A DNA stretch of 64,000 nt, taken from positions 8,855,303 through 8,919,302 of the forward strand of contig NC_087075.1 of the NCBI RefSeq assembly GCF_026151205.1, given 5' to 3'. Origin of the DNA: Bolinopsis microptera. Lineage: Eukaryota > Ctenophora > Tentaculata > Lobata > Bolinopsidae. The number at the start of each line of letters is the position of its first letter. Position 1 is the stretch's first letter. The translations under genes and the position numbers were made by a program. Below are positions 1 through 64,000 of the stretch, in pieces. The notes beneath the pieces were generated by a model. The model was not told where the DNA came from and did not search any database. It saw nothing but the letters and a program-made list of their open reading frames with translations.

Positions 1-29
1 GGAGATCAACAACGCGATATCTTTTCAGA

Positions 30-730
30 ATGCTGGCTAACCTTGAGGAAGTTAAAAGACAGAAGCTGGCATGTATAGTGCTTTTCCTTGACTTCGAAAA
101 GGCATTTGATAGTGTTCATCTCCCATCACTATGTGTCAAACTATCAACTCTCGGTATTCAAGGAAATATTCTTAACGTGCTGAGAAATTTCCTGTTCAAC
201 CGGACGATATGTCTAAAAGTGAACAACTATAAAGGAGAAAAAAGAAATTGTACAATATTTGGATTACCTCAGGGGGCTGTACTATCACCTCTCCTCTTCA
301 TCCTTTACATAGCAAACATGACACACAACACCTGCTACAAATTTGCTGATGACGGTACACTTATGATTTCCTTCGAGAACATCTCCGAATGCCATGAAAA
401 AATGCAGATGGTTTGTGACCACCTCAGCAAGTGGTGCATCAAGAACAAGCTAGTAGTGAACTGTGATACGAATAAAACGGAGGCCATAATCTTGAAAACT
501 GCAGCTTATACCGAAGAACAGAAACCTGCAGAATTATGTATTAATGGGAAAAGCATCAACTACGTCCAAAGCACAAAGGTCCTTGGGGTAATAGTAGATG
601 AAGACCTCAATTTCAAGAAACATGCGTCTCAAAAACTTAAAGAATGCAAAAGAAAGTGGGGATTAATAACAAAATCAACTAACCGCAACTACGGTCTAAA
701 CGTTTACAGCCTCACTCTCCTCCTTAGAGA
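30..730 (+). pseudogene. Jockey-superfamily LINE reverse transcriptase, 5' piece (interrupted copy)
   Basis: This is the middle of a non-LTR retrotransposon reverse transcriptase. The polymerase motifs are visible in order: motif A in LDFEKAFDSVH, motif B in GLPQGAVLSPLLF, and motif C in KFADDGTLM. The left side runs off the window. The right side loses homology near position 728, where the reading frame runs into the 3' end of another LINE on the opposite strand. The missing C-terminal part resumes in the same orientation near 7,620, so this copy was split by a later insertion. Clade assignment (Jockey superfamily in the broad sense) is by motif only. No start codon can be assigned; the ATG at 30 is internal to the domain. 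Confidence 0.85.
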
Positions 731-1901
731 AACAAATTTTTTAGAGAAACAAATTTGAATTTTGATCTTTATTACAGATTAAACATATCATATATAACCA
801 TAAAAGCCGCGCGTCGGCTGATTGCCTCAACTTGGATTGGTAGTAATTTCAGTTTACAGAAGCTGAAGGACGGCAGCTCAAAAGCCCCAGTGAACCATCG
901 GAAAGATCAAGGACTCGAGTGCCAATAGTGGCTTTTTCGAACCCATTTTCGCCGATTTGCTGTGGCCCAGATGAGCCGCGCCCTGCTGCTTAACGGCACA
1001 TAATGGTTTTTGTTTAAATACTTGTTTAAATTTAAGCGATAATTCATTTGGTGGTTTACAGTTTTTGAATCATGTTCATCATTTATTTTTCGTTCAATTA
1101 TCACGTGTTTACAATTCAGTCATACCATGCATAGTCAACATTGTTGAGGCAACCAGCTTCCGCAGTTCAATAATTGGAGACCGAAAAATATAAATTGATC
1201 GAAATTTACAATTCATCGTTATCAAATATAGTCAATAATATTCTTGATTCCATTTAGTACATAATAAGTTGGTTTTATTCTCTTGCAACACTACTGCACA
1301 ACAAAAACTGCGCCTGTCCACCAGCAACAGCGCAGTCATAGGTGTGCAGCCAAAGCTAGGCCACACACCCATGGCCGCGCCGGTTAAACAACTCTATATT
1401 CAATCGTTATATTAGGAAATTTTAGTTAATTCTTTGATCACTCTTCAGTGCCGGTGGGCAGGCGCCCCGCATAGTTGGCTTTCCAAATTTACAGTCTCAA
1501 GAAAGCCGAAACGGTAATCGAGTCCCGGAGCAGAACACACATTTAGAAAATTGAAAAATTAAAATTAAAATTAAAATAACAAATTAGAAATTAAAAATTA
1601 AAAATTACATGACTACGAGAGTCCAGACAGGCGACAAACACACAAACCGGACGAGGAGAGGACCCACTGCTGAATTCGACATATAATAAATTGTTGAAAA
1701 CATAATGATTCCTACACTAATATGATCTTGAGGCATGCCCTGCATGTACTGTGCGAGTACATTGTAAATAATATCTGATAAGATGGGCCAAAAATAGCGG
1801 CACAGCACGCAAAATGCGCGGCGTGACCGCCGAAATTTTATACTTTAGACATTAACATTTCAATCGGCTTTAGCGCTCAGCATATCTTCATTGAGTAGAC
1901 A

Positions 1902-4900
1902 TTAGAATTTCAGTTCGTTGGAATCGAAGTTCAGTTCACACCAATCTATTTCGTCGTACCTGGACTGCATGCCGAGTAACTCCTTTTTTATTGTGGATTT
2001 CACAAGGTTCGTTGATGTAGAGAAGTTGATATTGCTAGCAGTGTTTCTACAATCGTTCCACATTTTTGTCGATTGATATATGAAGGAGGTGGATGGGGTT
2101 GGAGTGATGAATCGATCAGCACGTCTTGATGATCTGTGAAATAGATTTAGGAGTGGGACTGGGGATTCTAATTTATTGATTTTGAACATTTCCAATAAAC
2201 ATGTGTGTTTGAACAAACTGTGTATGGTTAGTAAACCATTTTTCTTAAATAGCGGTTTTGTGTGCTGTTTTTCATAGAAGTCGCTTCCTAATTTTTGCTT
2301 GTCTTTACTTCGTGTTCTAGCACAAGTTCTAAACTTTTCTAAGTACGCCTCTCGGTTACCAAATAGTATTCTAACACATTTCTTCTGAGTGATAAATATT
2401 GGTTCAAGCCTGTTGTTACTAAGGCCACCCCATACTGATATCCCAAATCGCAAGTGTGATTCAAATAGTGTGTAATACAGTTCTTTGTAGAGTTTTTCTG
2501 GAATAATGTGCCGTATTCTACAAATTTTCCCACTTTCACATTTCAGCTTTGTGTTGAGCGACCGTATATGAGCATCCCATTTAAGCTGATCATCAATAAT
2601 AACACCAAGAAACTTCACCTTTTTGACTTGCTTTATCACTACATTGTTTAGAGTAAGTACGTGTTCTTCTTCATTATGTTCTACCTTGCTTTTTCTATTC
2701 GTTGGTTTAAAGTGAATGTAACAGCATTTCTTAATGTTAATATGCAGGAGATTACATTTCATATACAGTTGTACCAGTTTGAGAATTTGGTTTGCTCGTT
2801 CATATAACTTTATCTTACATTCATCCGCGACAAATATATTTGTATCGTCAGCAAATAGAATGAACTTGCCTAGTTCAGTTGCCCTATATAGGTCGTTGAT
2901 ATAAATAATAAATAGTAACGGACCAAGACAAGATCCCTGGGGTACTCCAAAGAGAACTGGAAGCTTGTCAGACTCTTCTCCTAGGACCGAGATGTATTGA
3001 TATCTATTAGAGAGATAACTAGCAATGAGTTTGTTGGCATTGCCTCGAATTCCGTAATTATCTAGCTTACTCAGTAATTTGTCAGCTGAGATGGTATCGA
3101 ATGCTTTGCTTAGATCAATGAATATTCCGAGCACGTGCTGCTTTTTATTAAGGCATGATTCTATATAATTCACTGAGAAATTCAGGGCATGACTAGTAGA
3201 GTGATTTTTACGGAATCCATACTGATTTTCATAGATCATATTTTGTGACTGGAAAAAGCTGTATAGCCTACTATATATAATTTTCTCGAATAACTTACCA
3301 AATACGGCTAAGGTAGAGACTGGTCTATAGTTTTCAAGTAATTCTTCATTTTCTTTCTTGTATATGGGACTGATCCTGCCAATCTTTAAATCGTCCGGGA
3401 ATATTCCCTCCTTCAAACATTCATTGTATAGTACAGATAATAGGGGGGCGATAATTCTGGATGACACTTTTACAACATGTATTGGGATATCAGACGATTT
3501 GCCATTTTTCAATTCTGATATTATTTTACATACTTCATCGATTGTACAATCATGCATGTAAATACTGGTCGTGTTGGATTTTGGTAGGTAGTCATAGATA
3601 CTGGGGATGCCATTAATTACTAGTTCGCCGATTTCATTGTATGCCTCGTTAAGATTAGAAGCTAGGGAGACAAAGTACTTATTAAACTCATTAGCTATTA
3701 CCCTACGATTAGTAATTTTTTCATTATTGATAGTAAATAGAGGTTTGGTTTGTCGTTTTCGTTTACCCCGTATTTGGTTAATTAATTCCCACGTCTTTTT
3801 ACTGTTTCCGTGCAACTCTGCAAATTTTCCACCATAGAACTTAGATTGAGCATTGCGGCGATCTTTTTTGACCTTCCGCCTGCAGTCACTGTATTTTTTA
3901 TACTTGTCACGTTTTGAGCAACATATTGGGCATTGGCATGTCCCCCCTTTATTTTCAATTTCCCCAAATTTACATTTAACTTTTCTGACCTTTACCCATT
4001 TATCGTAAAGTTCGTGCTGATATGAAATTTTGCCCACAAGGTCTGGTGTAATCCATGGGTTGTTCAGTGCTGTTCTTTTAGAGCATTTAGGGGTTTCTAA
4101 CTTACAAGTTCTATCTATACAGTCCTTAAATATGTCGTGAAATGTTGTAAAATTGTCGATAACATTATTATTGAGATCATGTTCCAGAGTCTGTAAAAAA
4201 GCTTTTACATTCGGTTTGTTGTAATCATAATACTGTTTGTATTTCAGGTCAATTCTGCTAGAGTCCAAGTTTCTATCAAAGATTTGGAAGATGGGTGAGT
4301 GGTGTGATATACGGTCAGTCAGTATTCCAGAAGCTACTATACTCTCTACATCGTTAGTTATTATGTTATCAATACAGGATGCTTTGCAGCCTGGTTTCTC
4401 ATGTGTTGCTAACGAAATTAGGGGGAAAAATCCTTTACTTAATAGTATTTCTTCATAGCGTTGTACGATTGTGCTATTCTTATCGTGTAAATCAATGTTA
4501 AAATCACCCGCTAGGTAACTACACTTGGGGAGACTGTCAAGGATGTCAGAGAGTTCAGATAGTGCAACATTGACATTACCACTTGGAGGACGGTACATTA
4601 CACCAACTGTTACTGGGGAAGTTTTACTACTTACGGCCACAAAAAGAGTTTCTAAATGTTCAGTGATATGGGATACATTGCCGTTTACTCTGGCACTAAG
4701 AGTGTCACAAACATAGAGAGCCACTCCAGTGCCCTTTTTTTTATCTGGTATTGTGTTTTGGTAGAAACTGTTGTATCCAGTTAATTGATACAAACTGCTG
4801 GATTCAGGACCTTCATTTGTTTCCGCTAAGGCTATGATCGAGAATTTCTTGGTGAGCCTATGGGATTCAATAGCAAAAGTGTCGAAATTTGACTTATTGC

Positions 4901-5270
4901 CGTCGATGTTTTGGAAGAGAAGCGATGAAAATTCATTCATTTGATTATCTAGTGCTTTGTTGAATTCCTTGACATTGTACGATACGCAGTTATTTAGTAT
5001 TTGATCTACTTTTATGATAGTGTCATCCACTTCACTACTTTCAATATCACTTAAATTAGTGCATGCAAGTCGAAATGGATTGTAACGAATAACTGCTAAA
5101 TGTACGCACTTGGGACAGTAAAAATCGTCAGATAATGTGTCATTGTTAATGGATATGGTATAGCACTTATGGTGCATTGGGCAGTCGCATTCACAGCATT
5201 CAACAATGAATTGTCCTACGTTAATGAACTTCGCACAGACTAGACATACCTCTTTACTCAGGGGAGTCAG
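1902..5270 (-). CDS. LINE ORF2 protein: PHD finger + endonuclease + reverse transcriptase
   Basis: This is the enzyme ORF of the element. From the first AUG (5,177) it has 1,091 codons. The frame is open further upstream and reads a complete PHD finger that the AUG would cut: CLVC, CCEC, HHKC and CPKC. I therefore place the functional start near 5,270, overlapping the ORF1 stop. An APE-type endonuclease follows (QNIDG, LAETNE, LAGDFNIDL, SHHSPIF). The reverse transcriptase shows YRPVSTL, motif A IDLSKAFDT, motif B GVPQGSCLGPLLF and motif C FADDTNIF. The C-terminal part contains a cysteine/histidine-rich stretch but no clear RNase H. This fits the CR1/L2 group. The frame is intact to the stop at 1,902. 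Confidence 0.88.
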   Translation of the reverse strand: MTPLSKEVCLVCAKFINVGQFIVECCECDCPMHHKCYTISINNDTLSDDFYCPKCVHLAVIRYNPFRLACTNLSDIESSEVDDTIIKVDQILNNCVSYNVKEFNKALDNQMNEFSSLLFQNIDGNKSNFDTFAIESHRLTKKFSIIALAETNEGPESSSLYQLTGYNSFYQNTIPDKKKGTGVALYVCDTLSARVNGNVSHITEHLETLFVAVSSKTSPVTVGVMYRPPSGNVNVALSELSDILDSLPKCSYLAGDFNIDLHDKNSTIVQRYEEILLSKGFFPLISLATHEKPGCKASCIDNIITNDVESIVASGILTDRISHHSPIFQIFDRNLDSSRIDLKYKQYYDYNKPNVKAFLQTLEHDLNNNVIDNFTTFHDIFKDCIDRTCKLETPKCSKRTALNNPWITPDLVGKISYQHELYDKWVKVRKVKCKFGEIENKGGTCQCPICCSKRDKYKKYSDCRRKVKKDRRNAQSKFYGGKFAELHGNSKKTWELINQIRGKRKRQTKPLFTINNEKITNRRVIANEFNKYFVSLASNLNEAYNEIGELVINGIPSIYDYLPKSNTTSIYMHDCTIDEVCKIISELKNGKSSDIPIHVVKVSSRIIAPLLSVLYNECLKEGIFPDDLKIGRISPIYKKENEELLENYRPVSTLAVFGKLFEKIIYSRLYSFFQSQNMIYENQYGFRKNHSTSHALNFSVNYIESCLNKKQHVLGIFIDLSKAFDTISADKLLSKLDNYGIRGNANKLIASYLSNRYQYISVLGEESDKLPVLFGVPQGSCLGPLLFIIYINDLYRATELGKFILFADDTNIFVADECKIKLYERANQILKLVQLYMKCNLLHINIKKCCYIHFKPTNRKSKVEHNEEEHVLTLNNVVIKQVKKVKFLGVIIDDQLKWDAHIRSLNTKLKCESGKICRIRHIIPEKLYKELYYTLFESHLRFGISVWGGLSNNRLEPIFITQKKCVRILFGNREAYLEKFRTCARTRSKDKQKLGSDFYEKQHTKPLFKKNGLLTIHSLFKHTCLLEMFKINKLESPVPLLNLFHRSSRRADRFITPTPSTSFIYQSTKMWNDCRNTASNINFSTSTNLVKSTIKKELLGMQSRYDEIDWCELNFDSNELKF

Positions 5271-7504
5271 AATGGCTGGTAACCATCCTGGTGTCGAGAC
5301 TCAGCAGCAGTAGTAGAACCCGTCCCACTCAACACGTTCCGATATGAGCGTCCATCAACCTCGTCTGTTCTCCCTTTCCTTCTATCAACTCCTCCATTCA
5401 TTCTAAGAAGCACTGTGTTACGAATCAAAGTGCCTAGTTTAGCTGTACCCCTCCAGTTAAGGTGGAGATAATCTGGTCGCTGGTCTCGGCCGATGTTTCT
5501 GGAGAACTGTTGGCTAAGAAGCCCAGCATCATCACAGAACCCACCGAACCCATCGACGTAAGTCACACCAAAATTTGAAGGGATCAGCTCTGTCAGAATA
5601 AGGCGGTTAAAGCAAACAACTTTTCTATTCAGTTCAGCAAGCTTTGTAGGCAGGGCTGGACAAACATATACATGTGCTTTAGGATTAATAGCATGAATTT
5701 TCTCAATCTTTTTAATAAAGGGAATAAATACATTTCGTTTAATATCAGCTGTATTCTTGATCTCAGGTTTTTTAAGATCATTAATCGCACACATCAAAAC
5801 AACGTTACGATAACCACATGTGACATATGGGTCAATCTGGTCAACCACTGGTGCAAAATATTGCCTCCCAGGGAACCATTGTCCAAACGATTTCCTGGCA
5901 TCTGACCCAAACTTAAGCCCCCCTGTATGACTGTCTCCTATGATGCACGTAGAGTTCTTGTTCCTGAAGCTAACTGAACGAAAAGTTAGGCTGTATCTGA
6001 CCCCACCAGTTATTGCCCCATCCATGATACAGTGGCTGTAATACTCTTGGCTACTTCGTGTCATGCGATACATGGATCTTGGAACACATGGGTGGTCAAG
6101 GACTATATCATCCGTCTTCTTGTCAAAGAATTTGATGTTGCACTGGCCTCCGATGGACACAGTGAAAATTTCGGATTCGGGGTGGATGGTGGCTTCATCA
6201 TCCGAATGTTTTGGTAGGGAGCCATCCTCTTTGAAGCGGTTGATCAGCAGACTATTGATCTTCGGTTTCTCACCACTACAGAATGCCCCATTGATTTTGT
6301 CCATCAGTTTGGAGAAGCTGGTTGACTCTAGCTGACCATTGGGTGACTTGGAGCCATTATACTTGTATGGTTCTCCCAGAGAATACACAGCACGAGCTCC
6401 TTCCACAACAAAATCCTCGTCAAGTGATTGACAGGCAAGGAGGAGAAGATCCTGCTCTTCTGTGGTGATAAACTCTTCTATAGCGCCTACAACTGGTTCT
6501 TCTCTTGATTTGAGATGCTCATTAGCTGTTAGGTCTGGGCCAGGGGCAAGTGAAGAATTGGTAAGTTGGGCATTTAAATGGTCAGAAGAAGCCAAAGAAT
6601 TTTGCTCAAGAGTGTTCAAAGACTGTCTGATGGCTGTTAGCTCCTGATTCGTCTCCAGAGACTGCTTGGAATTTAGCTCATGGAGATTCTTCTCTATTTT
6701 TTCCATGAGATCTTTGGTCTTGGATGAAGATTGAGCACTTACTTGAGGAATAGAAAAGTCCTGCAGTTGCTTGTTCAACACTCTAATCTGTTCTGTTAGG
6801 CCACTATCAGTCTCAGAAACCTTTCCGAGTCCGGAGTCAACTGAAGTTTTCAGCTGCTTCAGATCTCCTTCCATAATTTCAACCCATGCTGGAGCAGTTT
6901 TCTTGTCACTAACCAGTAGGTGCTTGATATGGAGGTCAAGGTTCTGGATGGCGGCAATGCTGTCGTTTAGACTGTCAAAGTCAACTTTGCCAAGCTTTTC
7001 ACCAAAAGCTGTGATGGTATTAAGCTTCTCTGTAGCAATAGCTGTCTCACACTGACTGTTAGATTTTTGAAGTGTCAGAGTGTTCCTACACACATAACAC
7101 ACATCTGCAGCAGTTTCGAGTGTGGGAATTGGTAAAACCAAACAAAAGGGGCAGTGCCAATTGGTCATGCTGTTGACGTTTTTCTGATTGAGTCCGTTCA
7201 TAGTTAGACAGTCTATGTGCCAATATTGCTTGCACTTTACACAGTCAATCTTCCATGACGATATTGACTTATTGCATGGACATTTTGTCTTGTCCCTGTG
7301 TGAACTGTCAATCTTTGGGAGTGTTACATCACTGTCTACAACAATAGGCTCACAAGATCCATCTTTTCCCTTCACCTCTAGTCCTGGAGTGTTGTTCTTG
7401 AACCGGGACTTTGCCTTTTTGTCCGCAGGGGAAAGAATTCGTGACATGTTGTTATTAGATGAGGCTCTCTTGTTACTCTTGTTGTTGTCACCCATACTCA
7501 GCAA
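5267..7504 (-). CDS. LINE ORF1 protein: PHD-like finger + coiled coil + AlkB-type dioxygenase + SGNH esterase
   Basis: This 745-residue protein has four recognisable parts. Residues about 73-121 form a PHD-like zinc finger (CPC...CVKC...HIDC...CPFC). Residues about 155-310 are polar and heptad-like, a probable coiled coil for self-association. Residues about 338-511 match the AlkB family of 2-oxoglutarate/Fe(II) dioxygenases: the iron-binding HSD (H433, D435) in LPKHSDDE, a FTVSIG strand, a distal histidine (H491) in YYSHCIMDG, and the closing RYSLTFR with the 2OG-binding arginines. Residues about 519-700 match SGNH/GDSL esterases, with GDSH (S525), INDL, and DYLH (H681). Esterase and PHD modules are known in CR1/L2-type ORF1 proteins; an AlkB domain between them is unusual. 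All AlkB and esterase key residues seen are intact, so activity is plausible but inferred. The ORF ends two bases inside the ORF2 frame. Confidence 0.85.
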   Translation of the reverse strand: MLSMGDNNKSNKRASSNNNMSRILSPADKKAKSRFKNNTPGLEVKGKDGSCEPIVVDSDVTLPKIDSSHRDKTKCPCNKSISSWKIDCVKCKQYWHIDCLTMNGLNQKNVNSMTNWHCPFCLVLPIPTLETAADVCYVCRNTLTLQKSNSQCETAIATEKLNTITAFGEKLGKVDFDSLNDSIAAIQNLDLHIKHLLVSDKKTAPAWVEIMEGDLKQLKTSVDSGLGKVSETDSGLTEQIRVLNKQLQDFSIPQVSAQSSSKTKDLMEKIEKNLHELNSKQSLETNQELTAIRQSLNTLEQNSLASSDHLNAQLTNSSLAPGPDLTANEHLKSREEPVVGAIEEFITTEEQDLLLLACQSLDEDFVVEGARAVYSLGEPYKYNGSKSPNGQLESTSFSKLMDKINGAFCSGEKPKINSLLINRFKEDGSLPKHSDDEATIHPESEIFTVSIGGQCNIKFFDKKTDDIVLDHPCVPRSMYRMTRSSQEYYSHCIMDGAITGGVRYSLTFRSVSFRNKNSTCIIGDSHTGGLKFGSDARKSFGQWFPGRQYFAPVVDQIDPYVTCGYRNVVLMCAINDLKKPEIKNTADIKRNVFIPFIKKIEKIHAINPKAHVYVCPALPTKLAELNRKVVCFNRLILTELIPSNFGVTYVDGFGGFCDDAGLLSQQFSRNIGRDQRPDYLHLNWRGTAKLGTLIRNTVLLRMNGGVDRRKGRTDEVDGRSYRNVLSGTGSTTAAESRHQDGYQPF

Positions 7505-7620
7505 ACGTTAAAACAAACAGCCAGCAAAAGTCAAAACAATCAGCTGTTAAGGCAACGTGTAAACTTACGGCACCCCTTTGAGGGAATTACGACATACTTT
7601 CCCTGAACTCAAATTATTTG

Positions 7621-8534
7621 TTATATAGCAGCGCTGAAAGTATTAAAGACAATGGTCCTCACTAAACTGTTCTACGCAGCACCTATTTGGCTTCACAAGT
7701 GTCTCAATCAATTTAAAAGCTTCTGGAATAAAATAATTCTAAAAATATCTGGATCAGTCCTGAATCCACATAGGGAATTAACCGAACTTGCTCTCCACCT
7801 CCCACCACTGGATGTGCAACTTGAAGCTCTTTCGGTTAAATTCATGTGCAAAGTACTCACACAAGGTGACAATCTCTCAGCTACACTCTACCAAGTTGAC
7901 GAAAGCAGAATACCAAGCTTTCATGTCTTAACAATGTCACTGAAAAAGTACTTCCTTTGGAAAGAAAATAAGTCACACGGAACCAGAATGATAGACCTAA
8001 CGCAGCAACATTTCAAGGATCTGGCCTATTACACTCAGGCAGACATAATGAGCTACAAAAATAAGATCTGGATTGACAGCATCGAAACAAATCTGCAATG
8101 CAAAACTGTCAGTAAAAACAAGGAGACCAAGATACTCGGTGTGATCACAAAGATCAAAAACAGTGGGCTGCTCCTAAACAAAAAAAAACTTTTTATTCGG
8201 GCACAACACGAGTAAAAATCTGGACAGCCGAATAATGGACTACATTCACGGCAGCTCACCACTCTTTGCGAATATCCAAAAGATCATGGGTGGTGACAGT
8301 GGTGAGGCCTGTCGTTTCTGCAACAGCTTCAATGATTCTCCTGTACACCAGCTCCTATTGTGTCTGGAGGTGCAAGACACCAGTTACCTGCAACTAAAAG
8401 AAGAGCTGGGTGGGGCTGACTCACATTCCTATCTAGATGAAGTGTTAACAAAAAGCAGCACACAAAAAGCATTCATTAGAAGAGTCGAATTTCTTTGGGG
8501 ACAAAATGATGCTCTCCAGGATTTATCCAACTAA
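7621..8534 (+). pseudogene. Jockey-superfamily LINE reverse transcriptase, 3' piece (interrupted copy)
   Basis: This continues the element that breaks off near 728. It reads through the C-terminal part of ORF2, starting with AALKVLKTMVLTKLFYAAPI. It ends with a cysteine-histidine cluster (CRFCNSF...HQLLLC) common at the C-terminus of such elements. A frameshift in the A-run at about 8,180-8,190 separates two open stretches (to 8,215, then from 8,235). The stop is at 8,532-8,534. The rest of the 3' UTR probably reaches about 9,030. Inside it, 8,831-8,940 encodes a short WELPRNTKTDLKRHL segment typical of another LINE ORF2 C-terminus, so a second LINE fragment may be mixed in. Confidence 0.78.
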
Positions 8535-11100
8535 ACTAGAAAGATCATAAAATAAAGACTCTGCAAACATCTCAGAGAAATAATACCACCGTAAAGAATA
8601 AAGAGGGAGGATCCTGGACCCCGAAATCCACCACTTTTCTGTACTTTCAGAGGTACCAATGTGGCAGGAAACCAGGGCTCATGCTGCCGCTGAGCTAAAG
8701 CAGTAGAGGGGATGGTGGCTTCTCTAGGATCTAACACGTCCTGAAGCAGACCAACACTATGTCCCAACGCACTGGTGTTGGGATGTCTGCCCCCGGTGCC
8801 TGCTTGGGTCAATAAAGCAGTCAAGCATCATGTATGTTAAGTTGAGCATTCTCAGCCAACAGATGTGGGAACTCCCACGAAACACCAAAACAGATCTAAA
8901 GAGACACTTAACAACATTGGAAAAATATACTGCAAGCTGAGGTCACTAAGCATCTATGGAAATGTTCATTGGATAGTGAAACAACAGTCTAGCTTAGTCT
9001 CTTTACTCCCCATATTATTATTATTTTTTTTTTAATCTACCTTCCTATACTTTCAACATCATATCACACTTCCCCCACACACCTTCTCACACATTAATGA
9101 CCATATCAGACCTGTATCTAATGTATCTGGAATTTGACGTATTGAAATACCAATTATGACTCTATATCCACAGTTATTCACCATGGATTTGTTTGTTATT
9201 AAATAGTTTTTCATAAATTTTTGGATTTAGATTAATTCGATGTAATGGGTCCAAGTTACTGCGGACATAGTTCACTATGTGTTTACCGTGTTTGGGTGCC
9301 CATCATATTTTACAGATGGGGGCGATATTTTGAACGATTCTATTTAAATATATTCATCTATTGCTGTACTCTGTAAAATTTGAAAAGTATTTAATAAAAA
9401 AAACCCTTCAATGCTACCACTTCAATGATATTTTACATTTTTCTTCTGCCTCTCATCAAATAGCCTTATTGAAAGGAGCTTGAATGTGTTATTTGTAACG
9501 GAGTTTTATATAAACAGGAAACGATGTAACAGATTCAATATATTTTAATGTTGCCATGGGATGGCAAGTCCCCATACATCGTAGTCCGATAGTTTGACTG
9601 CTTCCTAATATACTCCTTCATACATTATATCTAAAAATGCCTGATGCAATGGGTTCCATAAATTGGAACTATCGGAGGTAGCTTAGAAACCAAGACTGTT
9701 TTCAGAATATGATATTCCACATAACTTACTAGTTACTTTACAACAATGAAACACAGGGAACAATCGAACCTTCATAGCTTAATTCATATTTTGAGTCGAA
9801 GCTTAGCAAATATTTCCGCTTTAAATACAGACACAGACAAGAAGACCATTTCAATAGATAATGCAAACAATAATGTACACTAATAAATTCAGTACAGTAA
9901 TGATTAAGCTGCTTAACCATTAACTGTGTGGCAATGCCATTATGGAAAATTAAAAATTAATTTCTTTTACTTCACTAATCACTTCTTATCTTCAAATTTA
10001 ATTTAAAAATATGAAATAAAAATGTTGAGGTCATGATGTTGTCTGCTGTCGCTGTTTTGTGTTTTTGCCTCGCGCACACACATTATGATACTTTCTTAAT
10101 TACTTTTGGTTACTACTACAAGCTTTTTATGCTAAGTTGAGAGTGGACGTTGTCCATCAAAATGCAGCATTAAAGAAAGCATAAAGCTAAGTTATTTACT
10201 TTTTGACGGATGTTACTCGTCTAAATTTCTTCGAAATAGCGCGCGCCGCTTTCTTCTCCAAATGTTGGCCCGATGCAAGTGCTACGAAGTAGCGCGCGCC
10301 GGACTAGTTCATCAACAATGGAAAAATGTACTTTAAGGTTAAATATTTTAAAATTAACCATCGATGCAGTCTGATTTTGATATTAAGTATTACCGAGCGT
10401 GCTAAATCACTCCACATAGCCATGTGTATACGCGTACTGCGCGACGCGCTTGTTTCACAAGTAGAATATCTTTTTATCACGTTGTGACCCCCACGGTCGT
10501 TTCACTATGGTGGAACGTAGAGTTTCTACGATACAGGGGGGCCGCGGACTCGTGCGCGGCGGGTCATACAACATATGACAAAAATATCTTCGAAGATCCT
10601 TTGCCGCCTTCGGCGGTCGCGCGCTACTGCAAGCGAGAGGGCTCTGGTTAGAGCAACTAAATCACATTATATGACACATTGACACTTACTATACCTAGCT
10701 TTCTGGTTTATTGCTCGCTTCGATCCGCTCACGTATGATATATAAGATCAGGAGTACATATTATATATATATATCTCCTAATATTCAGGTTAAGCCTGAA
10801 AAGAACGCCGCGCAGCGCGCACAGGGACTGGTGTGCCAGGTAACTTTATTGCTAAAAAACAATTAGTTGAAAAAGTTACGTGACAATCCAGTGTATAAAA
10901 GTAATTAATCATCATCGAATTATTACATGTTACAAAAACGCAATTGAATTCATAATTTTTGTTAATTGTCTGTTGTCACAGCTTAAAAATTCAAAAGTTA
11001 AAAATTAACAGCCGTTTTTTTGTTGCGAGCTATTTGTACTTTCTCAATTTTTATATTTTACTTGGCGGCGCGCGTCAATTCTTATGCGCGATATTTAATT
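8535..11100. other. Non-genic, repeat-rich stretch
   Basis: I see no supported gene here. The left part is the presumed 3' UTR and tail of the Jockey-type LINE. At 10,195-10,315 lies a dispersed repeat containing GTTACTCGTCTAAATTTCTT and two GCGCGCGCC blocks. It recurs inverted at about 43,130-43,275. Confidence 0.5.
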
Positions 11101-11106
11101 AATATT

Positions 11107-11192
11107 AGTTAATTAGATTGCCAGTACATTGATTGCTACTTCCATGGATATCCATGGAAGTAGCAATCAATATACTGGCAAGCTAATTAACT
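11107..11192. repeat. Near-perfect 86-bp palindrome (foldback)
   Basis: Two arms of about 43 bp meet at GGATATCC (centre between 11,149 and 11,150) with no spacer. Each arm carries GATTGCTACTTCCATGG or its complement, with only a few mismatches near the outer ends. It can form a long hairpin or cruciform. It may be a MITE reduced to its terminal inverted repeats. No protein is encoded. Confidence 0.8.
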
Positions 11193-11684
11193 CTCTATTT
11201 AATTGTACATGAGCCAACTACGGAATAATCATGTCACATCATGTGCATGGCCTGCAATACCGGGCAGCACCGCACATTATTAAATTGTTCTTGCCACCAT
11301 CATTGCGAGATCAGAAAAAAATAAGAAAACTTAAGTTTTTGATTGTTAATTTTAGGGATTAGAAAGCAAAAAAGATTTACAAACGAATTCCTTGTGTTTT
11401 TAATTCACTGAATTTTCCCACTGATTGCAATCAAAGTGGTTCTATTCGTTAGACTAGAACCTTACTTTATCTCGCAAGCTAAGAGTTCTATTAACAAACA
11501 GTTTCTTTCACATCCTCTTATTGTGGAGGATCAAAAGTAATAGTGTGAGCATATTAAACCTTTTGGAAGTTATTACATCGCTACTTCTTAGTTTTGTGAT
11601 GACTGATACATTTTTTATGAATGGCTAATCTTCGTTGCATGTAGCTTCTCGATGTAAATAATTTGTTGTCACATAGTTTCACCT

Positions 11685-11757
11685 TACCTGGAGACCCCAG
11701 GCTATAATGTTCATAAATAGAGATTCGGCGGAATGGCAGGCTGAGCGCCGCCTAGTC
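11685..11757. repeat. Dispersed repeat shared with 43,985-44,075 (inverted)
   Basis: The stretch with ACCCCAGGCTATAATGTTCAT and GGCGGAATGGCAGGCTGAGC recurs in reverse complement near 43,985-44,075, with several substitutions. It is a fragment of an unnamed interspersed repeat. Confidence 0.6.
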
Positions 11758-12420
11758 AATAAAAGTTTTACCAATTTGAGGAGGTTACATGATTCTTTAT
11801 TTGTCTCTGCACTTTGGTTGATCTGTCAATAGTATAATAGTCATGTGGTAAGATTGATAAAATCTTATAAAAATCATAATATAGTCAGTAAGGTTTATCA
11901 ATATTCATAAGTCTTTTTTTCATAAGTCTTTTTTTGCTGCTGGGATGAGTCCTTCTTTATCTTCTATTCTGCTGTTACATGTTCGTCCTATGCTTACTTT
12001 CAGTTCTGTGATGAGTCACTAGGATGGCTGTGAAGCTAACTCTAGTTTTTCTTCCTTTTGTTTGAAATTAGCTCTTGTGGTCTTTTATGAAATCTGTTGC
12101 AGTGATACCACCAAAACAGATTTTTCTGAATTTTAGGCCTTTTTGAAGAAAACATGTCTGTTTTGTACAATATTCCGCCAATTGAATGTTCTGATGGCGC
12201 AAAAAATATTTGGGGGTACCAAATCCTCTCAAGGGGCAGCAAAAAGGAAAAATTTAAGGGAGGAGGGGGGAAACATTAGGCCTGGATTTCTGTCTTTGAA
12301 GGGGCATATTGATCGGTGATTCTTCCAATTTCGGCCATATGACCAATAGCCACAATATTCAATCTGGATCTATCAGATGTGGTCCCTTTGGCCTTTGGGA
12401 TTCAATTCTTCACAGGAAAA

Positions 12421-12508
12421 CAAATTTAACTTTTGGTATTTATTAATAACAATCAAAACATATCATATCATAAAAATAAAGCCGCGCGTTGGTTGACTGC
12501 CTCAGTAA
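12421..12508 (-). mobile_element. 3'-end fragment of the AlkB-type LINE family
   Basis: The sequence with AAACATATCATAT, AATAAA (minus strand) and AAGCCGCGCGT(T/C)GG matches 745-833, the 3' end of the LINE at 745-7,620. Only the last 90 bp or so are alike, as expected for a heavily 5'-truncated copy. The ORFs are absent. Confidence 0.65.
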
Positions 12509-14066
12509 GGTGAATAATTTAAGCTTGAAGGTGCCCTGCCCTCACACGTTGGGAGGTGTAAATATCTCTGTGTATAGCCTCTTGAAGGAGCTCGGCTACA
12601 GTTTTTATCAGTGCTTTTTAAATTTGATTTTCAAATGTCTTGACACCAACCAATAGGTTTCCTGTTATGAAATATTAGCACATGCCACCCCATCGTGGGT
12701 TTACTACTGATAGCAACAAATCAATGAAACAAGAATTTTTTTGTAGGCAGAATGAGGTATTGTCCAATATTTAGTGTCCGACAGACAGGCTTTCTGCTTG
12801 TGTTTAGAATGCCTTGATCAATAAGTTCATATTATGCTTTTTATTTCATATTCTGATACATCGATCAAAATATTTTGTAGGGATTTCATGATTGCGAATC
12901 TCTTTTACTATTCTTTTAGTTTGTTCCTACAATCAATAATATCATCTCCTCTGGTCATCGTACTTTATTCATGGTGCTAATTTCAAATGTTTAACTGAAA
13001 ATGTGCATAGAGCATTTTACAATAGTATCAGATAAAAATAAGCGATGAAATCCGAGTAGGGAGACCTGCATCAAACATAACCGTCATTTGTAATTGAGGG
13101 TCTGCTGACTTTGGCAGTATTGTTTCTTCTCTTTAATGCTATTAATGAAGGAAAAAGTGTCAAACAATTATAAAATATTTCAGCAATGGCCAATTGGCTG
13201 ACTATAAGGTCATGGCCTGAACAAACAATTTTTTTAAATAGTCAAGTGATGCTAAAGCAGAGCACAAACGTGTAATAAGTTAATAGATTAAAAACTGATT
13301 CATGTGATGCATTACGCAGAGCACAGATAAAAATACTGATTCAATGATTAAAATTATAGCTGTGAGTGTCAATAAATTACTGTGTCATAAAAAAAGGAAC
13401 GATGTACACGTGATCTGAGATACCAATATCTCAATACCAAAAGAAACATTCATAGTCCATGGTGGCAGGTATCAAGTTAAACGAAGTTACACTGACTGGC
13501 AATGTATACGATTGCCGTCTCCCTCTCTCACCCCTGACCGCTATCAGGGTGCTCCTGAGGATTGAGAATCTAATCCTGGTGCGCATGTAACACATAATAG
13601 CCGCATAGTCTTCTCCTCTCTTCTGGGATAGTTTTTAGAATACAATTAATGCTATTAATTGTATTCTTCCTCTGTATGACTATGTTATGAATCTTTGTTA
13701 GGTTAACCTTAATCATAGAAATTCCGGAAATTTTGTTGATGTTAAATTAAAACACCAAAGTTTCACCTAACAAAAATGTATCACTAAATCAAGCAGAAAA
13801 ATAAAATTATTGAACAGTTTTACCTTGCAACTGAAAAAGTTGTTTTTAATCATTTACTCTCTTAATCATAGTTTCAATTCTCAAATTTTCAATTTTATTT
13901 ATACATTTACGCTACATAATTTGTGATTGTTCCTCATGAAAGATGTCATTTGTTTTCAACCGAAAATTGGTCTGATGTATTTGCTTGTTATCTTGAAACT
14001 CCATTTTGATTCACTGAATTTTTTATTTTCATTTACTTTCACTGACTTAAACCAATTTAGACCAAG
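12509..14066. other. Upstream region of the DRAM-family gene
   Basis: No gene is supported. A small hairpin (GAATACAATTAAT and its complement) lies at about 13,638-13,666. The promoter and any 5' UTR exon of the downstream gene must lie here or further left, but I see no decisive signal. Confidence 0.4.
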
Positions 14067-17000
14067 ATGGCTCCCCCTCCACATTTGCCTGTACAATGCA
14101 GCAAGACGATGACCGTGCAAGGATTTGGCAGTTTACTGGGATATCTCCCCTTTTTATTGACACTGTTGATAGGGGGAGGTATTGTTATGTGTTATTGTAT
14201 GGCTGTGGCGTATGGTCACGTAGAAGCTGCTTTTCCTTATATCAGGTATTAAGATTTTAGAGTTTAGGATAAACTTCATACTGTTCCTTTTAATTAAATA
14301 GTGTCTCGTAAATTGAAAAGAAGGCCTTCAAATATATTGAAGTCTTTGTTTAGATTAACCAATATAGTTCCTGGAAAATTGATGAATTATTAATTTGGGG
14401 GTTTGAGCACTTTTATTCCGGGGGATTAAAGATCTTGCTGGCTGTATTTTTCTTAAATAACTCACAAGAAAAGCGACCTGCGGAGTGAGGAATGTGGTAG
14501 TTACTTAGGAAAGAACGAATTCGTACACTCAAATTATTTACAGTATTTACCGGGATAACTCTCATCGGAGATCCTTTGATAAATTAAGAGTAAATATTCC
14601 GGAACTATTCCGTAAGACACTGGAAAATACCCCAATAATATGAACAACTAAACTTAATATGATTTACTTTTTCAGTGACACTGGCACGTTCCCTCCAGAA
14701 TCTTGTGTCTTTACTCTATTCCTCAACTGTGCGGCGGTTGTATGTGAGTGAACTCCCGTTTTCTTTAAAATAATAGATCTTCCAACTAGATTTGGGTGTG
14801 TGAACGTCCCAAATAGAACTACTAGCTTAACGTGAATCTGAATGTTTATGTCGTAACTCACAATGGTAAATTGTTAAACACATTATTAACTGTTAAATTT
14901 CAGTACTAGCGATATTCACGCTAAAGTACCTGCACGTAGTACAGTACAATAGACAATGCAGTTCGGCGGTAACAAGAATTAATACTGCTGCTCTCGTAAT
15001 CGGATACGTCGCTGCTTTTGGAATTATGGTAGTGGGTGCCTTCCAGGTTCGTTCATTCCATGAATCAAACTTAATTATATTAGCTTAATCAAGTTTTTAT
15101 CTATATAAATTGTTAACACATAACTGTAGTTATGAACCAAATGATTGAAAATAAATCTCTTTGTCTGTTATATAATCCAAAAATGTGTAATCAAATTTCT
15201 GAAATTTTAAAGCTTAATAAATTTATCATAAGTTATTCAAATAAATGCAGCAGTGGTATGGCAGTAATTTTAAGTCGATTTGAACACTTCGGGTATTTAT
15301 AACCACTGGACCAGTTACAACCTTACACCGTGCGTGCTGCCGAACAAAATCACGCTTAACCGTGTTTCACAATTTTAGAAAATAACCTCGTGTGTTTCAC
15401 ATTTTTAGAAAATAAGTTAAAAAATAGTCACACGAACCTGTCCCGCCTGCTCCCCACCGCTATAAGCTGGACCGGACTTCCTAGAGTGTCTTGAAAGTGA
15501 ACAATGGATATTGTTGGTGTATATCTACTGTTGCAATGTCTATTAGTTAGAATGACGGGACATGATTACATCTGGCAACATGTCAGTATGTAAAGTATTG
15601 TAACAGATCCGTGACACTTTTAATAGTGTAACAAGTACCTGAATCATGCCAAGTATCTGTGTCAGTACTTCTGCGGAGAAAAACCCCGCCGACTGGCATT
15701 CAATTTTCTGTCGCTATATTTCAGTAAAATAAAGTTAAAAACGGAAAGCAGAACTTACAGACTTGGCGAAACCTGCCTTTGTTCCCCTGTATAAATTAGC
15801 ACGTATTGGCTATTCAGTAGTGAAGGGTGGGGCAGGGACCAGTAGCCACATTGAGGGGGAAAGTGGAACGGTATCTTGTGAAGTAACCGGGTGTTCCCTA
15901 CTTGCTTCTAACAGACGTCTTCTTTTCAGGAAACTAACGTATTGGCAGTGCACGTTTTGGGGGCGATGATGGCATTCATTGGAGGTAAGTTTATTTGATC
16001 ATCTCGAGCTGCACCTGCAGTACAAATTCCTTAAATAAGTATGTACTATAAAAAGTGCTCGTCCCTTTGATCTCGAACTTTCTACCTGTATCCCCGGTAG
16101 GGCCGCGTAATTTCTCTAATCACATTAAATTCTCGGATCGGAACATATTTTCATTATTTTGTGTTACAAATTTACAAATATTGTATATTGTATCCAATTG
16201 ACACCAATTTGGGAATTTACCGTTGACTTAAGAGCGAGAAGCGGAGACTCTTCACGTCTAAGTGCATGGTTAGCAAAATCTTTTACAGGCCTCAAAATAG
16301 ATAAATCCCCTTTCTTCTCGACGCTCTGACTCACCACAAATTATGCTGAATAAATCACCAAATTTTTCCAAATTAGGATTTGATCGGTTCTGTTTTCGTT
16401 CATAATAACACTAAGTATGATAACGTGAGGACTGAGGAATACGACGAGTGTAAAATATTCTGTAATCAGTCAAGCTAAGAATCTGTCAACTTTCCCCGAA
16501 AGATTCTCCTCCCATTTTTTCATTTCTCTCCATCTCCTAAAAATTACATTCACCAAAGTAAGTGTCTTGAAAGAACCTTACACGTGCACTCCTTCCCTCC
16601 TTCCGTGAACACATTACGTCTCATATTCTGAATAGGACAATACCGTACGTTTATCCTGTAACTCATTCGTGAAAAGAAAGTTGCCCTGAAAAGAACTCAA
16701 ACAGGAAACTTCCCCTTCCCGCAATACGTGACCTTATTTTGTTAAAAACATTTCTAGGCGTCAGTTCCGAGTTCAGACGTCGGGCAGAACTCCCCTCTCA
16801 ACTTTAGAACACGTGACTAAACAAACCTTTAGAACACGTGGCTAAACCCCCAACTCTCCTCAGGTACAGTCTACATGTTCCTGATTGCATCGCTGGGATT
16901 CCGACGGGACGTTAACTTTGGTGTGGACGAGCGAGGGTACGCCAAGGCTCGACTCTTCATGGCATTTCTCTCCGCCATCAGCTTTATCATCAGTATCCTT

Positions 17001-20000
17001 TTACCGCAAATAAGATAAATAAAACTCACCACGTTTAACACACAGTATAAAATTAGGTGTAGCTAATTGGAAACGGCGGACTATTACCAATCAGCTATTA
17101 AAAAATCTGTTGTCCCGACTAGTTAACAAATTCTCCGACCCCGGAAAAGGGTTCTCACCGTGGCCTCATTAGTGTAGTCGTCTGGTTGTAGTTGAGGTAT
17201 TGTTCCGTCACAACGTCAATTGGTGAAATACCTAGCACTTTACCTGCATTGTTGACCTAATCTACGGTCTGGAATCTCAGTCAGAAGTGGCAATTTCGTA
17301 ATGAGCTCTTCTGAGAAATTTCATGTATTTGCGAGTATTTGAGAAGGTGGAGTGATATGGCGGGTTACGTGCAGTGATATGGTGAAATTGTGCGGAAAGC
17401 GATTGTGGTGCTTAGAAGCGCAAGTGTGAGATAGTATGACAATGATTTGTGGCATACTTGTAATATTCCGGTTAATCTTGGTACTGGGTGGGACTGGTCA
17501 GAACAAATTGCGTGTTACGTCACACACTTTTAGTCTGCACTGTATGTCGTCATTGTCGTCATAAAAATGAGAATAGATAAAAGTGGCGTATGGTTTAACA
17601 TGACATAATGAGAATTTTAGTAGATTTTAAAATGACATACTGAGAATTTGTGAGTAACACTAGAGTAAAAGTGAAAGTGAAACCAGTGTGAGAGAGAAAG
17701 TGAAATGCCTTAACATGTGATAGTTATAATAACAGCGTCCATAGCAAACTCAGTGTGGGAGGCGAGCCCGGATAATCCTAACGCTCTTCTCTGGTCTTCT
17801 AACGACAAGGTGCGAGTAGTGGTATTGAAGTGTGTGATTAAGTGTGATTAAGTGTGTGATTAAGTGTGATATACTATCGAGCTTGAGTGAGTGTTTCTTC
17901 ACATTGATGTAGTCTAACAATTGTCAGGGAGTGATTTTATAGCGACTGCGAAAAGTACTCGTCACCTTTTGCGGGTGCAATGGCCCGGTACGCGTGGCAA
18001 TATTTCATGAACTTGTAAAACTTGAAACTGTGCGAATTAATAAAATTCCTACAATGTTAGTAGATTATCTCTCGTAGATTTATCCAGATTCAAGAAAAAG
18101 ATCCAATTCCAATCTCTAAAATGAATTAGATCTGTCTTGATCACAGTCCCCTGAATACTGAGTAGCAATGTCACACGTGAATGATATTAAACGAAACAGG
18201 GCTAAATCTAATCTCGTTTCCAATAATCTCCAAATCTAACTATAGGGTCTATTCAGCCTACACTATTATATTCTAGTCCGCACTATTACTCTATTCTATT
18301 AAAGTCTGCCCCTCGTAATGATCTGCACCCTGTTTTTGTCCGGGCTCCTGTTCATGAGTCTATTCACGTCTGTTGTACTCAGACTTTGTCGTTAGTGTAG
18401 GCTGAGTACCGTAATTGGTATCACGTTCTGAGTAGTTTCCAGTGTCTGAATTGTAGTACTAATATTGATACAAAATACAAAAATTAGATTAGCATTTAAT
18501 TTGAACGGAGTATGCTTAAGAGTGATTGAATGTATGATTTGGTTGTACAATGAGTACATTCAATATTATACTTAAAGCTGTAAACAATCATGTTTGTTAC
18601 ATGACATGAAATTTGTTTCACGAGGAATATGATTTTAACACAAGTTTTACCATGATACGATAGTCAATAGCACATGATGCATAAAACAGTGGTGAATGTT
18701 TTAAAAGTATGAGGTTGAGTACACAAGTTATATTACATAGTTTCTGGTGTGTTAATGATACATTACATTACATTCATTATTCCGACACAGTATGCCGCCG
18801 CGGGTACATAAATTCAATAAACAGCTTCCATCCAAGCTATTGAAATATGGGGAACATTCCTAGTTTCAAATTGTGTAGCTGCATGGGGTTCTGTTCTGAT
18901 AGCGGAGCACTTGACTGTTATTTATCTCTGTGTATTGAAATTGGACACTAGCGTACAATATCCCAGATAGCTCAATATAAGCTCAAAATAAGTTCCTAAA
19001 GGTACACTTTTCATCTCAGATAGATAGTACATGGTAGAAAAATACATGATAGAAAGTGGAACTTCCAAATCCTTCTCTTGCAAAATTCAAAAGCAGAATA
19101 TTATTTAAAAAATAACCTTTCCTCGTGAATGTGTCACGGATTTAATCTGAAAGCAGCTAAATTTAACAACTTATCCTTCTTTTTGAGGAAACATAAAACT
19201 GGTTTCGTCTCCAGATTTCTCTACTCCTCGTTATTAAATTTGCACATGTGGTCACATAATCAGCCCACGTAACTCCTACAAGATAACATACCCTGACATC
19301 ACTGGTAATTTATTTATAGGGGCACAAAAACACGGGTAATTTATAGTGACTCTGTTTTTATTAAACTAGGGTGGAAAGTATAAGTCTGTTCATGAAAATT
19401 ATTAATAAATCGTTGAATTAGCATAGTTTGATGAATTTAGACATATTCACAAGGGTGATTGTCTGCAAGTTGTTAATTAAAATAAATTGGATAAACACTT
19501 CACAGTTTGGAGGTAATTGTGGAAAATTAATTATGCAGGGCCGCGGGCGGGAACATCAATTAAAATATGAAAATAAGTGTTAACTTATCCCCATAATTTT
19601 AAATTTAGAGCGCGTATTTTTGGCCTTAATCAACACTCTAAAACCACTGAGTAATGTCTGTTAATGTAGAGCATCTAAGTACGTGACTAAACATGTCAGG
19701 CGAAGTAGATAGGAAGTTGAAAGTTAAAGGTTTCTCTGCTGTAAAACAGCCGTCTAAATAGCGGAACTATTTACACTGTTATCAGTGTTGAAATATACCA
19801 AAATTTTAGCCGGAGATTAAGTTTGTCTTCAGCATTTTAAAACTTGGTAGGGCTGTATTTTATATTTGGGCTGTGGTAAGCTGTGTTTATTCTTGAATTG
19901 TGTCAAGAATGAGAAAATTTGTTCAGAATTCAGTCGGAATCATCGACGTGTTAGACCTGAAAGTTAACACCTTAAGTATAATTCTTAGCCTCAAATTTGG

Positions 20001-23000
20001 AATTGTGAATCTGTTTCTCAGACAGGAAACGAGCCTTACAAAAGTTGAAAACATTTAAGTTTAATCTAACATTCGCATTTACATACAAGTTAGTATAATA
20101 ACCAGTTAAATATTTTCAATTAACTGAGTCTAGACATTATGAAGCAAAATGACCATCGGACATAATGACGCTAAACCAAGGATAAGCATCAGGATCCATA
20201 ATAAGGAGCCAGATAAGGAGCCAGGATAAGGAGCCTGGAGCATAAGGAGCCAGGGCATAATGCCGCTGGAAATAAGACGATACACTGCTGTGTTTTGAGG
20301 AACAATTAGAGGCTCAATTTCGTGCAGGAACACTTCTTATACACGCGCAAGGAAAGTGGAAACCCGTATTACATATTATTATGTCTCGTACATCTATCTC
20401 AATTACGTTGGTGATCTGACCGCTAGTCGCCTCCTCAGACCCTAAAAAGCTAAAACACGTCCACCAGAACATACCGTATGTTAGCAGCACTGCCCGGAAC
20501 CCTCACTCCAGACCTCCAAGCTTTGGAGCTCCCAGTTCCCCAGTTTGTAACTGCAATATCAGGTGACCTGACTTTCAAAGGCTCCCCACATTTACCCTTA
20601 ACTTTATGTTACGCATTTTTGCAATCAATTGTGTCCGGGTAAAAGTTTTAACCTGACTTTTAAAGTTCTGGCCAGGTTGGCGGGAGAGCCCGGTTTCGTC
20701 TGTAGTAATGTGTCGGTATTTGGTATCTCTTACTCCGCTCCCACTAACCGACCCATTCACCACAGTATTCTCTCCGCATCCTGGCGTGGGTTTTGGGGCT
20801 TTTAAAATGGGGACGGTTCCGTGTAGACGGCACTGTAGACTAAACTTTGTTTTTAAAATTAAACTCTGTTCTTTTCAATTATGCTAATTTTAAAAGTTGA
20901 AAATCGGATGGGTTTAAAGTACGTTAACGATTATTGTTGGATAAGCATACGTCGAGATACTCATTCTCCGATCACAGTTTTATGAGTTAATAAAATTTTT
21001 CAATTCTCTGCATATTGAAGAGAGATTTTATGTACAATTTGCAAAATTTGTCTCTGAAAAATTGAACTTTACAAAAATAAATTTAATATAATTTTACTGG
21101 AATTTTATATAATTTTACTAGAACAAATTTAATATAATTTTATTCCAAAACACATTTAATTTCCGCTGCTAGCTAACAACGTTCTGTAGAATAATAATTT
21201 TATCGTCCTCCACCACCTCCCCACCAATACAAACAGTCTAGTCAGGCGAAATGTAGGTATTGTTGGCACCGTCCTACCGAAGTCAATGAAATTACTTTAA
21301 TCGCTGCAGTCCCCGAGAATTATTAGGGCTGATGGGCAGCCTGCCTCGAAATAATCGTTCACTGTTCACTTCCTACTAATAATTGTAATCAACTAATCGT
21401 TATCGATACTTCCAGACGAGAGGAAAGATTAAAATTTGGAGTGTGAAGGATTGTGATATAGAAGTGGGGGGATTATGGGGACGAAAGTAGGGATAATTGG
21501 GGATAATTGGGTTGTGTGGGCGTAAAGACGGGGTATAAATCTTAAAACATGTTGCATGTATGTGGGGTGATGTCAGACGGTTAGTTGGGTATTTATCTGT
21601 ATAAATAGAGCGGGATGGATTACATTTTATTAGATATAGCCATTTTGGAAAGGTATAGGTATTTGGAACCAGTATTAATATGGCAATGTTTACATAGATT
21701 TAAGGAGTAATCAGAACTTGAAAGAAGGTTTTAAATGAACATTAATTTCTTATTTCCATTCATTACTCTTGCCGTAATATTTCTTAACAACGCCTAAAAG
21801 CTATCGGAGTTTCTGCATGGTCCCTTGCCCTTTGGGAACCATCCACCGTGGAGAAAACTTACCAAACGTGGAGTTCAGATGACAAGGTCGCTGAACTAAT
21901 AACTTTAATAATGCATTTAATTTACATTTAATGAAAACTAATTATAGTAATAAGCATATGCGCTGAATAGACCTGACTTTCCCTGTGAACGTTATTATTT
22001 GCAGGATTACTTGGTAGGTTTCCGTTAGAATGCATGGCTTATTATAATCAAAGCACAACAATGTTTCGAAATAATACGTCGGCGGCTGTCTTGAATTTTA
22101 ATGACTTGATAAACTTAAGGCATGAGTCAGGCTGCTGGCTGCTGTAGGTAACCACCGCGTCATAAATCAGCCTAGACGCAGCGTTGCATTTCGATTAATC
22201 TTGATTAATTGAGAATTTCCACACCTAAGAGTTTATGTGTTATGAATCTTCAAAAATAAAACTGCTAATTTGACGAAATGTTATTCCCGATTCCCGGGTT
22301 TTTAAAGTGCAAGAGTCCGTATTTACCAACAATATGGAAGCCGTACTTTGGACGGGTACAACCTAAAATCTACCGGTAATATTTCACATATTTCAGATAA
22401 CATTTCACGTATTTCAGATAGTATTTCGCATATTTCAGCACCACAAACAGGTCATTTAAATTCCTGTTCTACAATAGGAGCGGTTAGGTGTGAATATCAT
22501 AGTGTGAACAAACTTTCTATTTCCGTAAAAATAGTAAAATAAGGGATAAGACACCGCAGCAGTGCACCTTTTTTAATGCCAAACGCACAGTCCTGCTTTT
22601 AGGATATTTTAAAATATAAACTTAATTTTGTATCAATCTAAAAGTTAAGGATACGAGCCTCGCAGTCTTGTCCGCAGTCGGAGGAGGTGAGAACCAATTA
22701 GCGTTGTCAGACAATTAATGATAGACTTGTCAGAACAAGCTAACTCCACAAGTTGACAATCAGCATTCAGCAAATATGTCTATACAACTAACAAATATGT
22801 CTCGCAAATTTGCTGTCGTGAATTCCTGGAGCATGCAACACGTGGATACTGTCTTTTGTACATTATTTAATTTCAATGTTAAAGTGTTCACTGTTTTAAC
22901 CTATTCCTGAAAACGTACACCGGAAACGTCCATTGGACTGTAAAGTTTGAAATGAACCTACATTCTAAAATAAGGTACACGTACTCTAGTTGTACACGTA

Positions 23001-26000
23001 CTCTAGTTGTACACGTACTCTAGTTGGACAAACCCTAAAGTTCGACATTGTCGAACCTGGACTCTAATTCAGTTAGAGTGCTTGTCGATCCTAAAATAAT
23101 TCTAGAACACGTTTTAGAAAGAGTTTGCTTAATTTTAGAATTACTGCAGTATGTTCGAGATGAACAAGATATTGTATCCACTAGAGCATTATAGCATTAT
23201 TAGATAATTTAATTGATTACAAAAACAATGCCAAGTTATTGCCATCTTAACTAAACAAAGTGAACATAACGACTGGTATAGCAATTGGTATGTGGCACCT
23301 TCAACACCAGTACGATCACAAACAGCCTCAGCTCTGGAGTAAGAATGATGACGTAAGTCGCCAGTGTGTCTTAAGAGTGTCTTGATCCTGGTCAGGTGTA
23401 GACGGATGTAGTCGCTGCAGCCGCCTAGAAAACCGGGCATATTTTTGTCTTATCACCATATAGACCGCCTAGATTGGCAGCAACTGCCGACGAAAAATAT
23501 TTCAAATCAGCTGAAACAGTCGTAGCAGCGGCTGCATCCTTACGCAAATCATTTTTGTCGTAACTTTTGACCGTAGTTATGGCAAACAGTACACGAATTA
23601 TGAGAAGTGTGGCTTTTGTCAATGAATTTGCGAGTTTTGCTTCTGGTGAAACACAGCGATAACTTTATTATGTGTTGTCTACGTTACAGTGTAAAGTGTA
23701 AACTAGGTGACAGATTCATAAATCTCGTGATTCCCAGTTAGTAACTTAGTAATGAATTTCGTGTGGTAAATTGTTGTTTTAAGTATGATAATATGTGCAT
23801 ATCTTTAGATATCCTGTTATATTTATAACATAATATATTATTCATATATTACGGTTATTACCAAAATGAATGCCTAGTTGTTCTGTAAAGTGTAAAATAT
23901 GGTGAATGCGAACTTTTTGTTACAACACAATACACATATTGTATTATTTAGTTATTTAGGGGTTCCTCGGAACTCACTTGCCCGTGACTGTACTGCACAC
24001 TTTATTTGAAATTAATGCTTAACATAAAAAGATAAAACAATAAAGTCTCATTGGTAGTTGTCGTGAATAAAACTATTGTCTAGAACCGTGCTTGAGAAAT
24101 AATCATTGAATGTAATTACAGCACAAGAATCCCAAATAACGTAATTATTTTCAAGATTAAAACATGAATAGGTTTAATTTTATGAAAGATTTTGCACATC
24201 AGATCGTAGGTAAAACACCAAATTAAAAAACATGTAAAGTTATGTTGTCTTTAACGGAAACTAAAATAGTGATCATAACAACAAAAGAAGCATTTGAATT
24301 GTGGTATTCAGAGCATCTCAATGATGATCGTAAACCTCAGCTCTGGAACAAAAATGATAAGGTTAGTCTACCAGTGAAATGGAAACTTTATACTTAATAG
24401 CACATATAAACAAGTTATATAAGTTATATAAGTTGTATTAACAAGTTATCAACTACTTGACTTATTTGTATTGTGACTGTGACTGAAACTGACCTTGCCA
24501 AATGTGTTCATGCTGAGATGCTATATTGGATTGATTGGAGACATTGTTTGAATACCCGAGTTTGGAATAATAAATCGTAATAAAGTACTCTACTGTGGTT
24601 GCTACTGCGTGTTATATCTTGTTTTGATCGGTGTGTGATCTTTGCTTTTATGCTAAGTCTAGTGATTTCTTCCTCTTTAAATACTCTTTTAATGCTGTTT
24701 CTTCTTAGAAAATCGGGATAGTCAAGTTAAGCTGTGTTCATCACATTAATCATCCAAATTCACAATGACTTAAAATATGCAAAACGTTTCACAATCAAAA
24801 TAATCATTGATTACCAAATTCAACATCGGCCAGATCCAATAATTGTGCATAAAACTGTACAAGTCATGATGACCAATTATTAGCCAACATTCCTTCAGGG
24901 TTGCCATATCCCAGAGGCAGGCAGAGCATCCTCATTCCTCATGCTATCCTTTCATGGGCCATCTAGGTCCAGCCTAGACTCTTAAAAAAACACAAAAAAA
25001 ACCCTAAAGTTATGAAACCTTAACTCCAACACATGTATGACAGCTAGTTGTGTAGCGTGGTATCAGTGGGTCCCATTCGACCCCGATTCAAAGTCCAAAT
25101 TATGGAACGAGCGTGATAAGGTACCTCAATGGAAACGGAGCCCGCATCTCTATGTAGGGTTTATGTGTTGATTGTGTCAACGTTTACTAAGGGCATCCCT
25201 CTGATCAGGGCCAAAAGGAAATCGCGGCATGTACGGAATCGCGATTTTTCCCATTATTTGCGACAAATTTTATGTGTAGTTTAATGTATAGCCTGATAAA
25301 TTACGCGGTATCGCGATTTTTGGCCAAAATAATCGCGAAATCCTTCTGTCCCTGACCCTCTCTTTCCGGATAAACACTACAAAACACGTGTATTTTCCAC
25401 GTGTCGGCGCAGTAGGAAAGGGGATTTGTTGCACGGGGTACATGTTCGATTATAAGCCTTTATGTTTCGTTAAAGTTTCTCAGTGGCATGTTATTTCCTT
25501 CTATAGACACGTGTATTTGTTGTTTGGACTTGGTTCAGTCCAAGAACCATTGAAATGAAACCTTTCATTCGCCATGAAATCTATACCATTTATTTCCGTA
25601 TACGATTTCTCCACTTTTACTAAGTTTTCCTTGTTGATCGGTAATTGGCATGAGTATTGTGACATATTGGGGGCCTAATTTTATTAGAACTTCCGTTTTT
25701 TTCTTAAAATTTAACACTGTGTCGAGGTCGCCAAATTCGATTTTCCTCTGGAAGTCAGATGTTTACTTCTTTACATGTCACCTTTTGCATGTCTGTGTTC
25801 CATGAATTTAGAGTTCTAATATTTCTCATTGAAAAACGCCGGGTAATATATCAAATTATTCCCAACCGAGGTGGTATCTCCATGTTTTTTACGGTTTTAA
25901 GAAAAAATCATTAGATCACGTTCAAAGTAACCAGTTATAACACCCGTATAACAACTTGTTATATCCAACGTTTCTTATCAGTTATTCTACAATCAATAGC

Positions 26001-27873
26001 TGATAAGAACTGAACAAGTTTGTACTAGGCGCACCCAAGTGTGCATTATAATATCAGTCTTAACACAATCTGCGGTTACCTACTGATAAAATCTTGGTCG
26101 CTATCACCCAAAAAACGCTCAGATCAAATTTCTTTCTCCATAATATTACCGCATAATTGACCCTCTAATTTATAGGATTCTCCCACAATCATTCCTGGAT
26201 ATGTTCTCCCATAATCACGACAAATTCCCATTAATGAGATTACAACCCATGGAAATCCTGACCAGTAAACTTGGACTACGCTCTAATAACGGTCACGTTT
26301 TAGTGTGATAAAAGAAAAACCGTGACCAGACATCGCATAAAATCATTGGGAAGAAATGTTGCAAATTCACCTCGTGTTTTTTCCTTCCGCTGGAGTTTAG
26401 TAATATTATTTACGTCATCTTATGCAAAACCGAGTTGTCAGCCCTCATTTTCCGACCCTGCACGAAAATTTAATAAGGTAGGTAATAAGGTAATATATTA
26501 TGACGGGGTAACATGGTGGTGTGGTGAATAACATGTATTTAAGAGGGGTGAGTAATATTATAAGTTTAAAAGCAGGCCAATATGTCATAGTAGTAAACCA
26601 GGCTGATAAGTAAATAAGTATCAAGTAATACGTCATGGTACGTGTTACTGGTGCTGGTTTTCCAATTTCTGCAATACTTTCGGGAGATTAATTTTAATTA
26701 AACTATTTCTAAAACCTGTCTATCAGAAATTTTGGCTAATTAAACCGCAGGCGCTGGTTGATTACCACCTGCCTTTTTGGTGATTAGATAACTTAATTTA
26801 CAATTTTCTCTGGATACTTGAAGCATGCGTGCAGTGGTCCGTGGAGATAAATCCTGAACAAACATAGGAAATTGAGTTTCTCTTTGAACTTGTTGCAATC
26901 AAGGTTAACTGATGAGTATTTTGGGCACTAATTCCCTCTTCAAGTTTCAACAATCAAGCTCATCATGTTTATAAATCTAATCTGTAATTACCGGGAATTT
27001 CCACTCCAATGAGAATATTATGATTTTTACTTTCTTCTAGCGGAACTCAAACATATTATACCAATTTCAAAGGAAGGCGCATTCAAATTACCCCATAATT
27101 ATCACCTTTCTTCTCGGAACTTCAGTGCACAGGAAGTGAAGCATTTCAAAACAAACCCTTGAACTCTCAAAGTATATATAGTTCTATCTATCGATTATTC
27201 AAAATTTAAAATGTTTGGTTAAAAAAGTAGACTTATTTTGTCAGACAATCCAGTTTGGATAAGACCTGCAAGTCAGTGTCATCTCATCAAATTACTATAT
27301 CTTGGCACGGCTTCTCGCGCCAATCTGGTGCCGCTTTGGAATGTTTTTTGAGTCTCATAAAATAGTCTTGCGTTTAAAACTCATAAACTGTCGTTTTTTG
27401 CATGCTCTACAGCTCTACCTGTTTGCTGGATGGATGAACTGTGAATGAAACAAGATGAACGCCCATGGCTCGTCTCGCTCGATATATAACCGGGCTAGAT
27501 TTAGGGCTAGTTTTAGGGCTAGTTTAAAGTGTTATGTCTAGTTCTACTGATTGTTAACTGTTATTCCTGCATGTTTTCTGTCTCCAATTGGTCAGATCAT
27601 CCGTAAATATCTCTTGAAACGCCAAAAACAATGCATGAACGATTCCAAAACAATACTAAAACCGTACTCATCATACTTGTAAATACTTGTAACTTCGCAG
27701 ACTGAAGACAACTCAAATCTAAGTATGCTAAGTATGATTAATATAATTCTTTACAGGGATACAACATACATCTGGTGGCTACAGCATTTGAGTGGGTCAT
27801 GGCCCTGGACCTGCTTGCATTCCTCATGACATTCTCACAGGAGCTTCACATTATTCAGCTACAAGTCGTTTTG
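14067..27873 (+). CDS. DRAM/Frag1-family multi-pass membrane protein with alternative exon 6
   Basis: The exons join in phase: 1 (14,067-14,245), 2 (14,676-14,743), 3 (14,904-15,046), 4 (15,930-15,984), 5 (16,864-16,992), one of several exon 6 versions, and 7 (27,757-27,873). The protein has about six membrane helices. Family signatures are PYISDTGTFPPESCVF after TM1, ETNVLAVHVLGAMMAFIGG in TM4, and HLVATAFEWVMALDLLAFLM in TM6. DRAM proteins are lysosomal or plasma-membrane proteins linked to autophagy; the Frag1/Sfk1 relatives act at membranes. The exon 6 versions encode the segment between TM5 and TM6, predicted to face the lumen or outside. Introns range from 160 bp to over 2.5 kb; the exon 6 array spans 10.8 kb. 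A possible last exon lies at 29,902-30,132. Which DRAM paralogue this is cannot be told. Confidence 0.85.
17736..17809 (+). CDS. Alternative exon 6a of the DRAM-family gene
   Basis: The acceptor is AACAG/CG and the donor is AAG/gtgcg. The 74-nt exon (2 + 24 codons) takes the single A left by exon 5 and ends in phase 0, as exon 7 needs. The peptide starts SIANSVWEASPD and ends LLWSSNDK. It encodes the TM5-TM6 loop. It is the nearest version to exon 5 and, on order alone, the ancestral candidate. Confidence 0.8.
21801..21886 (+). CDS. Alternative exon 6b of the DRAM-family gene
   Basis: The acceptor is AAAAG/CT and the donor is AAG/gtcgct, a weaker match to consensus. The 86-nt exon (2 + 28 codons) is in the required phase. 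It encodes IGVSAWSLALWEPS and ends YQTWSSDDK. The closing WSSDDK parallels WSSNDK of exon 6a. It is the longest of the set by three to five codons. Confidence 0.7.
23282..23352 (+). CDS. Alternative exon 6c of the DRAM-family gene
   Basis: The acceptor is TATAG/CA and the donor is GAC/gtaagt, a strong site. The 71-nt exon (2 + 23 codons) keeps the phase. It encodes IGMWHLQHQYDH and ends PQLWSKNDD. It has the same length as exon 6d and about 10 of 23 identical residues, plus a shared nucleotide run CCTCAGCTCTGGA, so these two are the most recent duplicates. Confidence 0.8.
24291..24361 (+). CDS. Alternative exon 6d of the DRAM-family gene
   Basis: The acceptor is a tandem AAGAAG, so the exon may begin at 24,288 or 24,291. 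Both keep the frame and differ by one residue. The donor is AAG/gttagt. The 71-nt version encodes FELWYSEHLNDD and ends PQLWNKNDK, aligning without gaps to exon 6c. Confidence 0.8.
25044..25120 (+). CDS. Alternative exon 6e of the DRAM-family gene
   Basis: The acceptor is GACAG/CT and the donor is AAG/gtacct. The 77-nt exon (2 + 25 codons) keeps the phase. It encodes SCVAWYQWVPFDPD and ends KLWNERDK. The LWN.RDK ending matches exons 6c and 6d. Confidence 0.78.
25206..25354. mobile_element. Short MITE with hAT-like CAGGG termini
   Basis: The ends read CAGGGCCAAAAGGAAATCGC on the left and the matching CAGGGACAGAAGGATTTCGC on the opposite strand, about 80 % alike. The element is 149 bp with further internal inverted pieces around TCGCGATTTTT. 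CAGGG ends suggest a hAT-type non-autonomous element. The expected 8-bp duplication is not clear. It lies 86 bp past exon 6e, within the gene's intron. Confidence 0.6.
26401..26477 (+). CDS. Possible further alternative exon 6f (weak)
   Basis: An open stretch between TTTAG and a strong GTAGGT donor has the right phase at both ends (2 + 25 codons) and ends KFNK. It lacks the conserved tryptophan four or five residues before the end, and its composition does not resemble the other versions. A chance phase match is possible. Confidence 0.3.
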
Positions 27874-29355
27874 GTAAGTTAATATTTTGAAACTTTGATT
27901 TGGAAAAATTATAAAGTTCCTTTTTGTACGGCAATAACCTGTTTTATAACTGTCTTCTGTTTGGTTTAAACAATCATTGCTGTATAATTTGGGTCTTATT
28001 CGGGTCTTATTGTCCTATTTTTCTAACTTTTACATTATACATAGTTTAGTAAACTTATAACTAGATAGCGTTAAAAACACCACAGAGTTAAAATGTAATA
28101 ATTCTCCCAAATAATAATATGTTAACATATCACAGCACATAAAAGACGGTCTAGACAGGACAATCTCACCACTTTTAGTGTCCATCTTAACAAAGAAAAG
28201 TTATTATTTATCGTTTAAAGAAAACAAATTGATTGATTGTCATGACAGATTAGGAGAAACTCAACCGGAGAAAATTACCACCAGTTAAATAACTAGAGCA
28301 TTTGTCAGAGTCCTACGGGTAAGATTTGTTTGAGGGGCGTTTTGAAGGTTTTACTCAGTAAGCTAATACATGTGGTGATGTTGTGGGCGGTGGTACACTC
28401 AATTAAAATGAATTAATTAACAATGAATGGAACAATATCGGTCATTTATTTTAGAAATTAATCTGGACAGCAATGTTATTTTAGTGGACACACAAACGTG
28501 TATTGCCTCCCTATCTGATATATGTAGTATGTAATATGTAGTTATTTATGTGGGGATGGGTGCCAACAATTAGGTCCCATGCCACCACCTAGGAGAACCT
28601 CGAGTATGATAACGTGCAAACAGGAAATTGTAAATAATAATAATATTCGTTTTATTATGGCTTCTTGTCTGCTGGAAACGTTTTAAGTGCTAGTGAGCAC
28701 TTACCATTTATTATTTACCCTCCAAACGTTGGCACTGCAGCCCTGCAGGCCTTGAGAATAATAATCAAAACCATGCCAAAGTCACGCACATACCAATTTC
28801 ATCAAAAGAATCCCCGAAAATAGCATATGGCCTCGTCTAAATGAATCTGATTTTAATTTCACCCGCAACTGGTATTTTTAGCAGGAATAATTTCAGACAT
28901 CTTACCCAACTAGGCCAGACTGACCTACATTTTTAGCTCTTTGAAAACTGTTTTTAGTCGTTTGTTCCACAGTTGGATAAGGAGAGCATGTGATTAACCC
29001 CTTTCAATAAATCAAGGCTAGTTTAAACGAGGAATTATACCAGCAGCAGTTTACATGGGATTAAAATCGTAAAATGACATCAATAGTCTATATATAATAT
29101 ATTCATCTTCCATTTAATTTGTTTTAGGAGCAACTTTCGTGATTTATGGCTCAGCGTAAGAAGAAACCATGGTATCTTTTCAAAAACTCCCGCCTAAAAT
29201 TCCTAGCTGATCCTGTTTTAAAAGCAAACTATGAGCAACTCTAGATTATCCTAATTTTACTGCCGGAATGTGTCGATGGCAGAACGTCGGCAAAGCTGCA
29301 ACAGAGCGGCGGCAGTACTCCGCCAGTACTACGGCAGAACTGAGACTGTACTAGC

Positions 29356-29451
29356 GTGCAATACTGCCAGCGTTCTGCCGTGCAATACTGCCAGCGTTCT
29401 GCCGTGCAATACTGCCAGCGTTCTGCCGTGCAATACTGCCAGCGTTCTGCC
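29356..29451. repeat. 24-bp tandem repeat, four copies
   Basis: The unit is GTGCAATACTGCCAGCGTTC followed by TGCC, repeated four times without change. Because the unit is a multiple of three, open frames appear on both strands, but no gene is implied. Confidence 0.9.
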
Positions 29452-29901
29452 GACGACCAAAAGACGACCAAGCTGACACCACCAAATTACCCTTTCTAAT
29501 TCTGTAAGATGGACCCGTCAAAACCATTTGCTTCTAAGATATACCCATCAAATCCGTTTGTTCCTATGTTAGATACATACTAATACAAACTCCCAGAATA
29601 GTTGTAACTCCCAGAATAGCAACAATTCCCAACTAATTTCACTGCTAGAACATGCCTCTATATACTGTCACCCCACTAAATTACCCATACCGTGGATCTG
29701 TCAAACTCCGCAAGCAACTGACACATGTTGATTACAGAGTCGTCTCACCGAGTTTACTACGGGATCCCAGGACTACCAGAGGAGCTTACTCAAGCAGATA
29801 ATATTGTAAAGCAGATACATGTCAAGTTACAGTATTGTCACGTGATAAGTTACAATATTATCACGTGACAACTGAACTAACAACTGGATAAAAGAATACA
29901 G

Positions 29902-30132
29902 CTTACAAGCACCATGATGCCGAGCACCGCCGCTGCCGCCAAGCGACACAAGGGTACACTCCACCACAACTCATGCCTGATTCGGACTCCAAATCCACGA
30001 AGAGAGTTCTATGTGATTCACGAGAACTGGACTATTATTGACAATTCGGGCTTTTCTGAGAGAGACTACAACTTAGAGACTAGAAAACTGAGCCCATATG
30101 AGAAAGTTGTGTTAGGAGCTAGGATCTACTAA
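29902..30132 (+). CDS. Candidate last exon of the DRAM-family gene
   Basis: After exon 7 (phase 0), an in-phase acceptor ATACAG/CTT opens a frame of 76 codons to TAA at 30,130-30,132. An AG eight bases downstream would instead give about 42 codons in another frame, ending near 30,036. Neither tail resembles a vertebrate DRAM C-terminus in an obvious way. The frame could also be a chance ORF starting at the ATG at 29,914. If the exon is wrong, reading past the exon 7 donor would end the protein after two more residues. Confidence 0.35.
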   Translation, partial: LTSTMMPSTAAAAKRHKGTLHHNSCLIRTPNPRREFYVIHENWTIIDNSGFSERDYNLETRKLSPYEKVVLGARIY

Positions 30133-33100
30133 TTGATGCATGATTGATCAATGAACTGTTAATTTATTTTCATTTTAATGTTTTAATTCTATTATAATAT
30201 TATGATACGCTTTTTTATAAAATTCATTTCGAGTGTTTTTGTTGGTTATCCTAACATAATTTCTGATCTCGTCGTAATCCAACTCTTAAATTGAAATGGA
30301 AACTGGAAAACATATTTTGGGTTCTCTCCAAGTGTTCAAATGACGCTTATAAACAAAAGTTCATATACCGGAAAGTACCGTCCGCGTCATCGTGCCCTAC
30401 GCCCTCGTGCCATACTCATCCGCCATAGTGTCCACCGCACTTGTGTCATCCGCCCTTGTGTCCTGGTATCTGTTTAAATTTCATAATATCACAAGATTAG
30501 TACCATTAAATACCAGTTGCTACTAGGGAAACTGATTACAAGTCAATTCCATTCCATCACTATACACGTACACTCGCAGAATTCCATTGTCTGCCATAAT
30601 GAGAAGAAATGTCAGTCAGGTTTCCAGAAACTGTTGGTCGGGGTGCGCAGTTGTTAGGATCAAACCTTATTACTGGGACTAGTACCGGAATATGTGAGAC
30701 AATCTGACAAGGCAGCTCTTCGACAGGCCTTTGTATCTCGCTGGTGAAGGCTGTAACTGGTGACTGGTGTTACGGTTTTAACCGAGACGCAGTCTACCAG
30801 TTTAAAAGCTCCGAACGTGTAAACTGTGAAAAGTGTGAATTTATCCGTTCTTAATTTTTACTTTTATGTAATTTGTTTTCAATCATTCGCCCCTGAATTC
30901 AAAGTATAGATAGACATGACTGTGTCTTCAGTCTTTGATTCGGGATTTTCTGTGAAGTCTGTGAGTATTCATACTGGTGTTTATTAAAGTATTGTACGAT
31001 TTTGTCTTACAATCGTAACTGGCTCTGATTGGATCTTATCTCACAGGATCCAATGGTATAACCGTCTAATATAAAACATTTTCGTTTCAAGTCTCAACCT
31101 GGTCAATCATGAAAACCTGTGTATTAAGCAGGGATGTCGAGAGTTTTCTGCTTGAAAGCAGAGCCGTAGCCAAAATATACCTTGCAGGGCTTCATTTAAG
31201 GAGTAAGCCACCAAAATCTGGGACCTTTACACTGTTTTAAGTGCCTGTGGAGATTAGGCAGGACACCGGCAATTCTTTAGGAAATCCAGGTTTTAGGAAC
31301 GGAATTTGGCAATGAAAGTTTATCATTAAAATGAAATATTCAATAAGAAAAGTAGACATGGATTTTAGAACTCTGTCAGCAGCCAGTAACATGAACTGAC
31401 AGTGTCCTTAGAGTAGAGGAGCACACCGGCTCAAGTAAAGGCTCTCAAGTAAAGGCTCTTTAGAATATTTTACATTAAATACGACTTGTGGGAAAGTGCT
31501 ACATGTGTATTACTATTTAGAATCTAATCGATCTTAGGTCTAACATTAACATAGTTTTTACAGACCTTAGAAAGTATGTTATTTAGAAAAGGAAATATGG
31601 TGGACTTAATAATTTTTAGTAGGCTATATCGGTTACAATATATTTCGTAGACATGGTTAATGATGGTGAAGAAAGCCATTATAATGAACACAGAAATGTA
31701 CAGACATTCATGAAATCGATACGATAATCAGATAATCGAATGACAGGCCAAGAAGAATTTTATTGAAAAAATGACCCATTGTTAGACATTGAGAGCTGCC
31801 CTAAAAATGAATCTCCAGAAAACCCGGAAAATTACTCTGCTGCTCTGTTTTGGGAGATCAGTGGATATGAATATCACATTTAAAGATAATTATACGTCTC
31901 TATTTCCTACCACAATTTCTAAAAAACTTCCGATATCTAATTATCTGGAACCTTTACCCCACCCTTTACCTTACCACCGATCTGATTAAAATATTGAGAT
32001 GAAAATGTCCATAATTTGTTCTGAAATTTACTGAGGGGAATTAGGCAAGATTCGGTATTTTTTCCCTGGATGTCTAATGAATTTGAGTTCCTTCGGTTCA
32101 TTTTGATGTCTACTGTCTACTTGAATATTTCTTATCACTTTTTTCCGGTTCAAAAATTCAAAATTTGTCGCGTACACCTTGTCGGCGGATCCATGATCTC
32201 CACATGATCCGAGTTTTAAGATTTTCAAATTCAAAAAGGGATTTGTAAATTTATGCACTCGCTTGAGTGGTCTCATGATTGCAATTTAATGCTTGTGATA
32301 ACGTTAACATCAATTTTAAAGACACCAAGGATAATTCATGTCAGATGGAATGTAAAGTTTTAAAGTCCCAAAATTTAAACAGAAACGTTCGCAAAATTTT
32401 AGGTAATAAATGTGATTTTCTCGTTTTCCATGTATTTATTTTCATAAACCGATATGAATTTCGGATAAACGTTGAAAGCTACTCTCGTAGGTGCGAAATC
32501 GATGTTTTGGTGGCTACGTAAGTTTACTATTCGCACCTTTTGAACTCCAGAAAATAACAATTTTCACATGTTTATTTTCTCAAGTTTAAGGTGTAAAAAT
32601 TGCAGATCGGTTTCCATCGTACCATGACTACTGGTCAGAAGTAAGAATCCTGTTTACAAAGAAAGAATATGGTTAAACTTGAGGAAACAATTCCCAGGCA
32701 TATAATCCTTGAATAACCAAAGGTGTAAAAGTCTAGATTATAAATATAAAGGTGTAAAAGTCTAAGATCGGTTATTATTTACAGGTATATAAATAAAATC
32801 ATCTCATACAGTTATCTCATGGTACTTAAATTCTTAAAGACAATTTCCTCCTTCATTCCATGCACACATAGAAATCCAACATACAGAAAAGCTAGCCCCA
32901 AATTGTGAGCTACCCCTTTCTCTTTTCGAAGACCCATTTTTAGCTTGACCGTTCCGTAGGTCACCGTAAATCACTTAAGTTCATGTAATTCGATGTTTAC
33001 ATTATATTTATCCGTAATAATGTTGAGGTATAGTGAGTTTATACTACTGAAAATTGATAGAGGTATCTTTGGCGGCAAAGTTGAGCACTTCATTTGTCAA

Positions 33101-33739
33101 TTTTCTTGGCAAAAGGGAACTACCATTGAATTCTATCTTCCATTCTATGTACCCTCATTATTAGTTATTATATTGGGACAAAGCATAATGAAATAGTAGT
33201 TTTTCATTCTCCGCCCAGGTATTTATTTCAAACGTGACAAAAACTGGGATGTTCAACTGAAAGGGAAGTCGAAACCAGTTAAAAGGGAAACATATGGGTC
33301 CAGATTGTCTACAAATAAATTCTCACGATCCATTTCATGAAATCGATATGAGTCTACGTTTAAGCTCATAATAGGAGGCTTGTGGTAACCTGTAAAGTGT
33401 TGTTTTGGCGACAAATCACGAAACATTAAAACTTGCATGGCTTTAATCTCTTCAATATTATGTCTAGATAAAATACGTACAGAACTAATCGAATTCGATA
33501 GTCAGTTCCAGCATTATATGTATAATCAAAAATAATGGGTCGTGGAAATAAAAGTTTTATTACCAAACTTTTCATCATTTGAACGGTGTTCAGTCTAACA
33601 CTTGAAATTCTATTAGCCTATACCAGAGGAAGCACTGATTCTATTCAGACCTGGTCTATACCCATCTTGTACTCACCATATCTGATTGAATTATCAAAAC
33701 CAAACTAACACCTCTTTGTGCTGAGCCACAGTTCACACT

Positions 33740-33781
33740 TACATGTACGTCTAGTGTATTTATACACTAGACGTACATGTA
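33740..33781. repeat. Perfect palindrome with 20-bp arms
   Basis: TACATGTACGTCTAGTGTAT is followed by a TT spacer and then its exact complement. It can form a stable hairpin. No flanking repeat shows what it belongs to. Confidence 0.9.
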
Positions 33782-36236
33782 GTTATAACTATATGAGTTG
33801 GTCAGATTGTGTTGGATACAACAAACAGCTAGTCTAACAGCCATGTAGATTGGAGACGGTTGACGGTATTAGATAGATAGAGGGCTTCGGTCTAACAAGA
33901 CTATCATTTTTGTTAAAAACAAGGATTATCATAATTTATTTGCATATAGATGGTGCTAACAGGAATCCACCAGGACCCTTTCTGCGAAATTGTCCTTAAA
34001 TCTATCCCCAGCTTTTTAAGATTTTTGTTTGTGGTTTTAGGAGCTATAGGTTTTAACAGGACTTAACCACACAAACGGAAGCTTCAAGATCTAATGTAAA
34101 CACAGCAATGATTATATCGATTGTTATGGTCATTTGGCTGAGTTCTGGGTTGTTGGAGGGGTTATTTTAAAATCCATGCAGACTCTTTACAGACAATCCT
34201 TTTTTTTCATTGTTAAAAACTAAAAAGTTCGTCTTCTTTTTAAGACTGAACGTCTGCTGGAATCGGAAACCACATCCTGAAAACATGAAATGCTTTTAGG
34301 TTTGCCTGTTTGTGGATATTTAATACTTAAAATTCGTTTAAATGATCCAAGTCATACTGTCATAGCTCAATTTAAACTCGAAAGACTGGAGACTGTGGTT
34401 AAGCAGCTGTTATTAGATTTGATAGAACATAATTTGAAACCAGTTATAAAATTTTCAAAGCTTAATGCAATAACAATTTGAGTCACGTTTGAAAAAGGGA
34501 ATCGTTTATCATAGTCGTACTTTCCAAGTTATACCTGATCGAAAACAACTTTTATTTAACGTGACCGGCCATTCAAGCTCCAAGATTCATTTTTCCACGG
34601 TTTAATTAGCTCAATACAGCCATCTCAGTAAAAATATAAAGATCAGGATTCATTCCTTGTATACAAGGAAGCTCATATAATCTGATATAAGCTGATATAA
34701 TCTACCAGCTGATGACTTTGGTTGAGTCCTGTATTCAGAACTTGGTGATCCGTTCTGGGTTGATCATCAGTCACCATAGATGGAGAAATTCAGGAGAATC
34801 GCACTAGTAACTCGGCTCAGATCTGTCATTTATTACGGTGCCTTCCAGCACACAATTTTCAATTGGCCTCATGGGGTCATGATTCTGTCCTGTCAGATTT
34901 ACAATTTAGTTCTAGTATTCCAGATCTATTTCAGGGCTGAATCAGTGGTCTTTGATCGGTTCTTACTCGTCTGGAATCTTAAAATGTGAATGATTTCCAG
35001 GAAAACAAAAGAGATGTTTTTGCGGCAAAAAAGTTGGTACCGGCAAATGAATACATTTTTACCCCTGGAATTAAGCAAAATTATAGACTTCTGACTGTCA
35101 TTCATTACATTAAAGTATTGATTAAGAATAATGACATATGTGGATCTACAACTCTATCAACAGTAACCGACTGAACTTCAATCGATTTTACGATTGTATA
35201 ATCAGGTTATCCCAAGTCGTTCGTTACTTAGTAATCATTTAAAGTACTGCTATCAGCAAGTAACCTATTTACCCGTCCTCACCGAAACCTTCCACCAACT
35301 TGGAAAACCCCGACCCTCCCTGTCACAACCATTCTCCGAGATTCTGTAATACTTAAACTTAAGCTGATAATTGAGAAGATCATCAATTGAGGGCTGTAAT
35401 CAGTAGATCTACCCACATACCTGTATTGTACCTGATAATTTTGTAAGTATAATCCCTTAAATTATCGGCAAAAATGTGTGCAGGGTGCAGCACCGTTCTA
35501 AAATTAACGGCACCTCCCAAAAATTCTAAATTGTCATCTCGCACCAGCCGCTGTTCGACAGCTGGGCTTACTGAGCAAGTTCCGGCATCATTCCGGCATC
35601 ATTCAGCATATTCTTGTATCATTCACTCGCGAGCCGTGACTGTCCTGTCTTGACACAATCGCCTCAACACCAATCCATTATCACCTGCAGATGGCACTTG
35701 ATAATTACCCAATTAATTAACCAATTATATAATTACCAGGTACGGCACCCCCTGTGCAGCATATTATCAAGTCCAGCAGTCTCTGCTAACTCCCAACATA
35801 CCACTCAAGACGTCCTTCTTGATACAGATAATGAATTGTGTGAGTCATGATGAGTGATGATTATTGTTGTTATATCTAGACTATCTAATATAATGTATTG
35901 TGTAATGTGTATTGTGATGAGTGATGATTAAAGTGTTAAGCACTTCGCCACAGTGTTTTTCACAGTTCAGTAAGTAGCGTTGTTATCATTATTGTCAGCT
36001 TACTTGACGAATAACCATATTTCTGCTATCTTGAAATTTTAAGAAATCATTGCATCATTTCCCACTGGTTTCTGGTCATTGACAAACTAATCGGTATAAA
36101 AAGTAATTTTTCGTCCTTCTAGAATCTAGATAAGAGAACTTAATAAAATTTTAAATCGTCAAGTAATATGACAATAAAATGCCTTGTCGAGTGTCTGTAT
36201 TTAATGTCAACAAATAGATGAAATAAATAAATAAAA

Positions 36237-36395
36237 GTAACCATGGAGATTGGACGGAACTTACCATGGAGAGGGTACGACGTATAAATTTATTTTGACA
36301 CGTGCTAGTGATTATCCAATCGGATCACTGCTACAAGCTGATTCACTGTCACGTGTCCAAATAAACTCACGCCCCTTCCCAATCCCCATGGTTAC
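36237..36395. mobile_element. 159-bp MITE with GTAACCATGG termini
   Basis: The ends are GTAACCATGGAGATTGG on the left and GTAACCATGGGGATTGG on the opposite strand at the right. The inner parts also pair (TTTGACACGTG with TGGACACGTGA), so nearly the whole length folds back. No clear target duplication is seen, and no protein is encoded. Confidence 0.65.
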
Positions 36396-39300
36396 AGTCA
36401 ACTATTAGACCCATCAGTCTGAGTCAATAAATATGCTCAAAGTTTATTAAGATACGTGAGAGTGAAACAGACAGCTGGACTGGGTCTACTGACCAAATGT
36501 CTGTCACCTCGATTCAAGAATGATTGATTTTTAGATGATTATTTGTATTGGACTGAATTAGAATGTTTTGTTACAATGTTTGTTATCAGTTTTGGTCGGC
36601 GATTGCCGCATAAAATGAGTCTAATTGAATGAACGGGGCTTTTGTTCATGATTGATCTTATGATACAGGTCGTTTAGTTGACTGAATTGTAGACACCGTG
36701 TCAAAAATGTTAAAACTAGTCGGCAAGATTATCATTAGGGTAACTTAATTTTGTCTGTAAACGATGATAGTGGTCAAAAGTTTGGTTAATTAAATAAGTT
36801 TATGTACGGTATTTTGCATTATGCCGAATAATTATTGGTTTTTCGTGAGCAAGTCGTTGACAAGGATGTGTTGGAAAGAAGTGTGATTGTTTCCAGAAAA
36901 AAACAGTGAGAATCAAATTGAATTATGTGTGTGGACGAGTTATGTTTATAGTTTTATTAATGATTTGAAGTTGATTATTCTCATAATGAATTTTATTATA
37001 TTTATACCTATTATCGTTAGTCACTACTATTAGGCACTACTAATTGTTACTATAGTTACTATTTTCTATACTCATTACAAGAGCTGTCCCTAACAAACAC
37101 TCATGATAAAAGCCTCGAAAATACCTAAGTACAATGATTCATGATTTAGAAAACAAGTATCCATATTGCATATTCACAAAAGATTAATCAAAAGGCAAAT
37201 TTACCCCTATCCTGTGATTAATTTCGTAGTTCAGAGGCTAACCGACTGCTATAATAGTGTTCAAAGAGGCTGTCACACCTTTGTCTATGACATTACCTTT
37301 TTAGCATTGCACGTTTGCAAAGCTTTGAAGTGAGATTCTTTAAGTTTTGTCGGAGGAAGCCCTTTTCTGGCGGCGGGTGCAAATTTAGTTTCCTTGAGTG
37401 TTCCAAGTGAGCCGTCCTGATGAACAAAGTGCATCTTAATTGGGCACCGTATTTATTTTGCGTTTGATGACGTTTAATTTGTCTCTCTCATTACAAAGGT
37501 GCCAAAATTATGTTGAGGTTAATTGGGCGGATCGAGCATGATCAATTTGACCCGATCAATTGGTGACCCTGGTTAACATGACTCGAATTTTGGTTTACAT
37601 CCAAATTTTATGAATTTTCTGTCTACCCCTTGGGAAAACAATCTGGTGGCAAATGTGAAAGTTTTAAAACTATTAAGTTGAAAACTTGATTTTTTGGTAA
37701 AACTTTTAAATTTAGGCGTGCTTGGCCTATCAAGTAGTGAATCTGGTTCGCTGGTCGAGCATTGCAGTCGAATTTGTGGTTTAAAATAAGGGCTTGGTCA
37801 GCACGTGCTCTCAGCCGTCGAGGCACCATGTGTCAAACCAACTTTAATAGCCTGAAGAACTTCCTTCCGCATCCTTTGAAGATCCAACGGGAAATGATTC
37901 CTTGACTCACACTGTAATTCAGTTTTTAAACAGAGTAGGACTTTGGGAGTCAAGAGGAGAAGTTATTTGCCATGTTCAGTATGTAATTTGATGATAAATT
38001 TGTGTAGAATTAGAAAGATGAGCTGAGGCCGATGGACGATGTCAAATTTTTGGTTTATTCAGCGACATGTGGGCGAAAGAGATAAAAGCCAATCTCAATT
38101 GTACTTCAAAATTATTCAGCGATTGTTTAAAAGTCGATTAAACTTGAGGAGTTGACTTCAGCGGAATTATAGGAAAAGTTTATGTTTGGATTAAATTCAA
38201 AGGTCAAAGTGTTACCTACTTTGCGGGACTCAATAAATTCAATCAGACATTAATATTATTCGATTCAGTCTAATGTCTACTTTCGTAAACCAGGATTTTT
38301 AATTTAGATATCCGCATTGAATTCCGGAGCTGATCTGGCCACTACTTTATGTTATCAAATTTAATGTGTTGGATTAAGCGCTTTCCCTTCTTGACAGCAC
38401 GATTTCCACGGAAGCTCGTTAGTCATTATTCAAAAATCTGCTTCGTTTTCCTGAACTTTATGGGTAAAAGCCGCATAGAAGAATGACAGTAAAAATAGAA
38501 TATAATCTCAGCTAAATTATATTTTCTGTACTGTAATTCAGGATGATTGGGTTAGTTGGCTACTTGAAAATTTCAAGAACATCTAAAACGAAGTAAATAT
38601 TGTTTCACCTCGCGCTAAACGGCTTTGATAAAACTTTTAAACACCCTAATCTAAATTGAACCTCCAGAGTCCTGGGCCAAGCCTTCTGAGATCTAATAAG
38701 GGACACACTTTTCCTAAGAAGAAATCATTGTTTTAAAACCTATTAATGATGTTACTTTGTTGATAGAGTACTAGTGCTAATTATTATATCTTATAGATTA
38801 TCGTATGGAAACTAATTGTTTTGAAATTGTGATCATGTTTTTGTAAAACATACAAGTGTTTTATTGGACTCCTTACATTATCTTACCGTCCAGAGAGGAA
38901 GCAACACCGCGCTACCTATCATACACGATTTGACAAGTAGGAATTTCGGCACTGTAAAACCAGAAAGTGTCCTGTTTCTTTAAATATTTTAAATTTTTGA
39001 AATATTACAGATTGAATTTTGGTCACTTTACTGTCATAATTTTCCTGGGTCGTCAGTTATACATTCGTCTCTCAAAATATCCGACCAAAGCCACAGGATA
39101 CTGTTCATTGCATAAGTAGTCTCTTTACCCTTACTGGTGACCACCAGTAACCGATCAAGACGGGATATAGTGATCACGTGATACAAATTAACAAAGAAAA
39201 ATCCGTTTGATCTATTACATGTACGGTATGATTGTTCGTCTGTCATATCAGACACTCCCACCGCAGAGAAAAAACACTGTCATATCACACACTCCCATAC

Positions 39301-41915
39301 ACTCCCACCGCCGCGCAGCGAAAAACACTCTTCAATATTTAACGTTCGCTCCATTCCACCACCATCAGCAGATGAAGATCATCACGAGGGAGTATACTCA
39401 TCGCATGATACAAACCAACCAATCAGAACACAGCATTCATACCACGTGATACAACCCAACCAATCACAACACGCCTAGCTGTGACCTGCTGAGTGTCCCA
39501 AGTAGCACCATCCTTTCAGGTCACCACCAGTTAACCAGCATCTGACCGGCTAATGACCCCTAGAAGATCCCCCTGTCACAAACGGTGCCCTTACTTCGTG
39601 GTTTATTAGATTCTGCTACAATTTGGGTAATCTGCTACAATGTTTGGCGGTATCGTAATTAGTTCTGTAACCTGATATATTTGCCCTGTTTTGTGGTCCA
39701 ATAATACATAGTACCTGCACGGCAATAAAACCAAAATTGTTTTACCAACATGTTTATTATCCATTGGTTGGAATTACAATGGCAGAATGAAACGGTAATT
39801 ACGGTACATGTCATTGACATGATAGTAACAGAAACTCCCGCCCTTCACATGTGTTTTCCACTAGCAAATTACTGACGCCACGGCTGGTGTTGCACCTTTC
39901 TGACCAGTTAAATGTGGAGTGCAAGCGTTTTGGTTTCCAAATCTAATCTTGTGGTCATTTTGATGAAATTAGCTGGCGATAAAAAGTAGGCTCATACGTA
40001 GGGTGAGAAACATGTGGGGGGAAGAAACTTGAGAATATAATCAATTCATGAATAGGTGCCGTAGTGTTGTGCGAGTTTGTCGGGACCTTGGATGTGCCCT
40101 TCGTCCGACACAATGAAATGTTACAAGCGCAGTATAAGTACGATTTCAGCGCTAATGCCAGTAAAATTTATTATGAAGCACTTTGCACCAAGCCGAACAC
40201 GAAACTTCGTTAGTGGTGTCGTTATAAGGGTAGTTATAACAATCTTTAATCATTCCGCATTTGTACCAACTACCTACTATTACAATGCCGGAAGAAGGAA
40301 CGGCATTGTTTCTCTCAGACATTATAGAATAACCGGCACTTTTACACACGCGATGTAAAAATTATCATAATATATCCATGGGAGATTAATTTGTTTAAAA
40401 TTTAACTTCGGAGAAATGATCCAGTAATTTCAATGTTAACTCAATGAGTCAATAATCTCCTCTAACTCCTTCTCTCAGTCCTTATTTCGACCGGAATGTC
40501 CTCGAAATTAAAGTAGTGTCAAGCCCGGTATCAGGTATGGGCTGGGACCTTGTTCAAATGTGGGAATGTTTTAATTACAAGTGCATTGATAAGGCTTGAT
40601 ACGGTTTATGATTTGAGCCTTTATCACTGCGTTAAAAAGTCATAATATGACCAATAATTTGGAAACAAGTGTTGGTAATTTATCTTTCGTGGCGACGGGT
40701 TGGTCCCGAAATTAAACACCGTAATATTAATAATCATGATCTATATATGAATTAATGTTACTTCTAGTACTGTTAGAAGATTAGCTCCACCTGTTTGGTC
40801 ACATGCACAACACCTTTGTCGTATGTTTTAGATCACTTAATGACACCATTTTCCTGGTTTTTTTACATGTTAATTTTAATTCCTTCTGCTTCTCCGTCCA
40901 AACCGCAGGTTGGGGACAATTTAAACTGATAACACCATAATTATCAGTGATTTATCGGGATTTAAGTTGCTTGCGGTCACAGAAAGGCTGAAAGGGTTTC
41001 TCCAGATAATTACATGAGGAAAGTTTTGAAGAAGTGTGTGCTTTTTAAATTTTTTTCGGATCTTCGTTGGAAGAAAGTCTCGATAGAAGCATAAAATGAT
41101 AAGTAGGTTGTGAAACTTGCATAATCTAATTACAGCTTGAGTTACAGCTTGAAGTTTTAAGTGATGATAAATACGACAATATTTACACTTTTTTCAGTAG
41201 CTTCTTCAAGTTGAAATACTGTGTTCGTAATGGCTCCAAAGTTCTAACGGCGAGTAGCCTTTTAGTAACCCTCTATTATGGACTGTACAGGAAACAGTTT
41301 AGAACTTAAACCCTAGATGGCAACTGTGATCATGCAGCAAGGCATAATATCTATTCCCTAATGATTAGAAACAGCCGACTGTGGCTGTAACATGTGTATG
41401 AGTGGCAAACTGCCCCCTAATGGAAGACGCTACAATTTTCTAATAGTTTGTCACAGCGCATTTGAGCCGCGCACATGTGGCCTGGTTTATGATATGGTAA
41501 TGTTTGCACTAGATTGGATATCTTAACCTCCCATCTTCACAAAATATTCAAAATTCTAATTGATAGAGGATATAGCCGTGATAGACTGATTTAAGGCATT
41601 AAACGTTGTCTGAGGAAATATGATAACGTTTTCAGGAAGTTCGGTATTCTAGATGACCGTAACATTACTAAAGAACTCCCCTGATATCTTTTGATTTATT
41701 GAAACACGGGTACTAACTCTGCTAAACCGAACAAATTCTGAAACTTAGGTGAATAAGTGTACAACGTGCTAAACCGAAGTTCAGACTGACCAGTGAAAAT
41801 GGGCGAGCGTACCAAGTGTCATTTTAATTAGAAGTTTTAGTCAGTGATTTATTATTGAAGCTTGTAATTACAATATCTATGCTCCTATAAATACTTTAAT
41901 TAATTGTTTGTCCCG

Positions 41916-42121
41916 TTATTCTTTTTCCTTCCTCTTTTCCTTGTCATCCCCTTTAGTTTTAAGATTCTTGCTATAAATGGCTACAGCTAACACTATTAAT
42001 GCTAAGTACCAAACAACAAGTGGGAGGTGGATCGTTGGTATACCATTAAATCGATTTAACACCGCAATTCCAGTCGCAAGCCTGGGACCACTACTAGCAT
42101 AGTCACAACATCTACAAAGCT
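41916..42121 (-). CDS. Possible terminal exon of a single-pass membrane protein (uncertain)
   Basis: The minus-strand frame ending at 41,916 encodes one strongly hydrophobic segment (PLVVWYLALIVLAVAIY) followed by a lysine/glutamate-rich tail (TKGDDKEKRKEKE). That is the look of a real C-terminus with a cytoplasmic tail. The upstream edge is cut by the insertion at 42,122-42,927, and several AG acceptors are available. I recognise no family. It may be a chance frame. Confidence 0.3.
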
Positions 42122-42927
42122 GGGCAGTATCGAGATAGCCCGACCACTGGTCCGCGGACCACTGTCCGCGGACCACTGTCTGCGGACCACTGTCCGCGGA
42201 CCACTGTCTACCAGATCATATTACTGTATAATAACAGTATCCCCTGAATCAAGCAGGGTTCACATCATCCCCTGAATCAAGCAGGGTTCACATCATCGCA
42301 CGCGAATTCCAATCAGCGGTGGTGTCAAGGCTTATTAAACGATTAAGCAACCTTACGAGATCAGTTCACATCATGCAATATATAAAGAATAACTATTATC
42401 AGACTGCATCAATCATTTCTATCATCAACTCCTTCTTGAACAACTACAACTATAGTCTCAGAGAAAATATCTTCCAGTCAGACACCGCGTTTTCAGAAAG
42501 TCCAGTCATCTGTGATACCGCAATGCCAGCTAGTCCTTTTATACTCAAACAGAACAGCAGTTGTATGAAGGTCTTGAGAGCGAGCTTCTGTCCAGAGAGG
42601 ATGCTGTCTGTTCTAATATTCTTGTACTTCTTGCAGGGGGAGCAGCGCCATATCAGTCCATCTGGAGACTTCGAGGACGAGCAGGGAACCAGGGACAAAT
42701 AACCAGTAATTTACTACGCTACAATTAATTATGCTAGTCGTAACTAATTGCATCCAAGATACCATACATATGATCTGGTAACCAATCAACTATTCACAAA
42801 CACCTGTTGCTTGATTCAGGGGATACTGTTATTATACAGTAATATGATCTGGTAGACAGTGGTCCGCAGACAGTGGTCCGCAGACAGTGGTCCGCGGACC
42901 AGTGGTCGGGCTATCTCGATACTGCCC
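42122..42927. mobile_element. Merlin-like DNA transposon derivative with 6-bp duplication AAAGCT
   Basis: The 806-bp element starts GGGCAGTATCGAGATAGCCC and ends with the complement. The repeats extend about 130 bp inward and contain tandem copies of GGACCACTGTC(C/T)GC, four on the left and about three on the right. AAAGCT stands on both sides (42,116-42,121 and 42,928-42,933). Inside, the minus strand keeps part of an IS1016/Merlin-type transposase. The 6-bp duplication is shorter than the 8-9 bp usual for Merlin. Confidence 0.75.
42450..42698 (-). pseudogene. Merlin (IS1016-like) transposase N-terminal fragment
   Basis: The 82-residue frame reads PDGLIWRCSPCKKYKNIRTD, then LALKTFIQLLFCLSIKGLAG and LSENAVSDWKIF. 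This order of a zinc-binding WRC..C segment, a helical segment, and a helix-turn-helix ending VxDW is typical of Merlin/ISXO2-like transposases before the catalytic domain. The frame stops at that point, and the DDE domain is absent because the element is too short. It is a deletion derivative. Confidence 0.7.
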
Positions 42928-43129
42928 AAAGCTGCCATATTATAGCCTGACTGACAATTTTCTCGACTGACTGATATGACAATATTTCTTCTTTTCCCCA
43001 TTTAGAATACAAAGATTAGTACATTTTAGCTTATGATTAATATTATATTTTTACCTATAGTTTACCTAGATTAGTTGCATGCGCGTTATAATTCTATCTA
43101 AAGTAATTGAACTTCTCCGTAACCAGTTG

Positions 43130-43275
43130 ACCATTGTTAATGGTCTGGCCCGGCGCGGGCTACTTCGTAGCACTTGCCATACACCATAGCCAATAGCAAT
43201 ATTGCCATAGCAATATTTCGAGATGAAAGCGGCGCGCGCTACTTCGAAGAAATTTAGACGAGTAACATCCGACAA
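43130..43275. repeat. Dispersed repeat shared with 10,195-10,315 (inverted)
   Basis: It contains AAATTTAGACGAGTAACATC and two GCGCG blocks next to CTACTTCG, the complement of the copy near 10.2 kb. The family is unknown. Confidence 0.65.
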
Positions 43276-43298
43276 TATTCAGGTGTCCGTAGATCTAG

Positions 43299-43674
43299 CG
43301 CTCCTACTAAATCGCTCGCCCAAATTTGAATAAAATTCTTGTGAAAAGGCCCTTTAGGCATGAAAGTTATCTTGATCGGTGTATTTTTGGAGGCTGATTC
43401 CGAATCACCCCCCCATGACGTAGGGTTAAAATGCTTCCCTGGAGAGTTATGGGCAAAAATCCGTTTTGGTCACGTGACAGGCTAGTAAAACGTGAATTCG
43501 ATTATTTAGGGCTCGGGTTAGGGTTAGGGTGGTGGTTAAGAATATCGATAGCTTCGGGATTATAGTTAGGGTTAGGGTTGGGATTAGGGTTTATGTAAAA
43601 CCGTTTTGTACGGCTGCAAAACCAAAAAAACCAGAGCCACGTGAAATTTTTGGGCGAGCAATTTAGTAAAAGCC
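43299..43674. mobile_element. MITE copy 1 with TTAGGG-like repeats and 9-bp duplication
   Basis: Ends are CGCTCCTACTAAATCGCTCG and, on the other strand, GGCTTTTACTAAATTGCTCG. TAGATCTAG flanks both sides (43,290-43,298; 43,675-43,683), a 9-bp target duplication like those of Mutator or Merlin elements. The 376-bp body carries GGGTTAGGGTTAGGG-type runs near 43,515-43,590. A second copy in opposite orientation follows at 44,183-44,609. Confidence 0.75.
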
Positions 43675-44182
43675 TAGATCTAGATTCTTAATTGACGATG
43701 TCAATTCATCTCAGCTCGGCGCGGCACAGTAGCGCATCTCGCCGATCTGTGAGAAGCCTCATTGAGTGCGCGGCGCGGCACAGTAACGCATCGCGCTCCA
43801 AGTAGATTCAGAATATTTAAAAATACAGCCATCTCGGACCACAGGTGTCATAGGCTAGTTTTAAAGTTGAAAATCGAAAAGTTGCACACGTGGGGCCACG
43901 CCCAAATTGATATGTGATAGAAAATTGCTAAAATCATTGAAAATTGCTGTTTTCACCAATTTCTGTCAACTTTGGATTACTGGGCCGCGCTCAGCCTGTC
44001 ATTCCGCCAAATCTTTATTCGGTTATGTTGTATGTTAATGAACATAATAGCCTGGGGTCCTCAGGTAAACTTTGGAGTGCCATTGTGATTACAGTTCTTC
44101 TTGAAATACTTTGAAACTTTTCATGCTTATCAAACTATATATAAAACACCAACATGCAAAAATTTACGGTGATTCAATATTG

Positions 44183-44609
44183 GCTCTTACTAATTCGCTC
44201 GCCCAAAAGTTTCACGTGACTTTGGTTGTTGGTGTTTATGATTTAGCAGCCGTACAAAACGATTTTACATAAACCCTAATCCCAACCCTAACCCTAACCA
44301 TAACCCCGCGCGAAGCTAACCATAACCCTGACCACAACCCTAATATATATTATTATTATAACCCTAACCCGAGCCATAAACAATCGAATTCATGTTTTAC
44401 TAGCCTGTCACGTGACCAAAACACAAACAACAAAACGGTTTTTTGCCCATAACTCTCCGTGGAAGCATTTTTACCCTACGTCATACGTCATGGGGGGTGA
44501 TTCGGAATCAGCGTCCAAAATACACGTCACCGATTCAAATCAATTTCACACCCTAAAGGCCTTTTCACAAAAATTTTCTTAAAATTTGGGCGAGCGATTT
44601 AGTAGGAGC
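44183..44609. mobile_element. MITE copy 2, inverted relative to copy 1, with CCCTAA-like repeats
   Basis: This 427-bp copy begins GCTCTTACTAATTCGCTCGC and ends with the complement of CTCCTACTAAATCGCTCGCC. It carries CCCTAACCCTAACC-type runs near 44,280-44,365. It pairs along nearly its whole length with copy 1, so the two form a stem with arms of about 380-430 bp around a 508-bp loop. Confidence 0.75.
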
Positions 44610-45012
44610 ATTCAAGCATCAAGGTTTGCACGTGTGAAAGGTGAACATTTTTGATTTTGCTCATTCGTGATTTTGAACAAATTCTGCTTTGCCACGTCAT
44701 GCGACAGTTCAATGTCATTATATCATATATTGTATATATGAATTTAATGCCAACTTGAATGAGTATAAAGTAGCATATTCAGTCAGTGATCGACTTGTAG
44801 GTTTACAACCTACCAGGACGCGCGCCGAGTACGGTGTACGAGAAGGGGCCTTACGAAGAAAATATATGCTTTTTTAAAAATTATATACTTTTTCAAAAAA
44901 CATATATACTTTTTTAAAAACATATATACTTTTTCAAAAAACATATGTTTTTTGGAACGTATATATTTGCGAAAAACATATATTTTTCGAAAGGCCCCTT
45001 CTCGAACATGGC

Positions 45013-45052
45013 GTGTACGAGAAGGTGCCTTGCAAGGCACCTTCTCGTACAC
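45013..45052. repeat. Perfect 40-bp palindrome, left arm
   Basis: The half-site is GTGTACGAGAAGGTGCCTTG, followed at once by its exact complement. The same 40 bases occur unchanged at 45,831-45,870. Confidence 0.95.
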
Positions 45053-45830
45053 GTGATGTTCGAGAAAGGGCCTTACGAAAAATATATGTTTTTCCGCAGA
45101 TGTTCAGGTAGAACCACCTCTACTACATACTACCTGTGGATAGGTTACAGCTACCTAAATGAAACATTGCTTTAGCTTAGAAATATTCTTAATCTAACTA
45201 ACTGTGAATTCTTGCAAATTGTTACAGCTATAGCGAGGTTTTCCCTCCTCTTCTTTCCTCTGTCTCCCTGTATTATATATATGGATATCACTGTGGTCCT
45301 TAGCAGCTCAAATCGCAGTCTTTTTCTAAGATAGGAGACTGAGTCTGAGTAGTGCTGTCCGGTTGTTCTTTCCATTTTTAATTACAAATTAAGTCCATCT
45401 ACGCTGCGCAGTGCCGCTAATGAAAATATTCGTTTTCGAAATTGCTCTTTCCATACATCACGATGTTAAATTAAACATAAGTAGGGTTATTAAAAAATAT
45501 TTGTTTTCAATTCCGTATAAAAGATATTGCTATCCACTGCGCACTCTTGACTATGTATCAGGTAGGGCAACACGTTATTTGACCTAAGTTATAGTCCCCT
45601 TGTGTGCGGCTCGCACTGCACCTTTTCGTGCGAAAAGGTGCAGAGGAAAGAAGAGGAGGGAAAGCCTCGCCATAGCTGTAACAATTTGCAAGAATTCACA
45701 GTTAGTTAGATTAGGAATAGCTCTAAGCTAAAGCAATGTTGCATCTAGGTAGCTGTAACCCATCCACAGGTAGTAAAGGTGGTTCTATACTACCCGAACA
45801 TTTTTCGTAAGGCCCCTTCTGGAACATCAC

Positions 45831-45870
45831 GTGTACGAGAAGGTGCCTTGCAAGGCACCTTCTCGTACAC
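45831..45870. repeat. Perfect 40-bp palindrome, right arm
   Basis: It is identical base for base to 45,013-45,052, while the surrounding arms differ at many sites. Confidence 0.95.
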
Positions 45871-46101
45871 GCCATGTTCGAGAAGGGGCCTTACGAAAAA
45901 TATATACGTTCCAAAAAACATATGTTTTTTTGAAAAAGTATATATGTTTTTAAAAAAAGTACATATTTAAAAAAAAAGCATATATTTTCTTCGTAAGGCC
46001 CCTTTTCGTACACCGTAGCAGAGTTGGAACAGATATTTTACGAGTATCACCCGTTAATGATCGACCGATATGCTTACCTAAACACAAGGAAATTTTTTTA
46101 A

Positions 46102-46202
46102 CTGTCAACAAGATGTAAATCAGATCGAACGAGAAATTAGATCGAACGAGAAATTAGTTCGAACGGCGTCTCAATTCGATCTGATTTACATCTTGGTGAC
46201 AG
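46102..46202. repeat. Small foldback (101 bp)
   Basis: CAAGATGTAAATCAGATCGA at 46,109-46,128 pairs with its exact complement at 46,176-46,195, and the match extends outward through CTGTCA. The loop holds two copies of ATCGAACGAGAAATTAG. Confidence 0.8.
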
Positions 46203-46337
46203 GTACTGTTACTATACAGTTACTGTGAGCCTGTAAGTCTTATCGCTCGGTAATGAAGATATCGTTCGGTAATGAAGATATCAGTTTATATTTCGACTTT
46301 ATAAAGTACCCTGACATTATAATTAAAAAGAGATGAT

Positions 46338-48110
46338 ATTTGACCAAAACCCATAATCATGGGTAGAGTGGACCGCTGCCAGTGTCTCTCTGCTCTCTTT
46401 CCCAAACAAAAATGAAATGATATTAATTTGATTGACCGTTCTCAAATGCAAAATGATACCGAGAATGAAACCGGTCGCTCGCTTTTCCCATTCATTTACA
46501 ATTGTAATAGATTAAGAACTACCCGAAGGCAGCTAGGTACTCGGCAATAAAGATTCAATAAACTTCAGCTAATTCACTAACTATTATTAAGAAACTGTTT
46601 ACACCATTAAAATATTCAAAACCCCTAAAAGAAATCAAGTCATCCTAAAATGGTGATCAGTACAGATCGAGACAGCTAGAGTAAAAATTTGTTTCTCCAA
46701 GCAACTCTATCATCGGCTAATATCTTAAGCTTATTAAGATCATTCAAAGAGTTAAGTTTTAAACCTCTACGGGTCAAATCATTCACAATAATCTTGAACA
46801 AATTCTTACGATGCGCACCGACGCGCCCTTTACAGTTTGTTGTGACAGCAAACTTTAACGCTAATGCAGCGGGGGAGTCATCAGCACTACGCAAGATATG
46901 ACCTAGGAGCTTCCACCTTGATTTAGGGACACGATCTGATAGCTTTACTGAGTTACATCTTAGGTATAAGTTTGCATTGGATATTGTTCCATGAGGCCAA
47001 TAAATGTTCAGTAATGATCTAAGGTGTTTTCTATGGCAAATGTCTAGTTTTTCTAGTGACTTTGCAGTAGGACACCAACTACTGCAATTGTACATGATGA
47101 TTGATACAATTTGGGCTTCGTATACTGCTATCTTTCTGGTAACGGAGATATTCTGCTGAGACCAGATCTTGGTGAACTTATAGAAGGCATTGTTCCCAGC
47201 AATGCATCGAGCAGCTATATCACTTTCACTACACAACAATGACCCAAGAATCTTACTCTTCCGCCAATCTTCATTTCCACGTAACATGGTATCATCACGA
47301 CCAGGGATTGTTTCCCCAACAGGAGCGAGGAAAACATGAGTAAATTCTGTTTTCTCTGTGTTAATAAACAGGTTAAACTCCTTGAAGACTTCCTTAGCTA
47401 TTGGTAGGATAGCTTCTAAGGATTCTTTTTCCACGTTCATGAAGTTGCAATCATCTGAATACGCTGACTCCAGTGGCATACCTTCATTTGAAATAGGGGG
47501 ATTGGGTATGTGTGGGGGAGACTCTGCTAGTCGATGGCGTAGTTCTATAAGAGCTCCTGCAAGGACAAGAGTGAAAAGCTTGCCGGAGAGACTGTCACCT
47601 TGAAAGGACCCAAGAAGACTCTCGAATACAGCAGATAGTTCTCCTTCCACTCTGACCTTGAGCATGGTGTTGGTTAAGAGGAGTCTTACTAGCCTGAGGT
47701 CGTCGTCTGTGCAACCAGCTTTGACAAGAAGGTCAAGTATTGTTTGGCGTTTGATTGTGTCAAATGCTCGAGACATATCTATGCCCATCTTGTGATACTG
47801 GAAGTGTTTACGCGTGACAACCGATATCAACATTCACTAACTACCACCCTTATCCCGAAATACTAGGTATCGACCCGAACGCAACCCAAAGAGATTTTTA
47901 CAGCATGTGATTGATGTAATTAATAAAAACTTATTACAATTCGTAAGCCGTGAATGAATGGGAAAAGCGAGCGACCGATTTCATTCTCGGTATCATTTTG
48001 CATTTGAGAACGGTCAATCAAATTAATATCATTTCCTTTTGTTTGGGAAAGAGAGCAGAGAGACACTGGCAGCGGTACACTCTACCCATGATTATGGGTT
48101 TTGGTCAAAT
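46338..48110 (-). mobile_element. TIR-bounded element carrying a reverse transcriptase ORF
   Basis: ATTTGACCAAAACCCATAAT stands at the left end and its complement at the right. The inverted repeats are about 170-180 bp long (46,338-46,510 and 47,931-48,110) and run through matching blocks such as GACCGTTCTCAAATGCAAAA (with one change) to TTTTCCCATTCATT. Between them lies an RT ORF on the minus strand. The target duplication is not resolved because the flanks are AT-rich. Confidence 0.7.
46676..47833 (-). pseudogene. Reverse transcriptase with YSDD active site, N-terminally truncated
   Basis: The 385-codon frame has motif A in GIDMSRAFDTI, motif B in GSFQGDSLSGKLF, and motif C in AYSDDCNF, with serine where LINEs usually have alanine or valine. 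The C-terminal part (RKHLRSLLNIYWPHG, RWKLLGHILR) is of the kind seen in retroelement proteins annotated as endonuclease/reverse transcriptase. The fingers region before motif A is missing: sequence upstream of 47,833 is full of stops, and the inverted repeat begins within 100-180 bp. No endonuclease is present. The frame itself has no stops or frameshifts across the conserved part. Confidence 0.75.
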
Positions 48111-49739
48111 TATATATATAACTAGTGTAACCCGTGCCTTCGGCCGGGACTTTACTGTCACAGTTGCAATGTAAAAGTATACAACCGCATTATATATTTG
48201 ATATCACGCATAACGCTGTCTTATGAAAGTATGAAATCTCCCTACAGTTGAAACAAAGCGGCCGCAAGAGTGAGCTCTAAGCTTATTGTATTACGTGGGG
48301 CTAAACTAATTACGGTACATGTTATCCTCCTCGTTCTCTCTCCCATCCATTTATGTCACATTTCTGGAACAAAATCATCAATTAAACCACTTACCACCGG
48401 CCGATTTTTATAAAATTTGCTTATGGGCTTCGTCAGAGTTTTGTCAGCACTATACCGAAAAAACCAGTCCCTTAACTATTACCGTTTTTTTTGTATAACC
48501 GTTCGGAAATTACACACAGACACACAGACACACAGACACACAGACACACACACACATTCTGGTGTTATTAAGTTGATGCTTGGTGTAGCTTGTTGGGATA
48601 GTATAGGAATTCTAGTTCCTATAGTTGGGAATGAGGTAGTTGTCTGTTCACAGATCGCCCTATAAAAACTTACAAGGAAATATTTCCTGTAGATCCTTGG
48701 TATATAAGCAACATTTGACAGAGCATTGTGTGGAGTGAGCTATGTGCCCATCCTTGGAGAACCTGGCGAATGTCCTTGCTGTACGGCAGTGTTGGAACTG
48801 AAACCGAGGGGTTCCGTTCAGGCCCTTCACACTTTGTTTCTGTCTAGTTCTAATGTACCGTCACAATAGTGACTTTAAAATATGTAATATTATGTAATCA
48901 CCGCCATCTGCTAATATTGAATATATCGTCTACTGTAAGTACAATGAATAATAGGACTGCCATCAAGATCTCGAATTGTAGACCCTCCTTGTCTGGAGTT
49001 TCAGACCACCCCTCTCCCGTTGTATCAAGAATCACGTCGTGACCCCCTTTGTCATTTCACCATAGGCCCGTCGCGCACTCGTGCGCAGCGGGCCCACGAC
49101 GTGAGCCAACTCCCCGGACGTCCGTGCTGGTATTGGTTGATCAATTAGTAACACGCAAAACTTGTTCATAATTCCAAGTTTATTTTGCGTGGTCATCTTC
49201 TGCTCCAATCTAAATTTAATTGGAGCAGCCCGAACCACTCTCTCCCAGATGCAGTAAACATTTAAACAACCATTTGAATTGGGAAAATAAGTTAAGGCAC
49301 TAACAGATGCGTCCTTTTTAAATAGTAAAAACTTCGTTGAAGCAGTAAAAATGGGAAGGAAGGTGACTGCGCGACCCCCGGGTAAAGGGTGCGTCTGCAA
49401 AGTCTGGGACATCTGGACTACAACGTTCTGATGCGAATTAAAGGAATCCGTACAAAAATACAAAACAAGAGTCTCTTGGTGAAAAGATATCACGTGACGG
49501 TAGGTAGGATCTGCGACGTCATGGGGGTGTTGTGACGTCTCGCCACGTGGGTTGGTGGCCTCGTTCGGCCGGGGCTCGAAACAAGGGCAGAGCATTGAAA
49601 CCTGGGGATATTTCTGTTAGTTTCGGTTTCAACGAGCCATGTGCTCAATTTGATCAAATTCGTAGAGACAAACTGTATAAAAAGAGAAACACGTATGAGT
49701 GAAGGATCAAGCAGGAACGAACCTCACTACAGCGCAAAC
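48111..49739. other. Spacer and presumed 3' UTR of the Caprin gene
   Basis: It contains an (ACACACAG)n microsatellite at 48,512-48,556. A 187-codon frame on the minus strand (49,595-49,032) lies just after the Caprin stop. It shows no domain and is more likely 3' UTR. I see no supported gene. Confidence 0.45.
48512..48556. repeat. (ACACACAG)n microsatellite
   Basis: An 8-bp unit ACACACAG is repeated about five times and passes into plain (AC)n. Confidence 0.9.
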
Positions 49740-52700
49740 TCAAGAAACGACGGGTGCAGGGCGGGGCTGCGCAGCAGATTGGGGTCGTGGGGCACCGCCT
49801 GTACCCCCACTTCCTCCTCTACTGGAACCGCCTCTCGAGGACCCACGGTAGTTGCTGCTACCTCTGTAGTCTGGGGGAAAGCGGAGTTTATTTATGGGTC
49901 GAGCTGGAGGGAGTCTTGGACGCCTCATTCGAGTCAACTTTTTAAGATTTACAAAATTATTAAAAGATACCCTAGAGATTTGCAATGATACAGGTTTGGT
50001 AGCTAAATCAAACTGCATCAATACTTGAAACATGGATATTAGTTCAACGATCCTGACTAAAACCAATAATATTTGAAACTCACTGCCAGTTCCACGGTTT
50101 CCTGCTCCACCTCTACCACCACCAGTGCTATATCCACCCCTGTCTCCATACCCCGTCCTGTTTCCACCCCGTCTCTCTCCTCTGCTGTCTCCCCTGTCAC
50201 CTCTGTCTCCTCCCCGGTTGTCTCTGTTGTCTCCTCTTGTCCTGTCTCCTCCGCGTGATCCTCCTCGGCTTTCTCTGGGTTCTCTGCTGTAACTACCTCT
50301 GGTTGAGTTGTACCTGTGAGGGGTCATGTTATTATTGTGACGTAATATGTGTGACGTTATGACTTATGAGTGTATCGTTAAGCTGTCTAAGTTCTAAGGG
50401 TGGTGTCATCATCAGTTATAGGGCTTTTCAAGTTGATTTACAATAAGTGTGACAAAATCATCAAGCCAAGTTATATAATTAGAAGTGACACAGCAGTCTG
50501 TTAATGTTTTAAGTGACTCTCCCAAACTTCAACGAAGAGGACTTGAACGAGTATTAAAATCTACTAAAATAGGTTCTATAAAGTTTACCTGTTGTTGCTG
50601 GAGCCCCTGTCAGAGCCTCTGTCCCTGTTATTATTCCTATAACTCCCGGGGGTGGTTCCGCGCTGATTATACCGGTTTCTGTTGCTTCCTCGTCGCTTGT
50701 CGCTCACCTCTGTGAATCCGTCATCGTCTACTTTTTGCTGTGGGGGAGGAACGGGGTAAGATTGGAGCTGTAAGCCAGGATCCTGGTTAAAACTAACTTC
50801 AGCCAAAGTAACACCCTACAACATTACAAAAAGCAGGTTCACTACAAAGTCACACCACATGTCAAATACAACACAAACCCAACTCACAGTAGTCTGATCC
50901 TTCATCTCAACCTGAGGAGCCTCGGCCCACCCGTTACTCTGCTCAGTGTTGGTCACGTCATTAGTCACGCGACTTGTAACCTCGCTAGAGATCACGTGGT
51001 TGTTTGTTTCTATTCCTGTGGACCACACTGGGGTGGAGGAGAAGTCTTCAACAGGTAGAGACGAGTTTCCCCAGTCGATAGTGCTCTTCTTCGACCACGG
51101 GTTGACTGGCTCCTGCAGATCAGAGGATTATCACGTGACCTATATTTAGCGATTAAAGCGACCTGGATTACTAGAATCACAGCTTGACTGAAAAAGAATT
51201 GGGATACAAATATCAGTTATTGCACAATTAGAAAAACAAGAATTTAATTCTTGTTTTTCCGATGGTGACTGATAGGGCTGATAACGTGAACAAAATTAAA
51301 CAAAATTCATGACGTCACACCACGTGACTAGACTTTAACTCACGTTGTCCTGATCAGCAGGATCTTCAACAGGAACAGCGGGAACAACGGGGGGTCCGGC
51401 TGACCAGGCCATGACAGCTGGGTCAGACTCTATAACCTCTGGAGGAGTGTCCAGGGATAGTGGTGCTACTACTACTACTTCCTCAGCTGCTGCTGCCTCT
51501 GGTTCGTCTTGGGAAAACTCTCCGAAGATGGCTGAAAGTGAAAAGTTGTTACAATTAAAATAATAATCTAAACTTAGGCTAATAATTCGTAGTGATAGTT
51601 CTTCGTTATTCAGTCTCATTGTAGACCCCATAGATTAACCCAATCCAAAAGAAAAATCCTGACAATCCATAACTTGTGAAAGAGAATGTAAAATAGAAAG
51701 TACCTTTCTCAGGGTGTTCAACTATATCAGGACTGGAACTGGGTTGGAACTCAGGAGCGTGAGGCGAGAGCTGACTCTCTGATCTGTCCAGCTGAGAATC
51801 GTGCATGAAGTTCACCAGCCCATCATCTGTGGTGGGTTCGTGTACTGTTTCCCCGTTTAGAAGAGCTTCTTCTTCCACTGGTACCTCCTGTGTCAATAGT
51901 TAATTAGTTAGTTAATTAGTCACACTTGTGTACTTAATTAATCAGTAAATTGATTAGTTAGTTACTTGGTAGTTACTCCGAGGTGACTAATAAATTAGTT
52001 TTATTTGTAAATCAGTTTATTACGGGTAAATGCCTCACAGAATGGCTAGCCTCACAGAATGGCCAAATTTGTAAATGTTTTTGTAACTAATTTTTTATAA
52101 AAGACTGGTAGGTTTTGTGGATACCATATGAAACAAAAGTCTTCTGGCAACACTTCCTGTGGTGAAATCATTAACTAGGACCACATTTTCTGGCATAAAT
52201 ATGACTGTTTATGTAGAAATTTTGAGCACTGAAAAATTTGTTTTCAAATTTTTGAACTAAGTTTACATTTTGGTGAGAACTTCTGGCACCAGTATGACAG
52301 AAGATGTTCAAAGAATAGTATTCATCAAACAAAACGAACATTGTTCAATATAGGAAGAAAAAAATGCTAAAATGGCTACACGCCTCACAAAATGGCCAAA
52401 ATATGCCTCACAAAATTTGTTTTCAATTTTTTGAACTAAGTTTGCATTTTGGTGAGAACTTCTGGCACCAGTATGACAGAAGATGTTTAAAGAATAGTAT
52501 TCATCAAACAAAACGAACATTGTTCAATTTAGGAAGAAACAAAATGTTAAAATGGCTAAACGCCTCACAAAATGGCCAAAATATGCCTCACAAAATGGCC
52601 AAAATTTAAAACTCCTTTTATTCAATGAAACCATAAGTCTAAAGTATTCACAAGCTATTTATCATACAATAACACCCCAGATGGAGTGTTTTTACAGCCG

Positions 52701-55700
52701 AATGAAGGTTATAAATCATGAAATCAGGGAATATGAACAACGCCACACAAAATGGCCATTTTTGGTGTAGGAAATTATGCCCTTTTTATTCATTTCTAAG
52801 AAATTTCACCTATATGGGGGTGTTAACAAGGCATATTAATACCAGCAGCATGCCTGAAACAAGAGCCAAAGGTTTTAGAAAAATAAAATTTTCTCGTTTT
52901 CTTTTTTTTTTGCCATTTTGTCAGGCATTTTTTCTTTTTTGGGAAATAATTTTTCACAGCTCAGTTTTTTCGTGAGTTTTAGGTTATTACCCCAATACCC
53001 CATTCCTTAATAGGGGGGGGGGGGGGGGGGGGTCCACGTTAAAAAAAGTTAAAAAAGTTAAATTAATTAATGTTAAATTTCAAAATTCAGGCTTAGAAAG
53101 TTTAACTTTTTTAACATAAATTCAAATTTGGGTTGAAATTGCAATGGAGTGAATATTCTAGACTAGTTTACTTTTAGGTCATGCGTTGGTATTTTTGTTC
53201 ATTAGTCATTACATGTAGGAAAATCTATCAGTTCCTGAATTTCGAGAGAAGGTTAAAACCTTCATGGAAGTGAAACTTCTGGAAAAGAATCAATATGTTA
53301 AAGATTTGGTGACCAAGCATGATAGAACATTTAAAGTTGTGTATGTCAATTATGGAATAGACTACACTACTGTTGGGATTAAAGTGTCTCCTGAGATAAG
53401 GCATTTCCTGTTAAACAATCAGTCCATTTACATAGGAAATTCCAGATGTAAAGTAGTTGATAGATTTGATCTTAAGCAGTGCTTCCGATGTCAGAAACTG
53501 GGACACATTTCATGCAAGGAAACTGATGTTATTTGTATGTATTGTAGTGCATCACACATAACCCGGGCTTGTCCCTACAAAGAGGTCAGAAGAAGTCACA
53601 GATGCACCAACTGCTCACACTCCACTTATGAATCATACAGAGAATCTTGTAACACCCATCACTCTGGTGCTGAAAACTGTCCCATAATAATGCTGGAGAA
53701 AGAGAGTCTTCGACAAAGAACAGAGTACTCAAAAAACATGTAAAGACTACGCTTCTCAACCTAAATGTCGGACTGTTTAACGCGAGGTCACTTGCACTAT
53801 GTAATAAAACTGCACAAGTATTTGAGCAACTGTCTGACTCCAATATCAATGCCTGTTTCCTGACAGAAACTTGGCTACGTAAGGGAGATACGTCAAAAAT
53901 AGCGGAAATTAAAGACCTAGGTTATAATATTGTTCACCAATCTAGAGCTGGTAGAGGAGGTGGTGTCGCTATTGCCTTTAAGAAAGATCTTAGCTTCAAT
54001 AAACGTCCTACAAAGACCCATAAATCCTTCGAACATGTTGAGTGTGTGCTGAAGTCAAGTTCCAATGACCTTCTTCGTTTCTGCTGTGTCTATCGATCTT
54101 GTACGGCTAAAATGTCCAAAATGACAGACTTTTTACGGGAATTTGATGAATATCTTGACAGTCTAACTCACCTTCCAGGTAGACTGATCATTGCTGGAGA
54201 CTTCAATATCCATGTCGAAGACCTCACTGATCCTGATACGATAAATTTTACCCATCTCATATCAAACTATGGCCTCATCCAGCATATTTCCAGTTCAACA
54301 CACATTGGGGGTGGAATCTTATTGACTGCAACTCTGCCACAGAACTCTATAACAAAGAACTTCGCAGAATTCTTGATAAACATGCTCCCCTTATCTGTTT
54401 TAGCATTAATCCTGATCAAAGCAAGTGGGTGGACACAAAATGTCAAACTGCCAGAAGGAAACGAAGAAAAGCTGAATTTGACAACCGGAGACTACAAACT
54501 GCAGATTCAAAATTGGACTATAAAAAAGCTGTTAAGCATGCTGAGGCAGTTATAAACACCACTAGACAGCTATACTATGAACATCGTCTGCAAAGCTGTG
54601 AGGACAATAAAAAATATACCTACAAAATGGTTAATCAGCTGATGGATCGGGACATATCTAAAAACTTAAAGCCTAATAACAAACCTGCTTTTAAACTCTA
54701 TGTGAGGAGATGAAAGAGTTTTTCAATGATAAAGTGGAAAAGAGTTACTCTGCCATTAACAATGATACTGCAGCTGACATTCTACTTGACCACTCAGAAC
54801 CATTTCAAGGTGAAGCCTGGAGCCAATTTAAAACCATAAGCGACAATGATCTCAAAAAGATTCTTTCTGACCTTAACAAAAAAGAATGTGAAGAGGACCC
54901 CATCCCTCTAAAACTTCTAATGCAGTGTTTTAATGAAGTTAAACCTATTGTGTCATTTATTATCAATGACTCACTTGTCACTGGAAAATTTCCGTCAGTC
55001 CTAAAGAGTGCTCTTGTCAGACCAGCCATCAAAGATGATAAAGGAGATGTCAATAGCTTCAACAACTATAGACCGATTAGTAACTTACCTTTCCTCTCGA
55101 AACTCATTGAAAAGAGTGTCCAGAAACAGATGACCAAACATCTTGACTATCACAATCTTCATGCTGAGCATCAAAGTGGTTATAGGTCAAATCATAGCTG
55201 CGAAACTGCAACCCTTACCATCTACAATGATCTTCTTTGTATCAGTGACATGAAAAGCAAGGTTATCCTCCTCCTTTTGGACCTCAGTGCTGCTTTTGAT
55301 ACTGTAAATCATCACTTGCTCCTAAAAAAACTAAAAAAGGATTTTGGTTTTGAAGGTACTGTTCTCGAATGGTTTACATCATACCTTAATAACAGATCCT
55401 TCACAGTAACTATTGATAAATGAAGATCAAAGAGATGCTTCCTTAGAATTGGAGTCCCGCAAGGTTCAATTCTAGGTCCAATTCTGTTTATACTTTACAC
55501 AAAGGAGCTCAACCAGATCGCAAAGAGACATGGATTTAACATCCACATGTACGCAGATGACACTCAACTGTACATTGAGTTTAACCCACTATTTCGAGAT
55601 CTGTCAACAATCGAAGAGAGAATAACAAATTGTTTTGAAGATATTAAGACCTGGATGACCCAAAATAAACTCAAACTGAATCAAAACAAAACAGAATCTC

Positions 55701-58700
55701 TTGTAGTACAGACCAAGAACAGTTACTCTTCATGTCCAGTCGATTCAATACAGTTTGACAATGCAGCTGACCCTGTGGATGCATCCCGCACAGTGAAAAG
55801 TTTAGGTGTCCTATTTGATCAATTCCTAACATTTGAAGATCAAATAAATTCAATTATCAGTTACTGCAACATCCATCTGAGGAACCTTCGAGTTATAGGC
55901 TCAAAGCTTAACTATGATCTAAAAAGACAGCTCATTCACTGCTTGATCTTTTCAAAACTAGACTACTGCAATGGACTATATTATACAGTTTACCCGATCT
56001 TCTCATAAAGAAACTCCAGAAGGTACAAAATTCCTGTGTTCGATTCTTGTTTGGTTGGAAAGCTATCAAAAAATGGGACTGTGTCACTCCATTCCTGAAA
56101 AAAGCCAATTTTCTTCCAATACGACAACGAATAGAGTATAAGATTGCTCTAACCGTGTTCAATTGGGTCAACAACATAGCGCCGGAGTATATCACCAAAT
56201 GTATTGACATCAAGAGTCAACCTGTACGTGTACTAAGAACTGAAGAAGACTATTTCCTCCTAAATGTTCCCCCTATTTCAAACTATAGTAAAACCGAGAG
56301 AAGATTCAGCTACTGCGGACCCTCTGTTTGGAATCAGCTTCCTTATCAATTGAGAACACTAACCGATATCGTCTTATTTAAAAAGAAACTAAAAACTCAT
56401 CTCTTTGAAAACTTATTTGTATAAGTATCATGTAAACTACCTTTCTCATAAAATCCATACTTCATAAAAATAAGTTCTTATGTACATGTTACTCATGAGT
56501 CGCTTTAGATGGTTTGAACTGAATCTTTGGGTTTTGAGTTCTTTATGGCTATAAAGCGATGTATAAATTCCTATTATTTATTATTATTATAAAAGTATCA
56601 ATACAATTTGTGTTTCCTGACGAGGAGGGCCAGGGGATGTTATTTTCGTGGATTCTAACATTCTCCCTTCACGATATTAGCTACTCCTCTAATAAGGACC
56701 CGTTTGGCTGCATGCAGGATAGTCAGCCGATGACATTTGTCAAATATTTCCAACTTGTTCAGGTCACTTTCCTGAACACACTGGAGATTACTGGACTGGG
56801 TGATCCAAATCCCGCCTCTTCCAACTGTTCCGTGTAACATTCCAGACCATATCGTGACAGCCACCCTTCTAATGAGTATTGGTCGGGCTGCGAGCCATTT
56901 CCTTGGGTCCCGACTGAAGTCTGACTGTAATGTTCATCCCCCAAATACTCTGCCCACTCCTTCCCAGTTTCTGACGTCCCGTTATACTTGGCATCAATAG
57001 CATTCGCTACTACCTGTAATCTGTCCCGCAATTCCAACCCATTGACCACTACTGCAACTGTGTACTTGTGGTTGGCCGACAATTGCTCTTTCCTATTATA
57101 TGAATGATTATATTAGTAAATTATACAATTATGTGTATATATAGATACAAGGTGTTTTTTTTGTAGAGTTATCAAATCAGTTACAACTACAGAAAACAAT
57201 TGCAAGAGCGAGGTACTACTAGTACTAAAGGTCAACACTCATAATTGAGTTTAATTTGGGTAATTATGTTAAAATTTGAACCGATTAGTCAGCCAAAATC
57301 TGATTTTTAATTTATGTTAAAAAAGTTAAAAAAGTTAAAGTAATTAATGTTAAATTCCAAGATCTCGATCTTAGAATTTAACTTTTTTAACGTGGACCCC
57401 CCCCTTAATAGGTTTTCTAAGAACGTGTGGTGATAGAAATTTAAAAAGTATCTCCATCAACAAAATTATAGAAATTCAGATTTGGCCATTCTGTGAGGCA
57501 TGTTTTTTTGGAGGAAGATTTTCCGGCCAATTTTTCTAAAAGAAAAAATGATTATGAGAATAAATGAACCCCCGGGAAGAAAAATATGAGTGTCAACTTA
57601 GCTTCTTATGAGATAAAAACTGGAATAAAGTGTGTTTTGTGACTTTGAGAGACCTTCCTTTTTTTTGGCCATTCTGTGAGGCAAATACCCGTAACTGGTA
57701 AATCAAATATGTTTCTAACTTTTAGTTTTATTGTTCTGCGATTAATGAACAATACTAATAATGCTAGTATTGGATTTCCTGACGAACACTCTCCAAACAA
57801 AAACCAATCAGAAACCGCCATCACCGCCACGTGTCATCATGACACACTAATATAGGTTCGGTAAAGAAACTCTAGCCTGTTTACACACTACACAATTCCC
57901 GGCTGTCACGATGATGCATGTCAGATTGACAGCCTATATTTGACATGTTTGACGCCAGTGCACACTGCACAGTGCAGGAGTATAGACTAAAGGGTAGTAA
58001 CAAGGAGTGTGTGTGCAGTGAAAGAGTGGACAAATATCACACCTTAACAGCAGCTGCCAGGCCATTAAATCCCTAATCACCCAATTGATTACCAGTCAGA
58101 CAGTTCATTAATTAATTAATAACTTACAGGTTCAGCAGCTTCCTCAGGTTTGTCAATATCCTCACATTCCTCGCTCACTTCCTCCGTTACCTCCTCCACA
58201 ACTTCAGGTTCCGGTTCCGGTTCGGGTTCCTCCTCCTGACAATTTATAATATCAAATATTGAGAGATAAGCTGGTTGAAAGGCTGCACTTTTTAGTCCTT
58301 CGGTTGTGCTTTTGACTAGTATTGTCTTGAAAACAAACTTTGGTCAGTTTTCTTCACTGTAAGCTCGGAATCATCTTGCTTTCAAACCTCATAGACCAAA
58401 TCAACTAACCAATCAGTGAACAACTTCACTCCCAATTAACCAATTAACCAATAAGTAAACTTACGACGGGAGGCTGGAAGACGTAATCAGGATCAAACAC
58501 GTGGTGTTGGTGAAGTTTGTCGAACAGATCACTGATATCACTATACTTTGTTCCCTCCCACGAATCCTTGTCCTTCTTGTCCAGGAACGCTGAAGTGGGT
58601 GTGGTGATGTTTTGTAGAGCGGGATATAACTTTACTCTACATAGAGAGGAGAACTATAAACCATAACACTGTGATATAAAACGAAATTTCGTAGTTACGT

Positions 58701-59335
58701 ATTATGCCACAGTTACGTATTATGCCACAGTTACGTATTATGCTACAGTTCATTAATAGTATTGTGCTGTGTAACGACAAGATGCAAGGTGAAAGCAGTG
58801 AGCATCTAAGTATGTTTTCGATTAAAACCGAGATCAGAGCAGTTCAAACTCACAAACTCTTTTTTTCCTCAAAGCAACTCTAAGTCGAGCATTTTCCATA
58901 CCGGTGATGTGATGCGTAGCGGAATCAAGTCGTTCCTCCAGTTCACAGAACTTAGCGGCTGTTGTGTCGGTGATTGTGTAGAATGTGTCAAGAGTCTTGA
59001 TTTCATCTTCAGTCAAAGTCTGGGGAATTCACACGTGATTAATGAGTCAGAGAGGTTAATAAAGGCATAATTGAGACGTGAGATTAGCACGATTTACAGG
59101 AAATAATAAGACAATATGTGCGTGACTGTCTCACAACGACAAATTTACTCATTGATAATCACAGTATCACATTACTTACAAGACCGTTGAGTCCAGTAAG
59201 CAAGCTTTCTTTGAGATCCAAGGTTAGGAGGGACAAATAGTGCAGGGTGGACAGCACTCCTTTGGCTCGCTTGTGTTCTGAGTCCAATCTCTTAGCCTCT
59301 TCTCTACGAACAGCCTTCTTCCTTGCTTTCTCGTG
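49740..59335 (-). CDS. Caprin-family RNA-binding protein (5' exons not found)
   Basis: Ten exons join in phase on the minus strand: 59,335-59,180; 59,019-58,854; 58,589-58,465; 58,235-58,128; 51,887-51,704; 51,531-51,344; 51,112-50,888; 50,815-50,589; 50,313-50,084; 49,870-49,740 (stop TGA). They give about 577 residues. The start matches the conserved helical Caprin region: [13 protein letters not shown]..., [20 protein letters not shown], and [16 protein letters not shown] Glu/Pro acidic stretch follows. [11 protein letters not shown] matches the G3BP-binding NFIQDS site of Caprin-1. The last three exons are RGG/RG-rich, as in Caprin tails. Caprins bind mRNA and G3BP in stress granules and control translation in the cytoplasm. 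The first exons (N-terminal coiled coil) are upstream of 59,335 and not recognised. The 6.2-kb intron between 58,128 and 51,887 is filled by nested transposons. Confidence 0.9.
52237..52598. repeat. Tandem duplication of about 180 bp
   Basis: Two copies share TTTGTTTTCAA..., GGTGAGAACTTCTGGCACCA and TTCATCAAACAAAACGAACA with few differences. Each ends in a pair of GCCTCACAAAA motifs. They lie inside the left arm of the outer element. Confidence 0.85.
53264..53743 (+). pseudogene. LINE ORF1 fragment with CCHC zinc knuckles
   Basis: The 159-codon frame has three cysteine-histidine groups: [25 protein letters not shown], and CTNCSH...C...HH...C. Zinc knuckles of this kind follow an RNA-binding domain in ORF1 proteins of I/Jockey/L2-type LINEs and package the template RNA. 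The N-terminal part is missing. It abuts the endonuclease of ORF2. Confidence 0.8.
53745..56424 (+). pseudogene. LINE ORF2 remnant: endonuclease and reverse transcriptase
   Basis: Endonuclease motifs NARSL, LTETWL and AGDFNIHV appear first, then a break near 54,310 where the ST..GGHTLD region is disturbed. The reverse transcriptase shows [38 protein letters not shown] and YADDTQLY. It ends with [13 protein letters not shown], a common L2 ORF2 C-terminus. Frames switch near 54,430, 54,710, 55,421 (TGA), and between 56,008 and 56,047, so no complete protein can be made. Confidence 0.85.
56655..57092 (-). pseudogene. Stray exon of a SAM-domain protein (frameshifted)
   Basis: The minus strand opens after an acceptor-like AATAG at 57,093 and reads [20 protein letters not shown], then a sterile-alpha-motif start ([20 protein letters not shown]). 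The second half of the SAM domain ([18 protein letters not shown]...) is in another frame, reaching TAG at 56,655, so one indel lies around 56,770-56,790. SAM domains mediate protein-protein binding. The first half is not a family I recognise. Its phase does not fit the surrounding Caprin exons. It lies between the LINE tail and the right arm of the inner element, so it looks like captured host DNA. Confidence 0.6.
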
Positions 59336-60600
59336 CTGAAATCAGATCCGTTGTGAACGACACATTCTATCGGAAAGTTACGTATCGCTGTGACCTAATA
59401 TTCCAGAAATTACTTTGAACTTTCAGCCCATGCGTTAAGGCGCTAAGCTAGATAAAATTCGTTGCGCGCGCGGACAGATTGTTGACCGAGTTGTGCTTTG
59501 CATAGATTTAAGTGCTGAAAAGGAGGGAAAATTGTCAGCACTACGGACGCGCGCCAAATAAGACTGGAAGTAGGTGAAACCTGACCTAACCGGTAGCAAA
59601 AAGTTTTGGCGGGGCCGTGCACTCCACTCGCCCAGTACACAATTAAAATTTATCCGGACTTAACAAGATTTATGCTTTTACTGAGTACACTAATCCTAGA
59701 TATAATTCTAGATTCCAACTTAAGTGGCACTTAAATTACAAAATTTAAATAACAGAATGTTAACAAATCGATCTCCGTATGATTAAATATGACATCACTA
59801 CGCTTTCGATCCGTCACTTTGGGATACACCAGATGTGCAGTTAGAAGTGTCAGATGTATTAAATTAACTAGAAATGGCATTAAAAACACGGGGTCTTTAC
59901 TCTTTAATAGTGTTACACCATTGTGTTGGGTAACAGTACATTTTAGATGAAAGAGTAACAGTATTTATTTTGAGGGGCGTTACATATATCTCTTTACAAT
60001 AACGTCATGGTTACAAGTTACAGTTCAGAAACCATTCTCAACGCCAAGCTTCTTATATCATATGGCAGTGTAAAGTTTAAACTGTTTTTTGAGGCAATAT
60101 CTCGGTTTGTAGACAACGTGTATCTAGACAGTATATTTGACTGTCACGCCTCATGTGATATAGGTGGCGGGGAGGGAACCGTATTTGTTTTGACACGTGA
60201 CGATGAGCCTAAGTTTCGATTGGTCAATGCTTGGAAGATGTTAATCGCTGTAACGTGTTAGAAGTTTTATGGTTCAACTTTCCACCAAAATCCAGATCCA
60301 TGGTTACTTAAGGTCCTGTGTAATAAAGAGCACCTTAATTTGTATACAAGATTGTAATTACTAGGATTCATTAAGTTACACAGATAGTGCATATAATACC
60401 ATTTCTTATTTCCCAGAGTCAGGTTAATATAAAAAGTCCTCGAGTTCGAACTTGTCTGACGATACGGAAGATAAAATAGTGATTGGTGATAGATAGAAAT
60501 ACAAAGCCAGGCTGAGAGTCTCTACTAGATGGAAGCTAACCGTGGAAGAGATAATTGACGATTATTCTTCATTTGTACTGTTAAGTTCATTCTCTGTACA
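59336..60600. other. Region between the Caprin exons and the next gene
   Basis: I see no supported exon. The missing first exons of Caprin could lie here or across the next gene, on the minus strand. An 84-codon frame at 60,007-60,261 (+) shows no family. Confidence 0.35.
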
Positions 60601-63600
60601 ATGTCACGTCATCTCATACGGGAAGAAATTTTGGAATTTGATTTAAATCAGGATATTTTGCAGGTAAGTTTACATCACTCCCCTCGCTAGCCGTACCACC
60701 CTTAAACCAGGGTATTTCTCATTCTACCCAACAAAATATTGCCATTTTATCTAACTGGTGGCACACAGGTTTGTTGAATGATCGGACTGTTATCTCACTA
60801 ATCATCCTCTCCCGACTTGGTGACTATGTTAGCTACTATCACGTGACTATGCTGATACTATCACGTGACTATGAGACTGTTTCTCCACATCATGATAGTA
60901 ACCCAAATCAACGATAGAGTAGAATCGATTGATTTGAACGGAATACCGCATCAAAATGGACCAGAGTGGTTTATTTCTGTAAAATACGATGTACTATTTT
61001 GTTTTCCGTTAGTACATTCATAGCACGTAGAATTCTCGTCACATGTTCCTAGTCTTTCCTTTTAATTTTATTGTAACCTGTTCCCCTGTCCAAGAAGACA
61101 ATAATCTTCTTGAAGGAGTGAAACTCATGATGGTAACACAGCTTGTAATATCAAAGCTAGACTACTGTAATTCTCTTTACATGAACCTACCAAAGACACG
61201 ACTAAACAAGCTAAGATCAACCCTTAATGGTGCCATACGGTTCATCTACAATATCAAAGACCGATCAGAAGACCAACTTCCCTACTACAAGAGAGCACAT
61301 ATCCTCCCTCTTGACCAAAGGATTTTCTTTAAAGTCTGCCTCCTAACTTGTAAGGCTGTGCATGGAATTGGGGGGGGGGAGGGGGGGGGGGGCAACCATA
61401 TTAAAGTATATTAAAATGTAGGATTTTCCCCGATTTTGACCCGGGGATATACTTTAATATACTTTAATATACCTACAATATACTTTTATATATCTCTATC
61501 TCCTTGGAGGCCTACATCAAAAATTGTTGCCCAAAATAAGCTTGAAATGCAATTCTTAATCGATTCCAAAAAGTTCTTGAAAAAAATATTGAAAACTGAA
61601 TAAACTGATGGAGTTATTTCAATTTTAATGAAGTCATTTTGGCTAGTATTCCTAACCGAGATATTATACAGTGCAATTTTCCCAATTTTGTTCATGGAGG
61701 TCTTTTTACTTAGTATCCACTATATTCAACAAACACTGAGTTATATCTTTCACATAGAGTTAGTCTCATTAAAAAATATTGAAATTTTATCGAATTTGGG
61801 CAAAAGCGAATTTGGGCAAAAGCGTATGCCCAAATATGGGCATAATTTATAAAGCTCATAGCTCAGCCAATTTTTGACCAATCTGGATGGAAATTCATGT
61901 ACTAGTCCTAAAACAGACTTATCTTGCGAATCTGAGTGAAAAATATAGTTCATCATGTAAATCTTAACGAAGAATATAAATCTTCTAATTGTAGGTATAT
62001 TAAAGTATATTAAAATGTAGGATTTTTTCCGATTTTGACCCGGGGATATACTTTAATATACTTTAATATGGTTGCCCCCCCCCCCCCCCCCCCCGGAATT
62101 TCACCGGCCTACATACAGAATCTTGTTGTGATTGAAAACCCATTAACAGCTAGTACAAGATCTAAAGTAGAAGGAGATTGCTATAGGCTTAAGACTCCTC
62201 AAACTACAAATAGTAGGATTGATCAACGTCGTTTCACCAACTACGCACCAACTGCATGGAACTCACTTCCCTGGGAGATACGATCACTACGCAATTAAAT
62301 AAATGTAGACAGTTTCAAAGGTAGCCTTAAACATTATTTATACTTTTATATGACCGTATTTGATAAGTGCTGTTGTTTTTGTACTTATGATTTGTTGGTG
62401 GGTGTATCTTTATTTATTAGTGCAGTGTGTAATAATATATCAATAAACCTTCCTATGATTCCTATATGATACTTTTGAAGTATTTTCTGGTGGTTTATTG
62501 TTAATCGTAGTGTGGTATATATCAATAAATCTTCCTATGATTACTATATGTTATAATTAAAGTTTTAATTTTTTCTGATTAGATTTGTTTTTGAGATGAT
62601 TTAATTGTTTGTTGCTGGATATTTTCACCTCACCCTTTAGAACCGCTCTGATATGGTTAGTACCTGACACTTGTGTCAGTTGCTAACCATATGGGCGGTA
62701 TACAAGCACATTATTTCATTTCATTTCATTTCAACCTGTTCCCCTGTCTAAGAAGACAATAATCCCTGAGGTTTGGATAAACTGTAGGTTATAAGAGTGG
62801 TCACCTGTAGACATGAGTTCGGCTGCAACTCAGCTATCAGTTTGCACTTTGCAGCTGGGTTAACACAATGAATGATGGAGCAACTAACAATAGATAACAG
62901 GATACTTTCCTGAGTCCTACAGTTACTGAATAGTCCAGGGAGACTATGGAAACTGCAACCAGGTGGAAGGTACTCTTCTTAACCTGTCGGAATACTACAC
63001 CACATTGCCAATAATACCATGGTAACATGTCGGGATGAGATGGGCAAACTACACCACAACCGTGTACCTCAGTGGTGTAGAAATAGGGTCAGTAGGTTCT
63101 AGAGGAGATGTTTGGACTGGAGGGAAGATCTGCTCAGAGAAGATCTGCTCAGGTAAGATCTGCTTAGGGAAGATCTGCTCAGAGAAGATCTCCTTAGGGA
63201 AGATCTGCTCAGGGAAGATCTGCTCAGGGAAGATCTGCTCAGGGAAGATCTGCTCAGGGAAGATCTGCTCAGGGAAGATCTGCTCAGGGAAGATCTGCTC
63301 AGGGAAGATCTGCTCAGGGAAGATCAGCTCAGGGAAGATCTGGTTGGGGAACAAGGCAGGTGATAAAACAAAGTATAACCTCTTTGAGGGGATCTCTATA
63401 AGATGAATATTTATAACTGAACCAGTCCGAGTTATGTCGTTACAGCCGGTGATATGCGTTTCTCAAGAGAAGTTTAACTCTGTTATACTGTTAGAGCAGT
63501 ATTCCAATTAGATAACTAAGTTTGGGGCGCCTATTGTATTTTACCTAGTGCAACTGTGTAAGACTTCTGTCCCTCAATTTCTTAATTCTCCTCTAGTTCT

Positions 63601-63678
63601 CACAACTAAATGTTCGACAAAGGCAAGCAGAAACAATAGCGTTTGCCAACAAATCTTTTAAGTTTGTTAAGGCCAGAG
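60601..63678 (+). CDS. Unidentified gene, exons 1 and 2 (partial)
   Basis: Exon 1 (60,601-60,663) starts ATG and encodes MSRHLIREEILEFDLNQDIL with one more residue, then a strong donor CAG/gtaagt. Exon 2 begins at 63,597 after a pyrimidine-rich acceptor TCCTCTAG. It is in phase and encodes FSQLNVRQRQAETIAFANKS and then FKFVKAR. It then enters a run of 14 G (63,678-63,691), so the exon is either interrupted by a G-tract element or ends at the GTAAGG just after the run. The charged, helical start matches no family I can name. The intron holds an L2-like LINE and a tandem repeat. Confidence 0.5.
61075..61106 (+). repeat. Target-site duplication, left copy
   Basis: AACCTGTTCCCCTGTC(C)AAG... is 32 bp long and recurs with one mismatch at 62,733-62,764. 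It marks the LINE insertion between them. Confidence 0.9.
61107..62732 (+). mobile_element. L2-like LINE, 5'-truncated, with 32-bp target duplication
   Basis: Only the end of ORF2 and the 3' UTR remain. ORF2 reads LVISKLDYCNSLYMNLPKTR to LTCKAVHGI at about 61,369. It resumes after the inserted element as SPAYIQNLVVIENPLTASTR and ends with NYAPTAWNSLPWEIRSLRN (stop 62,296-62,298). The tail is (ATTTC)n before the right duplication. Leaving out the 725-bp insertion plus one GGAATT restores the frame exactly. Confidence 0.9.
61370..62094. mobile_element. G-tract-terminated element with 6-bp duplication GGAATT
   Basis: The left end is a G run (10 G, one A, 12 G) followed by CAACCATATTAAAGTATATT. 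The right end is the complement, with 20 C. GGAATT flanks both ends (61,364-61,369; 62,095-62,100). Each arm of about 100 bp is itself a hairpin: ATATTAAAGTATATTAAA near the end pairs with ATACTTTAATATACTTTAAT further in, around a CCCGGGG-like core. The remaining 500 bp or so in the centre are AT-rich with no recognised protein. The insertion lies inside the coding part of an L2-like LINE. Confidence 0.88.
62733..62764 (+). repeat. Target-site duplication, right copy
   Basis: This is the right copy of the 32-bp duplication at 61,075-61,106, directly after the (ATTTC)n tail of the LINE. It has one substitution (T for C). Confidence 0.9.
63121..63352. repeat. 15-bp tandem repeat, about 15 copies
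   Basis: The unit is AGGGAAGATCTGCTC with small changes in a few copies (TCAGAGAAG, TCCTTAGG, TCAGCTC). The length divides by three, so both strands stay open: KICSG pentapeptides on plus and EQIFP on minus. It lies in the intron between exons 1 and 2 of the unidentified gene. Confidence 0.92.
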
Positions 63679-64000
63679 GGGGGGGGGGGGGTAAGGGGTC
63701 AAAAAATTCTACCAAAATATTATTTTCTAAATCGATTTAATTTTTGATGACAAAAACATTGCTGCTATTCACATATTTGTAGCTGATTAACTTTATTTTA
63801 TAATTGAGGTTAACCGATTTTCAAAAAATTGACTATACAACATTGAGGTTAACAAAATTGAGGTTAGGGGGGGGGGGGGGGGGGGGTGTAACCCAAAAAA
63901 ACCCAAAAAAACCCAATCCCAGTATGACCTTTTTCAGGGTAGGAGTTGGGTTTTTTTGGGTTTTTTACAAATTTTTCATTTGAAGGAAATAAAATCATGT
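63678..64000 (+). mobile_element. One or two further G-tract element ends, cut by the window edge
   Basis: A run of 14 G at 63,678-63,691 and another of 20 G at 63,867-63,886 lie 175 bp apart. After the second come TGT and then AACCCAAAAAAACCCAAAAA, paired further on with GGGTTTTTTTGGGTTTTTTA (63,947-63,967). This is the same plan of G run, short spacer and hairpin as in the two complete elements. The right ends lie beyond the window, so duplications cannot be checked. Confidence 0.55.

Follow-up and report, generated by a model that had tools for sequence, protein, structure and literature searches.

Five predicted mutually exclusive exons with differing splice-site classes on their two sides in a DRAM-like gene

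A Frag1/DRAM-family gene in the window

The window, the whole 64-kb stretch of DNA that was analyzed, carries on its forward strand a spliced gene in which all assigned exons are read in the + direction. Coding exon 1 (14067..14245; MAPPPHLPV...FPYIS) was placed by its translation and splice sites, and the Frag1 match begins at residue 25 of the product. It is followed by exon 2 (14676..14743; DTGTFPPESC...), which keeps the frame and has U2-type sites, by exons 3 (14904..15046) and 4 (15930..15984), which also keep the frame, and by exon 5 (16864..16992), which encodes the first part of TM5 and ends in phase 1 with a single A. Exon 7 (27757..27873; GYNIHLVATAFEW...) encodes TM6 and has a U2-type acceptor. 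A putative last exon (29128..29142; EQLS and stop) was placed with low confidence by its pyrimidine-rich acceptor and in-phase stop; it is plausible, and one of several such candidates. Between exons 5 and 7 lie five versions of exon 6, referred to here as 6a to 6e. When exons 1-5 and 7 were used as tblastn queries in the window, no second match with E <0.1 was found among the matches listed.

The earlier note had assigned the gene to the DRAM/Frag1 family, and this assignment is borne out by the Pfam profile PF10277 (Frag1/DRAM/Sfk1), which matched all five isoforms, spliced with the exon starts given below, at 141.5-148.2 bits, where the curated cut-off is 30.3, and over profile positions 3-218 of 220. 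With one exon 6 and the putative last exon, the spliced product would have 260-265 residues. Six membrane segments are indicated by Kyte-Doolittle peak groups centered at about 24-48, 73-89, 112-132, 138-153, 182-198 and 229-246, where peaks were merged by eye and groups three and four lie close together. On the basis of hydropathy, the segment encoded by exon 6 comprises the end of TM5 and the TM5-TM6 loop, which we take to lie on the lumenal or exterior side from the known topology of the family. The gene is likely to encode a DRAM/TMEM150-like six-helix membrane protein and to contain five mutually exclusive exons. The differences between its isoforms would fall on the end of TM5 that faces the lumen or the exterior and on the TM5-TM6 loop. 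The claim that a mutually exclusive array alters this part of the protein is well supported by sequence.

Judging from the spliced gene and the LINE elements, the window looks like animal DNA. A LINE-like element at 1902-7507 (- strand) is made up of two adjoining ORFs. One, of 746 aa, matches a 2OG-Fe(II) oxygenase and, weakly, a GDSL lipase; the other, of 1132 aa, matches a reverse transcriptase and, weakly, a PHD finger. Further reverse-transcriptase ORFs lie at 46676-47833 (- strand) and at 54695-56008 (+ strand), the latter split over two ORFs. Additionally, a repetitive ORF at 63026-63406 (+ strand) contains many copies of a GKICS unit, and an RGG-rich ORF at 49740-50363 (- strand) matches no Pfam family up to E 0.01. 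The 64-kb window gave no match in Rfam and tRNA scans, a solved-structure search gave nothing beyond one chance match (E 1), and two stretches fitted a pattern in viral contigs, neither of which codes a relative.

Five related versions of exon 6

Exons 6a (17724..17809; IIITASIANSVWEASPDNPNALLWSSNDK), 6b (21801..21886; TIGVSAWSLALWEPSTVEKTYQTWSSDDK), 6c (23261..23352; MNITTGIAIGMWHLQHQYDHKQPQLWSKNDD), 6d (24270..24361; MIITTKEAFELWYSEHLNDDRKPQLWNKNDK) and 6e (25044..25120; TSCVAWYQWVPFDPDSKSKLWNERDK) measure 86, 86, 92, 92 and 77 nt. The description of five AG..GT-flanked stretches that enter in phase 1 and leave in phase 0 holds for all of them, as every length is 2 mod 3 and every version is open after the A of exon 5. 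The starts of 6b and 6e stand as in the earlier note, whereas those of 6a, 6c and 6d, placed there at 17736, 23282 and 24291, should probably be moved upstream by 12, 21 and 21 nt to 17724, 23261 and 24270, by the rule that the exon begins after the first AG that follows the likely branch point. These starts give peptides of 29 residues for 6a and 6b and 31 residues for 6c and 6d, they put a tryptophan at residue 12 in each of 6a to 6d, and three of the peptides then share similar beginnings (IIITASIANSVW, MIITTKEAFELW and MNITTGIAIGMW). The tryptophan agreement is the more independent support, because the branch points themselves dictated the choice of starts. The Pfam score rises with the upstream start from 141.4 to 148.2 bits for 6a and from 146.0 to 148.1 for 6d, and it drops for 6c from 148.2 to 143.4, a loss of 4.8 bits that counts against the correction.

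In order to measure the kinship of the five exons, a profile of the nine residues at the exon end was built from four exons and scored on the held-out fifth, giving 18.6 bits for 6a, 15.0 for 6b, 22.7 for 6c, 27.1 for 6d and 13.4 for 6e. The best control reached 5.0 bits with the five-exon profile among 2,354 AG..GT candidates taken from the opposite strand of the intron and, on either strand, from 1-14000 and 28001-64000. Within the intron (+ strand), the array donors rank as the top five of 211 open in-phase candidates, the next one scoring 2.5 bits, and the same nine-residue end profile found no sixth copy of exon 6 on this strand. All five exons keep a W...DK/DD ending, in which 6c has DD in place of DK. 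In a tblastn search with 6a as query, 6d (E 0.009), 6c (E 0.024) and 6b (E 0.046) stood above noise and 6e was at noise level (E 1.6), so that the kinship of 6e rests on the end profile and the architecture of its sites. Together, these results confirm at the level of sequence that the five predicted exons are related and not alike by chance. At the DNA level, donor-anchored ungapped identity is 61% for 6c/6d, 50% for 6a/6d and 35-44% for the other eight pairs; flank identity (22-43%) overlaps that of most exon pairs, and only 6c/6d and 6a/6d lie well above it.

The earlier note had extended the array to 26477, where none of its listed exons ends. An open in-phase AG..GT stretch at 26401-26477 (+ strand; IILFTSSYAKPSCQPSFSDPARKFNK, donor GTAGGT) may lie behind this range. 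Inserted as exon 6, it gives a Frag1 score of 146.9 bits; it was rejected as a further exon 6 with an end-profile score of -4.6 bits and no U12-like branch point. A gain in Pfam score was also rejected as proof of exon identity, since five decoy peptides gave 133.6-146.9 bits and the form that skips exon 6 gave 132.3, against 141.5-148.2 for the real exons.

Splice-site classes around exon 6

The array as such agrees with the earlier note, which did not include a minor-spliceosome donor at exon 5. The donor that follows the final A of exon 5 (16993..17001, + strand) reads GTATCCTTT (also as GTATCCTT and GTATCCTTTT) and matches at 8/8 positions RTATCCTT, quoted as the U12 5' splice-site consensus (PMC10853781). 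It is the sole match to RTATCCTT on the + strand of 14001-29200. The longer RTATCCTTT has one match on both strands of the window against 1.96 expected by chance; the bare motif is not rare, and the telling point, as far as the predicted exon boundary is concerned, is that its single copy lies exactly at the end of exon 5. Exon 5 has A at position -1, a base disfavored in phase-1 GT-AG U12 introns (PMC7367187), and this counts against the U12-type reading.

Upstream of the five exons, U12-like branch points were located on the + strand at 17708..17714 for 6a (CCTTAAC, branch A at -11), 21782..21788 for 6b (TCTTAAC, -14), 23245..23251 for 6c (TCTTAAC, -11), 24249..24255 for 6d (CTTTAAC, -16) and 25018..25024 for 6e (CCTTAAC, -21), where an optimum branch-to-acceptor distance of 11-13 nt is given in PMC3584512. 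These sites were compared with the published consensus TCCTTRAY, requiring the branch A to lie 9-30 nt upstream and taking as acceptor the first AG after the branch A, with AGs within about 8 nt of it ignored. Exons 6a, 6b, 6d and 6e have one mismatch and 6c has two. Among the 106 non-array open in-phase acceptors of the intron, none has one mismatch or fewer and 17 have two, and the 12 of 574 AGs of the region with at most one mismatch include the four array acceptors. The constitutive acceptors of exons 2, 3 and 7 also have two mismatches, and those of exons 4, 5 and putative 8 have more; 6c therefore does not stand out by this test.

A pairing-based pattern, YYTTRAY, was written after the array sites had been seen, and it occurs at 5/5 array acceptors and at none of six constitutive acceptors (exons 2-5, 7 and putative 8). 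It was found at two of the 106 non-array in-phase acceptors and at 15 of the 574 AGs of the region, five of them being those of the array. Taking base rates of 2-3% and allowing each donor its possible acceptors (4, 2, 2, 5 and 2), we estimate the probability of finding it at all five array acceptors at about 5e-7 to 3e-6. The stricter YYTTAAC occurs at 6/574 AGs of the region, five of which are the array acceptors at their corrected positions, and at 0/6 constitutive acceptors. The sixth, at 20666, was rejected because the peptide there is unrelated. The longest pyrimidine runs are 4-6 nt at the array acceptors versus 4-10 nt at constitutive acceptors 2-5 and 7, a weak discriminator when used alone. 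CTTAAC is also usable as a U2 branch point, which counts against a U12-only reading of these sites.

On their downstream side, the exon-6 donors and the exon 7 acceptor look U2-type. The donors of 6a to 6e match the U12 consensus at just 3-4/8 positions. In four of the five copies the exon ends in AAG before the donor, an ending that is frequent before U2-type donors. Against GTRAGT, the donor of 6b (gtcgct) matches at 3/6 positions and those of 6a and 6e at 4/6, a weak to middling U2 strength that counts against the U2-type reading of these donors. The exon 7 acceptor lacks the YYTTRAY branch pattern. By these sites, each exon 6 lies between introns of different class, with a U12-like acceptor and a U2-type-looking donor. 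A 20-nt inverted repeat with 85% complementarity (17799-17818 with 18376-18395) lies over the 6a donor and could mask it in RNA.

Probable exclusivity by splice class and its meaning

We consider it likely that exclusivity is built into the splice-site classes of this five-exon array, with its U12-type front and its U2-type back. The intron after exon 5 would be removed by the minor spliceosome, which would join the U12-type donor of exon 5 only to U12-type acceptors, namely those of 6a to 6e. For the U2-type donor of the chosen exon 6, the only possible partner would then be a U2-type acceptor, which exon 7 provides and a following exon 6 does not. As a class hybrid, exon 6 would join exons 5 and 7 and not another exon 6, and exon 5 could not join exon 7, as skipping would pair a U12 donor with a U2 acceptor and be disfavored. 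The result would be exactly one exon 6 per transcript at any copy number. All five copies would be used, and the choice among them may be made, as one example, by tissue factors acting by exon definition.

Frame breakage had previously been held to forbid the joining of copies. This does not follow from length alone, as the summed length of four copies is once more 2 mod 3. When the sequence itself is read, only the single-exon forms give a full ORF, which makes 5/32 subsets taken in genomic order with skipping included, corrected starts and the short last exon at 29128 assumed. The frame is a back-up filter and is not what stops two copies of exon 6 from being joined. Rare splicing errors would shift it, providing a second filter.

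Of the other explanations, the one that survives best is that just one or two copies are functional and the remainder are decaying duplicates, which we regard as unlikely. The weak donors of 6b and 6e and the DD ending of 6c would fit such decay, as would an exon-exon DNA identity (35-61%) that overlaps the flank values in most pairs. However, all five copies are open, in phase and provided with the conserved ending and a branch point, and it is unlikely, by inference, that such features were kept by chance after this divergence.

It is slightly less probable still that exclusivity is achieved by Dscam-like competing RNA structures, one docking site pairing with selectors that adjoin the individual exons. 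The inverted repeat over the 6a donor is in line with this explanation, and a scan of 895 24-nt tiles against five 500-nt flanks, with one shuffle per tile and for a single genome with no covariation, provided one candidate docking site, at a coverage that may let a real site escape notice. For the tile at 23401 and the downstream flanks, the weakest of the five pairings reached -20.8 versus -20.3 kcal/mol for the best shuffle, and the sum -118.2 versus -112.7 kcal/mol. This tile was also the best among the shuffles, so that composition explains most of its pairing. Real and shuffled tiles otherwise showed the same distribution, with mean sums of -68.5 versus -68.2 for the upstream and -69.9 versus -69.3 for the downstream flanks, and in the upstream flanks the best weakest-of-five value was -18.9 for real and -19.3 for shuffled tiles. 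Docking and selector structures would, moreover, leave the U12-type sites unexplained. Least probable of all is that splicing does not enforce exclusivity and that frame-breaking multi-exon and skipped products are removed by nonsense-mediated decay, which would fit the small number of subsets that keep the frame but leaves the unique perfect U12 donor and the five U12-like branch points unexplained; such decay could act as a second layer.

Exclusivity by splice class, as proposed here, has counterparts in known pairs of exons. The mutually exclusive exons 6a/6b (7a/7b) of the JNK genes MAPK8/MAPK9 and exons 11/11a of TMEM87A/TMEM87B are described, in excerpts of the sources, as U2/U12-flanked pairs (PMC8329584, PMC3584512, PMC6717393). 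As proposed for this array, they have one U2-type and one U12-type flanking intron, so that exon cannot be joined to exon. According to these excerpts, the JNK and TMEM87 clusters have two exons, the 3' site being U2-type and the 5' site U12-type, whereas the present array has five exons, belongs to another family and shows the opposite polarity, with U12-type 3' and U2-type 5' sites. Dscam-type arrays likewise choose one exon from a set of more than two related ones (PMC6071210, in part). The earlier comparison with Dscam is apt as regards the outcome, a single segment made in one of several versions; the mechanism we infer is different. No docking or selector signal stood out among the 895 tiles, and the splice classes differ on either side of the exon. 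In the passages concerned, U2/U12 incompatibility is stated to be confined to clusters of exactly two exons in a 2018 paper (PMC6071210), and a human survey attributes 5 cases, or 0.79% of clusters, to spliceosome incompatibility, with 629 clusters given in a figure legend (PMC5740500).

A minor intron is known from a mammalian DRAM gene. The human DRAM2 exon boundary at c.517/518 presumably falls at the residue of the exon 5/6 junction described here, on the basis of an alignment by eye with the DRAM2 sequence. This boundary lies in phase 1 of codon 173, as deduced from the variant c.518-1G>A (PMC9266529). A minor intron is present in mammalian Dram2 (PMC6717393, PMC10853781), whose transcripts are alternatively spliced around it (PMC6717393). 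Mammalian DRAM2 and the present gene share, by these partial accounts, a DRAM protein, a U12-type intron (probable in the present gene) and a phase-1 boundary, which in DRAM2 may or may not be that of the U12 intron. In contrast to the present gene, no exon array is mentioned for DRAM2 in excerpts of PMC6717393, PMC9266529 and PMC10853781. Three human U12 3' sites, including that of DRAM2, were reported to take U2-type donors too, and incompatibility is accordingly not absolute (PMC10853781, in part). Such dual use makes the joining of one exon-6 copy to another conceivable.

The array may have originated by tandem duplication of an exon situated between a U12 and a U2 intron, in which case the copies would have been exclusive from the outset. 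We lean, with some reserve, towards the more general view that tandem duplication of an exon with a U12 intron on one side and a U2 intron on the other yields copies that are mutually exclusive from birth, without any new regulatory element and in arrays of any length, with this DRAM gene as a five-member case. Literature searches over main articles, few of them from subscription journals, returned among the matches listed neither a U12-type array exceeding two exons nor a DRAM/TMEM150 gene with mutually exclusive exons. The known incompatibility of U12 and U2 splice classes is here likely scaled up to five exons. If this is true, the limit of exactly two exons would be wrong in principle, as a class-hybrid exon would scale to any copy number, and the minor spliceosome would gain a direct role in protein diversity. 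Tandem exon duplicates would then be predicted to be unusually frequent beside minor introns, genome-wide.
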